Positions 1-64,000 of a DNA stretch of 64,000 nt are shown in pieces. How positions within the stretch are numbered: position 1 is the first letter of the stretch; each line of letters opens with the position of its first letter. Position numbers and translations under genes: made by a program. Where the stretch lies: the NCBI RefSeq assembly GCF_032884065.1, contig NW_027062662.1, positions 528,052 through 592,051 of the forward strand, written 5' to 3'. The notes under the pieces are model-generated. The model ran no database searches, was not told where the DNA came from, and saw only the letters and a program-made list of their open reading frames with translations. The DNA is from Artemia franciscana (Eukaryota; Arthropoda; Branchiopoda; Anostraca; Artemiidae).

Positions 1-892
1 TCATTTGAAAAAACGTTTTCATGTTTATTTTTTCATTGTTTTTTTTATAGTAATGCTAGAAAATCCTGCGCCCTTTTCATTGAATTTTTCTTCCCCCGTG
101 ACACATTCCTCAAAGGAAAGATCCTCCCACAAAGCCCTCTCCCATCAACCCCACCCCCCAAACCAAAAAATCCCCATGAAAACGTCTGTACACTTCCCAA
201 TAACCATTACTATATGTAAACACTGGTCAAAGTTTGTAACTTGCAGCCCCTCCCTCAGGGATTGTGGGGGAGTAAGTCATTCCCAAAGACATAGTTATTA
301 TGGTTTTCGACTATGTTGAACAAAATGGCTATCTTAAAATTTTAATCTGTTGACTTTTGGAAAAAAATGAGCATGGGAGGGGGCCTATTTGCCCTCCAAT
401 TTTTTGGTCACTTAAAAAGGGCACTAGAACTTTTCATTTCCGTTAGAATGAGCCCTCTCGCGACATCCTAGGACCACTTGGTCGATAAGACGACCCCTGG
501 GAAAAAAACAAAAAAAAAACAAACAAATAAATAAACACACACCCGTGATTTGTCTTCTGGCAAAAAATACAAAATTCCACATTTTTTAGATAGGAGCTTG
601 AAATTTTTGCTATAGAGTTCTCTGATATACCGAATGCGATAGTGTGATTTTCGTTAAGATTCTGTGACTTTTAATGGATGTTTCCCCCTTTTTTCCAAAA
701 TAGGGCAAATTTTCTCAGGCTCGTAACTTTTGATGACAAAGACTAAATTAATTGAAACTTAATATTTAGAATCAGCGTAAAAATTCGAATCTTTTGATGT
801 ATCTTTTAGCATCAAAATTCCGTTTTTTAGAGTTTCGTTTACTATTGAGCCGGGTCACCCCTTACTACAGTTCCTTACCACGAAGTGTTTGA
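1..892 (+). mobile_element. HER repeat copy, 3' half
   Basis: Non-coding repeat of the family that dominates the window. It contains the diagnostic blocks in order: the CTAGAAAATCCTGCGCCC block, the CCAATAACCATTACTATATG block, the GTGGGGGAGTAAGTC block, an A-rich stretch after GACCCCTGG, and CTCAGGCTCGTAACTTTTGATG. It ends in a degenerate terminal stem-loop (consensus arms CAGTTCGT and ACGAACTG around TACC) followed by TTGA. The left part of the element lies outside the window. Short open frames inside it recur in other copies as chance frames and are not genes. Confidence 0.8.
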
Positions 893-1224
893 AAAGAAAA
901 TAATTCGGTATTTCGGGGCTTCTGACATTATTACTCCTTTGCGGAAGTTAGGCTCAAAATTGAAAAAGGATTATATTTTTTCTCTGGGCCCCTTCCACCT
1001 CTTAGTTCGTTTATTTTCCCGTTAGTTTTCACCTGTTTTCGCTTTATAGTTGTGTTATCTCTTAGCAGTTCTTTCGTTAGTTGAGTTATGGTTGTGGTAT
1101 ATATGTTTTATCGCTCGTATAGTTGTGTTATTTTCAAATTATACTCCATAATAGAGAGGCTCCGAACACCCAGCATTGTATATTAAGCTCTTAATTTGAC
1201 ATTTTTTTCTAACGTGACCAGATT
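893..1224. other. Unassigned spacer
   Basis: About 330 bp of AT-rich sequence between two HER copies, with repeated TTAGTT and GTTGTGTTAT words. I see no gene, RNA or recognisable element. Confidence 0.5.
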
Positions 1225-2053
1225 CGTCCTGCGCCCTTTTCATTGAATTTTTTTCCCCCATGGCATATTTCTCCAAGGAAAGATCCTCCCACATAGCCCC
1301 CTCCCTCAACCCTACCCCCAAAACCAAAAAAATCCCCCTGAAAACGTCTGTACACTTTCCAATAACCATTATTATATGTAAACACTGGTTGAAGTTTGTA
1401 ACTTGCAACCCCTCCCCCAGGGGCTGTGGGGGAGCAAGTCATCCCCAAAAACATAGTTATTATGATTTTCGACTATGCTAAACAAAATGGCTATCTCAAA
1501 ATTTTGATCCGTCGACTTTGGGAAAAAAATGTGCGTGGGAGGGGGCCTAGATGCCCTCCAATTTTTTTGGTCACTTAAAAAGGGCACTAGAACTTTTCAT
1601 TTCCGTTAGAATGAGCCCTCTTGCGACATTCTAGGACCACTTGGTCGATACGATGACCCCTGGGAAAAAAAAAAAAAAAAAACAAACAAATAAACACGCA
1701 CCCGTGATTTGTCTTCGGGCAAAAAATGCAAAATTCCACATTTTTGTAGATAGGAGCTTGAAACTTCTACAGTAGGGTTCTTTGATACGCTGAATCTGAT
1801 GGTGTCATTTTCGTTAAGATCCTACGACTTTTAGGGGGTGTTTCCCCCTATTTTCCTAAATAAGGCAAATTTTCTCAGGCTCGTAACTTTTGATGGCTAA
1901 GACTAAACTTGATGAAACTTATATATTTAAAATCAGCATTAAAATGCGATTCTTTTGATGTAGCTATTGATATCAAAATTCAATTTTTTAGAGTTTTGGT
2001 TACTATTGAGCCGGATCGCTCCTTACTACAGTTCGTTACCACGAACTGTTTGA
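1225..2053 (+). mobile_element. HER repeat copy, 3' half
   Basis: Second copy of the same blocks as in 1-892. It starts abruptly at CCTGCGCCC and ends with a complete terminal stem-loop and TTGA at 2053. The abrupt start shows it is 5' truncated. No coding capacity. Confidence 0.8.
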
Positions 2054-2738
2054 TTTTATTAAGTTAATTTTAAGTACAGAAAAAAGTTTAAAGTACCATT
2101 ATCAAAGTTCAAATGAAAAGAAACATTCTTATAGTACAGAAAGCGTTGAAAATAGTTTCAACTATATGCACAAAGTTGAAAAGTTAAAAAAAGAAGTGTA
2201 AAATAATAATATTAACTATTCTACAATAACGCATTGGTTGTTTCCTTAGATACATTCTAAATCATAGGTTTTATTTTTCCAGCTTAAAAAACAAAAACAA
2301 AACAAACAATATGTATAATTAAGTGTGCACAGATGAGAATGGCAATAAGGCTATATTTAAAATTATGATTTCCAAATTATGTTTGAGTAATTTCGGGCCC
2401 CGGATATCTCAACAGTTGACCTCAGTTGGCCACTATTATGGGAATTGCAGTCATCCTGTGTTAGCCAAATCGAAGTTTCACCCTAGAAGTAGAGGTCAGT
2501 TTATAAACAACTAAGAAATCAGTTTAATTCAGCGAACTTTGCCAGAATGGAGTTAAACACTTTCGTTGATGAATTCGCAACATTCCCAAATAATGTAAAG
2601 GAGTAAATGTTTTTTTCACAACATTTTGTTGTGAACATTTTTCACAGCTATTCAATGCTTTACAACTTTCCCATTAAAAAAATCATAATTTTATTTGAAA
2701 TTATTGACTTAGGCCTCTTAAAAAAACAATTGAAAAGA

Positions 2739-2761
2739 CTAACACATTAGAAACGTGTTAG
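2739..2761. repeat. Small hairpin
   Basis: CTAACAC (2739-2745) and GTGTTAG (2755-2761) form a perfect 7-bp stem around a 9-nt loop. Helitrons end with a hairpin shortly before CTRR. A TTAG (CTAA on the minus strand) occurs at 2709-2712, but the 26-nt distance is longer than usual, so assigning this as the 3' terminus is speculative. Confidence 0.3.
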
Positions 2762-3094
2762 AGAACCAAGTTTCGCAGGTTGACGCGGCCGTTCACTCTG
2801 AACATGAAAATTCTCAATTTTAATGTGAATGCCCATATCTTCTCCATTATTTTCGATATTTGTGTCGCGAATTCAAAATGTATCTATTATTTAAACAAAG
2901 CTTAATTCCACGTGAAAACACTGGAGAACATACGCGCACCTGCTTGTGACTATTGAATAATATGTTCAACTCCATTCTGTTGCCCCTCCCCCGCCAACGA
3001 GGAGGCGTCGCTGATGGTGATCCTAATTTCATTACAATTTCCAAATTAAAATTCGAAACGGAATGAATTAAGATGCACCGGGGGAGAAAAATGT

Positions 3095-3132
3095 ATGGAT
3101 TTGTTATCCAGGCTAACCCGGGTCAAATCCAT
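3095..3132. repeat. 9-bp inverted repeat
   Basis: ATGGATTTG (3095-3103) and CAAATCCAT (3124-3132) are perfect reverse complements around a GC-richer 20-nt loop. It lies directly next to the 119-bp duplication and may belong to the subterminal structure of the Helitron. Confidence 0.5.
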
Positions 3133-3135
3133 AAT

Positions 3136-3373
3136 GTGGTGCCCAAGGCACAGGGCTACCACACCAAGTTTTTCAGGTGTGCTGGCGTGCCTTTGGTTCA
3201 CCATCAGCTAAGATTTTAGCTTCAAGTGTATGTAACCAGCCAGCAGTCTTATTCGTGGTGCCCAGGTACAAGGCTTCCACGTCAAGTTTTCCTGGTGTGC
3301 TGGTGTACCTTTGGTTCACTATCAGCTATGATTCCAGCTTCTAGTGTATCTAACCAACCAGCATTTTCATTTT
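3136..3373. repeat. 119-bp imperfect tandem duplication
   Basis: Two units begin with GTGGTGCCC at 3136 and 3255. They share GGTGTGCTGG, CCTTTGGTTCAC and ATCAGCTA in the same order, with scattered substitutions. The first unit opens with a GTGCC/GGCAC mini-hairpin. Function unknown; it could be a subterminal repeat of the Helitron. Confidence 0.7.
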
Positions 3374-3692
3374 AAACCAATGTAAAGTTCATTCATATAC
3401 AAATGTTACTTCAGTCTTTAGTTTATACTACCACATCGTCTTAAAAATCAATATAAATTCCCTACTGATTTAAAAATAAAAAATAATAATTTTCTATGAA
3501 GTATCTAGAGAGAGACTAGAAGCAGGTGAATGTTTCTGAGATGTTAGTATTTAGTGCAAAAGCTAGAATTCACTTAAGTGTACTTTAATTCCAAACTTGA
3601 AAAAAAAACAAGTTAAAATCACTTTAAAATATGATCCCTTATGTTATATTTCATTTATGTATAATTTAGATTAAAACATAGACAAAAAAAGA

Positions 3693-6600
3693 TTAGCTAC
3701 ATCTTTGAAGAACAGCAAAAGTCATACCTGAGCAGTCCATTGCTTGCTTTCCCATCAATTTCACATTTGAATCATCGCAGAGACACCATGTGCCTTCCAA
3801 CGTTCGCCTGTAAACGTAATAGTGACCAGAGTTGAAATTAATACCTGTATGAACAACAATGGCAATAGCTCTATATCGCTCCAAAGATACGACGATATCA
3901 TTGTAGCTAACGTCTGATATGACCTCACTCATTGTGCTTTCCAACAAAATGTGATCTGGCTCAAAACCAATTATTCTTCTCGTAATTTTATGTGTCATTG
4001 CACTCCTGTCCAAGTTAATCGCAAGAAACTGCGGCATTTCAGTAAAAACTGTGTGTGATGTTAGTTGATGTTCATTTGGGCAAAATTTTCCAACAGGATA
4101 TGGACTTAACACTTCACTAAATTGAATGTCCGATGTCTCAACAACCTCTTCATGAGCGGGTGCATCGGGATTCAGAACTCCTGGAACTGGAAAATAGCAC
4201 ACTTTTCCATTTGTCATATTATCATCTATTTGGCTCCAGTTACAGCGGTGACAAGCCAAAAATTTATGATTCTTGAACTGAAATAGTCTACTAAGAGGAC
4301 TGAGGGCAGTTGTTGTGCTTGTTTCCGAGTTTTCTTCATCCATACTTCTAAACAAAGCTTCCCAAAACTCGCAGAGTGACTGCTGTTCGTCCTCAACAAA
4401 TCCATACACAGTCGGCAGCAATGATCTTAGCTGGACTGTTGACTCTATCTTGTCAAGGGACGACACTGCTAGCCGTAAAATTTCAGTTGCAACGTTGCCT
4501 TGTGAATTTTGCAGCCTATCAAAAAGTATTCTGTGTAAGCTGAAAACGCACTGAACTGCAGAGTTTGCATAGCATGAAACACCATCTCTGTTTTGGAAAC
4601 CTTTTCTTCCTGCACCAATACCCCTTTGGTAGAGCTGCTTTTGGTTGGATCGTTTCTTGTTGCCTTCAATACCTAGGATAACGCTATCACCTTTCGTTGG
4701 TAATATCGTAGCGTTTGATCTTACTTCATTTGTTATAGACATTGTTTTTCGGCTTTTTGTCTTATTTGGAAACGAATCTTCTATTGCTGGCTTTCTTTTT
4801 TCCCCTTTTCCAATGATTGCATGTTCGACATTTTTCTTCATTTTCGGATAAACATCTCCTATGCTACCTATTTCCACGACGTCCTCATTCAAATTAGTTG
4901 TGGGTGTTTGGATGATTCTCAATAATGGAAGGTCAGGTCTATAACTACTCCTAAGACGATTATACTCTGAGATTGCTTCCATGTCAGCAATAATTTTACT
5001 TGGATCAAGTTCCACAAGATGCAGCCCTGCGCTAGTGGTAACTCTGGATAATGCAACATAAATCATCCCCGGTCCAAAGCAACGACTTCCTGCATCGACG
5101 ATAGCACATTCCAGGCTGAGGCCTTGAGACTTGTGAATAGTAATTGCAAATGCTAGTTGCAATGGAAACTGTTTTCTAGTATAATAAACCTCTTTGAGCG
5201 CTTCAAATCGAACTGTAGCACGGCCTATGCTTGTCAACTGATCTTGACCATCAAATTGTACCAAAACACTAACTATTTCACCAGATGGTATACTTTTAAA
5301 CTCTTTGACGTAGCCCATGGATCCGTTTACTAAGCCTTTATCCACTGCAATGTTTCTTTGAAGCATTACTCGTGCACCAATTGATAGTACCAATGTTGTT
5401 AATGCACCAGCTGTTCGTTTGCAGTCATCTGCAAAGCTTGAAACACTTTTTGCTGCTTCTTCTTCAATTCTTTTATTTCTGACCACCGAAGAAAGACAAT
5501 CAATGGCAGTCAGTGTAACATGTTTCGAGCTCGTTTCCTTTAGCAGTGTGTTGTTTATTAGCCTACAGTCGTCGTTTGTGGGCATCAAAATAACCGGCAC
5601 TTTCCCTTCCTTACACAAATTACAATATAATTTGGTAATTTCTTCTGAGGTGGCTCGCGACATGCATCCAAATTTCCGTGTAGAAAGACACTGGAGATGC
5701 TGTTCTTCACAATTTCCAAGCCTTATGTTTGCAAGTGTATCCGCATATGGCTTGTCATTTTTTTGCCTCATGTTGATTGTCAGCTCATCATACTCAAATT
5801 CATGCCATAGATTAAAGGATCCCATGGATCCAAGTCTATTTCGGATTTCTAGACGAGTAAGAGGAATAAACGGTGGATTTGCCGACACAGGCCTCAATTG
5901 AAGGAAATCTCCAAAGAGAACAAAGTTGGCATTTCCCATTGGGAAATTAGTAGATTTAATTTCCGTCAAGCGCAAATGAATATACATCAGCATAAGAGAC
6001 GAGACCATACTTATTTCATCTATAATGAAAAGTCGAGTTCGTCCAAGGGTTTTTCTTAATGTCAGCAATTGTTCGGTGGATAAAGATGAATACTTTGCAG
6101 TTGTCTGCTGGTCAACTGGCAGGCTTAAGCATCGATGAATGGTAACACCCTTTATACTATGAGCAGCAAGTCCAGTTGGGGCCATAACAACAACTGGACA
6201 TTCCTCCCTCACGAACTCCTGACAAATGAACCTTCTAAGTACACTAATTACTCGTGACTTCCCAGTTCCCCCAAAGCCAGACACTATCAGTCTGATAGGC
6301 TTATCATTGCTGCCATTTTTTATGTTGCCTATAATTCTGTCTACAATTCTCTTCTGATCTAAATTAAGGGAATTGAAGTCATTTGACAACTCTTCACTTG
6401 TGATTGACTCTAGTAGCTGTCTATTCGCATTGACTAAATCTTCCATAGCATCAGCTGCTCTATCAATAATCTCTCCTTGTATAGCGTTATTTGGATCATC
6501 AATCTCATGTTGCCCATCAGTTAAGTCATTCATTTCAGTAGCCTGAATTTCCGTGGCTCGCTGGCGTACTCTTGTCTCAAATTCGGCATCGCATGTGGTT

Positions 6601-9600
6601 TTATTTACCAGTTTCTCATGATAGGCTACCATGGCTGGATATTTTTCACTTTCAATGCAATATGTTTCAAAGTTGTTGAAGTCATTAACCAGAATATCGC
6701 GTTCATTTCTCCATGGCTTGAACAATTTCAACAGCATACCGTAATACTGTTCTTTCTTCTCGTCGGATTCCAAAGGATTGGCCTTTTTGTGCTGTATGAT
6801 ATATGGTTTTTGAGTGCGTCGTCTTAAAAAAAACGAACCTGTTTGCAGTAACATTTTTTCATCATTGCCCCGTCGTTCGCGTTCATGCCAAGACAGCAGC
6901 TCATATAGACTCATGTGCTCCATATGCTCTGGCCTATTTGGATAAACATCAGCTACCCAGTGGGCAACATACAGATCCGAACTTTGGGGATCCTTACTTG
7001 CAATGACTTCCAATTCCTTGAATGGTTTAAGTGTCCTTTTTAGTTCTGTCACCTTCGATAAATCCACAAATCTGAATTGTCTTGAGAAACTGTACAATTT
7101 TGTGCCAAGAAGCCTATCTGCCGCCTCTACTGCTCCAACTTGACGCGTTTTAACTGAGTTTAATAGAAAAGACATTGCTCGTGGGCCCAGACCTTTGTAC
7201 GCATTATTCACTTCTTCCCACATCTCATCAATTTCTGACTTCTCACCTTTCGTCATGTAGTCTGTTATATAGTATGGCAACTTGGAGCCGATATGGCCAA
7301 TATATTGAACATCTACATTTGACAAATTGGCCAATAACAATGAGGGATTGTAATCATTGATGTACCTCTCCTTATCTGTACGAGCAATGTCATAGATCCT
7401 CTTTCTTGGTTTTTGGCGGTTTGTCCCATGAGCCAAACAATCAATCACATCATGGACTTCAGTTTGTGTTTTAGAAGGGCGAGGAAAGCCGAATCTGCAA
7501 TAACTAATCCATTTGCCTGAATTTCTTTTGAATTTCCGTTGGCAGTATTTGTTGCAGCGGTGCATCTGGTGATCGACAACGAGTTTGTGCAGGGTTGGAC
7601 TCAATAGTTTATCAGGAAATTGGCATGTGATAATGCTATCAATGTACCTTGTAACTTCATCCAGTGATGATTTTCCAATGACTGGTGCATCTTCTACCCA
7701 GAGAATGCAATGCACATGTGGAGCACCTCTCGTTTGGTATTCAATTCGCCAAAAGTAATCCTTGATTTTACCAAAGACAGGATTCAACTTTGCACAGATA
7801 AGGTTGTTGAATATGGCCCTCCATTTTTTGTGGAAATGTATAGCCACAGACACAGGGTCCATTGCTGTTAATTCAGCTGGTGTCATTTTATCGACACCAA
7901 CCACATGACTGTTGATGTCACGTAAATGTTTTATGAATTCTGGAGAATACCATTCTGCACAAGAGGCTGTAATAAATAACGTTGGTGGCCCTTCTTGCTC
8001 TATCATAGACTTGACTTTTCCCGCCAAAGCATGAAAATATTGTCGAGATCCTCTCACTTTTGACTGGACTGAAAAAATTGACGTTTCCATTTCACCGTCT
8101 CTGTGTCGAACTCGATCCAGAAAATCTTTTGCACTTTGATTAGGCCTGACAGTCCTAATCATATGTGCAACACTGTTACAAAAGTAAGACAACTCTTGAT
8201 GTTGAAAGTTGTGAAATAGATAGTTTTTATCTAAACGGAACTGTGGGTGTCTACTAAGAAGACGCCCTTTGATGTAGTCTGCATTTCGCATCGAAAACTG
8301 ACGGGCCATGTCCCGCATATGGTTTTTGCCATCAGGGAAGAGATTTGGAAATGCTTTGATGTCCAATTCCTCTTGAAATAGATCCTCCCCTAAACCATGT
8401 AATCTTTTCAATTGAAATTGGTCATTTTCAATGTTTTTATTGTTCTTGAAGTCATCTATAAAGTCTTTCGGTACTGACGAGTCTAGTGGTTGTATAGAGA
8501 AATGCTCTACTAAGTGTGATTTGGCATCATTTGTAAGTTTTTCTAATATTGCTCCCTCTGGTATTTCATAAGTTTGCTCTTGTCCCTTTTCTTTTTCTAA
8601 TAAACGACTCTCAAGAATCTCTTGCAACTCCTCTAGTGTGTATGCTTTGATGTTCCTGTACACCATATTGTTTTCTTTCAACCAAATTAGTGCTTTATGT
8701 ATTTTCCTCAAATCAATAAGTGCTGTCCAAACATTTTTATTATAGGTTGGTTGACCGTTGACAAGTATCACAAAGCTGTCAATGTTGAGCAACTTGTCTG
8801 GTTGTACATCCGCATTTGCTTGAACATCTACGGGTAGATATACAATTCTTCCTTTAAGAGCCTCTGTCAATTCGTTTGCAGGTCTTTTTGATCCCATAAC
8901 TTGTCCAAGTCTAACAACAGTAAGACATGGCATGACAAATCTTATCAGTGCCAGTTCAAATTTATTCAAATTCTTGATGCAATCTGGAGTTGCTTGGACG
9001 TTAAGGTTATTTCCAACAGAACGTACATTTTCCTTATTTGAGAGCATTTTTCCTGCACAATATTCACACAGCTTGAATGTTTCCAATAAGTACTCCATCC
9101 AGTCAATTGACATTTGGAGATCATCGCTCTCTTCTTTAGGTACATACTTATAAGTTTCTTCTTGAATAATTTGGGTCATATAATCAAAGCCCTTTCGCTT
9201 CGAAAAAGAGCCGAGAACTTTTACCTCATTTGGCAGTTTTAACTGCTCGCAACAATCACAAGGAACTGATGGGTATTCGTCTCTTATTTCAGCTACTTTC
9301 ATAATATTTTTCCCAAAGATATTCATAATTTCCGATTCTTCTGTAGATACCCGAGGAGGCATAGGCTCCAGAAACATTGTTAAGTTTTTCATCCTCAGTT
9401 TTGAAATTGCAGCTTCTACTATGGATCTTAATTGTGCAATACTACCTTTGCTCCTAATTGTTTTCACATCTCTAATGAGTCTGCATTTTTCTATTGCCTT
9501 GTACAAGCTTCTAACAAAGTTTGCTAGAACAGGAAAATGTGGCGCCAATGCTCGTAGAGCACGAAGGAAGCTGTAACATCCATTGCATGGGTGACAATAA

Positions 9601-11720
9601 ATTGAATGTCCCATTTTGTCTGGGTGAATTAACTGGTTTGTGCAATAATTGAATTTATCCAAATACAATTCAACAAGGGAATCCGTTAACGAATCTTCTT
9701 TGTTCATTTCGGAAATTGTGCAAAAGAGGATATGACACATTTCAATGTCAATTGGCTCATATTTGCAGAGATCTCGGTGACATTTCCATTTAAATGGGTG
9801 ATTTCTGTCTGCCAACCGACTTGTGACAGCAGAATTTTTTTCGGTGGTCCTACTCTCATCAGTATTTTTATTCAATTCCTTTACATTATATCTTTGGCAA
9901 ATATCAATGAGAATTTTACTTTGTATGTTAGTATTCCATTCTTCATCATCAAACTTGGTAGAAGACTGCGATTCTGATCCTTCAACTAACCTTTTGAAAA
10001 AAGGAGATACAAAATTAGGAAAGCTGTGCCCAGTTTCATTATCTTGCTCGTTTTGTGTTGTCGTCACACAAAAGCATCTATTACCAACTTCCACAGCTTG
10101 ATTATTACCATAATCGAAAAATACTGCTTTTCCTTCCTCGTCAATTGGAATTGCAGTGTAAAGGTCACCAGTGTGACCACATCTCAAACAATGGTTGACT
10201 TCAAAGATTTTATACACTGATTCGAGATGATAAGCTTCATTATACACAGAATGTTCCATGACATTTCCCATTGCACGGGTGAATTCTTCTACATCAGGGA
10301 CATAATCTGATTTTGGTAGATGCTCCATAAATTTTGAGCACTGCTTGTGAATGCTTGCATGTAGCTTTGCTAGTGAATTTGATGATATGTTAATGACTGC
10401 GTTAGCCTTTTCTAGCAGTAGCTTAAGTTCAATGATTGAATACTTTCTCTTATTTTTTTTGTACATATCAAAGATGGTATTCAAATTTTCTAAATCTGAG
10501 TTCATTTTTATTACAGTCCTGGACCTATATGCCCACCTTTGTCTATAATTTCTCGCAAAGAATCTGGATTGCCTGTTATTAGCCAGAACCGAATTGTGGT
10601 TTGACTGGCTTATGAAGCAGGACATATCGAAAGACTTGGCACTGGTTTGTGCTTGGCTCTGACTTTTCTTTACCTTATTTGAAGCATAAATTTTCCTTTT
10701 TTTTTGTGTACATCTCATTGCTAGTTCAGGCAGAGTTGAGTGATATGAGGATGTTTCCTCATGTTTTTTCGTCAACCTGCGGCTTCTGTAAAAATTCTTA
10801 TAGAATTTGATAACTTTGTTTGATGTTTTTCTCCTCTGTTCCTTACGAGAAAAATCAATTCCTCTGTATCTTTTCAACATATTGTAAGCAGTAACCTTAT
10901 CAATGTGATTTCTTTGATACATTTCATCATTCCTGTATTTGCTTATTTGTTTCAAAGAGACCGATTTGATGTAATTTCGACGAAACTCTTCATTTTCTCT
11001 ATATTTGATGTTTCTCCGGATTGATGCAGACTTGATAGCCCTCAGGCGATAAGTCTCATCATTTTTGTATCTATCCTTTACACGTTCTGATGCTGACTTG
11101 ACATAATTCTGACGATACTCTTCATTATCTCTGTATTTGATGTTTCTCTTCATTGATGCAGACTTGATAGACCTCAAGCGATAGGTCTCATCATTTTTGT
11201 ATCTATCCTTTACACGTTCTGATGCTGACTTGACATAATTCTGACGATACTCTTCATTATCTCTGTATTTGATGTTTCTCTTCATTGATGCAGACTTGAT
11301 AGACCTCAAGCGATAGGTCTCATCATTTTTGTATCTATCCTTTACACGTTCTGATGCTGACTTGACATAATTCTGACGATACTCTTCATTATCTCTGTAT
11401 TTGATGTTTCTCTTCATTGATGCAGACTTGATAGACCTCAAGCGATAAGCCTCATCATTTCTGTATTTGTCCTTCACATGCTCTGATGATGAATTGATGC
11501 AATTGTGACGAAACTCCTCGTCATTGTTATATCGTTTTAAAACTCGACGTTTTTTTATAGCAGCTGCTTTCTCATCCTGCTGAAATCTGATTTTGGCACT
11601 CAATTTGAGAACATCCTTGTTTTTCCCATAGTACTCCTTCTTTTTGCCAGCAACCTGTTTAGCTCGACTGTCATACCTTTCCTTCTCCCTAAGTTTCTTC
11701 TTTCGTTCTTGTGATACCAT
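3693..11720 (-). CDS. Helitron Rep/Pif1 helicase with C-terminal ubiquitin-specific protease domain
   Basis: A single 2675-residue frame that would carry out rolling-circle transposition. Order of parts: basic tandem repeats (about residues 60-300); Cys-rich and DUF6570-like regions (about 500-1000, name from memory); HUH Rep nuclease with TLFITAS (1247-1253), PHVHC with H1335 and H1337, and YYITDYMTK with Tyr1484 and Tyr1488; SF1 Pif1-like helicase with GFGGTGKS (1815-1822, Lys1821), IIDEIS (Asp1901-Glu1902), a GDFLQL motif, IHKSQG (near 2190) and YVALSRV (near 2222). The last ~320 residues look like a USP (peptidase C19): Cys box GFQNRDGVSCYANS with Cys2383, CHRC zinc-type pair, GHYYVY with His2633, and WCLCDDSNV with Asp2649/2650. 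All key residues are present and no stop or frameshift breaks 8 kb, so recent activity is plausible. ATG at 11720 is the first Met; no intron is evident. Known Helentrons carry an OTU-type cysteine protease; a USP at this place is unusual to my knowledge. Confidence 0.93.
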   Translation of the reverse strand: MVSQERKKKLREKERYDSRAKQVAGKKKEYYGKNKDVLKLSAKIRFQQDEKAAAIKKRRVLKRYNNDEEFRHNCINSSSEHVKDKYRNDEAYRLRSIKSASMKRNIKYRDNEEYRQNYVKSASERVKDRYKNDETYRLRSIKSASMKRNIKYRDNEEYRQNYVKSASERVKDRYKNDETYRLRSIKSASMKRNIKYRDNEEYRQNYVKSASERVKDRYKNDETYRLRAIKSASIRRNIKYRENEEFRRNYIKSVSLKQISKYRNDEMYQRNHIDKVTAYNMLKRYRGIDFSRKEQRRKTSNKVIKFYKNFYRSRRLTKKHEETSSYHSTLPELAMRCTQKKRKIYASNKVKKSQSQAQTSAKSFDMSCFISQSNHNSVLANNRQSRFFARNYRQRWAYRSRTVIKMNSDLENLNTIFDMYKKNKRKYSIIELKLLLEKANAVINISSNSLAKLHASIHKQCSKFMEHLPKSDYVPDVEEFTRAMGNVMEHSVYNEAYHLESVYKIFEVNHCLRCGHTGDLYTAIPIDEEGKAVFFDYGNNQAVEVGNRCFCVTTTQNEQDNETGHSFPNFVSPFFKRLVEGSESQSSTKFDDEEWNTNIQSKILIDICQRYNVKELNKNTDESRTTEKNSAVTSRLADRNHPFKWKCHRDLCKYEPIDIEMCHILFCTISEMNKEDSLTDSLVELYLDKFNYCTNQLIHPDKMGHSIYCHPCNGCYSFLRALRALAPHFPVLANFVRSLYKAIEKCRLIRDVKTIRSKGSIAQLRSIVEAAISKLRMKNLTMFLEPMPPRVSTEESEIMNIFGKNIMKVAEIRDEYPSVPCDCCEQLKLPNEVKVLGSFSKRKGFDYMTQIIQEETYKYVPKEESDDLQMSIDWMEYLLETFKLCEYCAGKMLSNKENVRSVGNNLNVQATPDCIKNLNKFELALIRFVMPCLTVVRLGQVMGSKRPANELTEALKGRIVYLPVDVQANADVQPDKLLNIDSFVILVNGQPTYNKNVWTALIDLRKIHKALIWLKENNMVYRNIKAYTLEELQEILESRLLEKEKGQEQTYEIPEGAILEKLTNDAKSHLVEHFSIQPLDSSVPKDFIDDFKNNKNIENDQFQLKRLHGLGEDLFQEELDIKAFPNLFPDGKNHMRDMARQFSMRNADYIKGRLLSRHPQFRLDKNYLFHNFQHQELSYFCNSVAHMIRTVRPNQSAKDFLDRVRHRDGEMETSIFSVQSKVRGSRQYFHALAGKVKSMIEQEGPPTLFITASCAEWYSPEFIKHLRDINSHVVGVDKMTPAELTAMDPVSVAIHFHKKWRAIFNNLICAKLNPVFGKIKDYFWRIEYQTRGAPHVHCILWVEDAPVIGKSSLDEVTRYIDSIITCQFPDKLLSPTLHKLVVDHQMHRCNKYCQRKFKRNSGKWISYCRFGFPRPSKTQTEVHDVIDCLAHGTNRQKPRKRIYDIARTDKERYINDYNPSLLLANLSNVDVQYIGHIGSKLPYYITDYMTKGEKSEIDEMWEEVNNAYKGLGPRAMSFLLNSVKTRQVGAVEAADRLLGTKLYSFSRQFRFVDLSKVTELKRTLKPFKELEVIASKDPQSSDLYVAHWVADVYPNRPEHMEHMSLYELLSWHERERRGNDEKMLLQTGSFFLRRRTQKPYIIQHKKANPLESDEKKEQYYGMLLKLFKPWRNERDILVNDFNNFETYCIESEKYPAMVAYHEKLVNKTTCDAEFETRVRQRATEIQATEMNDLTDGQHEIDDPNNAIQGEIIDRAADAMEDLVNANRQLLESITSEELSNDFNSLNLDQKRIVDRIIGNIKNGSNDKPIRLIVSGFGGTGKSRVISVLRRFICQEFVREECPVVVMAPTGLAAHSIKGVTIHRCLSLPVDQQTTAKYSSLSTEQLLTLRKTLGRTRLFIIDEISMVSSLMLMYIHLRLTEIKSTNFPMGNANFVLFGDFLQLRPVSANPPFIPLTRLEIRNRLGSMGSFNLWHEFEYDELTINMRQKNDKPYADTLANIRLGNCEEQHLQCLSTRKFGCMSRATSEEITKLYCNLCKEGKVPVILMPTNDDCRLINNTLLKETSSKHVTLTAIDCLSSVVRNKRIEEEAAKSVSSFADDCKRTAGALTTLVLSIGARVMLQRNIAVDKGLVNGSMGYVKEFKSIPSGEIVSVLVQFDGQDQLTSIGRATVRFEALKEVYYTRKQFPLQLAFAITIHKSQGLSLECAIVDAGSRCFGPGMIYVALSRVTTSAGLHLVELDPSKIIADMEAISEYNRLRSSYRPDLPLLRIIQTPTTNLNEDVVEIGSIGDVYPKMKKNVEHAIIGKGEKRKPAIEDSFPNKTKSRKTMSITNEVRSNATILPTKGDSVILGIEGNKKRSNQKQLYQRGIGAGRKGFQNRDGVSCYANSAVQCVFSLHRILFDRLQNSQGNVATEILRLAVSSLDKIESTVQLRSLLPTVYGFVEDEQQSLCEFWEALFRSMDEENSETSTTTALSPLSRLFQFKNHKFLACHRCNWSQIDDNMTNGKVCYFPVPGVLNPDAPAHEEVVETSDIQFSEVLSPYPVGKFCPNEHQLTSHTVFTEMPQFLAINLDRSAMTHKITRRIIGFEPDHILLESTMSEVISDVSYNDIVVSLERYRAIAIVVHTGINFNSGHYYVYRRTLEGTWCLCDDSNVKLMGKQAMDCSGMTFAVLQRCS
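11040..11435 (-). repeat. Three 132-bp coding tandem repeats in the Helitron N-terminus
   Basis: Three nearly identical 132-bp units (44 residues each) start at 11435, 11303 and 11171 on the minus strand. Each unit is itself two related ~22-residue halves of the pattern IKSAS...KYR-NEEYR and VKSAS...RYKNDETYR. More diverged half-units flank the array on both sides. The peptide is highly basic and probably helical; a DNA- or RNA-binding role is inference. Confidence 0.9.
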
Positions 11721-14700
11721 TGCAATTGCTGTCTAATTCCCTGTTGACTAAGAGAAAGTGTCTTCTTTCTCACAATATTGTAACCTAAAAAGCCTTAAAA
11801 TATCCCTAAGAAGCTGCAAATGTGAAAACTGATTAGTAAGATTATCCAAACCTAGGACTAAAAACTGTCAATAACACTTTAGATGAAGCACCTGAAAAAA
11901 AGAAATGAAACAGAATTAGCATTATTAGAATAAGATAAAACAAAGAGAAAGGTTTGTATATAAATTAGAAAAGAGAATTCCCCCAAGAAAGGTAACATAA
12001 GGAGACCTAAGAAAATAAAAAAAAATATCCACACAACATAAAATCTTAAACAGCATACTTGCCAAAGAAAAAATTTAAAATAAGAACAGAAGAGAAACTA
12101 AAACTAATGTCTTACAACAGTTTTATCTGAACACAACATTTTGTAGTGTTAAAAATAATTGAGCTGTCAGTGTACCCAAAGGTGTGCTGACAATGCATAT
12201 ATGATGCTACTCAAATGTGATGCACATGAAATTTTTAATCTTATAAGAATTAAAACATATGAATGTTTTGGTTTATAATATCCCATTGTACTAACAAAGC
12301 CCTATTTTCTTTTACAGTTTTATCCAATACTATGTAATAATAACCAATAGCTTGGCTACAAGCTGACAGTGATTCACCTTCTACAGCAGAAAGGGCCAAA
12401 AAATATACTTTGTAAGAAAAATATAAACTCCTTAAATACCAGGTAAACGTCTGAATATAAGCATCTCTAGACTATAATCCAAAGAAAAACTAGCAATAAA
12501 ATAAGTTTTACTTGTATATAAAGCTTTGAGTGGTTCCTAAACCCCATGCCTAATCTTTTGCAACCCCAAAACTCTTCAGGGGGAAAGGTATAGGTTTAGT
12601 GTTCTAGGAATGCTGGTACAAATTATAAAACAGAATGATTTCAATTCCCTTTTTGATGAAAATACTTCCTACATTTGAAAAAGAAATAGAACAATCTTAA
12701 ATGAAAATTTTAGGTAGTCTTATGCTCAAATTAAAATTACAAAGTAGACATTTATTCCTTAAGCAAAAAAGGATGTATAAGGCAAAAATATTCTATCAAG
12801 AATTAGGCTAATAAAAAAATTTCATTATGTTGACGATGCAAATCTACTTTTTTTTGTCTAACTTTCTATGTGCCTATGGTTGTTTTTCTTTATGTTGTTT
12901 TTATAGTGTCAGTGATATATTATTTCATTACATGTGGATTGTTTGATTACAATAACTGGTTTCAAAATATTCAACTCTGACTTGGTAGATGTTATGAAGA
13001 TTACATTATAACATAGTAAAAAATTGGTCAAGAATGGCACAACTCAATAAATAGTGGGAATAAAGGTATTTAACATATGTTTTGAAGAAGCATAAAAATG
13101 TATGGAAGATATATATTTTGAGAAATAGAATTCTGGAAATCATTCAAATTATCAGATGATTCAAAGGAACTTTAGAACAGAATGGATAGTTGTGGTGTAA
13201 ATAATCTTTTGTTATTATATGAAATTATCTGATAGTCAATTACCATACCAATAGTTATATCAAGAAATTAGTATTAATGAAATAATTAATTTGTAACTAC
13301 TTAACTGGATGACATGAGTTTATGCTAAGAACAAATACACAAAAGTACAAGTTAGAAAAGATTGTAAGCATATTGGCACCTTCCCAAAATGATCCTGGTT
13401 AGCTCAATCAATTACAAGCTCTGCCAACTTCAAAATTGAGGTAAGCTTCAACAAGAAGAGCAACCTAGAAAAGTTTAGACTATTTTCAATATATATCCCC
13501 CACACACTAAACACCAAGCAACTTTAAGCAATAAAGTTGCATACTACAAAAAGCTTGAATATAAGCTGACAATTGTAAAACTATAACTATAGAATAGGCA
13601 CTAAAATAAGTGATGAGTACACTCTTCCTTAAAGAAAATGAAGAATTGAATCTTCTTAATATGTTATTGATGCACAGTGGATGCACCTTAAAAAAAATTT
13701 CTTCATACTATGAAGTAAAAACTGTTGTCTCAACAGTCAATAGGATTATACAGTTAAATAGTCAATAGCACTAATTGTAAGCTTATCATTTCCAAACATT
13801 GGTGCATAAAGCAAGTCAAGACATTTTCATTGACAGTCAAATCATATTTTGAGAAGCTTGTTCATATCCCTGGTTAACAGCCCATCATTTATCCTACCAC
13901 CCTCCACCCCTACAAAAAAATTTAACATTCAAGGCTATATAAAACAAAAATGTCCCAGGTAAGCTGTACAAAAACAGCATTATAATTTTAAAGTAAAAAA
14001 GTTTATGAAAAGCAAGAAATTTAGCTTGTAATGTACACTGAATCAAATAAAAATTTTCAACTTTTATATAGCAAAAAATCCCATGTAGGCTATTCTTGCC
14101 CTACAGCAGATATAATCTGTTGTAGATATACAGCAGACATCCCAAAAAATGAAAAAAATATTTTTTTGATTAAATAAGAATTGCTAAAACCATCTTATGT
14201 TATGGTAATAGAATGCTTGAGCAGTTATAATAGGCTTGTGGTGATAAAATTATAATAGTAATATTGCACCATTATTCTCATTTTGGACCAAATGAGACAA
14301 TAATCAAAGATTAATATCCATAATTGACCATCCAAGTGTTTTCAAGAAAATGCTTCACATCTCTAATTTTTCTTATTTCCCTCCCTAATGGATGGATAGG
14401 AACCTTTGGTTAAAAAAAATTGATGTTGGTCTACATTTATTTATGCGCCTAGCCTATCTAGAAAAATTGAAATTAACGCATTTTGAAGGAACTTCTACTG
14501 TGCACAACCCCCTCCCCTTTGATAAAAATATACATAGGCTAGCCAATTTTATTTATGTTTTTGTTTCTGTACTCATTCTATTTATGAGTGCACACTTAAA
14601 ACAAGAGTGACACATGGAATATAGTTTGGGATAAATATCTGCACATTAGTGGTTTTGGGGTAAATGTTTTGTGCATATTATGAAATAAGAATTGCCTTTT

Positions 14701-16349
14701 TCCTACATGTCTCCTTTTCTATAGTCCCAAGTCTTCTCTAATACCAAAGTAAATTATAATGAGAACTAGCCTAAACAAATCTCCCATTGTTTTTTTTTCT
14801 CTTCTGGTACAAAGTAATAAATTTACTTGGGGATTCAATTTTAAGCCTTTTTTAGGCCTCCCTTTAAAAATACTACAATTTTCCCATTTTTTAGGTAGGC
14901 TAGGCTATAGGAAACAGTTAAAACATTAGTTTAAAACTTAGGCTATTATTTCATTGTAGATGTGCTGTGTAAAAGTTGTATAATCCATTTTCATCACTTG
15001 ATTCATTCAACAATTTATAGCCTAAATCTTAGAAAAATTGTTGTGTGTAATTTAAAATAAAAATATATTCTTGTGAAGGTTCCATAAATGTATTAAAATT
15101 GAATTTCCAAGTACAATGATTAATATATTTGGACCCAAAAATAAACAAGAAGTGAATTGATATGTTTGGCTAAGTTGTCACAGAGTATTAAAAAGATATA
15201 TACAGTTAGCTACACTTGATATCTATATGTTAGAACAAAAACTAAATAAGAAATGAAGTGATATGTTCAGCTAATTTGTTGAACAGTATTAAAAAGAAGT
15301 CTACACTTAGCCTACCAAGATTTGTTTTATTTGGTTTGGTAATTCAGCAGTATCTCTAAACATTATTGTTATCTCACCAATTGCATCAAACTAGTTTAAT
15401 AAACCAGGTTCAGCTTAACACTATAAATTTGTATCTAAATTTCTTGTTACCTGGCTTTAATTTGTTGTAGGAACAGATAGCATTAGCCTAGAACTTGGGC
15501 ATATGATAAGGACACAATTTGAGAAAACAATTTTTACCTCATTTACCTCTTACAACAATAGCCTAGTCTACACCTTGTTACTTAGGCTACAATACTCAAA
15601 TTAGATTCGAATCAAAGAAATTTAGCCTACCATTTGATTCCAGGTTATTTTTTTCAAATTTAAAATCCTTGGCTAAGTGGTAAATGTCAAGCCTTTTTAT
15701 TGGGGGGCGGGGGCAAAAGGGTCCATATCCAGATTCAAGATGCATGGGATATTTAATAAATTTTATTCCACATTATTTTGGGGAAACTCACCCTCCCAAA
15801 GCCCTTGCCTAGGCCTAATCACACCTGTTGATAGACTGACCTAGAGATATCCTAATCAGGAAATCTTAAACTAAGCCCAAAGATTAAAATATAAAAAATA
15901 TTGCTTACTGGTCAAAGATTTGTCTGCGTCGTTCAGGATTGGGTCAGCAAAATGTCACTAAACACAGATATTAACAAAATATAACAAAACACCAATGTTT
16001 TGTGGGGTAGGCTACACTGATGTTTAATAAACACTGAGTTTTAAACCAAGTAAAATAAGTTAAGAACAAAGACAAGTCTCATAAAGTACCAGTTCACAAA
16101 TGTTAATCAACAGGAAAAGCTTCTAAAAGCCTGGAAACCAATTGAAAGGAAAATAATATAGGCACACAGTAAGCTAATAAATTTTTTTGTAAGTAATGTT
16201 ACTGCTGCTGCAGTAAAAAAAATTTAAAAACTCCGCCGCCGCCATCTACAATAGGAAAAAAATATAACTGTTATTTATTTATTTGTTTTGTATTATTTTA
16301 TGTTAAACTTCAATATCATAACTGTTTCTTTTTTTATTTTTACTAAAAT
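11721..16349. other. Long AT-rich region without genes
   Basis: About 4.6 kb upstream of the Helitron ORF. It should contain the Helitron promoter and 5' end, plus flanking DNA, but I could not identify the TC terminus. The sequence is AT-rich with frequent TAGGCTA/AGCCTA words from about 14400 to 15800 and contains no HER blocks, so it is compositionally different from most of the window. I see no supported ORF. A GCCGCCGCC run occurs near 16233-16241. Confidence 0.5.
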
Positions 16350-16425
16350 CAAAGAATGTGTTGGAACCGACGATCTTTCAATCCGATGTTGAGTGGTCTA
16401 CCTTTAGCTATAAATTCTGTCACCA
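16350..16425 (-). tRNA. tRNA-like fragment (decayed tRNA or tRNA-derived SINE head)
   Basis: On the minus strand, TAGCTAAAGGTAGA (A-box-like, from 16410) is followed about 43 nt downstream by GGTTCCAACAC (B-box-like, 16358-16368), with CCACTCAACATCGG and AAAGATCGTC between them as in a tRNA D-arm, anticodon arm and variable region. The T-stem and acceptor stem do not pair well, so a functional tRNA is unlikely. A degenerate tRNA or an RNA polymerase III promoter of a SINE is more likely. Confidence 0.35.
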
Positions 16426-16955
16426 TTTCAAAAACGAATAGTATGATTAAACAATAGGGGCAAGTTGCACAGCTTTATCCTTTTCTGATATATGAAGGGT
16501 GTTTCCCCCTCTCCTAAACACTTCACTCTTCTATAGCTTGTTAGACACCAGCAAACACTTCTAAACACCTCTCTCTTCACGATGAATTGCTATTTAGTAG
16601 TTAAAAAGAACTTTGTAATGTTCTAACTAAGTGACCCTTGTGTTTTGGGAGTCGTTATCAATGAAACGGGATAAAATTGAAACATTAGTGAAAAGATTGC
16701 GATGTTGATGAAGGTATAATATTCTGCTTTTACGATATGAATTATGTGTCTTTTAAATTTATATGACCCTTTTTGCTTTCTGCTTTACAAATTGGAAAAA
16801 AATCATGTAATTTCTGATGTTTGTTTTAATTCTGTAAAATCCGGCTCGCAGCTCAACGAAAAAATACTCCCTCCCACTGACCATTCTTTTCCTCCTGGAC
16901 CCAGTGTAGGTTTTTTATAACCGAAACGGAAATTTCTCTCGGAATTTGCTTTTGG
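16426..16955. other. Unassigned spacer
   Basis: About 530 bp of AT-rich DNA between the tRNA-like fragment and the first HER block. AAACACTTC/AAACACCTC words near 16525-16580 are the only local repetition I noticed. No gene. Confidence 0.4.
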
Positions 16956-18807
16956 CTGTTATTACGTATATGAGTGGGTTGCCCCCACCTTGGTACCTCG
17001 CAATTTATGCTAAAGTGTTTTGAATTTTTAAAAAGCTTATTATCCTAATTAAAAGGTCCTTGCGTGCCAAAATTCATTCTTAAATAATTGGAACAAAAAG
17101 TCAAACATTAGCTTAAATAATGATATACTGAGAAGGGGGGCAACCCCTCTTGTTAATTATTTCAAATTCATTATTTCTGATCAATATTCCGTATATGAAA
17201 GGGGCTGTCCCCCTTCAAAGTCCCGCTCTTTAAGCTAAGGTTTGACTCTTAGTCAAAAGCCTACTTCTTAAAATATAGAAACTTTAGCGTAAAGAGCAAT
17301 ATGTTTACGAGTGGGCAACCCCTTTCATATATGGAATAATTTATGTTCGTTTTAAGTTTTAACGTCGCTCATTACTTGTAGTTAAAGAAAAAAGTATTTA
17401 GTTTCTGAACGTTTTTGAAATAATGCATGTTTTGAATATCATCGCACATGAATATTTAAAACGAAATTTGCATAATAATTTTTTTTTGGCTAAATGGCTT
17501 TTTCATAGTTTTGATTGGATAACTTCGATAAAAAAGAACTGGGGGAGGAGGCCTAGCTGCCATCCAATATTCGGTAACTTTAAAATGCAACTAGAACTTT
17601 TTTTTACGAACGTTTTTATTAGTAACACATATACGTAACTTACGCATTAACTTACGCAATGAACTTCTATATTTTTATTATGTATGTGAGGGGGTTCACC
17701 CCCTCGTCAATACCTCGTTCTTTACATTAAAGTATGAATTTTGTCCCAATTATTTAATAATGAGCCCTCCATTTAAAAGGCTGTAGAATAAATAGTTTTA
17801 ATTATTAAAAATACTTTAGCGTAAAGAGCAAGGTATTGCGGAGAAGACGAGCCACCTTATATACATAATATTTTTCGTTCGTTTTAAGGTTTTAATGCTG
17901 CTCCTAACTTCCAATTGCAAAGAAATTTGTTATATATTTTTTCATTTTTTTTTCAAATAATGCTAGGAAATCCTGCTCCCTCTTCATGAAGAATCTCTTC
18001 CCTTATACTAAATTCCTCCATGGAAAGATCTTACCACGTAACTCCCCCCCCTAACACACCCTGTTCCGAGCACAAAAAATTCCCCCTGAAAATGTCTGTA
18101 CACTTCTCAATAACCATTACTACAAGTAAACAATGGTAAAAGTTTGTAACTTGCAGCCCCTCTCCCGGGGACTGTGGGGGAGTAAGTCGTCCCCAAAGAT
18201 ATAGTTATAAGGTATTTCGACTACGCTAAATAGAATGGCTATCTCAGAATTTTGATCCGGTGACTTTTGGGGGGAAATGAGCGTGGGAGGGGGCCTAGGT
18301 GCCCTCCAATTTTGTTGGTCACTTAAAAAGGGCACAAGAACTTTTAATTTCCGTTAGAATGAGCCCTCCCACGACATTATAGGACGACTGGGTCGATACG
18401 ATCACCCCTGGGGAAAAAAAAACAAAAAAAAAACAAAAAAACAAATAAACACGCATCCGTGATTTGTCTTCGGGCAAAAAATGCGAAATTCCACATTTTT
18501 GTAGATAGTAGCTTGAGACTTCTACAATAAGGTTCTCTTATACGCTTTTCTTATGGTGTGCTTTTTGTTAACATTGTATGACTTTTAGGGGGTGTTTTCC
18601 CCTATTTTCTAAAATAACGCAAATTTTCTCAGGCTCTTAACTTTTGATGCATAAGACTAAACTTGATGAAACTTATATATTGAAAATCAGCATTAAATTC
18701 CGATTCTTTTGATGTAGCTATTGTTATCAAAATTCCATCTTTTAGAGTTTTGGTTACTATTGATCCGGGTCGCTCCTTACTACAGTTCGTTACCACGAAC
18801 TGTTTGA
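16956..18807 (+). mobile_element. HER repeat copy, near full length
   Basis: Contains the upstream modules (ACGTATATGAGTGGG with G-run/C-run hairpins; the TTTTTGGCTAAATGGC and GGAGGCCTAG blocks; CTCTTTACATTAAAG) followed by the CCTGC...GTGGGGGAGTAAGTC half, and ends in the terminal stem-loop with TTGA at 18807. No protein is encoded; short frames repeat in register in other copies only because the DNA is homologous. Confidence 0.8.
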
Positions 18808-20456
18808 AAGTATTTTTAGAACTCCTCATATGCGTAATAATCTCTGTTCGTTTTAAGTTTCAATGGTACTCCTTATTTTCAATTGAAAGAATTTTTCCAT
18901 GTTTATTTTTTCATTGAGTAATTTCTGTTCGTTTTATGTTTTAATGTCGCTCCTTACTTTCAGCTAAAAAAATTAGTTTTTTTTAATTTAATTTCTGAAC
19001 GTTTTTGAACTAATGCATGTTTGGTTTTGGCTCTCCGCACATAAATTATTAAAATGAAATTTATATATTAATTCTTTTTTTGGCTAAATGGCTTTCTCTT
19101 AGTTTTGATCAGACGATTTTGAGAAATAAGGGGTGGAGAAGGAGGCCTAGTTGCCCTCAAATTTTTTTGTTACTTAAAAAGGCGACTAGAACTTTTAATT
19201 TTTAACGACCGTTTTTATTAGTAAAAAATATACGTAACTGAAGAATTAACTTACGTAACAAACTTTCATAACCTTATATTTTTATTATGTATACGAAGGG
19301 GTTTGTACCCTCGTTAATACCTCGCTCTTTACACTAAATCGTAAGTTTTGTCCCAATTCTTTAAGAATGACCCCTGAATCAGAAAGGCGTTAGAATAAAT
19401 AGTTGAAATTACTAAAAATACTTTAGCATAAAGAGCAAGGTATTTATCTTCTCCTAAATACCTCGCTCTTTATGCTAAAGTATTCTTAGAACCCGTCATA
19501 TGCGGAATAATCTCTTTTCGTTTTAAGTTTCAATACTACTTCTTCCTTTCATTTGAAAAAACGTTTTCATGTTTATTTTTCATTGTTTTCTTACAGTGAT
19601 GCTAGAGAATCCTGCGCCCTTTTCATTGAATTTTTATTCCCCCATGACAGATTCCTCCAAGGAAAGATCCTCCAACATAGCCCCCTCTCCTCAGCCCCAC
19701 CCCCAAACAAAATAAAATCCCCCTGAAAACGTCTGTACACTTCCCAATAACCATTACTATATCTAAACACTGGTCAAAGTTTGTAACTTGCAGCCCCTCC
19801 CCCAGGGATTGTGGGGGAGTAAGTCATCCCCAAAGACATAGTTATTATGGTTTTCGACTATGCTGAACAAAATGGATATCTCAAAATTTTAATCCGTTGA
19901 CTTTTGGAAAAAAATGAGCGTGGGAGGGGGCCTAGATGCCCTCCAATTTCTTTGGTCACTTAAAAAGGGCACTAGAACTTTTCATTACCGTCAGAATGAG
20001 CCCTCTTGCGACATTCTAGGATCACTTGGTCGATGCGATGACCCCTGGGGAAAAGAAAAAAAAAACAAAAAAACAAAAAAACAAAAAAACAAATAAACAC
20101 GCACCCGTGATTTGTCTTCTGGCAAAAAATACAAAATTCCACATTTTTGTAGATAGGAGCTTGAAACTGCTACAGTAGGGTTCTCTGATACGCTGAATCT
20201 GATGGTGTGATTTTCGTTAAGATCCTAAGACTTTTAGGGGGTGTTTCCCCCTATTTTCCTAAATAAGGCAAATTTTCTCAGGCTCGTAACTTTTGATGGG
20301 TAAGACTAAACTTGATGAAACTTATATATTTAAAATCAGCATTAATATGCGATTCTTTTGATGTAGCTATTGATATCAAACTTCAATTTTTTAGAGTTTT
20401 GGTTACTATTGAGCCGGGTCGCTCCTTACTACAGTTCGTTACCACGAACTGTTTGA
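18808..20456 (+). mobile_element. HER repeat copy, near full length
   Basis: Follows the previous copy head to tail and ends in a complete terminal stem-loop at 20456. In its middle, at 19420-19481, a 27-bp arm has been duplicated in inverted orientation (see separate entry). Non-coding. Confidence 0.8.
19420..19481. repeat. Short-spacer inverted duplication inside HER
   Basis: Arms 19420-19446 and 19455-19481 are 27 bp each and differ at one position; the spacer is 8 nt. Most HER copies carry only one arm here (as near 30745-30775), so this is a secondary inverted duplication. The copy near 42450-42511 has the same structure. Confidence 0.8.
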
Positions 20457-20612
20457 TAACACTAGGCTTAACAAAATTAAATATTTGGAATCAACAGAAT
20501 ATGCCGCTTTTTTTAATATATTTATTGATGTTAATATTCCGTTTTTTAGAGTTTCGCTTACTATTGAGCCGCGTCTCTCCTTACTTGTAGTTCTTTACCG
20601 TGAAATATTTGA
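20457..20612 (+). mobile_element. Diverged HER terminal fragment
   Basis: A ~155-bp relic that contains only the last HER block (TTTTTTAGAGTTTCGCTTACTATTGAGCC) and a degraded stem-loop ending TTTGA. It lies just downstream of a complete HER end, so two HER termini sit in tandem. Confidence 0.6.
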
Positions 20613-20884
20613 TCAGGCTAAAAGTTAAGAACAGGTGGGGTGCATAAATAAAGACCCACTCCAAAAAAAAGAAAAAACTACTTTTAATAAACCAGACATA
20701 CTCACTTTTCCTTTTTCTCATATCAAACTCATTTGCTTTAAACTCACTCTCCGCCCATGAGGGATAAATATACTACATGCTTTATATATTCTTGTTGTAT
20801 CAGTTTATATTGTATTTACATATTTTACTACATGAAATTTAACAGAAACTGAAATTTAAGTTTATGTATTTTTTCGTATTTCAG
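20613..20884. other. Putative intron or upstream sequence ending in a splice acceptor
   Basis: AT-rich DNA that ends in a T-rich tract and TTTCAG at 20884, a good 3' splice site for the exon that follows. No other feature seen. Confidence 0.4.
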
Positions 20885-20892
20885 GACTTAAA

Positions 20893-21173
20893 ATGGATGA
20901 AAATGTTGATGGAGTAGCCAACAAAATAGGATACAATCAGGAAAAGAGAGGTAAAAAGAGAAACACAAATTTAGAAAACATCAGTCTTTTATCTGATCCA
21001 GCAGTAAGTTCAACAACTGTAATTCGAGCAGGAAATATTTCCAACACAATAAGTACAAACATCCAAAGTGACGTATTCAAGGACAGAAAAATGAAAAGAG
21101 CAAGGATAGATGGCCCTGATAGTTCAACAGACCAAGGTACGGTCAGTGCTATCTCGGAGGTTTCATCAGAAAT
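20893..21173 (+). CDS. Putative exon 1 of a nuclear coiled-coil protein (unknown family)
   Basis: The exon probably starts at 20885 after a T-rich TTTCAG; the first ATG is at 20893. The open frame runs 93 codons plus two bases into a strong donor, AAT|GTGAGTAA, at 21174. The peptide is polar and Ser/Thr/Asn-rich, with two basic clusters (KRGKKRN and KDRKMKRARID) that look like nuclear localisation signals. The two leftover bases (AT) plus the single base G from the exon at 25559 make ATG, so the two exons join in frame. I do not recognise the family. An upstream 5' UTR exon is implied by the acceptor but was not found. Real-gene status is inferred from splice signals and phase, not from homology. 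Confidence 0.5.
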
Positions 21174-22185
21174 GTGAGTAATGCATTTTTTTTTCAGCAT
21201 TTCCAAAAAAATGAATTCTCAGGTTTTTCCTTCTGTAACACTTAAATTGTCTTGTAGCTACAAATAATATGTTTTATTTTCTTTTTTTGTGAAGTCTATT
21301 TTTCTTGAGTCTTTTTTTTTCGTTCCTTATTTAAACTGTAACATATCAATTTTACTTACTAATTGCAAAAGTGTGCAAATCGGAAATTGGAAAAGGGTGG
21401 CTGGTTTTCCTCGATCGAACAAACTTTGTACGACTATTTCCTCTAATTGAGAAAAAAGACGCACAAGAAACATTTCGTATTTTTGAATTTTTTCGTATTT
21501 TGAATTTTTTAAATATTCAAATTTACAGCGTTGATTTTAATAGCTTTTCAAATGATTTTGAATTTGGATAATTTTTGGATGAGCTGAATTTGAATCGAAT
21601 TTAAATATTTTGATTTTGGGTAAAGAGGAGCTTTTTACACTTCAGGTACCTGATTACCATAAAGCAAAAAAACAACATACTTTTTCCTTATGTTCTTTTC
21701 GTTTTTATATAATTTCTTTGTGCTTAGTATACATTTTATTAAAGGCTCCTTATGCTTGTCTCTTGTTTAAAATTTATTTCTTAGCTAAATAACTTTATAT
21801 CTTATTTAAATCAAGCTATAAAACATGTGGATTATAGTTTTATGAGGGCAGACCTCAAAAGACTGATTTTTTTGCCCTATAATCTTGCAAAATTCCGTTC
21901 TGATTTGTTACAATCAAAGGTAATATGAGTTGTCAACTGGCGCATCTGGGGCTAAGCGTAAGAGCCTTTGAAACAAGGTCGTCGTCATTAGCAAAATATT
22001 TTGGGGGAGCAAATGATTATACCTACTGTTTTTCTTATCAGTAATTAGCATAACATCTGCCTCGAATACAGTTCGTAAAATCACTGCATGAGTCGGTAAA
22101 ACCGAGCATTTTACCGGTCGGTAAAACCGAGCATTTACCGATCGAGAATCAGATTTTGGTACAAAAAAAAGAGCTGGTAAATCTT
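21174..22185. other. Intron, proximal part
   Basis: Starts with the donor GTGAGTAA. It is AT-rich and holds no supported ORF. The only structure noticed is a duplicated small hairpin at 22093-22140. Confidence 0.4.
22093..22140. repeat. Tandemly duplicated hairpin
   Basis: Two copies of TCGGTAAAACCGAGCA (22093 and 22118), each followed by TTTACCG, so CGGTAAA pairs with TTTACCG within each unit and also between units. Function unknown. Confidence 0.7.
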
Positions 22186-22189
22186 TAGA

Positions 22190-25100
22190 AAATGATTTCT
22201 TTTTTTTCTAGTTCTATAGTAAGTGAAATTTCATTTTTCCTTAGATTTTTGGAAATGTGGTCTGCAACCCCTTTAACCTACAGGACACCAATATAAACTG
22301 AATTTTCAATTTGATTTGCGTTTGCTGTGTCACTATTTGATAATTTTTTAATACGGTTTTCAATTACAGAATTTATTAAACTAATTGGATAACCATTTCT
22401 AAATAAAATATCTCTAAGTTTGTCAAGCTCTGAATCCAGGAAATGTGGAGTAAAAAACTTGCAATGCTCTTTCAAACTTTTTGTGGTAACAAACAGTAGT
22501 AAGGAGCGACCCGGTTCAATACTAAACGAAAGTCTAAAAAACGGAATTTTGATACTAATAGATACATCAAAATAATTGTATTTTTATGCTGATCTTAAAT
22601 ATATAAGTTTCATCAAATTTAGTTTTACCCATCAAAAGGTTCGAGTCGGAAAAAAATTGACTTTTATTGGAAAATAGAGAGAAACATCCTCCAAAAGTCA
22701 TAGAGTCTTAACAAAAATCACTCCATCGCATTCAGCGTATTAGAGAACCCCACTGTAGAAATTTCAAGCCCTGATCTACAAAAATGCAGAACTTCGTATT
22801 TTTTGCCAGAAGACAGAAGACCGATTTTTTTTTCCCAAGGGGTGATCGTATCGACCCAGTGGTCCTAGAATGTCACAAAAGGGATGGAGAAGAATGTCAT
22901 AAAAGTTCTAGCGCCCTTTTTAAGTGACCAAAAAGCTGGAGGGCACCTAGGCCCCCTCCCACGCTCATTTTTTTCCCAAAGTCAATGGATCAAAATCTTG
23001 AGACAGCCATTTTGTTCAACATAGTCGAAAAACGTAATAAGATATCTTTGGGGTAGACCTACTTCCCAGGGGAGGGGCTGCAAGTTACAAACTTTGACCA
23101 GTGTTTACATACAGTAATTGTTATTGGGAAGTGTACAGACATTTTCAAGGGGATTTTTTGGTTGAAGGCTGGGAGTTAAGGGGAGAGAGCTACATGGAAG
23201 ATCCTTACTTGGAGGAATTTGTCATGGAGGAAGAGAAATTCCATGAAGGGGGCGCAGGATTTTCTTGCATTATTTGAAAAAAATGAAAAAAAAAATATGA
23301 AAAAGCTTTTCAACTGAAAGTAAGGAGCGGCATTAAGACTTGAAACGAAACGAAATTATTACGCATATAAGGGGTAAATCACCTCCTATATACCTAGCTC
23401 TTTACGCTAAAGTACTTTTAGTAATTTCAACTATTTATTTTACGGTCTTTTTTATTCTGGGGTCATTCTTAAAGAATTGGGACAAAATTTAAGCTTTAGT
23501 GTAGAGAGCGAGGTATTGACGAGGGGGCAAAGCCCCTCTTGTGCATAATAAAAATATTTAAATTTAGAAATTCGTTATGTAAGTTAATTTTTAATTTACG
23601 TATATTTATTACTAATACAAACGTTCTTAAAAAAAAATTCTAGTTGCCTTTTAGGTTACCAAAAATTAGAGGGCAACTAGGCCTCCTCCACCAACACTTT
23701 TATATCAAAATCGTCCGAACAAAAATATAAGAAAGCTATTTGGTAAAAAAAAAACTAATATGCAAATTTCGTTTTAATTATTCGTGTGCGGTGAGCCAAA
23801 ATAAAAACTTGCATTAATTTACAAACGTTCAGAAGTTAAATAAAAAAAAATCTAACTGCAAGTAAGGAGCGACATCAAAACTTAAAACGAACAGAAATTA
23901 TTCCGTATATGAAAGGGGTTGACAAAGAGTCAAACTTTAGCGTAAAGAGTGGGGCATTGAGGAAGGGAAAACTCCTTTCATAGACGGAGTAATCAACTAA
24001 AGAAGTTGCCACTCCTCTTTTCAGAGCAGGAGAATGATTAGGGGAATAATTTAAGTAACGGTCACTGTGTGTGGGTTTTCTATAGACTCCAAACTCAAAG
24101 TATGTATCATTTCGGTGAACCAGGACATCTAAGAAAGGAAGATTCCTTTCTACCTCCAATTCCTGAGTTAACCAAGTTAACCGGAGTTAACCAAGTGAAG
24201 GAAAAACTCCGAAGACTTGTCACCATGCGCCCAAGAATAAAAAATATCATTCTTAAAACGAACCAAAAATTCTGGTTTACAAAAATTTTGCAAAATAGCC
24301 TTTTCTTCAACGTTTTCCATGAAGATATCAGCCTCAATTGGTGAAAGAGGGATGCCCATTGAAAGCCCATATTTATGTCTACAAGAAAGTCCTCAAAACT
24401 TATCTATAAAAAAAAATTATATCAAAACTGCCCATTCTTGTATTTGGTTTAACAGAAACTTGCTTTAATTTGGAAACAAAATCGGTTATATTTTTAATAT
24501 AAGATTTTTGAACCTGAATTACTGGGCAAAATACAACTGATCAGAATTTTCCCATTTTTGCTGTAGGAGAATTAAATGAGAAAACAATAAGTCAGAGGGG
24601 ATTACCGGGCTTATGAATTCTAGAAAGGCCATAGAATTTTAGGAAGATTTCCTTGACAAATTTTTCTCTGGGATCGGTAGCTAACTGTTCATATGCTACA
24701 ATCATTTAAAATTTCTCTGACTTTTTTGTCGTAATCAACTGAATCCAATACAACAACAGTATTGCCTTTATCGGCTTTAGTAACAATCCTGGAATGATCT
24801 TTATTTAGTGATCGTAAAACTAAGTGTTCATTTTTACTAAACTTTTTAAAATTTTGATTATGAACAGAAGGCGAATCCCACAAGGTATCAAAAAAATGCA
24901 CTCTAACCTCAGCAATCCTTCCAACCTCCACACGAGAGTCATGAAATACCCCTTATGTGCTCACAGTAAATTCACTATAAGGTACTTTCGAGGGTGCTAT
25001 TTGAAATTTCAATATCCTCGATAGAACCTGATTTTGCTCTGTTGTAAGGGGGACGGAGCTGAAATTTATCACAGCAGGACCAGAAGATACTTTTGGGACA

Positions 25101-25470
25101 AAAGGTAAATTATTAGAGAAATTTTCCAATTTGGAACGGTGGAATTTCTCAGAAAGTCTTCGTCTGGAAATTTAAAAATCATGCTGAAAAGAATTTTCAG
25201 AAATAGCCTTATTTTGATTAAAATCAGCGTAAGAAAGCGTGGATAACATTTCTCGCTCAAGACTGAAAATATTATGATTTAACCTGTAGCGCTTGATTTT
25301 GCAATCGCTAATAACATGATTTAAAATACCAAAACCTATACGTACTGTAAATTCCCGTTCGTTACGTCTGTTTAAGTGAAGTGATGGTCGCATTTGGTTA
25401 AAAACACGAAAATGGTTGCTTCCTTCTTTTTTTTGGTTTAATGAAATAGTTTTATGTTCAGCTGTCAAAC
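22190..25470 (-). pseudogene. Penelope-like element reverse transcriptase, decayed and split
   Basis: Minus-strand remnants of one Penelope-like retroelement in correct order. 25468-25172 is the probable N-terminal region; ~25110-24690 has the TKADKGNTVVVLD block; 24625-24580 has YGLSRIHKPGNPL in another frame; 24360-24177 has GIPLSPIEADIFMEN followed by VRFKNDIFYSWAHG (the palm region, with an altered catalytic DD); 24159-~23995 has LPFLDVLVHRN and YRKPTHSDRYLNY. After a 1.5-kb HER insertion it resumes at 22475 with DSELDKLRDIL and NGYP. Several stops and frameshifts, so inactive. It lies antisense in the putative intron of the coiled-coil gene, and its 5' end is only ~90 bp from exon 2. Confidence 0.82.
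22478..23995 (-). mobile_element. HER repeat inserted in the Penelope-like element
   Basis: Inverted HER copy. It begins (plus orientation) with a degraded terminal stem-loop and AGTAAGGAGCGACCCGG, runs through all the blocks in reverse and ends at CCTTTCATAGACGGAGTAA. It splits the retroelement frame between SLVD and EHCKFF, so it inserted after the retroelement. I could not define a clear target-site duplication; TCAA/TCAAC occurs at both edges. Confidence 0.8.
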
Positions 25471-25558
25471 TTGTTGTTGTCTTTTCTTAAAGATGAAAAG
25501 AGCTCATTTTCAAAGCAACCAGTCATTGTTACAAGTAAGAGTAATTTTTCTTTTTTAG

Positions 25559-26228
25559 GTCGAATCTTCCCTTACTTGTTCCCATTACACCACTGCAAAG
25601 ATTATTTTTGAATAGTCCCAATCTTGTAGCAGTTAATGAGCGGCTTAAAGAAGATAGCTTAATGATTGAAAAGAGGACACAAGCTATTTCTGAGGCCCTT
25701 GAAGGAGCAAAGCAAAGTATAAGGATTCTTGTAGCTAAACTGACGAATACACTTTATGGAGACTTCAAAGACGCTAGAAGAAGGGCCAAAGAAATCCAGA
25801 ATGATCTGTCATCTCTAACGGATATGGATATTTTAAATAAAAACAGCTATTGCCCCAGACTTAAAGTTCTTGAAGGTTTGTATAAAAGACTTGAAGAAAC
25901 ATCTTCTGTCTTGAAAGCTATAAGACGGATTAAAAATCATCAAAGTAGTGTTTCATCATTTGCAACTGTTTTTGAAAATCATCAAGTGAGTGCTTTATCA
26001 TCTGCAAGTGTTTTAGTTCAAGAGGCACTAGCTGCTGAACAGATCAAAGTTGAAAACTTGCAGGAAGAATACTGCTGTCTACTTGAGCAAGGCAAAGAAA
26101 TTAAGGTTCGACAGGAAGACGTTAAAAAAGAGATTCATAAAAAGAAATTGGAGATGGAAGAGAGATTAATAAGACAAAAACAATTTTACTTAGTGTCAGA
26201 GGAAAACCTTGATTGTATACACAGCTAA
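25559..26228 (+). CDS. Putative exon 2 of the coiled-coil protein (C-terminal part)
   Basis: Preceded by the polypyrimidine tract and TTTTTTAG at 25558. The first base completes a codon begun in the exon at 20893-21173; the frame then reads SNLPLLVP and continues for about 222 residues to TAA at 26226-26228. The product is Lys/Glu-rich with long predicted coiled coils (NERLKEDS...; EEYCCLLEQGKEIKVRQEDVKKE-type heptads) and one short CPRLKVLEGLYKRLEE segment. No enzyme motif is visible and I do not recognise the family. Two further copies of this exon lie at 36765 and 43546, both damaged, whereas this copy is fully open. That favours it as the intact member. An AATAAA follows the stop by 72 bp. 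Confidence 0.55.
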
Positions 26229-26299
26229 AACTGAAATTCCGCCAATGACGCTACTGAAGGTGTATTTATTTAGTCAGCAATTTTTATGAACATTTATCC

Positions 26300-26305
26300 A
26301 ATAAA
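26300..26305 (+). promoter_or_regulatory. Candidate polyadenylation signal
   Basis: AATAAA 72 bp after the stop codon of the coiled-coil exon. It is conserved (TCTAATAAAG) at the equivalent place in copies B and C. Confidence 0.45.
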
Positions 26306-27227
26306 GTTAATTACTACAGAGCATTGTATATGCGACAGTTTATTTTATGGGAATAAGAGGGGGGCCTAAGGTCTAAAAAAGTACTTGCTCGCAAGGGTTT
26401 AATAAAACATTAAAATCAGTGAGGAGGATAGGCACTTACGGAGGATAGAAGTTTTTCGTCCATTTTCTCTTCAAATAAATCAAGGTTTTTGTGTTTAGGT
26501 TGGAAAGGAGGGGGCTCTTGATTCATTCATCTTTCAACAATTTCAAGACTTTTATTGTTTTGATTTATATACCTAACTTTTTGTGCTTACCCAAAAATAC
26601 TCCTACCCTGTGAAATAAAAACGTCCTATAGTAACTTCTAGTCCCAGATTTTTGTTTACTGAAATAAATTTTCCCTAAGCCTCTTTATCTCTTACATGCA
26701 AGAGTTCAGTCTGTTATCCTTATGCCTGATCCTTTTATGTATAATAGATATATGGATGGTAAGCCTTTGTAAAAACTTAGTCTGTCTTGTTTGCCCTATA
26801 TTGTTTTATATCTATTAAAAAAAAGGTAAAGGATACGGCATTAGACTTTACAGTCCGTGCCGGCGGTGCTGATCTCCGCCTGCTGATCTCCTGCTTTATA
26901 TCTATTAGGCTAAGTTTTTGCTACCTAGTTCAAAAGTGTTAAAATGGAAGTTTAACTAATAGATGGTAGCTTAGACTCTATTGAAGTAAAATTGGGTGTT
27001 GAATGTAAAATGAAAAAAGAACGACTTGGAAATGAAAATCAAGCTTTGCCAACTAATATTTACCGTAATTCTTGTAAGTTATTTTGATGTTTTAGTCGTA
27101 TTGTTTGGAACGCGTAAACTACCTGTGATCACTTTTTATGCCCCAGTAATACGCTCAAATTTGTTCTCTTAGACTTTTGAAATATAATTTACTATAGTTC
27201 GAAATAATAAAAAGTTTTGAAATAGAA

Positions 27228-27256
27228 CAAATTGTTCGTTATCACGAACTGTTTGA
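27228..27256 (+). repeat. Solo HER terminal stem-loop
   Basis: TTGTTCGTTATCACGAAC followed by TGTTTGA, the HER 3' terminus with no HER body next to it. Copy B lacks it at the equivalent place, so it arrived in copy A after the duplication or is an excision remnant. Confidence 0.6.
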
Positions 27257-28391
27257 TCAATGAATCAGACCGTAAGGGAACTGTTATTCTAAGCAAAATA
27301 TTTATCTGTACTAGGCAAGTGACAGTTACAGCCACATTAGCTAGGGATGACAAGAATTTGACAAGCTCGGGTCACAACCTTGATTCAATAGCCTTCATAC
27401 TACTAACAACTCACCGTAGCAATAGGCCGCCTGTGGGCAACACAGCCTCGGACGCTCCTCCTCCGTCCCAATCTTTGCAATAATGTTAAAGTTCTTAATG
27501 AAGGGATATCTTTAAATACTTTCATTTAAGCTCAACTCTGTAGGTCAAGGAGATTTACCAAATGTTGTACAAAGATTGATTTCTAGCGAAAATTAATGAT
27601 GACAGGCTTAAGCCCCCTCGCCATGCCCCTCACGTAACTTAAGATGAGGGCTTAGATTTAAACAAAAAAAAAAAAAATTGAAAAATGTTATAGTACTTCT
27701 TTTCCAAGCTTAAGCGACGCAACTTCATGATTGGCTTATTTAAATAGGATTAGATGTGGTCAAATCAAGAAGTGTTAGCTTTAAAGTAATAGTTTTTTAG
27801 TCTTATGCTTAAAGGTATTAAGAGGATCTTAAATAGTAACAAAATATTTATTATTATTGCCATATTACTATAATATTTTATTTACAAATTTTGCATTATA
27901 AAGACGAAAAAATACACCACGGTTTGTAGCATAATGAATGGGAGGCCAGCAACTTGTCCGGGACTTATGCAGCTAACTGAGGATTTTAACATTATTGTTT
28001 AACACATTTCATATTATCCCGTTTTGAAATATCGTATTATAGAGTCTGTTAAAGGTGCTGGTGTTGGAAAATTACGCTATTATATCTTAGTAGAATCTGG
28101 ATAGAACCTTTCAATATGTTATATGTGCTGATTTAGTGTTGTTATGAATATAAGATATTACACAAAATTTAAATGTATATAAAACGGTAATTTAAACATA
28201 TATGGTAGAATTAAATCTGAAAAACAAAAGTATAAAAAGTATTTGCCAAAAACTACAATCACGTTCGTATTTGTCTTGAATACGAACGAGAAAACTAATA
28301 AAAAAATTTCACAACACTTTCTGGGTAGTTTGAAATTGGCTTTTGCTTAAGAAAGGATACCTTAAAGTAACACACGAAGAGAAAATATTCA

Positions 28392-28598
28392 ATGGATTAT
28401 AAAAGATTGTCAACATTTCTTGGTGTCTATGTAGTTTTTATTGTCAGTTTTTTTATGACATATATTGTTCTATCGGCTTATTTAGGCTCTTCCTTCGATC
28501 TATATTGGCACTTTTGCCAAGGCTTTGCGATAATGATTATAGGTGCCATCACCGCATTTCTTTACCTAGAGGGAGTTAGATTGTGTAGTGTCAAATGA
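28392..28598 (+). CDS. Small ORF, two predicted membrane segments (hypothetical)
   Basis: 68 codons from ATG at 28392 (context TTCAATGG) to TGA. Residues ~8-30 (FLGVYVVFIVSFFMTYIVLSAYL) and ~45-63 (FAIMIIGAITAFLYLEGV) are strongly hydrophobic, separated by a short loop with Trp, His and Cys. It lies just beyond the duplicated segment, in sequence that shows no HER block. No family recognised and no splice sites judged, so it may be a chance frame or an exon of a larger gene. Confidence 0.3.
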   Translation: MDYKRLSTFLGVYVVFIVSFFMTYIVLSAYLGSSFDLYWHFCQGFAIMIIGAITAFLYLEGVRLCSVK

Positions 28599-28794
28599 GC
28601 ATTATCAATGATTTCGGATATTTTTGCAGTTTAGTACCTGTCGCCACATAATGTCGAATACCATGAAAACTTAAATTCAGAATTGAGAAATTCGAGACCT
28701 GCCTGAACTGCCTGAAATTCGAGAACTGCCTGAATTGATGAAGTTTAAAAGAGTTTTTACTGCTGCAGTAATTTTACTAAAACCGAGGTGTTAG

Positions 28795-29288
28795 AATCAT
28801 GCTGCAGAGTGCACAAGGAAACTATCCTTTGGTTCAGCATGGCTGAACCAAACAACTACCGAACAGTCAGCAATGACTTGTGACAGATCAACCAAGCCGA
28901 ATAAGTGGCAACTTGCAATTCTTCGTCCTGAAGATGAAGATCCCGAAGAGGAAGACAAAACAGAAGAGGGGAAAGAAAAAAGATTAAAATGCAGCAAAAA
29001 TGGAAATCCTATAATAAACTACACAGACGGCTGTAATAAGAATTTGAAGCGGTTTATGGAATCTAAAAAAATGTATGACTATTTTGATCGAATAGTTCTC
29101 CTCAATTATCATAACAATGGCAATAATTCCCATTTTTTTGTGTTTCTTTTTGTCCAACTGCGTTTCGCGATGGGCAAGATAATGGCTATAGTGGGGCAGT
29201 TGACAAGGATCATGCTGAAAATAATGGTGACGAGGATGACGAAGAAAACTATGGTGACAAGGGTGATGATGAAGATGACAGTGACTAA
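28795..29288 (+). pseudogene. Acidic-protein ORF interrupted at a T7 run (hypothetical)
   Basis: The frame is open from 28795, with an ATG at 28873, and encodes an acidic/basic low-complexity segment (EDEDPEEEDKTEEGKEKR). After a run of seven T at 29133-29139 this frame becomes an unlikely Met/Thr/Lys repeat, whereas the next frame reads a highly acidic tail (DGQDNGYSG..., then DEDDEEN, GDDEDDSD) to TAA at 29286-29288. A single-base length difference in the T run would unite them. It may be a real exon with a sequencing error, or a decayed one. Family unknown; acidic tails of this type occur in many nuclear proteins. Confidence 0.3.
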
Positions 29289-30114
29289 ATAAACTGGGCA
29301 GATATAGATAAAGCTTGTCCTACCTTTAAAAAGGTCAAGTCTGTCATTCTCATCACTAAGCAACTTAATGGCTTTTTTCTGCTGATTTTACAGTAACGAG
29401 CATAGGCTTTTTAAAATGCTTGCAAATGCCGTTGTTTTGTTCAGGTATTGGCTGAGAGCTGACGCCATCTCTAACACTGTCCGAATCCCACCAGGTATTT
29501 AATAGAGATAGGGTGCATTACGTTAGTAACAGTATGTGCAATCTAGTGAAGTACGAGCCACGAAGCGTAGTAACGAAAAAATGTATTTTGAAAACAAATT
29601 TACAAAAATTTCAAAAAATGGCCATGGGTTAAGAAAAAATATATTTTCCTTAACTATGAAAATTTCATATAGCCCTACTATCTTTAAACGAGCAACTTTG
29701 AATGGTTGACTATTTGTTGAGAACGGCTCCATGATTTTTTTTCGACTATTGCCAACCTGGGATTTTGTGGCCTGAAAAAAATTTGATGAAAATTTGTTCA
29801 GACCCAAAATTTCGGAAACGTACGGTTCATGCAAAAGATAAATAAGCATAAAATAGTATGTGTACCATAGTAAGGAATTCCTACTTTTTTTATTGTTAGT
29901 ATTGTATAACAATAAAAAAAGCTTATAGGACGACCAAAAAACGGGAAATTTACAAATATCAAAAATTATAACTTGTTCGAACAAGATAAAAATTATGTCC
30001 GATCACCTGAACCATCAAACTTCACTAGACCAAAACATGCGACAGCAAGAATCACAAGGAGTCAAAACAAAATTATGTTGTCTGGAGGCTAAAAAATAAA
30101 ACTCGTTCTAATTA
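29289..30114. other. Unassigned region
   Basis: About 0.8 kb. A 153-codon minus-strand open frame (29984-29523) rich in Phe, Leu, Ile and Tyr lies here. It lacks any recognisable motif and has the composition expected from AT-rich non-coding DNA, so I do not call it a gene. No HER block until about 30115. Confidence 0.4.
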
Positions 30115-30875
30115 TGCTTCCTTCTCCACGCCTCACTCTTTACGCTAAAGTTTTTAATTGTTTTAAAAAGTAACATTGTGGCAAAGAGTCAAACTTTTGC
30201 GTAAAGAGCGGGGCTTGGAGAAGGAAACAGCCCCTTACATACACGGAGTAATTTCTGTTCGTTTTAAGTTTTAATGTTGCTCCTTACTTTCAGCTAAAAA
30301 AACTGTTTTTTTTATTTAATTTATGAACGTTTTTGAATTAATGCATGTTTGATTTTGGCTCTCCTCACATAAATTATTCAAATGAAATTTGCATATTAAT
30401 TCTTTTTTTGGCTAAATGACTTTCTCTTAGTTTTGATCAGACGATTTTGAGAAATAAGGGGTGGGGAAGGAGGCCTAGTTGCCCTCCATTTTTTTGTTAC
30501 TTAAAAAGGTAAATAGAGCTTTTAATTTTTAACGAACGTTTTTATTAATAAAAAATATACGTAACTTAAGAATTAACTTACGTAACAAAATTTTATATTT
30601 TATATTTTTATTATGTATATGAGGGGTTTGTCCCCTTGTTAATACCTCGCTCACTACACTAAATCTTAAGTTTTGACCCAATTCTCTAAGAATGACCCCG
30701 GAATCAGAAAGGCCGTAGAATAAATAGTTGAAATTACTAAAAATACTTTAGCATAAAGAACGAGGTATTTAGGAGGAGAAGAACCCCTCATATGCGTAAT
30801 AATCTCTGTTTGTTTTAAGTTTTAATGCTACTCCTTACTTCTAATTGAAAAAACTTTTTCATGTTTATTTTTTCA
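30115..30875 (+). mobile_element. HER repeat copy, left part (split by a Helitron)
   Basis: Starts in the middle of a fold-back (CTCACTCTTTACGCTAAAG ... GCGTAAAGAGCGGGG) and runs through the GGCTAAATG and GGAGGCCTAG blocks to ATGTTTATTTTTTCA at 30875, where the Helitron begins. The remainder of the same copy continues at 32315. Confidence 0.85.
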
Positions 30876-31002
30876 CTAGCTGTTGGTGTGGCGCTTCACG
30901 CCCCCCCACGCGCGTAAGTCGTTACACGCCGTATTAGTTACGCGCCGTTGTAGTTGCGTCCCTGTGTCCCACCTGTGAATATGGATAGATATATATATGT
31001 TT

Positions 31003-31289
31003 TTAACTACGTAAATCTTGCGAATATACAATATTCTTCACTGTCCCATTGTCTGTGCATATAAATAGATTGTCAGGTTTACCGACTCTTGAATATGCAA
31101 CATATAATTGTCCATGGGAAAACAATCCGTATTCAGATCTATACCGCATTTTTCTAATGATTGCCCTTGGGCTTTGTTGATGGTAATTGCTAATCGAATA
31201 TTCTCTGTGTCCCCGTCGTCATTTATATATCCCCCATGTGCCCTTCCGGCGTCCCGGTTGTAGTTGTATCCCTGTGTCCCGGTCGTCAT
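31003..31289 (-). pseudogene. Helitron helicase C-terminal fragment
   Basis: Minus strand: LAITINKAQGQSLEKCG is the Pif1-like helicase motif near the C-terminus. After one frameshift near 31100 the next frame gives SHGQLYVAYSRVGKP (motif VI) and continues to a stop at 31005-31003. This is the 3' end of a Helitron helicase of a different lineage from the 2675-residue ORF, which has IHKSQG and YVALSRV at the equivalent places. Confidence 0.85.
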
Positions 31290-31480
31290 TTATATTCCCT
31301 GTGTCCGGGTCGTCATTTGTGTCCCGGTGTCTCGGTCTGTAATTTTTCTTTGAGTGTCCCGGTCGCCATTTATATTCCCTGTCCCGCTTGTCATTTGTGT
31401 CCCGGTGTCCCGGTCTGTAATTTCTCTTTGAGTGTTCCGGTCGTCATTTATATTCCTTGTGTCCCGGTGTCCTGGTCTGT
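31230..31480. repeat. C-rich tandem array (GTCCCGGTCGTCATTTAT type)
   Basis: Irregular repeats of GTGTCCCGGT, CGTCATTTATATTCCCTG and CTGTAATTT CTCTTTGAGTG over about 250 bp, inside the decayed helicase. On the minus strand it would read as repeated Asp/Asn/Arg/Gly/Thr-rich peptides (NDDRDT-like). It probably replaced or expanded part of the helicase reading frame. Confidence 0.75.
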
Positions 31481-32074
31481 AACATACGACAATAGATCAA
31501 TTGTCTTGTAACTTTGTTCACGACCCCATTCTACACATGTAGAAATAGAAGCAGTACGATTAGGTGAAGGCATTCCCAAATGCTTGAGAAGGCACAAATC
31601 TTCAATCATAACTAAAGTGCAGTTATAAATTTCTGTTGTAAAGTCCGAGGTCATATTTGACCTTTCTAGCCGTATTCGATGGAGTATATTCTCGGCCATT
31701 TGCGATTTGTATTTCTCCCATAACTCTGCACGCTTTCTTTTCTTACTTTCTCTATTAGCCGTAAGCCTTTTGGCATTAGCTCTTTGAGCAGCTCCCTCGG
31801 CTGTTTCTTCTGCCATTGTAGGTTCTTCTGGCATTTTAAGATCTATATTAAAAATGTCTCTTTGATGTTGTGATTCCTCGGCACGCTTTCTTTTCATACT
31901 TTCTCTATTAGCCGCAAGCCTGTTTTCACGCTGTTGTTGTGATTCCTCGGCACGCTTTCTTTTATTACCTTCTCTATTAGTCGCAAGCCTTTTGACATTA
32001 GCTCTTTGAGCAGCTTCCTCGGCTGTTTCTTCTGCCATTGTAGGTTCTTCTGTCATTTTAAGATCTATATTCAA
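31448..32074 (-). pseudogene. Helitron N-terminal basic region fused to a helicase-proximal fragment
   Basis: Minus-strand frame of 208 codons. It begins with repeated units (AAQRAN-KRLATNRE, KRKRAEESQQQREN) typical of the basic N-terminal region of arthropod Helitron proteins, then joins directly to IYNCTLVMIEDLCLLKHLGMPSPNR, which in complete Helitrons lies just before the helicase domain. The whole Rep nuclease and much of the helicase between them are missing, so this is an internal deletion. It runs into the C-rich array downstream. Confidence 0.8.
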
Positions 32075-32110
32075 AATTTCTCTTTGAAAGGCCTTCTTAT
32101 ATACTTATAA

Positions 32111-32227
32111 TGACGTCATATACAAAGCCTTTAACGTCATAACAAACATGACGTCAGTCGACAAACAACTTCATGACGGCATAGTGCTCAATCCTTATAA
32201 TGACGTCAGTCGACAAACATGACGTCA
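32111..32227. promoter_or_regulatory. Cluster of four TGACGTCA palindromes
   Basis: Perfect TGACGTCA at 32111, 32149, 32201 and 32220, three followed by GTC(G/A)AC, plus degenerate copies (AACGTCA near 32133; TGACGG near 32174). This is the consensus cAMP-response element bound by CREB/ATF-type bZIP factors. The cluster lies in the 5' region of the second Helitron, upstream of its minus-strand frame, where its promoter is expected. Function is inferred from motif identity. Confidence 0.55.
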
Positions 32228-32243
32228 GTCAACACACAAACAA

Positions 32244-32245
<2 letters not shown>

Positions 32246-32314
<69 letters not shown>
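32246..32314. repeat. (TA)n microsatellite at the Helitron 5' end
   Basis: About 69 bp of uninterrupted alternating TA. It sits where the Helitron 5' TC terminus should be and has probably expanded from an AT-rich terminus. Confidence 0.95.
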
Positions 32315-32318
<4 letters not shown>

Positions 32319-33139
32319 ATTTTTTATGGTAATGCTAGAAAATCCTGCGCCTTTTTCATTGAATTTCTCTTCCCCCATCATATATTCCTCCAAGGAAAGA
32401 TCCTCCCACATAGCCCCCTCCCCTGAACTTCACCCCCCAAACATAAAAAAAATCCCCTTGAAAACGTTTATACACTTCCCAATAACCATTACTGAATGTT
32501 TGTAACTTGCAGTCCCTCTCCCAGGGACTGTGGGGGAGTAAGTCATTCCCAAAGACATAGGTATTGTGGTTTTCAACTATGTGGAACAAATGGCTATCTC
32601 AAAATTTTGATCCGTTGACTTTGGTAAAAATGAGCGTGGGAGGGGGCCTAGGCGCCCTCCAATTTTTCTGGTCACTTAAAAAGGGAACTAGAACTTTTCA
32701 TTTCCGTTAGAATGAGCCTTCTTGAGTCATTCTAGGACCACTTGGTCGATACGATGACCCCTGGAAAAAAAAAATAATAAACACGCACCCGTGATCTGTC
32801 TTCTGGCAAAAAATACGAAATTCCACATTTTGTAGATATGAGCTTGAAATTTTTGCTATAGGGTTCTCTGATACGTTGAATGCGATGGTGTGATTTTCGT
32901 TATGATTCTACAACTTTTAGGGGGCGTTTCCCTCTATTTTCCAAAATAAGGCAAATTTTCTCAGGCTCGTAACTTTTGATGACAAAGACTAAATTTGATG
33001 AAACTTATATAATGAAAATCAGCATAAAAATCCACTTCTTTTGATGTATCTCTTAGCATCAAAATTCCGTTTTTTAGAATTTCGTTTACTATTGAGCCGG
33101 GTAGCTCCTTACTACAGTTCGTTACCACGAACGGTTTGA
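32315..33139 (+). mobile_element. HER repeat copy, right part
   Basis: Resumes with TTGTTATTTTTTATGGTAATGCTAG, the exact continuation of the block broken at 30875, and ends with the terminal stem-loop and TTTGA at 33139. Confidence 0.85.
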
Positions 33140-33495
33140 TATAGATATTCAAAGAAAAAAACATACATCATTTTTTCCCAAGGGTGGTCGTACTCCCCAG
33201 CTTCGTCGAAAAATAATTTTAGGCTAGGTACTCAGGAGCTAAAAACTAAGCTCTTCACGACTAGCAAAGAAAATCGTGGCTAATGCCAGATTCACATTCG
33301 TTTTTCTTCCCATCCACTTTGGGTCACTTTATGTCAACAAGAATGTAAAATCGATTCCAATTGGTGGATTATTTTTAGATTGCAAGCCACAGACCAGTTT
33401 ATATAGCTCTTTTTATTACGTTAAATAGCTTATGTTACGGAATGGCAATAAGCAATTGGCATCAGTCTTGGCTTTGAATTTCAAGATTAGTCACT
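33140..33495. other. Unassigned spacer
   Basis: About 350 bp without HER blocks or supported ORFs. Confidence 0.4.
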
Positions 33496-34237
33496 TTAGA
33501 CTAATGTTGCCCCATGTAAATAAATAAAAAAAAAGTTTTTCTAACTGAAAGTAAGGGGTGGCATTATAACTTAAAACGAACAGAGATTATTCCGTATAAG
33601 ACAGGGGCTGTCCCCTCCTCAACGCCCCACTCTTTACGCTAAAGTTTGACTCTTTCTCACAACTCTTTAAAATAAATATAAAGATTATCGCTTATACCGG
33701 CCATAAATTTTACAAAATTCAAACTTTACTGTGAATAACGAGGTATTGACGAAGTAGGCGAGCTTCCTCATATACTTACAATAAGGGGGTTTACTCCCTC
33801 GTCAATAGCTACCTTGCTCTTTATGCTGAAGTTCAAATTCTGTTCCAATTCCTTAAGAATGACAATTGAATCACAAAGGCCGTTTTGTATCAGATTAACG
33901 ACGCTTCTTGACTACTAAGGTCCCTGCGTCGGCCCTGCGGTGAATAGCCTTTGGCAGGAACCGAACAAAGGCCGTTTAATTGGAATAAATAGCTCTTTTG
34001 AAATTGCGAACAAAGGCCGTTTAATTGGAATAAATAGCTCTTTTGAAACAGCGAGGTATTGATGAGGGGACGAATCCCCTCATATACATAAAAATGTCTG
34101 TTCGTTATAAAGTTTAATGGTACTCCTTACTTTCAGTTGAAAAAAACTTTTCTTTTTTTAAATTTTATTTCTGATCGTTTTTAAAGTATGCTGGATATCC
34201 AGCGCCCCCTTCATGGATATCCAGCGCCCCATTCACT
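33496..34237. mobile_element. Fragmented HER sequence
   Basis: Starts with one fold-back arm (CTGAAAGTAAGGGGTGGCATTATAAC ... CTCTTTACGCTAAAG), followed by jumbled HER pieces. Near 33960-34050 there is a short direct repeat of GAACAAAGGCCGTTTAATTGG. Between 34186 and 34230, ATGGATATCCAGCGCCCC is repeated at the junction with the retrotransposon fragment. Confidence 0.6.
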
Positions 34238-35110
34238 GAGTAATATGATACTTTTTAGACTGAGAGATGCTGTAGACAAAGTTTCAAGGGAAGAACAATG
34301 CGGTTTTAGAAAAGGTAGAGGATGTGTTGACCAAGTTTTCACTCTTAGGTTAATAATTGAGAAGTCCCTTCGGTGTCAAACACCTTTGGTCCTCAGTTTT
34401 ATCGATTTTGAGCACGCTTTCGATTCTGTTGATAGAAGAGTGTTAGCAAAGGTCTTATCCTCATATGGTATACCAGAAAAATACATTAAAGTGATTTGTG
34501 CAATGTACGAGAATAATACTACAGCGATTAAGGTAGGAAATGAGGTTCGCAACTGGTTTTGTATTAGATCAGGAGTTAAGCAGGGTTGTGTTTATATTCC
34601 ATATAAACACAACCCTGCTTAACTCCTGATCTAATACAAAACCAGTTGGACATCATTTTGATGGACTTCGTCTTAAGGAGCACAGGAAAGGCAATTGGTG
34701 ACCACGGAATCAAATGGGGAGTAAAAACGCTCCTGGACTTAGATTATGCTGATGATTTAAGCCTATTAGATGAAAGTATGAGCAAAATGAATGAGTTTTT
34801 AGAGGTTTTGCGAGTTCAGGGTGCTAAAATAGGCTTGAAAATTAATGTTAAGAAGACTAATACACTAAGGCTAGGAATAAGTGAAGATGAAAAGGTGACA
34901 TTGGGTAACAAAAAGATTGATCAGGTTGGGAGCTTCACTTACCTTGGTAGTATTATTAGTAAAGATGGTGGGAGCAGTGAAGATGTTAAAAGCAGAATAG
35001 CCAAGGCTCATGGTGTTTTTTCACAGTTAAAAAAAAGTTTGGAAGAATGGAAAGATAAGTTTGCAAACCAAGATTAGAATATTGGAACTGACAATGTTGG
35101 AATTAGACGT
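34238..35110 (+). pseudogene. Non-LTR retrotransposon reverse transcriptase fragment (5'/middle part)
   Basis: Encodes EEQCGFRKGRGC (fingers), FIDFEHAFDSVDR (palm), SGVKQGCV, then after a palindromic disruption ILMDFVLRSTGKAIG and DLDYADDLSLLDE (YADD catalytic box), SFTYLGSIISKDGG and EDVKSRIAKAHGVFSQLKK. It frameshifts near 35045 and ends. The LSPF segment normally between QGCV and the IILMDF region is replaced by an inverted copy of the preceding 47 bp. The 3' end of this family is represented by 52079-52650, with which it overlaps by ~110 bp. Inactive. Confidence 0.87.
34551..34647. repeat. Perfect 47-bp palindrome with 3-nt spacer
   Basis: Arms 34551-34597 and 34601-34647 are exact reverse complements around TCC. 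The left arm is original reverse transcriptase coding sequence (NWFCIRSGVKQGCV region); the right arm is its inverted duplicate and replaces the following conserved segment. Confidence 0.97.
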
Positions 35111-35384
35111 CATACCCCTGAAGGTATGTAGCAAAATAAGTCTATTAAATTATAAATGTCAGAATTCAGGAAATGGATGAAACCTAACAAACTGAATGCT
35201 AACCATTCTGGATTTTCAGAAATGTAGTTCCTTGGACTCTTGATTATCCTTTACGGGGAAAATCATGAAAGATTAATCAACGAATCTCTTGTCGATAGTA
35301 AAGTCAGATTTCATTCTTTTAAGGTCAACGTTTTAATGGCTAGAAAGAAAATTTAGGTTTTTGAAAAAAAATAAATAAAAAAAT

Positions 35385-36207
35385 AAATTATATATGGAGT
35401 GATTTATGTTCGTTTTAATTTTTAATGTCGCTCCTTACTTTCATTAAAAAAAACCTGTTTTTTATTAATTTCTGGACGTTTTTGAATTAATGCATGTTTT
35501 GATCTTGGCTCTCCTCACATAAATAATTCAAACGAAATTCGCATATTAATATTTTTTTTAGCTAAATGGCTTTATCATAGATTAATCGGAAGATTTTGAG
35601 AAAAAAGAGCGAGGGAGGAGGCCTTGTCGCCGTCCAATTTTTTGATTAGATTAAAAGGCAACTATAACTTTTAATTTTTTACGAACGTTTTCATAAGTAA
35701 AAAATATACGTAACTTACGAGTTAACTTACGTAGCAAACTTCTATATTCGTATGTTTTTATTGCGTATTTGAGGGGGCTCACCCTTCTTCGATACCTCGC
35801 TCTTTACACTAAAGGTTAAATTTTGTCCCAATTCCTTAAGAATGACCCCTGAATCACAAAGGCCGTAGATTAAACAGTTGAAATTACTAAAAATACTTTA
35901 GCATAAAGAGCGAGGTATTACGAGGAGGTAAACCCCTCATATGCGTAATAATTTCTGTTCGTTTTCAGTTTTAATGCGGCTCTTCACTTTCAGTAGAAAA
36001 AACTTTTCATGTTTATTTTTTCATTGTTTTCTTAAATAATGCTAGAAAATCCTGCGCCCCCACCACTGAAAGTCTCTTCCCCAATGAAAAGTTCCTCCAT
36101 TGAAAGATCCTCCCACTTAACCCCCCTCCCTTCAACTCTCCCCCCAAACCAAAAAATTCTCCTGAAAACGTATGTACACTTCCCAATAACCATTACTATA
36201 TGTAAAC
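35385..36207 (+). mobile_element. HER repeat copy, truncated
   Basis: Runs from ATATATGGAGTGATTTATGTTCG through the GGCTAAATGGC and GGAGGCC blocks to CCATTACTATATGTAAACA, where it stops abruptly against copy B of the segmental duplication. The usual last ~650 bp are absent. Confidence 0.8.
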
Positions 36208-36436
36208 ATTTTGATTATGAAGAGAAGGCGAATCCAACAAGAATTCAGTAAAATGTGCCCTGACCTCAGGAATCCTTCCAACCTCCACACGAGAGTCATG
36301 AAGTCCCCCTGGGATAATATCATTATAAGTTATTTTTGAGGGGACAACATTTGTCACTCAAGCCTGAAAATATCCTGAATTAACCTGTAGCGCTTGCTTT
36401 TGCCATCGCTAATAACATGGTTTAAAATACCAAAAC

Positions 36437-36560
36437 GTATACGTTCTGTATATGTATAGAATCTGTGTACGTATCTATCTGTATACGTATAGAATCTGTA
36501 TAACATATATGTATCTGTATACGTATAGAATCTATACGTCAAAACGTATAGATTCTGTAA
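36437..36560. repeat. Local tandem repeats of GTATACGTATAGAATCT type
   Basis: Irregular ~20-40 bp repeats of GTATACGTATAGAATCTGT and related words inserted in the Penelope 5' remnant of copy B and absent from copy A. On the minus strand they spell repeated RFYTYTD-like peptides. Probably a slippage expansion. Confidence 0.8.
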
Positions 36561-36764
36561 ATAACCGTTCGTTACGTGTTTTTAAGCGAAATGAAGATCG
36601 TATTTGGCCTCAAACACGAAAATGGTAGCTTCCTTCTTTTGTTTAATGAAATAGTTTTATGTTCAACTGTCAAAATTGCTGTTGTCTGTTTTTTAAAGAT
36701 GAAAAGAGCTTATTTTCAAAGTAACCAGTTATTGTTACAAGTAAGAGTAATTTTTCTTTTTTAG

Positions 36765-37434
36765 GTCGAGTCTTCCTTTACTTGTTCCCACTACACCTCT
36801 GCAAAGATTATTTTTGAATCGTTCAAATCTTGTAAAAGTTAATGAACGGCTGAAAGAAGATAGTTTAAGAATTGAAAAGAGAATACAAGCTATTTCTGAG
36901 GCTCTTGAAGGAGCAAAAGAAAGTATCAGGATGCTTACAGATAAACTGATGAATACACTTTTTGGAGACTTCAAAGACTCTAAAAGAAGGGCCGAAGCAA
37001 TCCAGGATGAACTGTCATCTTTAAGGGGCATTGATATTATAGATAAAAACAGCTATTGCCCCAGACTCAAAGCTCTTGAAGGTTTTTGTAAGAGACTTGA
37101 AGAAAAATCGTCTGTCTTAAAAGCCATAAGACAGATCGAAAATCATCAAAATAGTGTTTTATCTTTTGCGAGTGTTTTTGAAAATCGTCAAATTAGTGTT
37201 TTATCATCTGCAAGTGTTTTAGTCCAAAAGGCTCTAGTTGCTAAACAGATCAGAGTTGAGAACTTACTGGAAGAATACGGTTGTCTAATTTTGCAAATAA
37301 AGAAAATTAAGGCTCGACAGGAAGACGTCGAAAAACAGATTGCTAAAGTGAAATTTGAGATGGACTAGAAATTATTAAGACAAAAACAATTTTACTTAGC
37401 GTCAGAGGGAAATCTTGATTCTATATGCAGCTAA
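36765..37434 (+). pseudogene. Copy B of the coiled-coil exon, premature stop
   Basis: Same acceptor (TTTTTTAG at 36764) and same frame as the exon at 25559. It is open for ~200 codons, then hits TAG at 37366-37368 where copy C has CAG; the last ~20 codons are still recognisable up to TAA. No partner for exon 1 is visible nearby. It could still be transcribed as a truncated paralogue, but a pseudogene is more likely. Confidence 0.7.
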
Positions 37435-39000
37435 AATTGAAATTCCGGCAATGACGCTACTGAAAGTGTATTTATTTAGTCACCGTTTTTTGTTGACATT
37501 TATCTAATAAAGCTAATTACTATAGATTGTTGTATATCGAACAGTTTTTTTTATGAGAATAGAAGGGCGCCTAAGGTCTAAAATAGTACTTGAAGCTAAA
37601 GGTTCAACCTACTTCGCAAGGGTTTAATAATACATTAAAATACATAAGGAGGATAATTACACATGGAGGATAGAAGTGCGGGAAAAGAAGTTTTTGTTCC
37701 ATTTTCCTTTGAAAAATATCAAGATTTTGTGGTTTTGGTTGGATGGGAGGGGGCTTTTAGTCCATCCTTCTTTCAGAAATGTCAAGACTTTTGTGGCTTT
37801 AATTTATGTACCTAACTTTTTGTGCTAGTACAACTACAGAAGAGAGAATAATGAGGACTTTTTTCCCAAGACAGTGAACCAACAAAACCTTTTTGAATAT
37901 TTCGGCCCTATGTCGAAGAGCCGTCTTCAGCAAAGAAAATAATAAACAATAAAATACTTACAATAAAAGTTTTCGGTCAAAAATCCTTTTTTTTTAAATA
38001 ACCTTGCCATCATTACTTCTTAACGAAAAGTTCAGCCAAGACTGTGTGAAAAAAGCTAACATTTTACAACCTAAAAAGGTTCATTCATTAAACTAACTGT
38101 ATTTATTAAAAATTGGAATAATTTTATATTTCGATATTTGCCTTCTCTGCAGCTAATCTTGTAGTTCTTTTGGGATTGGGCTTGTTTTTATTTGTTCCTA
38201 TTTTTGTTTTATTTTGAGTTAGATTGTTTTCTGTAATTAATTTTGTGTACATAGGGTTGAGTGTGTATTCACCTAAGTCTCTATTTAGGGATTTACCAAA
38301 GGGATAAATTTGTTTTTGTGCTAACCAAAGAATATTTTAAACATTTATCTGCAAAGCTTTTGCAGATACCTGTATCTGAGAGCGAAACGTTAATCTGTAC
38401 TGGTCAAGTGGCAGATACAGCCACATTAGCTAGGAATGACAAAAGCTAGAGTCACAAACTCGATTAAGTAGCCTTCATACTACTAACACCCTTAACAACT
38501 CACCGCAGCACCAAGCCTCCTGAGGGCAACACAGCTACGCACGCTTCTCCTCCATCCCAATTTTTGCAATAATGTTTAATCATTTAATTAAGGGGCATTT
38601 TCAAATACTTTCATTTAATCTCAACTGTGTAGGTAAAGGAGGCTTATCTAATGTCGTACAAGATTGATTTCTAGCGAAAATTAATGATGACAGGTTCAAG
38701 ACCTGTCGCCATGTTACTCACGTAACTTAAGATGATGGCTTGGATTTATATAAAAAAACAAATTGAAAGCTTCTATAACACTTCTTTTCCAAGCTTTAAG
38801 GTAATGCTTTTTAGCCTTATGCTTAAAGTTTTAAGAGGATATTAAATAGTAACAAGATGTTTTTTATTACTGGCATATTACTATAATATTTTGTTTATAA
38901 ATTTTTGCATTATAAAGACAAAAAATACACCATGGTTTGTAGCTTAATGCACGGGAGGCAAGCAACTTGTCTGGGACAATTGCAACTAATTTCTGTTACA

Positions 39001-40284
39001 GGCAGCCAACAAAAGCTTTTCTTTCAGGATGTTGCTTGCGTGTATCTTTGCATGCTTTGCAAATTTAATAATTACCCCATTCAAGTAGCAATTAACTCAG
39101 GTGCCATCTAAATGACCATATTTTTATTTCTTTCCCCGTAATTGGTCAAATATTATTATATATTTTAAATGTGTGAATGAGGAGGAGGGAGGGTCGTTGG
39201 ATTTGGGCCTCAGCTCCAAGATTAGAAGTAGATTTTATTCTAGTCGGATTTAAATTTTCCTAGGATGTAGTCACTATTCTAGGAACAGACAAAAGTCAGA
39301 AATAATTTGAAGAAAAATTTAAAAGGGTTGGGAAGAAACCAATGCAGGCACGTACGCAGAAATTTTTTCGGGGGGGGGGGGCAAAACCTTCGAAAAAGCA
39401 GATATAAAGTAGCACTTTTTTATTTAGTAATGCAAAAAGCAGGCATGTCGGAAAATGCAGATTAACTTTAATCTGTAGTATTGTAGCGGATGGAAGGGGG
39501 GAAGAAGACTGAAGCCTCAAAAGTATGTTTTAGGCTCAGGTTATGTTCATAGCGGTTTAGAACCAGTGATTAATCTATTATATCCCACTGAAAGGGAAAT
39601 TTTAGGGTTAACAGTGCAATATGGATTCTGTGGGGGGTACTTCTTTTATTGCAAAAACGTAGATTTTAATGAAAAATGATAGTTTCCAAAATTGATCCAT
39701 TAAAAGCTATACTTTATGCTGAAAGGGGGGGGGGGGATAAACGCCCTAATATCAAAGATAATTCTATTTTGCTATGGAAAGCAAACTCTTTTTCCAAAAA
39801 AAAAAAAAAATAACAGCACAACTGCTAATTACTTCAAAGAGGGTAAAATGTTAGACAGAAAATGGGTTAATAATTGGGCAGTGACTTGAGCGGATAATGC
39901 CATGCTGTAAAATCCCCCAAAAAAGGCTTCACACATGCATCTAGATTCTTAATAAATGTCCTACTGTTGCCAGAAATCCGAAGAAACCATGGGGAAATTG
40001 AACATTTCAAAAAGTTTTGAGGGGGCCCGGGCCCGAAGGCTCGACCATCGTACGTTCCAGAACCAATGATATACACACTCAAAAATTTTTGCTGAAACAC
40101 AATTCTAAAAGAATATTATGATGGTAGCAATAATTGTACTTCTTAGTAGGTTTGAATATTGAATCAATCAAATAGTGAAAGAAAAAAGAAGGCTTTTGTT
40201 TGAACTTTTGAAAAAAAAAAACATTCAAGACGTGTGGTCTGTTACTTTTTCAATCTTGCCTCTTAGAGAAATTACATAAAAAAA
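39001..40284. other. Unassigned region with poly-G tracts
   Basis: About 1.3 kb. It contains two long G runs (near 39370 and 39725), the phrase CACGTACGCAGAAATTTTTTCGGGG, and a GGGGGCCCGGGCCC stretch near 40021. These recall degenerate DNA-transposon remnants in arthropod genomes, but I cannot assign a family. No ORF supported. Confidence 0.4.
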
Positions 40285-41764
40285 AACAAGTTTTTAAAAA
40301 ATTAAAGTAAGGAGCGACATTAAAACTTAAAACGACCAGACATTACTTCGTATATGAAAGAGGCTGCTTCCTCATCAACGCCCCGCTCTTTACGCTAAAG
40401 TTTGACTCTTTCTCTCAATTCTTCTTTTTAAAACAGTAAAAAACTTTAGCGTAAAGAGCGGGGCGTTGATGAGGAAGCAGCCTCTTTCATATACGAAGTA
40501 ATTTCTGGTCGTTTTAAGTTTTAATGTCGCTCCTTACTTTCAGTTAAAAAAACTTGTTTTTCTTATATAATTTCTGAACGTTTTTGAATCAATGCATGTT
40601 TTGATTTTGGCTCTCCGCAGAGGAATAATTAAAACAAAATTTGCGTTTTTTTTTTTTTTTGGCTAAATGGCTTTCTCATAATTTTGATCAAATGATTTTG
40701 AGAAAAAAAGAGCGGGGGAGAAAGCCTAGTTGCCCTCCGATTTTTTGGTTAATTAAAAAGGCAACTAGAATTTTTAATTTTTTACGAATATTTTTATTAG
40801 TAAAAGATTTACGTAACTTATAAATTAGCTTACGTAAAGAACTTTTGTATTCTCATATCTTTATTACATATATGAGGGGGCTCGCCCCCTTGTCAGATCC
40901 TCGCTCTTTACACTAAAGCTTAAATTTTGTCCCAATCCATTAAGAATGACCCCAGAATCACAAAAGCCGTAAAATAAATAGTTGAAATTACTAAAAATAC
41001 TTTAGCGTGAAGAGCGAGGTGTTAGGAGGAGGTGAGCCCCTCAAATGGGTAATAATTTCTGTTCGTTTTAAGTTTTAATGTTGCTCCTTACTTCCAGCTG
41101 AAAGAACTTTTTCATATTTATTTTTTCATTGTTTTTTTTTTAAATAATGCTAGTAAATCCTGCGCTCCCTTCATGGAGATTTTCTTTCCCCATGACAAAT
41201 TATCGATGGAAAGTTCCCCCAGCATATCCCCCTCTTCTCAACCCCTCCCCCAACCAAAAAAATCCTCCTGAAAACGCCTGCACACTTCCCAATAACCATT
41301 GCTGTATGTAAGCACTGGTCAAAGTTTGTAACTTGTTGCCCCTCCCACGGGGACTGTGGCAGAGTAAGTCGTCCCCAAAGACATAGTTATAAGGTTCTTC
41401 GACTACGCTGAATAAAATGGCTATCTCAGAATTTTGATCCGTTGACTTTGGGAAAATAATTAGCGTGGGAGGGGGCCTAGGTGCCCTCCAATTTTTTTGG
41501 TCACTTAAAAAGGGCACTAGAACTTTTCATTTCCGTTAGAATGAGCCCTCTTGCAACATTCTAGGACAGCTGGGTCGATACGATCACCCCTGGAAAAAAA
41601 AAAAAAAAAAAAAACAAGAAAAAAAAAAAATAAATAAACACGCATCCGTGATCTGCCTTCTGGCAAAAAATACAAAATTCCACATTTTTGTAGATAGGAG
41701 CTTGAAACTTCTACAGTAGGGTTCTCTGATACGCTGAATCTGATGGTGTGATTTTCGTAAAGAT
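40285..41764 (+). mobile_element. HER copy with long fold-back, 3' truncated
   Basis: Begins with a long fold-back (40307-40536), followed by all HER blocks up to GATTTTCGTAAAGAT, and is cut off there by the next copy at 41765. The last ~300 bp and the terminal stem-loop are missing. Confidence 0.82.
40307..40536. repeat. Long fold-back hairpin (97-bp arms)
   Basis: Arms 40307-40403 and 40440-40536, spacer 36 nt. The arms start and end with GTAAGGAGCGAC/GTCGCTCCTTAC. Both arms share copy-specific variants such as CGACCAGA/TCTGGTCG and GAAAGAGGCTGCTTCC. Transcripts would form a long double-stranded RNA. Confidence 0.95.
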
Positions 41765-41978
41765 GACATTAAAACTTAAAACGAACAGAAATTACTCCGT
41801 ATATGAAATGGGTTGTCCCCTCCGCAATCTCTCGCTCTTTACGCTAAAGCTTTTAATTTTTTTTAAAAAGTAGAATTGTGGCAAAGAGTCAAACTTTAGC
41901 GTAAAGAGCGAGGGATTGCGGAGGGGACAACCCATTTCATATACGGAGTAATCTCTGTTCGTTTTAAGTTTTAATGTC
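41765..41978. repeat. Long fold-back hairpin
   Basis: Arms of ~90 bp around a ~30-nt spacer. Both arms carry the private sequence GAAATGGGTTGTCCCCTCCGC and its complement, which differs from the family consensus. Confidence 0.93.
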
Positions 41979-42449
41979 GCTCCTTACTTTCAGCTAAAAA
42001 AATTAGTTTTTTTTTATTTAATTTCTGAACGTTTTTGAATTAATGCATGTTTGGTTTTGGCTCTCCGCACATAAATTATTAAAATGAAATTTGTATATTA
42101 ATTCTTTTTTTGGCTAAATGGCTTTCTCTTAGTTTCGATCAGACGATTTTGAGAAATAAGGCGTGGAGAAGGAGGCCTAGTTGCCCTCCAATTTTTCGGT
42201 TACTTAAAAAGGCAACTAGAACTTTTAATTTTTAACGAACGTTTTTATTAGTAAAAAATATACGTAACTTAAGAATTAACTTACGTAACAAACTTTCATA
42301 ACCTTATGTTTTTATTATGTATACGAGGGGGTTTGCACCCTCGTTAATACCTCGCTCTTTACACTAAATCGTAAGTTTTGTCCCAATTCTTTAAGAATGA
42401 CCCCTGAATCAAAAAGGCCGTAGAATAAATAGTTGAAATTACTAAAAAT

Positions 42450-42511
42450 ACTTTTGCATAAAGAGCAAGGTATTTATCTCCTCCTAAATACCTCGCTCTT
42501 TATGCTAAAGT
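42450..42511. repeat. Short-spacer inverted duplication inside HER
   Basis: 27-bp arms at 42450-42476 and 42485-42511 with an 8-nt spacer, at the same position in the HER as 19420-19481. The two copies probably descend from one event. Confidence 0.8.
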
Positions 42512-43480
42512 ATTTTTAGAACCCCTCATATGCGTAATAATCTCTGTTCGTTTTAAGTTTCAATGCTACTTCTTCCTTTCATTTGAAAAAACGTTTTCAT
42601 GTTTATTTTTTATTGTTTTCTTATAGTAATGCTAGAAAATCCTGCGCCCTTTTCATTGAATTTTTCTTCCCCCATGACAGATTCCTCCAAGGGAAGATCC
42701 TCCAACATAGCCCCCTCTCCTCAGCCCCACCCCCAAACAAAATAAAATCCCCCTGAAAACGTCTTTACACTTCCCAATAACCATTATTATATGTAAACAC
42801 TGGTCAAAGTTTGTGACTTGCAGCCCCTCCCCCAGGGATTGTGGGGGAGTAAGTCATTCCCAAAGACATAATTATTATGGCTTTTGACTATGCTGAACAA
42901 AATGGCTATCTCAGAATTTTGATCCGTTGACTTTCGGAAAAAAATGAGCGTGGGAGGGGGCCTAGATACCCTCCAATTTTTTTGGTCACTTGAAAAGGGC
43001 ACTAGAACTTTTCATTTCCGTTAGAATGAGCCCTCTTGCGACATTCTAGGACCACTTGGTCGATACGATGACTCCTGGGAAAAAAAAACAAAAAACAAAA
43101 CAAACAAACAAACAAATAAATACGCATCCGTGATTTGTCTTCTGGCAAAAAAATACAAAATTCCACATTTCTGTAGATAGGAGCTTGAAACTTCTACAGT
43201 AAGGTTCTCTGATACGCTGAATCTGATGGTGTCATTTTCGTTAAGATCCTACGACTTTTAGGGGGTGTTTTCCCCTATTTTCCTAAATAAGGTAAATTTT
43301 CTCAGGCTCGTAACTTTTGATGGGTTAGACTAAAATTGATTAAACTTATATATTTAAAATCAGCATTAAAATGCGATTCTTTTGATGTAGCTATCGATAT
43401 CAAATTTCCATTTTTTAGAGTTTTAGTTACTATTGAGCCGGGTCGCTCCTTACTACAGTTCGTTACCACGAACTGTTTGA

Positions 43481-44608
43481 TGAAAAGAGCCTATTTTCAG
43501 AGTAACCAGTTATTGTTACAAGTAAGAGTAATTTGTCTTTTTTAGGTCGAGTCTTCCTTTACTTGTTCCCACTACACCTTGCAAACATTATTTTTGAATC
43601 GTTCAAATCTTATAAAAGTTAATGAACGGCTGAAAGAAAATAGTTTATAAATTGAAAAGATAATACAAGCTATTTCTGAGGCTCTTGAAAGAGCAAAACA
43701 AAGTATCAGGATGCTTATAGTTAAACTGATGAATACACTTTTTGGAGACTTCAAAGACGCCAGAAGAAGGGCCGAAGAGATCCAGGATGAACTGTCATCT
43801 CTAAGGGATATTGATGTTATAGATAAAAACAGCTATTGCCCCAGACCCAAAGTTCTTGAAGGTTTGTATAAGAGACTTGAAGGAATATCTTCTGTCTTAA
43901 AAGCCATAAGACAGATCGAAAATCATCAAAATATTGTTTTATCTTTTGCGAGTGTTTTTGAAAATCGTCAAATTAGTGTTTTGTCATCTGCAAGTGTTTT
44001 GGTTCAAAAGGTTCTAGCTGCTGAACAGATCAGAGTTGAGAACTTACAGGAAGAATACGGTTGTCTAATTTTGCAAATAAAGAAAATTAAGGCTCGACAG
44101 GTAGACGTCGAAAAACAGATTGAGAAAGAGAAATTTGAGATGGACCAGAAATTATTAAGACAAAAACAATTTTGCTTAGCGTCAGAGGGAAATCTTGATT
44201 CTATACACAGCTAAAATTGAAATTCCGGCAATGACGCTATTGAAAGTGTATTTATTTAGTCACCGTTTTTTGTTGACATTTATCTAATAAAGCTAATTAC
44301 TATAGATTATTGTATATCGAAAAGTTTATTTTATGAGAATAGAAGGGTGCCTAAGGTCTAAAACAGTACTTGAAGTTAAAGGTTCTACCTAGCTCGCAAG
44401 GGTTTAATAATACATGAAAATAAATAAGGAGGATAATTACACATGGAGGATAGAAGTACGGGAAAGGAAGTTTTGTTCCATTTTCCTTTGAAAAATATAA
44501 AGATTTTTGTGGTTTTGGTTCGATGGGAGGGGGCTTTTAGTCCAATCTTCTTCCAGAATTGTCAAGACTTTTGTGGTTATAATTTATGTACCTAACTTTT
44601 TGTGCTAA
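43481..44608. repeat. Segmental duplication, copy C, between inverted HER ends
   Basis: Matches 25490-26590 and 36700-37820. On the left it touches a plus-strand HER terminus (TTGA at 43480); on the right a minus-strand HER terminus (TCAAACAG at 44609). Both HER stem-loop ends face the segment. Confidence 0.8.
43546..44214 (+). pseudogene. Copy C of the coiled-coil exon, broken
   Basis: Same acceptor context (TTTTTTAG). A one-base deletion (ACACCTTGCAAAC against ACACCTCTGCAAAG) and an in-frame TAA near 43648 destroy the N-terminal part. From about 43711 the frame is open to the natural stop TAA at 44212-44214 and keeps the C-terminal residues lost from copy B. Confidence 0.75.
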
Positions 44609-46025
44609 TCAAACAGTTCGTGATAACGAACTGTAGTAAGGAGCGACCAGGCTCAATAGTAACCGAAACCCTAAAAAAATGGAATTTTGATACCAATAGA
44701 TACATCAAAGAATGGCATTTTAATGCTGATTTTAAATATATATGTTTCATCAAGATTAGTTATGCCCATCAAATGTTACGAGCCTGAGAATATTTGCCTC
44801 ATTTTAGAAAATAGGGGGAAACACCCCCTAAAAGTCATATAATCCTAACAAAAATCACACCATCAGATTCAGCGTATCAGAAAACCCTATTGTAGAAGCT
44901 TCAAGCCCCTATTTACAAAAATTTGGAATTTCGCATTTTTTGCTAGAAGACAAATCACGGATGCGTGTTTATTTGTTTTTTTGTTGTTTTTTCTCCCAGG
45001 GGTAATCACATCGACCAAGTGGTCCTAAATTTTCGCAAGAGGGCTCATTATAACAGAAATGAAAAGTTCTAGTGCCCTGTTTAAGTGAACAAAAAATTGG
45101 AGGGCATCTAGGCCCCCTCCCACGCTCATTTTTTCCCCCAAAGTCACCGAATCAAAATTCTGAGATAGTCATTGTATTCTTACCATAGTCGAAAAACCCA
45201 ATAACTATGTCTTTTGGGATAACTTACTCCCCCGCAGTCCCCGTGGGAGGGGCTGCAAATTACAAACTTTAACCTGTGTATACATATAGTAATGGTTACT
45301 GGGAAGTGTACAGACGTTTTCAGGGGGGAGTTTTTGGTTTGGGGGGATATTTGAGGGGGTAGGGTTACCGGGGAGGATCTTTCCATGGAGGAACTTCTCA
45401 TGGGGGAAGAGACTTTCAATGGAGGGGCGCAGGATTTTCTAGCATTATTTAAAAACACAATGAAAAAATAAGTATGAAAAGTTTTTTCTAATGAAAGTGA
45501 GAAGCAGAATTAAAACTTAAAACGAACAAAAATTATTACGCATATGAGGGCTTTACCTCCTCGTAATACCTTGCTCTTTACGCTAAAGTATTTTTAGTAA
45601 TTTCAATTATTTATTCTACGACCTTTGTGATTCAGGGGTCATTCTTAAGGAATTGAGACAAAATTTAAGCTTTAATGTAAAGAGCGAGGTATCGACGAGG
45701 GTTGAGCCCCTCATATACGCAATCAAAACATACGAATATAGAAGTTCGCTACGTAATTTAATTCGTAAGTCACGTATATTTTTTACTTATGAAAACGTTC
45801 GTAAAAAATTAATAAGTTGTAGTTGTCTTTTTAAGTAATCAAATAATTGGAGGGCAACTAGGCCTCCTCCCTCACTCCTTATTTCTCAAAATCTTCCAAT
45901 TAAAACTAGGAAAAAGCCATTTAGCCCCAAAAAATTAACATACAAATTTCGTTTTAATTATTTATGTGCGGAGAGCCAAGATAAACCATGCATTAATTCA
46001 AAAACGTCCAGAAATTAAACACAAA
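44609..46025 (-). mobile_element. HER copy
   Basis: Inverted copy that starts with a complete terminal stem-loop (arms CAGTTCGT and ACGAACTG around GATA) and AGTAAGGAGCGACCAGG, then all blocks in reverse order to the ACGTCCAGAAATTAA block. Confidence 0.82.
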
Positions 46026-46037
46026 AAAACAAGTTTT

Positions 46038-46362
46038 TAGGAGCGACATTAAAACTTAAAACGAACAGAAATTACTCCGTATTTGAAAGGGGCTTTTCCT
46101 CCTCAACGCCCCACTCTTTACGCTTAAGTTTTTTACTGTTTTAAAATGTAGAGTTAAGAAAAAGAGTCAAACTTTAGCGTAAAGAGTGGGGCGTTGAGGA
46201 GGGGGCCCTGATCTATACGCTAAAGTTTGACTCTTTCTCTCAATTCTACTTTATTAAACAGTAAAAAACTTTAGCGTAAAGAGCAGGGCGTTGAGAAGGG
46301 AGCAGCCTCTTTCATCAACGGAGTAATTTCTGTTCGTTTTAAGTTTTAATGTCGCTCCTTAC
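46038..46362. repeat. Compound fold-back hairpin
   Basis: A fold-back whose left and first right arms share CCCCACTC/GAGTGGGG, interrupted by a second partial arm pair (46220-46362). It looks like two fold-backs merged by an internal recombination. Confidence 0.85.
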
Positions 46363-48167
46363 TTTCAGTTAAAAAATACTAGTTTTTTTATTTAATTTCT
46401 GAACGTTTTTTAATTAATGCACGTTTTATTTTGGTTCTCCGCACATAAATTATTACAATGAAATTTGCATATTAATTCTTTTTTTTTGCTAAATGGCTTT
46501 CTCTTAGTTTTGATTAGACGATTTTGAGAAATAAGGGGTGGGGAAGGAGGCCTAGTTGCCCTCCAATTTTTGGTTACTTAAAAAGGCAACTAGAACTTTT
46601 AATTTTAAACGAACGTTTTTATTAGTAAAAAATATACGTAACTTAAGAATTAACTTACGTAACAAACTTCTATATTCTTATATTTTTATTATGTATATGA
46701 GGGGGTTTGTCCCCTCGTTAATACTTTGCTCTTTATATTAAAGCTTAAGTTTTGTCCCAATTCTTTAACAATGACCCCTGAATCAGAAAGGCCGTAGAAT
46801 AAATAGTTGAAATTACTAAAGATACTTTAGCATAAAGAGCGATGTACTTAGGAGGAAAAGAGCCCCTCGTATGCGTAGTAATCTCTTTTCGTTTTAAGTT
46901 TTAATGCTACTCCTTACTTTCAATTGAAAAAAAAACTTTTTCATGTTTATTTTTTCATTGTTTTTTTATTGTAATGCTAGAAAATCCTGCGCCCTTTTCA
47001 TTGAATTTCTCTTCCCCATGACATGTTCCTCAAAGGAAAGATCCTCCCACATAGCCCCGACCGAAAAAATTGGACGGCACCTAAGCCCCCTCCCATGCTT
47101 ATTTTTCCCCAAAGTCGTCGGATCAAAATTCTGAGATAGCCATTTTATTCAGCATAGTCGAAAAACTTTATAACTTTATAAATTTTGACCAGTGTTTGCA
47201 CACAGTAATGGTTATTTCGAAGTGTACAGACGTTTCCAAGGGGATTTTTGGTTGGGAGGGGGGTTGAGAAGAAGGGGGTAATGTGGGGGAAACTTTCCAT
47301 GGAGGATTTTGTCATGGGGGAAGAAGACTTCCATAAAGGGGGCGCAGCATTTTCTAGCATTATTTGAAAAAAAAAAAACAATGAAAGTATAAATATGAAA
47401 GTTTTTTCAACTGAAAGTAAGGAGTAGCATTAAAACTAAAAACAAACAGAAAATGTTACGCATATAAGGGGTTCACCTCCACCTAATACCTCACTCTTTA
47501 CGCAAAGTGTTTTTAGTAATTTCAACTATTTATTCTACGGCCTTTGTGATTCAGGGGACGTGGGCGAACCCTCTCATATACGTAATAAAAACATACGAAT
47601 ATAGAAGTTTGCTACGTAAGCTAATTCGTAAGTTACGTATATCTTTTACTAATGAAAACTTTTCATAAAAAACTAAAAGTTCTAGTTGCCTTTTTAAGTA
47701 CCCAAAAAATTGGAGGGCAACTGGGCCTCTCCCCTCATTTTTTCTCAAAATCATTCGATCAAAACTATGGAAAAGCCATTTAGCCAAATAAATAAATATG
47801 CAAATTTCGCTTTAGTTGCTCATCTGTGGAGAGCCGAAATCAAAACATGGATTAACTAAAAAACGTTCAGAAATTAAATTAAAAAAGTTTTTTAACTGAC
47901 AGTAAGGAGCAACTTTAATACTTAAAACGAACAGAAATTACCCCGTATATGATAGGGGCTGTTCCCTCCTCAACGGTCTGCTCTTTACGCTAAAGTTTTT
48001 ACTGTTTGAAAAAGTAGAGTTGAGAGAAAGAGTCAAACTTTAGCGCAAATAGCAGGGCGTTTAGGAGGGAACAGCCCCTTTCATATACGGGGTGATTTCT
48101 GTTCGTTCTAAGTTTTAATGTCGCTCCTTACTTTAAGTTAAAAAAAAACTTTTTTTTATTTAATTAA
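46363..48167. mobile_element. HER fragments in both orientations
   Basis: 46363-47060 is a plus-strand HER; at about 47060 it switches to minus orientation (GGCACCTAAGCCCCCTCCC) and continues to about 47890; then comes another fold-back (47902-48131). The switch forms a large imperfect palindrome. No genes. Confidence 0.75.
47902..48131. repeat. Long fold-back hairpin
   Basis: About 95-bp arms with the core GTAAGGAGC/GTCGCTCCTTAC at the ends. A private CCCCG/CGGGG variant (consensus CTCCG) is present in both arms. Confidence 0.9.
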
Positions 48168-50100
48168 CCAAGTGACATATAGCGATCGCAAATTCTGTCG
48201 GTCTGACTGTCTGTCTGTCCTGGTTTTGCTACTTCAGGCACTTCCAGGCAAGCTAGGACGATGAATCTTGGCAGGCGTATCAAGGACCGGACTGGATTAA
48301 ATTAGAAATAGTCGTTTTCCGATTTGACCATCTGGGGGGGATTGGGGGCCGGTTAATTCGGAAAAAATGAGGTATTTTTAACTTACGAAGGAGTGATCGG
48401 ATCTTAATTAAATTTGAAGTTTGAAAGGATATCGTGTCTCAGAGCTCTTATTTTAAATCCCGACTGGATCTGGTGACATTGGGGGGGGGACCTAAAATCT
48501 TGGGAAACGCTTAGAATGGAGGGATTGGGATGAAACTTGGCGGGAAAATAAGCACAAGTCCTAAATACGTGATTGACATAGCCGGGACGGATCCGCTCTC
48601 TTTGGGGGAGTAGGGAGGAGGGTTAATTCTGAAAAATGAGGTATTTTTAACTTACGAAGGAGTGATTGGATCTTAATTAAATTTGAAGTTTGAAAGGATA
48701 TCGTGTCTCAGAGCTCTTATTTTAAATCCCGACTGGATCTGGTGACATTGGGGGGGGGGGGACCTAAAATCTTGAGAAACGCTTAGAATGGAGGGATTGG
48801 GATGAAACTTGGCGGGAAAATAAGCACAAGTCCTAAATACGTGATTGACATAGCCGGGACGGATCCGCTCTCTTTGGGGGAGTAGAGAGGAGGGTTAATT
48901 CTGAAAAATGAGGTATTTTTAACTTACGAAGGAGTGATTGGATCTTAATTAAATTTGAAGTTTGAAAGGATATCGTGTCTCAGAGCTCTTATTTTAAATC
49001 CCGACTGGATCTGGTGACATTGGGGGGGGACCTAAAATCTTGGGAAACGCTTAGAATGGAGGGATTGGGATGAAACTTGGCGGGAAAATAAGCACAAGTC
49101 CTAAATACGTGATTGACATAGCCAGGACGGATCCGCTCTCTTTGGGGGAGTAGGGAGGAGGGTTAATTCTGAAAAATGAGGTATTTTTAACTTACGAAGG
49201 AGTGATCGGATCTTAATGAAATTTGATGTTTGGAAGGATATCATGTCTCAGAGCTCTTATATTAAATTTCAACCTTATCCGGTGAAGGGGATGTTGGGGG
49301 GGCGGAACCTAAACTCTTGGAAAATGCTTAGAGTGGAGGGATCGGGACGAAAATTGGTGGGAAAAATAAACACAAGTCCTACATACGGGATTGAAATAAC
49401 CGGAACAGATCTGCTCTCTTTGGGAGAGTTGGGGGAGGAGGTTAATTCTAAAAAATAGAAAAAAATGAGGTAGTTTTAACTTGCGAAAGAGTTATCGTAT
49501 CTCAATGAAATTTCATATTTAGAAGGACCTCGAAACTGGGATCTCTCGTTTCTTATCCTGACCGGGCCCAGTGTCATTAGAGGGGGATCGAAAATCTTGG
49601 AAAACGCTTAAAGCGGAGAGATCAGGGTGAAACTTGGTTGAAAGAATAGATACAAGTCCAAGATAGGTGATTGACATAACCAGACGGGATACGCTCTCTT
49701 CGGTGGAGTTGGGGGGGGGTAATTCGGAAAAATTAGAAAAAATGAGGTATTTGTAACTTACGAACATGTTATCAGATCTTAATGAAACTTGATATCTAGA
49801 AGGGTCTTTAGCTTTAAAACTCTAACTTTAAATCCCGATCAGATCCGGTGACATTGAAGGGAGTTGGAGGGGGAAGCCGGAATTCTTGGAAAATGTGAAA
49901 TTGAGGTATGTTATAACGTGAAACTCCCGGCCGGTATTAAGCCTCTGATTTTCCTTTTAAAGCAATCTATTGATTCTTAAAATTTTGCTAGAGCTCATAC
50001 CATATGAGCTCTTGGCTCTTCCGATATCGTCACAAGTGAAATATGAGCTCTTAGCTCCTGTTTTAATCAGTACCAAACAAGGGAGGCAACTCAAACACAA
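48168..50100. repeat. Satellite of ~270-bp units (about 5-6 copies)
   Basis: The phrase GAGGTATTTTTAACTTACGAAGG recurs at about 48369, 48638, 48910, 49178, 49467 and 49745, spacing 268-289 bp. Units contain CTTAATTAAATTTGAAGTTTG, CAGAGCTCTTATTTTAAATCCCGACTGG, a G7-G11 run, and GGATCCGCTCTCTTTGGGGGAG. The first three are nearly identical; the last two are diverged. The block opens with GTCGGTCTGACTGTCTGTCTGTC. It interrupts a HER copy. Frames inside (49216-49458 and 49767-49519) are not genes. Confidence 0.92.
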
Positions 50101-51600
50101 AAAAACGTTGAATTTGAATGAAAAATATTTTTAAATATCATTAAGACTTTTGCGTAAAGAGTGAGGGTTAAGGGGGTAATCCCTCTCATATACGGACTAA
50201 CTTCTGTTCATTTTAAGTGTTAATGTTGCTCCTTACTTTAAATTGAAAAAAAGAAACTTTAAACTAAAAAATTGAATTTTTTTTTACTTTAAATTGAAAA
50301 AAAGATCTATCTGTTTGGCCAAACAATTCATGGTAACCAAATATAGTAGGGAGTGACCCGGCTAAATAGGAACCGACAAATGGAATTTCGATATCAGAAG
50401 TTACATCAAAAGGATCGCATTTTATGCTGCTTTTAAATATATAAGTTTTTCCAAGTTTAGTCTTACCCATAAAAAGTTACAAGCCTGAGAAAATTTGCCT
50501 TATTTTGAAAATAGGGGAAAACAGCCTCTAATAGTCACAGAATCTTAACAAAAATCATAACATCAAATTCAGTGTATCAGAGAACCCTACTGTAGAAGTT
50601 ACAAGCTTCTATCTACCAAAATATGAAATTTTGTATTTTTTGCTAGAAGACAGATCACGGGTGCGTGTTTATTTGTTTTTTGTTTTATTTTTGTTTCTTT
50701 TTTTAAGGTACCTAGCAATCCACGCAAATTTTGAGATAGCCATTTTGGGCAACATATTAGAAAAACTTGATAATTATGTCTTTCTGGACGACTTAATCCC
50801 CACAGTCCCTATGAGAGGGGCTGCAAGTTACAAACTTTGACCATTGTTTACATATATTAATGGTTATTGGGAACGGTACAGACATTTTCAGGGGGACTTT
50901 TTGCGTTGAAGGGAGGTGGTCGGGTGGAGGGGGTTAAGTGGGAGGATCTTTCCATGGAGGAAATTTTCATGAAGGAAGAGAATTTCTAGCAACAAATTTC
51001 GTTCGTTACGTAAGTTAATTCGTAAGGTACGTATGTTTATTACTAAAAAAACGTTCGTACAAAAAGTAAAAAAAAATCTAGTTGCATTTTTAAGTAGCCA
51101 AAAATTGTGAGGCAGCTAGGCCTCCTCCCCCACTCTTTATTTATCAAAATCATCCGATCAAAATTATGAGAAAGCCATTTAGCAAAAAAAAAACAATAGC
51201 ATGCAAATTTCGTTTTAATTATTCATGGGCGGTGAGCCAAAATCAAAACATACGTTAATTCTAAAACGTTCAGAATTTTAATTAAAAAACAATTTTTTTT
51301 AGCTGCAAGTAAGGAGCGACATTAAAACTTAAAACAAACAGAAAGTACTTTGTATATGAAAGAGTTTGTCCCCTCCGCAACGCCTAGCTCTTTAAGCTAA
51401 AGTTTTTATTGTTTTAAAAAGTAGAGTTGTGAAAGAATCAATTGTTTATTGATTATTGTTTTGAAAAGTAGAGTTGTGACATGGTCAAACTTTAGCGTAA
51501 AGAGCGGGGCGTTTCGGAAGGGACAACCTCTTTCAGATACGGAGTAACATCTGTTCGTTTTAAGTTTTAATGTCGCTCCTTACTTGCAGCTAAAAAAAAA
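50101..51600 (-). mobile_element. HER fragments and fold-back
   Basis: Short plus-strand piece at 50140-50265, then a diverged minus-strand HER beginning at 50310 (degenerate CAAACAATTCATGGTAACC terminus) and running through all blocks in reverse, then a fold-back at 51309-51583. Confidence 0.75.
51309..51583. repeat. Long fold-back hairpin with enlarged loop
   Basis: Arms share GAG(T/G)TTGTCCC; the loop is longer than in other copies because TTGTTTTGAAAAGTAGAGTTGTGA is duplicated within it. Confidence 0.85.
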
Positions 51601-52078
51601 CTTGTTTTTTCATTAAATTACACTAAAAGGACACAAAACACAAAATTATTCTTAAATTTCCTTTCGTCCTTCATTGTCATCAATAAATCATGACTGTTTG
51701 TTTTGACGAGCTAATACCTGTCTCCAAAGAACTTGCATATACAGAGAGGCTTAGCTTTAAACACAGAAGCTGACAATACATAGAAACTTATTTTAAACAC
51801 AAAAACCGAAAATTTTTGAATTGTAAAGTACCAAAGGGAGGGAGGCTTTAAATCTGTTAAGTGTATTTGCTGTTTTCTAAACTATGTCACACGAATTACG
51901 CATAACTCCAGCTAAAACCACAAATAAATTTTTTGTCTGTAGTCTTTAACGCCATCACTATGCAGCGACTTTCTTTAGTGCCATGACTATTCACACAAAT
52001 TCGTCTCATCTTTGTTTCCTTTAAAAATATTTCTTTGTGAATCTCTGTAGTTCTTTTTTTTTTTTAATTTTTTTCTTG
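51601..52078. other. Unassigned spacer
   Basis: About 480 bp between a fold-back and the retrotransposon fragment. AT-rich, with no gene or HER block. Confidence 0.4.
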
Positions 52079-52650
52079 GATGTTAAAAGTAGAATAGCTA
52101 AGGCCCAGGGTGTTTTTTCACAGTTAAAAAAAGTTTGGAAGAATAGAAAGATAAGCCTACAAACCAAGATTAGAATATTGGAAGCTACAGTGATGACAGT
52201 GGTCAAATATGGCTCCGAAGCATGGGCACTCCGAAAAGCAGACAAAAATTTACTAGATGTTTTCCAGAGAAATTGCCTACGGATTGTTCTGGGTACCAGG
52301 CTGACTGACCGTATTTCAAACAGTAGGTTGTACGAAAAGTGTGGTTCAATCCCGCTCTCTGGGGCTATAATGAAAGCAAGGTTGAGATGGCTAGGCCACG
52401 TTTTACGGATGAAGGATGACAGATTACCAAAGACTGTCCTTTTTGGCCAACCGTCTGGGGCTACACAGAAAGCAGGTTGTCCTTGTCTGGGTTGGGAGGA
52501 TGTCATAAATAAGGATTTAAAGGAAATGGGAACTTCCTGTGAGGGTGTAAAGAGGAAGGCTTTAAATAGATTAGGTTGGAGGAAGAGCGTGCGTAGCTGT
52601 GTTGGCCTCAGGCGGCTTGGTGCTGCAGTGAGTTATTAGTAGTAGTAGTA
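52079..52650 (+). pseudogene. Non-LTR retrotransposon 3' end with (TAG)n tail
   Basis: Starts with DVKSRIAKAQGVFSQLKK, overlapping the end of the fragment at 34238-35110, and continues with ILEATVMTVVKYGSEAW, DVFQRNCLRIVLGTRLTDR and RLRWLGHVLRMKDDR to a stop at 52637-52639 (about 190 codons open). This is the C-terminal region that follows the reverse transcriptase palm in many animal LINE-type elements. Immediately after the stop comes (TAG)n, the usual short-repeat tail. It is a 5'-truncated insertion, as is typical of target-primed reverse transcription. Confidence 0.88.
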
Positions 52651-52680
52651 GTAGATGGAGTATCCTTGTGATGTCTACTC

Positions 52681-53270
52681 ATAGTCCAGGACTTTTAGGG
52701 TTTGAACCGGATAAAATTGCAATATAAACGAATATGGTACCAAAATGATAAAAAAAAATTCTGTAGAACATACAGAAATTCCACATAAATCCAAGTGGGG
52801 TGAATACCCGAAAAACAGGGGTAAGGGGGAAATGCGGGGGAAATGCAGAATTGAGAAAACTGCCTAACATGCCCAGAAATTAGTTCAAAGTGAGTTTTCT
52901 AGGGCTTTCCCATACGCTGATCACGAAAATGACATCAGCAATTATGTATAGAATAAAAGTACTAAGGAAAAAGAGAGGAACAGGGGGAAGAGGGGAAAAA
53001 ATTTAAAGACACAGGGTAGGGGTATAAAGCACTTTGAAATATATTTTCTGTGGTCTTTCTATCTGCTGATCCCGAAACTGACATAAAATATGAAATAAAG
53101 AACATGAGCCATAACGAGGAAAAAGGTAGAAATAGGGGAAGAAAGGGGTAATTGAAGTCAGGGGTAGAAATCAGTTTGAAATGTGTTTTCTGGGGTTTTC
53201 CTATCTGTTGATTACGAAACAGACACCCAAAATGAAGGAAAGAAAACGAGAACCATGAAAACTGAACAAA
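52681..53270 (+). repeat. Left terminal inverted repeat with three subrepeats
   Basis: Subrepeats with GTTTTCTAGGGCTTTCCC (near 52895), ATTTTCTGTGGTCTTTC (near 53042) and GTGTTTTCTGGGGTTTTCC (near 53182), each followed by a TGAT-CGAAA box, spaced about 145 bp. Confidence 0.8.
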
Positions 53271-53566
53271 ACTGGAGGAAATAACGGAACTAATGGCTAA
53301 TAAGTAGACCTATGGACAAAATAACTCGCTTGAGTATCAAACTTTTACTTTCTTGAATCATAGATATTTCTTACAACCACATGAATTACTAAAAACCGCT
53401 TGGCAGTGATCACAATATAAAACTTCAGCTATTATAGGTAAAATTTGCACTTTCGAAGGCAATATCGTTGAATAAAAAACTAAAAAAAAGAACTTCAGTA
53501 ACTATAGGTAAAATATGCGCTTTTTAAGGCAGTATAGTTGACTTGAAAAACACAGCATTGATATCA

Positions 53567-54885
53567 CTAGTCGAGCTCCTCGTCTTCGACAATCTCGTTG
53601 TCGAAGACGAATGTACCCTGACATTCTCCGCACGCGAACGTACAAGCTAATCCATTTTTCTTGCAGCTTCATCACGAGTTCGCGCAGCCTGTCTTACAGT
53701 TGCATCTCATGACACTCAAAAGAGTGTGAGGTGTGAGCATCAAATAAGTCATTACAGGTGAGCATTTATGGTCTCTAAGGACCCAACCCCCGTGAGTCGG
53801 TTCGAGGTCAGCTGGTTCCCTTTTCTAATGGAATACCTGGAGGCACACTCGCTGGGAGTGGAATGAAGCTGCAGCTTTGGTTTGCGGAAGTCTTTCAGGC
53901 TTAACAAACGCCGCAGCATTAGACGAAGAAACTTTTTCCAAGAAAATTAGTTGTCGCAGCTTAGTGAGATTTTTGTTAGGTCGTGTTTTATAAAAGCTGA
54001 GGAGAAGATATTCACCCGCTTTCAAACTTTTATCTTTGGACGATGATTCATCCAGTAACACTTCGTATTTTTTTTTTCTGAACACTTCCCTATTTTTCAA
54101 AAGAGGCATCACAGCTTGATTTCCAAGTCTGAAAACTCATGAGGTTGTGTCACATCCCAAGAGTGTGTGCCCTACCAGAAGCAGCCTGGATACTTCTCCC
54201 ATTTTTTGCGCTTTGTTGAGGCACCAGAACCGTGTTATCACTTCTTTTGCATTCGTTGACGATTCGAAGTAAAGTGTTTTTGCTATAGGCAGGAGGCGAT
54301 ACAAGAGTAGAATCAGGAGGTCAGTGTCGTTGCCAAGAACTATTGTTTCAGAGTTTTTTGCTTTCATTATGGCAGTCTTCACGATTAAATATTCAGCATC
54401 GTCCTTCGCATGGACGACTTCAAATTCTTTGGCTCTGAGTTTTTCCCCGATATAGCTTATAATTCGCTGTTTGTTCTGAGAGTTGCTCAAAAACTCTTCC
54501 TTCTTTTTCTGGAGCTTCATCCCTAAACTCAAATTGATCAGTTGATGCTGGTTTTCCTTACACCGTCGGTTGTGCGTAGCATCTTTCGTGGTTGGACCAG
54601 CGCTGTATCCATCGAAGACAACAGTAGGGAAGGAACAGTGTCGAGTAAAATAACTAACATAGCTGTCACAGATTGAATCATAAGTATCACCAATGTTCCA
54701 AGGTACTTGCTGAAGCAGCCAACCTCCATCAACTACAGTGACACGATCTGACACTGGCAGGTGGTGAATCAAGTCCGTTTTTGCTTCTTACCATATAGAT
54801 TTCGCTAGTGCAGGTTTGTCTGGCTGACGCATTATGCCAGGAAAAAAATCTCGTCGTACCTGATTTATCCTGCTACCATGTCATA
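53567..54885 (-). pseudogene. XPG/PIN-nuclease-like protein with Cys-rich tail; several in-frame stops
   Basis: One minus-strand frame from ~54885 to TAG at 53569-53567. Acidic motifs follow the XPG/FEN pattern: VVDGGWLLQ (near 54735), VVFDGYS (near 54612), KDDAEYL (near 54400) and GNDTDLLIL (near 54325). They are followed by GHTLLGCDTTS, AGEYLLLSFY and a C-terminal CNCKTGC...CGEC cluster, in the order seen in a widespread uncharacterised animal protein family (from memory). The frame is broken by TAA (54788-54790), TGA (54137-54139), TAG (53825-53827) and tandem TGA TGA (53669-53674), but I find no frameshift. Some stops are single transitions from plausible codons (CGA to TGA, TGG to TAG). 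It sits between terminal inverted repeats, so it is probably transposon cargo or the element's own gene. Confidence 0.75.
53580..53610. repeat. 13-bp perfect palindrome in the pseudogene 3' end
   Basis: TCGTCTTCGACAA (53580-53592) and TTGTCGAAGACGA (53598-53610) around TCTCG. It lies just before the last stop codon of the nuclease-like frame; it could form a hairpin or terminator-like structure in the transcript. Confidence 0.9.
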
Positions 54886-55039
54886 TGTGTAAGCAGCCAC
54901 GCATAATATGGATTAGCTAACCAACGCGCTTGTTGATAATGGCGAGGAATACTGAATAATGTAATTTCAGTATCTTCCATATTTCTTTCTCGAGTTTTTT
55001 TCTTTTTTTTGCCTTTTCCTAACCTATGGGGTAGCCGAA

Positions 55040-55622
55040 CCTCTATAAGTCTTCTGTATTTGTTATCGTACTTTGTTTTAGATGCCAATTTTATAATCAG
55101 CAAATAGAAAAACCCCAGAAAACACATTTCCACATGCTTTCCACCCCTACCCTGTATATTGCCCCTTTCCCACCCCCTCCATTTCTCCGTTTTATGTTAA
55201 TCAATTTTTTATATCATTTAATTTCTCAATTTCGTAATCACCAGATAGGAATACCCCAGAAAATATCTCTCGAACCACTTTCTACCCCTACCTCCTGTTC
55301 TTCTCTTTTCTCTTCTCTTTTCACTGTTCCCCATTTTCCATAGTACTCTTTTTTTTATACTGAATTTCGGATGTCAATTTCGTAATCAGCGTATGTGAAA
55401 ACCCCAGAAAACACACTTTAGACTATTTTCTGGGCATATTTCAGCATTTCCCCTATTTTCCCCCACATTTCCCCTGTTTTTCGGGTTCTCGCCCCACTCG
55501 GATTTACGAGGACTTTTAAAATGTTGTACAGAATTTTTTTCTGATTATTTTGGTATCATTTTCGTTTATATCGCAATTTTGTCCGGGTTCGACCCCTTTT
55601 TGAGCTAGAAGTCCTGGACTAT
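55040..55622 (-). repeat. Right terminal inverted repeat with three subrepeats
   Basis: Reverse complements of the left subrepeats occur near 55100, 55245 and 55390 (AAAACCCCAGAAAACAC type), then TTTCCCC-rich DNA and the terminal AAGTCCTGGACTAT. Confidence 0.8.
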
Positions 55623-56380
55623 TATGTTTCTTTATTAACAGCTAATGACAGATTTTCTATTAGACTCACTATTTTCCTCAGGGTATTTGCCTATCCGTTC
55701 ACCGAACCAGAATTATCATATCAAGTAAAAATGTTCTTCGAAATTTTTTGAAACCTGCTTAAAAAACATTATAATTGTCTTTTTCAGAGATTTTCAATCA
55801 ATTCCTAACGAAGTCTAATGCACAAAATCCTGTATGCTTAAACTAATTTCCAAAAGCACCATTCGTTTGGTAGATAAGACTAAAAGTTAAGTTTGGAGTG
55901 ACAATAGATTTTTCACCATTCACTGTTGCATAGAGACTAAGCAAGAAACAGCATACTGACACTTGAACATGGGCATAATCCTAAAACACCAGATGGTAAT
56001 AATTAGTGTTGGGCGATAATTTGTTTTAACAATATATCGATATATTGATATTTTTAATTTCGATATTCAATTATCAATACATCTATTTCGATATTTCTAA
56101 TAAGTTTTTTGCTCAAATTAAATTTAAAGTTTGACGAAATTCAATAGCTAAATCTGCAACTAAAGAGTGTTTTGAGTTATTTTTCCAAATTTTAAATTAA
56201 ATAAAGACTTCCATTGCATGAATGAACATTACAATATCCCTGATATGGAATTAATCGTACTCAGGACAAATTAAAATCAGCTACTAGCTATTTGTGGCTA
56301 TTCAAATCAGCTGCATGTCAATATTTTCCCCTGAAAATGGGTTCAGCCTTTCTGTGACTAAATAATAAAAAAAAATCATA
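55623..56380. other. Unassigned AT-rich region
   Basis: No gene. It contains AGTGTTGGGCGATAA followed by ATCGATAT-rich DNA at 56007-56095, including the 16-bp palindrome AATATATCGATATATT (56031-56046). This resembles a degenerate MITE-like terminus but cannot be assigned. Confidence 0.4.
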
Positions 56381-57330
56381 TGAAAGCCAGAAGTGACATT
56401 AAAACTTAAAATAAGGTAAATTTTCCCGTATGTAAGGGGACAACGGCCCCCTCCTGAATACATTGCTCTTCGCGCCAAAGTTTCTTTTTTATTTTGAAAA
56501 ATGGCTCTTGTGTTTCAGGAGTTGTTTTTAGATGATTGGGACAAAAAAGTTAAAATTAGCGTAAAGAAGAATATATGGAAGAGGGGGATACACCCTCATA
56601 TACGGGATAGTTTATGTTTGTTTTAATTTTGCTCATTACTTTTATTTGAAAAATTAGTTGTTTTTTATTTAATTTCTATCGGTTTTCAAATAATGCCTTC
56701 GTTTGAAGTACCCTTTTTAAGTGACCAAAAAATTGGAGGGCAACTAAGACCACACCCATACCAATTTTTTCCAAAAATCATCTGGTCAAAACTTTGAGAT
56801 AGCTCTTTTCTTCAGCATAATTGAAAGGCCCAATAACTATGTATTTAGAGATAAAATTACCCCCTACATCCCCTGAGGAAAAGTTTTTAAGTTATGAAAT
56901 TTATTCATTGTTTTATTTGCTATTGGCAAGTATGCATATATTTTTCAGGTAGGGAGGGGAGGACGAATTTTCTGCTGAGACGATTTTGAATAAGGAGAAT
57001 TTTTCGTGGAGACGGAAGTTTCCAGGGGGTGAAATTTTCAGAGGGAGTTTTACACTGGGTGAATTTGCCAGAATCCCTAAATGAACTTTCTTTAAATGCC
57101 TTGCTTCTCTTTACCAATTCTATGTTTGGTGTGGTGATGCTAAGTGTAATCGTCCAGGGTAGCTTTTCGCCAGGATGAAATTGCACAGAGGATATTTCCG
57201 TCGGGAGGGTGATTTTCCGTGGAGATGGAGCCAGGTATCCTGGCGTTATCTGAAAAACGATAAGTGGTTAAATTGAAATAGAACAAGTTCTTCAACCGAA
57301 AGTAAGGAGCATCATTAAAACTTAAAAAGA
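56381..57330. mobile_element. Strongly diverged HER-like sequence
   Basis: Weak versions of HER blocks: AAGTGACATTAAAACTTAAAAT, AAATTGGAGGGCAACTAAG, AACTATGTATTTAG and TTTTCAGGTAGGG. Much more diverged than other copies, so probably older or from another subfamily. Short minus-strand frames are not genes. Confidence 0.5.
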
Positions 57331-58190
57331 ACGGAAATTATTACGTATACGAGGGGATCGTCCCTACTCAACACCTCGTTCATTACGGTAAATTTTAAAT
57401 ATATCCTCTTATTCTGCTCTTTTTTCTTCGGTTTCCTTATAATTACTTTATAGTCCCAAATTTCCCAGGGGCTATGCCCCCTGCCCCCCTTGCCAGAGCC
57501 CATGAAGAAAGAGGATGGTATGCCGAGGAGAATTATATTTTTCAATTTTAAAGGTTTTTAGCGTGATGGTGGTTAGAATTCTGTCAGCTGAAACCTGAAA
57601 CAGTATCCAGACTTTTAACTCAAATATCTGAAAATTTTACTCTTGCACCCATCAATCCAAAGCATTATGATCCAATTATTTTCTAAAATTGTTGAAAACT
57701 GAAAATTCACATGCAATTGTTCTTTCGGTAATTAGGTCATTAGGGTTTTTTTCTCTTTTTTATTTTACGTCACGAGAAATTAAAATACTGCTCAAAATAA
57801 AAATCGTTTTCAGTAAAATGTAAATTATGTTCTAAAGAAAAGGCACACGAGACATTAGCCCTACATACCTTTGAGGTAGTTTCAGCTAGTTTTGAGTTTG
57901 AATTGGATATTTATTGTAATTTCTATTCTTCTTGGGTTTCATAAATATTTTAATACCAAATTGTGACAGTTTTGGAAAAATGTGCCCTGCTTTGGTTTAA
58001 AGTAGATCAGAGCTTTTCTTTGAAAATCTTTTTTTTGTGGAAGGAGTCTTTTAAAATTAGTTACATAAAACGGCAGCTCTTCGGATACATATACTGTTTT
58101 CAAAATTCAGTTTTCTAGAGCTTTACTTACTATTGGCACAAATCACTTTTACTTATGGTTCCTCTTCCCAAATTAAATAAAGCAGAAACA
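57331..58190. other. Unassigned region
   Basis: About 0.86 kb of AT-rich DNA with no gene support. A piece near 57460-57500 has a GGGGCTATGCCCCCTGCCCCCC hairpin-like run. Confidence 0.4.
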
Positions 58191-58209
58191 AGTTTTTTTT
58201 TAACTGAAA

Positions 58210-58440
58210 GTAAGGAGCGACATTAAAACTCAAAACGAACAGAAGTTACTCCGTATGTGAAATGCGCTGTTCCCTCCTCAACACCCCGCTCTTTACGCTA
58301 TAGTTTTTTACTGTTTTAAAAAGAAGAGTTGATACAAAAAGTCAAAGTTTAGCGTAAAGAGCGAGGCGTTGAGGAGGGGGCAGCTCCTTTCACATACGGA
58401 GTAATTTCTGTTCGTTTTCAATTTTAATGTCGCTCCTAAC
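58210..58440. repeat. Long fold-back hairpin
   Basis: 231 bp in total with ~97-bp arms. Both arms have CCGTATGTG/CACATACGG in place of the consensus CCGTATATG. Confidence 0.9.
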
Positions 58441-58729
58441 TTTCAGTCAAAAAAATTATTTTTTTTAATTAATTTCTGAACGTTTTTGAATTAACGTATG
58501 TTATTATTTTGGTTCTCCACACATGAATAATTAAAAAAATTTGCATATTAATTTTTTTTTTTTTTTTTTTTGGGCTAAATGGCTTTCTCGAGGAAAAAAA
58601 GGAGGGCTGAAGTAGGCCTAGTTACCCTCCAATTTTTTGGTTTTTTAAATAGGCAACTAGAACTTTTAATTTTTAAGAACGTTTCTATTAGTAAAATTAA
58701 ATAAAAAAAACGAGTTTTTTTAACTAAAA

Positions 58730-58960
58730 GTAAGGAGCGACATTAAAACTTAAAACGCACAGAAATTACTTCGTATATGAAAGAGGCTGCTTCCTCATCA
58801 ACGCCCCGCTCTTTACGCTAAAGTTTGACTCTTTCTCTCAATTCTTCTTTTTAAAACAGTAAAAAACTTTAGCGTAAAGAGCGGGGCGTTGATGAGGAAG
58901 CAGCCTCTTTCATATACGAAGTAATTTCTGTGCGTTTTAAGTTTTAATGTCGCTCCTTAC
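58730..58960. repeat. Long fold-back hairpin (97-bp arms)
   Basis: Arms 58730-58826 and 58864-58960 are practically perfect complements. Nearly the same as the fold-back at 40307, but both arms have CGCACAGA/TCTGTGCG where that copy has CGACCAGA/TCTGGTCG. Confidence 0.95.
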
Positions 58961-60421
58961 TTTCAGTTAAAAAAACTCGCTTTTTTTATTTAATTTCTGA
59001 ACGTTTTTGAATCAATGCATGTTTTGATTTTGGCTCTCCGCAGAGGAATAATCAAAACGAAATTTTGCATATTTTTTTTTTTGGGGGGGGGGGCTAAATG
59101 GCTTTCTCATAATTTTGATCGAATGATTTTGAAAAAAAAGAGCGGGGGCGAAGCCTAGTTGCCCTCCGATTTTTTGGTTAATTAAAAAGGCAACTAGAAC
59201 TTTTAATTTTTTACGAATCTTTTTATTGGTAAAAGATTTACGTAACTTATAAATTAGCTTACGTAAAGAACTTTTGTATTCTCATGTTTTTGTTACATAT
59301 ATGAGGGGATTCGCCCCATCGTCAGTACCTCGCTCTTTACACTAAAGCTTAAATTTTATCCCAATTCATTAAGAATGACCCCTGAATCACAAAAGCCGTA
59401 GAATAAATAGTTGGAATTACTAAAAATACTTTAGCGTAAAGAGCTAGGTATCATAAGGAGGTGAGCCCCTTATATGGGTAATAATTTCTGTTTGTTTTAA
59501 GTTTTATTGCTGTTCCTTACTTCCAGCTGAAAAAGCTTTTTCACATTTATCTTTTAATTTTTTTTTTAAATAATGCTAGTAAATCCTGCTCTCCCTTCAT
59601 GGAAGTTTTCTTCTCCCATGACAAATTCTCGATGGAAAGTTCCCCCAGCATATCCCCCTCTTCTCAACCCCTCCCCCCAACCAAAAAAATCCTCCTGAAA
59701 ACGCCTGTATACTTCCCAATAACCATTACTATATGTAAGCACAGGTCAAAGTTTGTAACTTGTTGCCCCTCCCACGGGGACTGTGGGGGAGTAAGTCGTC
59801 CCCAAAGACATAGTTATAAGGTTTTTCGACTACGCTGAATAAAATGGCTATCTCAGAATTTTGATCTGTTGACTTTGGGAAAATAATTAGCGTGGGAGGG
59901 GGCCAAGGTGCCCTCCAATTTTTTTGGTCACTTAAAAAGGGCACTAGAACTTTTCATTTCCGTTACAATGAGCCCTCTTGCAACATTCTAGGACAACTGG
60001 GTCGATACGATCACCCCTGGGAAAAAAACAACAAAAAAACAAATAAACACGCATCCGTGATCTGTCTTGTGGCAAAAAATGCAAAATTCCACATTTTTGT
60101 AGATAGGAGCTCGAAACTTCTACAATAGGGTTCTCTGATACGCTGAATCTGATGGTGTGATTTTCGTTAAGATTCTATGACTTTTATAGGGGGTGAAAAT
60201 AGGGGGTGTTTCCCCCTATTTTCTAAAATAACACAAATTTTCTCAGGCTCGTAAATTTTGATTGGTAAGACTAAACTTGATGAAACTTATATATTTAAAA
60301 CCAGCATTAAAATGCGATTCTTTTGATATAGCTATTGGTATCAAAATTCCATTTTTTAGAGTTTTGGTTACTATTGAGCCGGGTCGCTCCTTACTACAGT
60401 TCGTTACCACGAACTGTTTGA

Positions 60422-61480
60422 TTATACGTAACTTACGAATTAACTTACGTAACGAACTTCTATATTCGTATGTTTTTATTACGTATATGAGGGAGTTCAC
60501 CCCCTCGTCAGTGCTTCGTTCTTTACACTAAACCTTAATTTTGTCCCAATGCCTTAAGAATGACCCCTGAACCACAAAGGCCATAGAATAAATAGTTGAA
60601 ATTAATAAATTTTCTTTAGAGTAAAGAGCGAGGTGTTAGGAGGAGGTGAGCCCCTCATATGCGTAATAATTTCTGTTCGTTTTAAGTTTTAATGGTGCTC
60701 CTTACTTTCAGTTGAAAAAAACTTCGTCATATTTTTTTTTCATTATTTTCTAAAAAAATGCTAAGAAATCCTGCTCCCCCTTCATGGAAATTGTCTTCCC
60801 CCATTACTAATTCCTACATGGAAAGTTCCCCCCGCATAACCCCCTCCCCTCAACTCCTCCCCCCAACCAAAAATCCCCCTGAAAGCGTCTGTACCCTTCC
60901 CAAAAACCGTTACTATATGTAACCACTGGTAAATGTTTGTAACTTGCAGCCCCTTCCCAAGGGGACTCTGGGGGAGTATGCCGTCCCCAAGAGACATAGT
61001 TTTAAGATTTTTCCGACAATGCTGAAAAAATGGCTATCTCAGAATTTTTATTCAGTGACTTTGGGGAAAGTATGAGCATTGGAGGGGGCCTAGGGGCCCT
61101 CGAATTTTTGTGGTCACTTAAAAAGGGCACTAGAACTTTCAATTTCCGTTAGAATGAGATCTCTCGCGACATTCTAAAGCCATTGTTTCGATACGATTAT
61201 CCCTGGGGAAAAAAACAACATATAAACACGCATCCGTCACCTGTCTTGTGGAAAAAAAAATATAAAATTCCACACTTTTGTAGATTTGTAGTATTTTCTG
61301 ATACATTGAATCTGATAGCGTATTTTCGTTAACCACCTATGGCTTTTGAGGGGTGTTTCCCTCTATTTTCTAAAATAAGGCGAAATTTCTCAGGCTCGTA
61401 ACTTTTGATGGATAAGTCTAAACTTGATGAAACTTGTATATTTAAAATCAAACAGTTCGTGGTACCGAAAAAGCCAAATA
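60422..61480 (+). mobile_element. HER copy, 3' truncated
   Basis: Starts at TTATACGTAACTTACGAATTAAC directly after the previous terminus and runs to AAACTTGTATATTTAAAATC, where it meets an inverted, degraded terminus (TCAAACAGTTCGTGGTACCG at ~61450). Confidence 0.75.
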
Positions 61481-61589
61481 AGAAAACGCTATAAATATAT
61501 TTGAATGAATTATATTTACTTTGAATTATTTAATTTGATTTTTTTTTGTATTTGATACCTTGAGTAAAATTGCAAATTCAGTAATTAGG

Positions 61590-61960
61590 TATCAAACAGT
61601 TCGTGGTAACGAGCTGTAGTAAGGAGCGACCCGGTTCAATACTAACCAAAACTCTAAAAAATTGAATTCTGATATAAATAGCTACGTTAAAAGAATCGCA
61701 TTTTAACTCTGATTTTAAATATTTAAGTTTGATCAAGTTTAGTCTTACCCATCAAAAGTTACGAGCCTGAGAATATTTGCGAGAAAAACTTGAGAAAATC
61801 AATGCATGTTTTGATTTTGGCTCTCCGCAAATGAATAATTTACGAAGTAATTCTTTTCATATACGAAGTAATTTCTGTTCGTTTTATGTTTTAATGACGC
61901 TCCTTACTTTCCGTTAAAAAAACTTGTTTTGTTTTGATTTAATCACCATTAAAATACGAT
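61590..61960. mobile_element. Two short HER fragments
   Basis: 61590-61790 is a minus-strand HER end with stem-loop; 61795-61960 is a plus-strand piece with GGCTCTCCGCAAATGAATAA and the GCTCCTTACTTTCCG core. Confidence 0.7.
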
Positions 61961-63490
61961 TCTTTTGATTCAATTTCCTTTCTGAGGGATTAACCAAATT
62001 CTTGTGAGGGCGAAGAAAAATAAACACAAGACAGAAAAGGGTAAAATGTACAAAAGTAAAACAAGCTCCATCAGAAATCTGGGAGCTTCGAGTGAAAGTA
62101 CACACCCAATGTATTTGTTTTCAGGGAAATTATCTACATTTTTTTCTTACTTTATTTAACATAATAAACAAAAGTATTAACCATTGCAAATATAAATCAC
62201 AACGCTAGAGGAAATATAATTTTTTCTAACGCGTTATTACCTGCATAAACATTAAGAGAAACATCCTAAACCAATAAATCAACTTAAAAAAGAAAAGAAA
62301 AAATTACCTTATCCCGCACATCTCCTCCTCAAGTCAATCCCTCTTTCAGCGATGGTGCCCCTCTTTAATAAACAAGTAATTTTTTTTTAATTTGGTAATA
62401 GTTTTTTTTCAAAAGATCTAGGAGTCAGCATTTTCTTTTTTTTTTGTAATTATGTAGATTAAAAAAAAAATAAAATTAAGCTTGTTTTAGTCGAGAATGT
62501 CTTTGCAAATATTTTAAGGAATTGACCTCTTTGTTAATCTTTAGATTTATACCAAATAAATATATTCTGTTCCAAATCTTTTTTACTGATCTTATTAACG
62601 ATTAAGAAAAGCCATGAATAAATTCATTAAGTCATAGAGACTTGTTCCATTATTGCTAATTATAATAAGATAATAAGGCATTAAAACAAATTTTGTTCAG
62701 TTTCGAATTGACTGTGAAAGGTGAAAATAGGAATTGGCTTGCTTAAAGGTAAGACAATGAGGGTGGCGTAAAAGAAAATAAACTAGGGATCTGCAAAATG
62801 TATTTTTCAAAATATAAATATGATAATATTTAAAAATATAAATAATCTTGAAGAAAATACTTAGCATTTGATAAGTAGAGTAAATATTTTGCAAAAATTC
62901 ATCAACTTTAGATTCACCCATGAACAACTAGTACCGTAGGATAGTGTGTAGGCCAATTGGGGCTGGAGAAAAGGCATAGGAATATCGTAAAAAGTTTACC
63001 ATATTTGGAGAAAAAAAAATCAGACTGCAAAAAGTGTAGTATAAGCATAAAAGGGAGGTGATATCCCTTATGCATGATACCTCCTGTTAGGTCTAATCTT
63101 AATGTCGCTCTGTGCTTTCATTTGCAGAAAATAAATCTTTACCTTTTTGTGAGTTTTAATGACATTGTGCATAATCTATATATTAGGGGAACTCCCAATC
63201 CTATACAACTATGCTTTTAAAATGAAAATTGCACATAAAAACGCAAGCATTTATCAGAAATCTCCAAATAATCTTATCAACCATAATAATAAATTTTGGA
63301 GCAGGAATTCACCAAAAATATTGTTGTCCTAGGGGGTATCTGCCTTCCTCTGTATTTGTGCAGTAAATAAAATAACACCAGGTCATTGTGACATATAGAC
63401 TAATATATAACTAAACATATTATCAAGAAAAATAATATTTCCGGAGGCTATCACATAACCTATATTTTCGAACCTGCTTTAATATACATT
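61961..63490. other. Unassigned AT-rich region
   Basis: About 1.5 kb with no HER block and no supported ORF. Poly-A and poly-T runs are common. Possibly host intergenic sequence. Confidence 0.4.
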
Positions 63491-64000
63491 AAATAAAAAA
63501 AAAAAGTTTTTTTTAACTGAAAGTAAGGAGCTACATTAAAACTTAAATTCGAACAGAAATTACTCTGTGTATGAAAGGGGCTGTTCCTCCCTTAACATCC
63601 CGCTCTTTACACTAAAGTTTTACTCTTTCTCTCAATCCTACTTTATTAAACAGTAAATAACTTTAACGCAAAGAGCGGGACGTTGAGGGAGGAACAGCCC
63701 CTTTTATACACGGAGTAAATTCTGTCGTTTTAAGTTTTAATGTAGCTCCTTACTTTCAGTTAAAAAACTTGTTTTTTTAATTTAATTTTTGAACGTTTTT
63801 GAACTAATGCATGTTTTTATTTTAGCTCACCCCAGAGGAATAATTAAAACAAAATTAGCGTATTACCTTTTTTGCCAAATGGCTCTCTCTTTGTTTTGAT
63901 CAGACGATTTTGAGATAAAGGGTGGGAAAGGAGGCCTAGTTGCCCTCCAAATTTTCGGTTACTTAAAAAGGCAACTAGAATTTTAATTTTTAACGAGCGT
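63491..64000 (+). mobile_element. HER copy with fold-back, runs off the window
   Basis: Fold-back at 63523-63753, then the GAACTAATGCATG, GGCTCTCTC and GGAGGCCTAG blocks to the window end. Confidence 0.8.
63523..63753. repeat. Long fold-back hairpin
   Basis: 231 bp. Both arms have GAGCTACATT/AATGTAGCTC instead of the consensus GAGCGACATT, and both share the CTCCCTTAAC/GTTGAGGGAG variant region. Confidence 0.92.

Follow-up and report, generated by a model that had tools for sequence, protein, structure and literature searches.

Does a rolling-circle transposon of Artemia franciscana carry a ubiquitin-specific protease (USP) in one protein with its Rep and helicase, and what might such an enzyme do for the element? 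The window, by which we mean the whole 64,000-nucleotide stretch of DNA analysed, contains on its reverse strand a single stop-to-stop frame of 2,679 codons, and the chance of a frame of that length at the window's composition is about 10^-85. Its features are given below, with residues numbered from the first codon after the stop.

3693-11732, minus strand: Rep-helicase-USP gene, 2,679 codons plus stop in one open frame; first Met codon at 11718-11720
10972-11516, minus strand: 132-bp tandem repeats, 4.1 copies, encoding a basic 44-residue repeat near the N-terminus
8646-9020, minus strand: DUF6570, residues 905-1029 (Pfam)
7701-8255, minus strand: Helitron_like_N / HUH Rep domain, residues 1160-1344 (Pfam, 92 bits), with HVH at residues 1339-1341
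7257-7274, minus strand: Rep tyrosine motif YYITDY, residues 1487-1492, with Y1488 and Y1492 at a spacing of four residues
5700-6368, minus strand: PIF1-like helicase domain, residues 1789-2011 (Pfam, 88 bits), with an intact Walker A motif, GFGGTGKS, at residues 1819-1826
3744-4598, minus strand: USP domain (Pfam UCH, PF00443), residues 2379-2663; fold from the model and structural matches
4572-4574, minus strand: codon of catalytic Cys C2387, in the Cys box DGVSCYANS
4080-4253, minus strand: zinc-ribbon cysteines of the USP fingers, C2494, C2497 and C2551; fourth ligand uncertain, possibly H2555 (FCPNEH)
3822-3824, minus strand: codon of catalytic His H2637, in GHYYVY
3774-3776, minus strand: codon of the third triad residue D2653, in CDDSN

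The protein has two hallmarks of a Helitron, an HUH Rep with two tyrosines (Helitron_like_N, HVH and YYITDY) and a Pif1 helicase that shares the Rep's frame. Pfam found no Exo_endo_phos match, and thus no AP endonuclease, in the window protein, while P0121, the positive control, has one; because this domain was not found, the element does not fit the published definition of Helentrons. An earlier note on this DNA had read the frame as an HUH Rep and a Pif1 helicase fused to a USP, a family other than the OTU proteases, and had proposed a comparison with the UCH and OTU profiles. That reading holds on each point: Helitron_like_N, PIF1 and UCH (PF00443) all match within the 2,679-codon frame, and no OTU domain was found in the window protein either by Pfam (PF02338) or by our Helitron OTU model. 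The protein was equally without a match to PF04843 (Herpes_teg_N) or to our Helitron VTD model, and Rfam and tRNA scans across the window were empty.

The UCH match scored 82.3 bits in the whole protein and 89.1 bits for the piece alone, with a cut-off of 23.9, and spanned profile positions 3-241 of 254; the Cys box, the His box and the third Asp/Asn residue follow in USP order. We take D2653 to be the third triad residue by the pattern of human USP7. The catalytic pair is the one that the earlier note had called Cys2383 and His2633, and the two sets of numbers agree because its count began at the first Met, residue 5. With respect to the four-ligand zinc finger (CxxC..CxxC), three cysteines are conserved, the fourth aligned position is a Glu, and a His stands one residue later; zinc is absent from some USPs. 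Structure prediction, which had also been proposed, yielded a confident model of the domain with a USP fold (pLDDT 86.9) and USPs as its top structural matches; two matches named spliceosomal particles only, and there the matching chain is presumably USP39. A previous model built from 5 sequences was poor (pLDDT 46.4) and was discarded. The Pfam match, the catalytic residues, the confident model and the structural matches support assignment of the protease domain to peptidase family C19 (USP).

That the fusion might be an assembly join of two loci, a concern raised in the earlier note, is ruled out by the one-frame fusions at L017 (2,701 aa) and L023 (2,492 aa); helicase and USP also share one frame at L011 (the helicase's last part only), L014, L021, L022, L024, L025 and L027. 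Since other loci of the same genome carry the fusion in one frame, it is not an assembly artefact. These loci come from 126 UCH matches in the genome (1.27 Gb), of which 20 places were taken with long flanks.

The window element proved to be dispersed and multi-copy. Seven copies of its own family, A (L009, L010, L011, L012, L014, L017 and L018), lie on contigs C1, C2, C6 (two), C7 and C19 (two), which are 36-71 Mb long, and are 96-98% identical in nucleotides to the window element over the main stretch and less so toward the 5' side. L011 and L017 are neighbours on C6. The L017 gene is intact, whereas stops, shifts or deletions interrupt the frame in the other six. Contig C3032 carries L013, a 100% match that represents the locus of the window once more, with an additional stretch of about 6 kb near position 16280; it was not treated as an independent copy. 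A second family, B (L021, L022, L023, L024, L025 and L027), is 64-66% alike to the window element in DNA and includes an intact Rep-helicase-USP gene at L023. All 7 family A rows audited beyond the window, one of them L013, and all 6 audited family B rows have the triad, with Asp or Asn as the third residue. L010, with two stops in its USP, was omitted from this audit; its open pieces carry all three catalytic motifs.

Gapped matches to these dispersed copies set the least extent of the element:

2050-16250, minus strand: repeated element, least extent; a different repeat abuts at 2050, and 16250 is approximate

Five copies match the window as far as 2050; past that point they have sequence in common that is absent from the window. 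Helitrons end in 5'-TC...CTRR-3' with a 3' hairpin, or in the Helitron2 manner, and produce no target duplication; repeats in the window element's flanks yielded no convincing terminus. At L034, L035, L036 and L037, the 3' part (window 2087-2835) occurs a second time, 76-78% alike and in the same direction, past the equivalent of 2050, and these loci therefore have tandem 3' parts. The neighbouring repeat is about 830 bp long and dispersed (window 64-892, 1227-2054, 19572-20457, 42640-43481, 59584-60426 and others), with many copies in both orientations that are roughly 70-93% alike; it looks like a short non-autonomous element. At its junction with the Rep-helicase element, at 2028-2049, it contains a perfect palindrome with 9-bp arms, ACAGTTCGT-TACC-ACGAACTGT.

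Other frames of the window include three related ones on the plus strand (25545-26228, 36751-37368 and 43651-44214) that encode about 190-230 aa each; no Pfam family matched them above its cut-off, and they are perhaps a local gene or repeat family. Basic N-terminal repeats occur in Helitron proteins, and an open frame at 31448-32104 on the minus strand has similar repeated RLAANRESMKRKRAEESQ-like units and is possibly the relic of another Helitron. LINE-like reverse transcriptase (RVT_1) pieces, together with a frame having a sub-threshold DUF6451 match, lie at 34185-35077 and 52025-52639 on the plus strand.

Families A and B have diverged to saturation at synonymous sites. Non-synonymous divergence (dN) between the window protein and L023 is 0.24 for the Rep, 0.30 for Pif1, 0.48 for the USP and 0.78 for the linker just before the USP; lying below the adjacent linker and above Rep and Pif1, the USP is therefore a conserved domain, looser than the core. 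Pairwise ratios for the USP were 0.4-1.2 on 5-26 changes in young family A pairs, with no clear purifying selection, 0.14-0.57 on 3-23 changes in family B pairs with L023, and 0.86 on 4 changes for L025-L022. The weak signal among young copies agrees with drift of recent copies and does not prove current selection.

The same genome holds USP frames for which the fetched stretch shows no Rep-helicase match (L015, L016, L019, L026 and L028). In the USP tree these stand-alone USPs and both Helitron families form one clade (100/100), within which L015 and L016, together with P0122, group with family B (97/92). The database USP P0123 is identical to L028, and P0124, labelled Artemia franciscana, groups with the stand-alone USPs and is at best 78% identical to those fetched. 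The tree is compatible with host genes that arose from the element and equally with genes from which the element took its USP; the stand-alone USPs are interleaved with the element USPs, and therefore some may derive from the element. The ratios for L028-L026 (0.38 on 193 changes) and L028-L019 (0.40) suggest constrained genes; that for L026-L019 is 0.73. One further locus, L020 (G000:C4112:9910-10725), has a USP close to the beginning of an open frame of 2,446 codons, possibly an N-terminal fusion.

With the Rep-helicase core as query, 326 homologous proteins were obtained, and USP, OTU, ULP1 and VTD models built here were run on 120 of them and on the window protein (n=121). At least one protease was recognised in 98 of these 121 proteins: OTU alone in 49, USP alone in 22, VTD alone in 13, ULP1 alone in 12 (3 of these 12 calls being partial, at 19-41 bits), OTU with USP in 1 and OTU with VTD in 1, several OTU calls also being partial (e.g. 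P0047 and P0074). Among the 23 without a recognised protease, eight end well inside the helicase, P0106 ends at the helicase's last part, six end no more than 50 residues past it, and eight have an unrecognised tail of 116-251 residues. USP, OTU and ULP1 lie C-terminal to the helicase and VTD lies N-terminal to the Rep; USP and OTU also occur N-terminal to the Rep in P0100, P0102, P0107 and P0121. Pfam agrees on this layout for P0002 (OTU), P0025, P0027, P0034, P0037 and P0063 (USP), P0069 and P0080 (ULP1) and P0103 (VTD). By their labels, the USP carriers among the listed homologues include Rhodnius prolixus, Linepithema humile, Nasonia vitripennis, Bemisia tabaci and Cyamophila willieti, so that the search for Rep-helicase-USP fusions in other genomes suggested by the earlier note finds the USP at the C-terminus in proteins with each of the five labels. 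On these domain assignments, USP, OTU and ULP1 alternate in one slot, which is wider biology than the single fusion described there. A direct USP search of long proteins gave none among 952 candidates, a null that reflects a limit of the method because the Rep-helicase search later gave USP carriers; viral contigs scanned with the USP and with the Rep-helicase contained no relatives.

Some members of the slot have lost catalytic residues. P0033, P0035, P0049 and P0078 lack the catalytic Cys and have no second recognised protease, and activity is therefore not always needed. P0064 has a USP without catalytic Cys and His, followed by an OTU with its motifs; the dead USP, which Pfam misses, was detected at E 2.4e-31 with a model that never included P0064, and Pfam covers the first two thirds of the OTU. 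P0100 has two USPs, of which the N-terminal is intact and the C-terminal dead. In P0025, P0094, P0098 and P0102 the third triad position is a Ser followed by Asp, which recalls the Cys-His-Ser triad of USP30. Two Rep-helicase proteins, P0106 and P0036, are listed with PF01661 and PF01936, which we take to be the macro and NYN domains, respectively.

Core trees were built from 49 chosen rows (Rep plus Pif1, 802 columns) and from 73 chosen rows. The 49-row tree unites the window protein, L017 and L023 in a clade (100/100). Sister to it are OTU carriers from P0002-P0021, nine of which the tree contains (100/100), and the next branch out consists of the USP carriers P0025 and P0027 (98/99). The USP carrier P0030 is sister to a second OTU clade (96/96), and the ULP1 carriers form one clade. 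The 73-row tree concurs on these points, with 89/99 for the node joining P0025 and its kin. Placing all C-terminal OTU carriers of the 49 in one group (P0064 aside) was rejected (AU p 6e-97, likelihood gap 187), as was a grouping of the window clade with P0025 and P0027 without the OTU clade (p 2.7e-9, likelihood gap 124); both p values are optimistic because the groups were named after the tree was seen. If the N-terminal-protease clade is assumed to be the outgroup, the C-terminal slot is most simply explained as having held a USP first, which makes USP probably the older occupant; under that root USP would have given way to OTU at least twice and to ULP1 once. Another root would make several USP gains possible. 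In the weakly resolved OTU tree, first-clade OTUs cluster together (100/100) and second-clade OTUs do not form one group. The P0064 core sits among USP carriers and its OTU groups (96/91) with the one in P0065, a member of the second OTU clade, so that P0064 looks like a half-way replacement with a module from another Helitron; P0100 looks like the same half-way pattern with two USPs. The USP trees omit the fragments P0042, P0078 and the second P0058 USP, and the later one also omits P0049, P0064, P0033, P0035, the first P0058 USP and the second P0100 USP. Helitron USPs stood apart from human USP46 and USP2 (95/94) in a USP tree that held only these two cellular USPs and left P0102 outside.

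Helitron Rep-helicases nick and unwind DNA, and HUH nucleases bind DNA covalently through tyrosine. We read the locus as a multi-copy Helitron-type rolling-circle transposon whose single protein joins an HUH Rep, a Pif1 helicase and a C-terminal USP, and in our judgement it is reasonably likely that this USP strips ubiquitin and thereby delays proteasomal removal. The fusion, the intact triad, the copies at many loci, a USP retained in two families that have diverged from each other, and the relatives' use of OTU or ULP1 at the same position are all established here. The ubiquitin removed would be that on the Rep-helicase or on host factors at nicked DNA, and the deubiquitinated complex would escape proteasomal removal long enough for transposition. 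Since unrelated folds occupy one slot, the property retained appears to be isopeptidase activity and no particular fold. Counting against this reading are the weak selection signal among young family A copies, the relatives that lost the catalytic Cys, the 23 of 121 proteins in which no protease was recognised, and the usual preference of ULP1 for SUMO. Gene capture is known for Helitrons, and the stand-alone USP frames of the same genome are closely related to the element's USP, as might be expected if the domain were a recently captured host gene fragment riding along with no role in transposition. We hold this to be already very unlikely, given that the fusion occurs in two Rep-helicase families whose DNA differs by about 35%, with the triad kept in 13 of 13 audited rows beyond the window, that the same C-terminal position is occupied in the Rhodnius, Linepithema, Nasonia, Bemisia and Cyamophila proteins, that the USP is better conserved than the adjacent linker, and that the interleaved stand-alone USPs may in part be element-derived. 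Nor does a processing protease, cutting a polyprotein between the Rep-helicase and other parts instead of acting on ubiquitin, seem other than improbable: USPs characteristically cleave after ubiquitin, and USP, OTU, VTD and ULP1 have ubiquitin or ubiquitin-like substrates in common and no common peptide site. Cleavage of Rep-helicase subunits is proposed as one role of the Helentron OTU (PMC4067079), whereas the zebrafish Helitron VTDs were assayed as deubiquitinases (PMC9741609).

The history of the slot allows a further alternative, in which OTU is the older state and the window lineage, descended from an OTU carrier, regained a USP from its host. In its favour are the OTU of the sister clade (P0002-P0021), a window USP whose nearest relatives are the stand-alone USPs of its own genome and not the P0025 USP, and the fact that the tree roots are assumed; with the N-terminal-protease outgroup, however, USP occupies the deepest C-terminal branches and stands beside both OTU clades, and the Helitron USPs lie apart from the two cellular USPs in the tree. 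We regard such a regain as conceivable, on balance unlikely. A more ambitious extension of the ubiquitin-stripping reading is doubtful: one isopeptidase slot would have been refilled repeatedly (USP, OTU and ULP1, with VTD at the N-terminus) because HUH transposition leaves the Rep covalently on DNA, the fused enzyme would shield the adduct, USP would be ancestral at the C-terminus, and some host USPs would have been domesticated. The fused deubiquitinase or deSUMOylase would then strip the marks by which cells recognise and destroy DNA-protein crosslinks, and with such an adduct as the target deSUMOylases (ULP1) could therefore serve too. ULP1 proteases usually act on SUMO, and the shared substrate may therefore not be ubiquitin. 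To our knowledge, DDE transposons form no covalent transposase-DNA adduct. Those DDE transposons that carry OTU or Ulp1, as described in PMC2836005, therefore count against a covalent-adduct target.

Zebrafish Helitron VTDs cleave ubiquitin chains by assay and are proposed to protect against proteasomal loss, and helitrons are suggested to benefit from deubiquitination, for which DUBs of different classes can serve (Erven et al. 2022, PMC9741609). Those Helitrons and Helentrons are likewise animal Rep-helicase transposons with a deubiquitinase-type cysteine protease, which is a VTD (herpes tegument-like) or an OTU where the window element has a USP; six places in that paper contain USP terms and none puts a USP in a Helitron, Ulp1 is absent from its main text, and its available sections give no tree of replacements within one slot. 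Helentrons (Thomas et al. 2014, PMC4067079) are likewise rolling-circle elements with a protease of proposed role in transposition, but carry AP endonuclease and OTU, neither of which was found in the window protein. Ginger1 transposons likewise bear a C-terminal OTU or Ulp1 on a DNA transposon protein, and a T. vaginalis protein with transposase_11 and peptidase C19 is an earlier link of C19 to a transposase (PMC2836005); these are cut-and-paste transposases, in contrast to the rolling-circle Rep-helicase of the window. Helinoto, an icefish Helitron2 (Capriglione et al. 2014), likewise has deubiquitinase-like domains, three of them, whose class its title does not give; if one is a USP, priority for the Helitron USP belongs to that work. 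Helinoto's domain class aside, we found no description of a USP in a Helitron in the open-access literature searched, in keeping with the earlier note's impression, and the sections available of PMC4289320, PMC6544945, PMC7599744, PMC12910113, PMC13317346 and PMC6387122 contain nothing on one.

The deubiquitinase classes of rolling-circle transposons now extend to USP, and the alternation of unrelated ubiquitin and SUMO protease folds at one position is natural evidence for selection on activity and not on structure. With the slot pattern, the identity of the ubiquitin or SUMO pathway by which the host restricts Helitrons becomes testable, and the finding suggests a possible route to new host USP genes.
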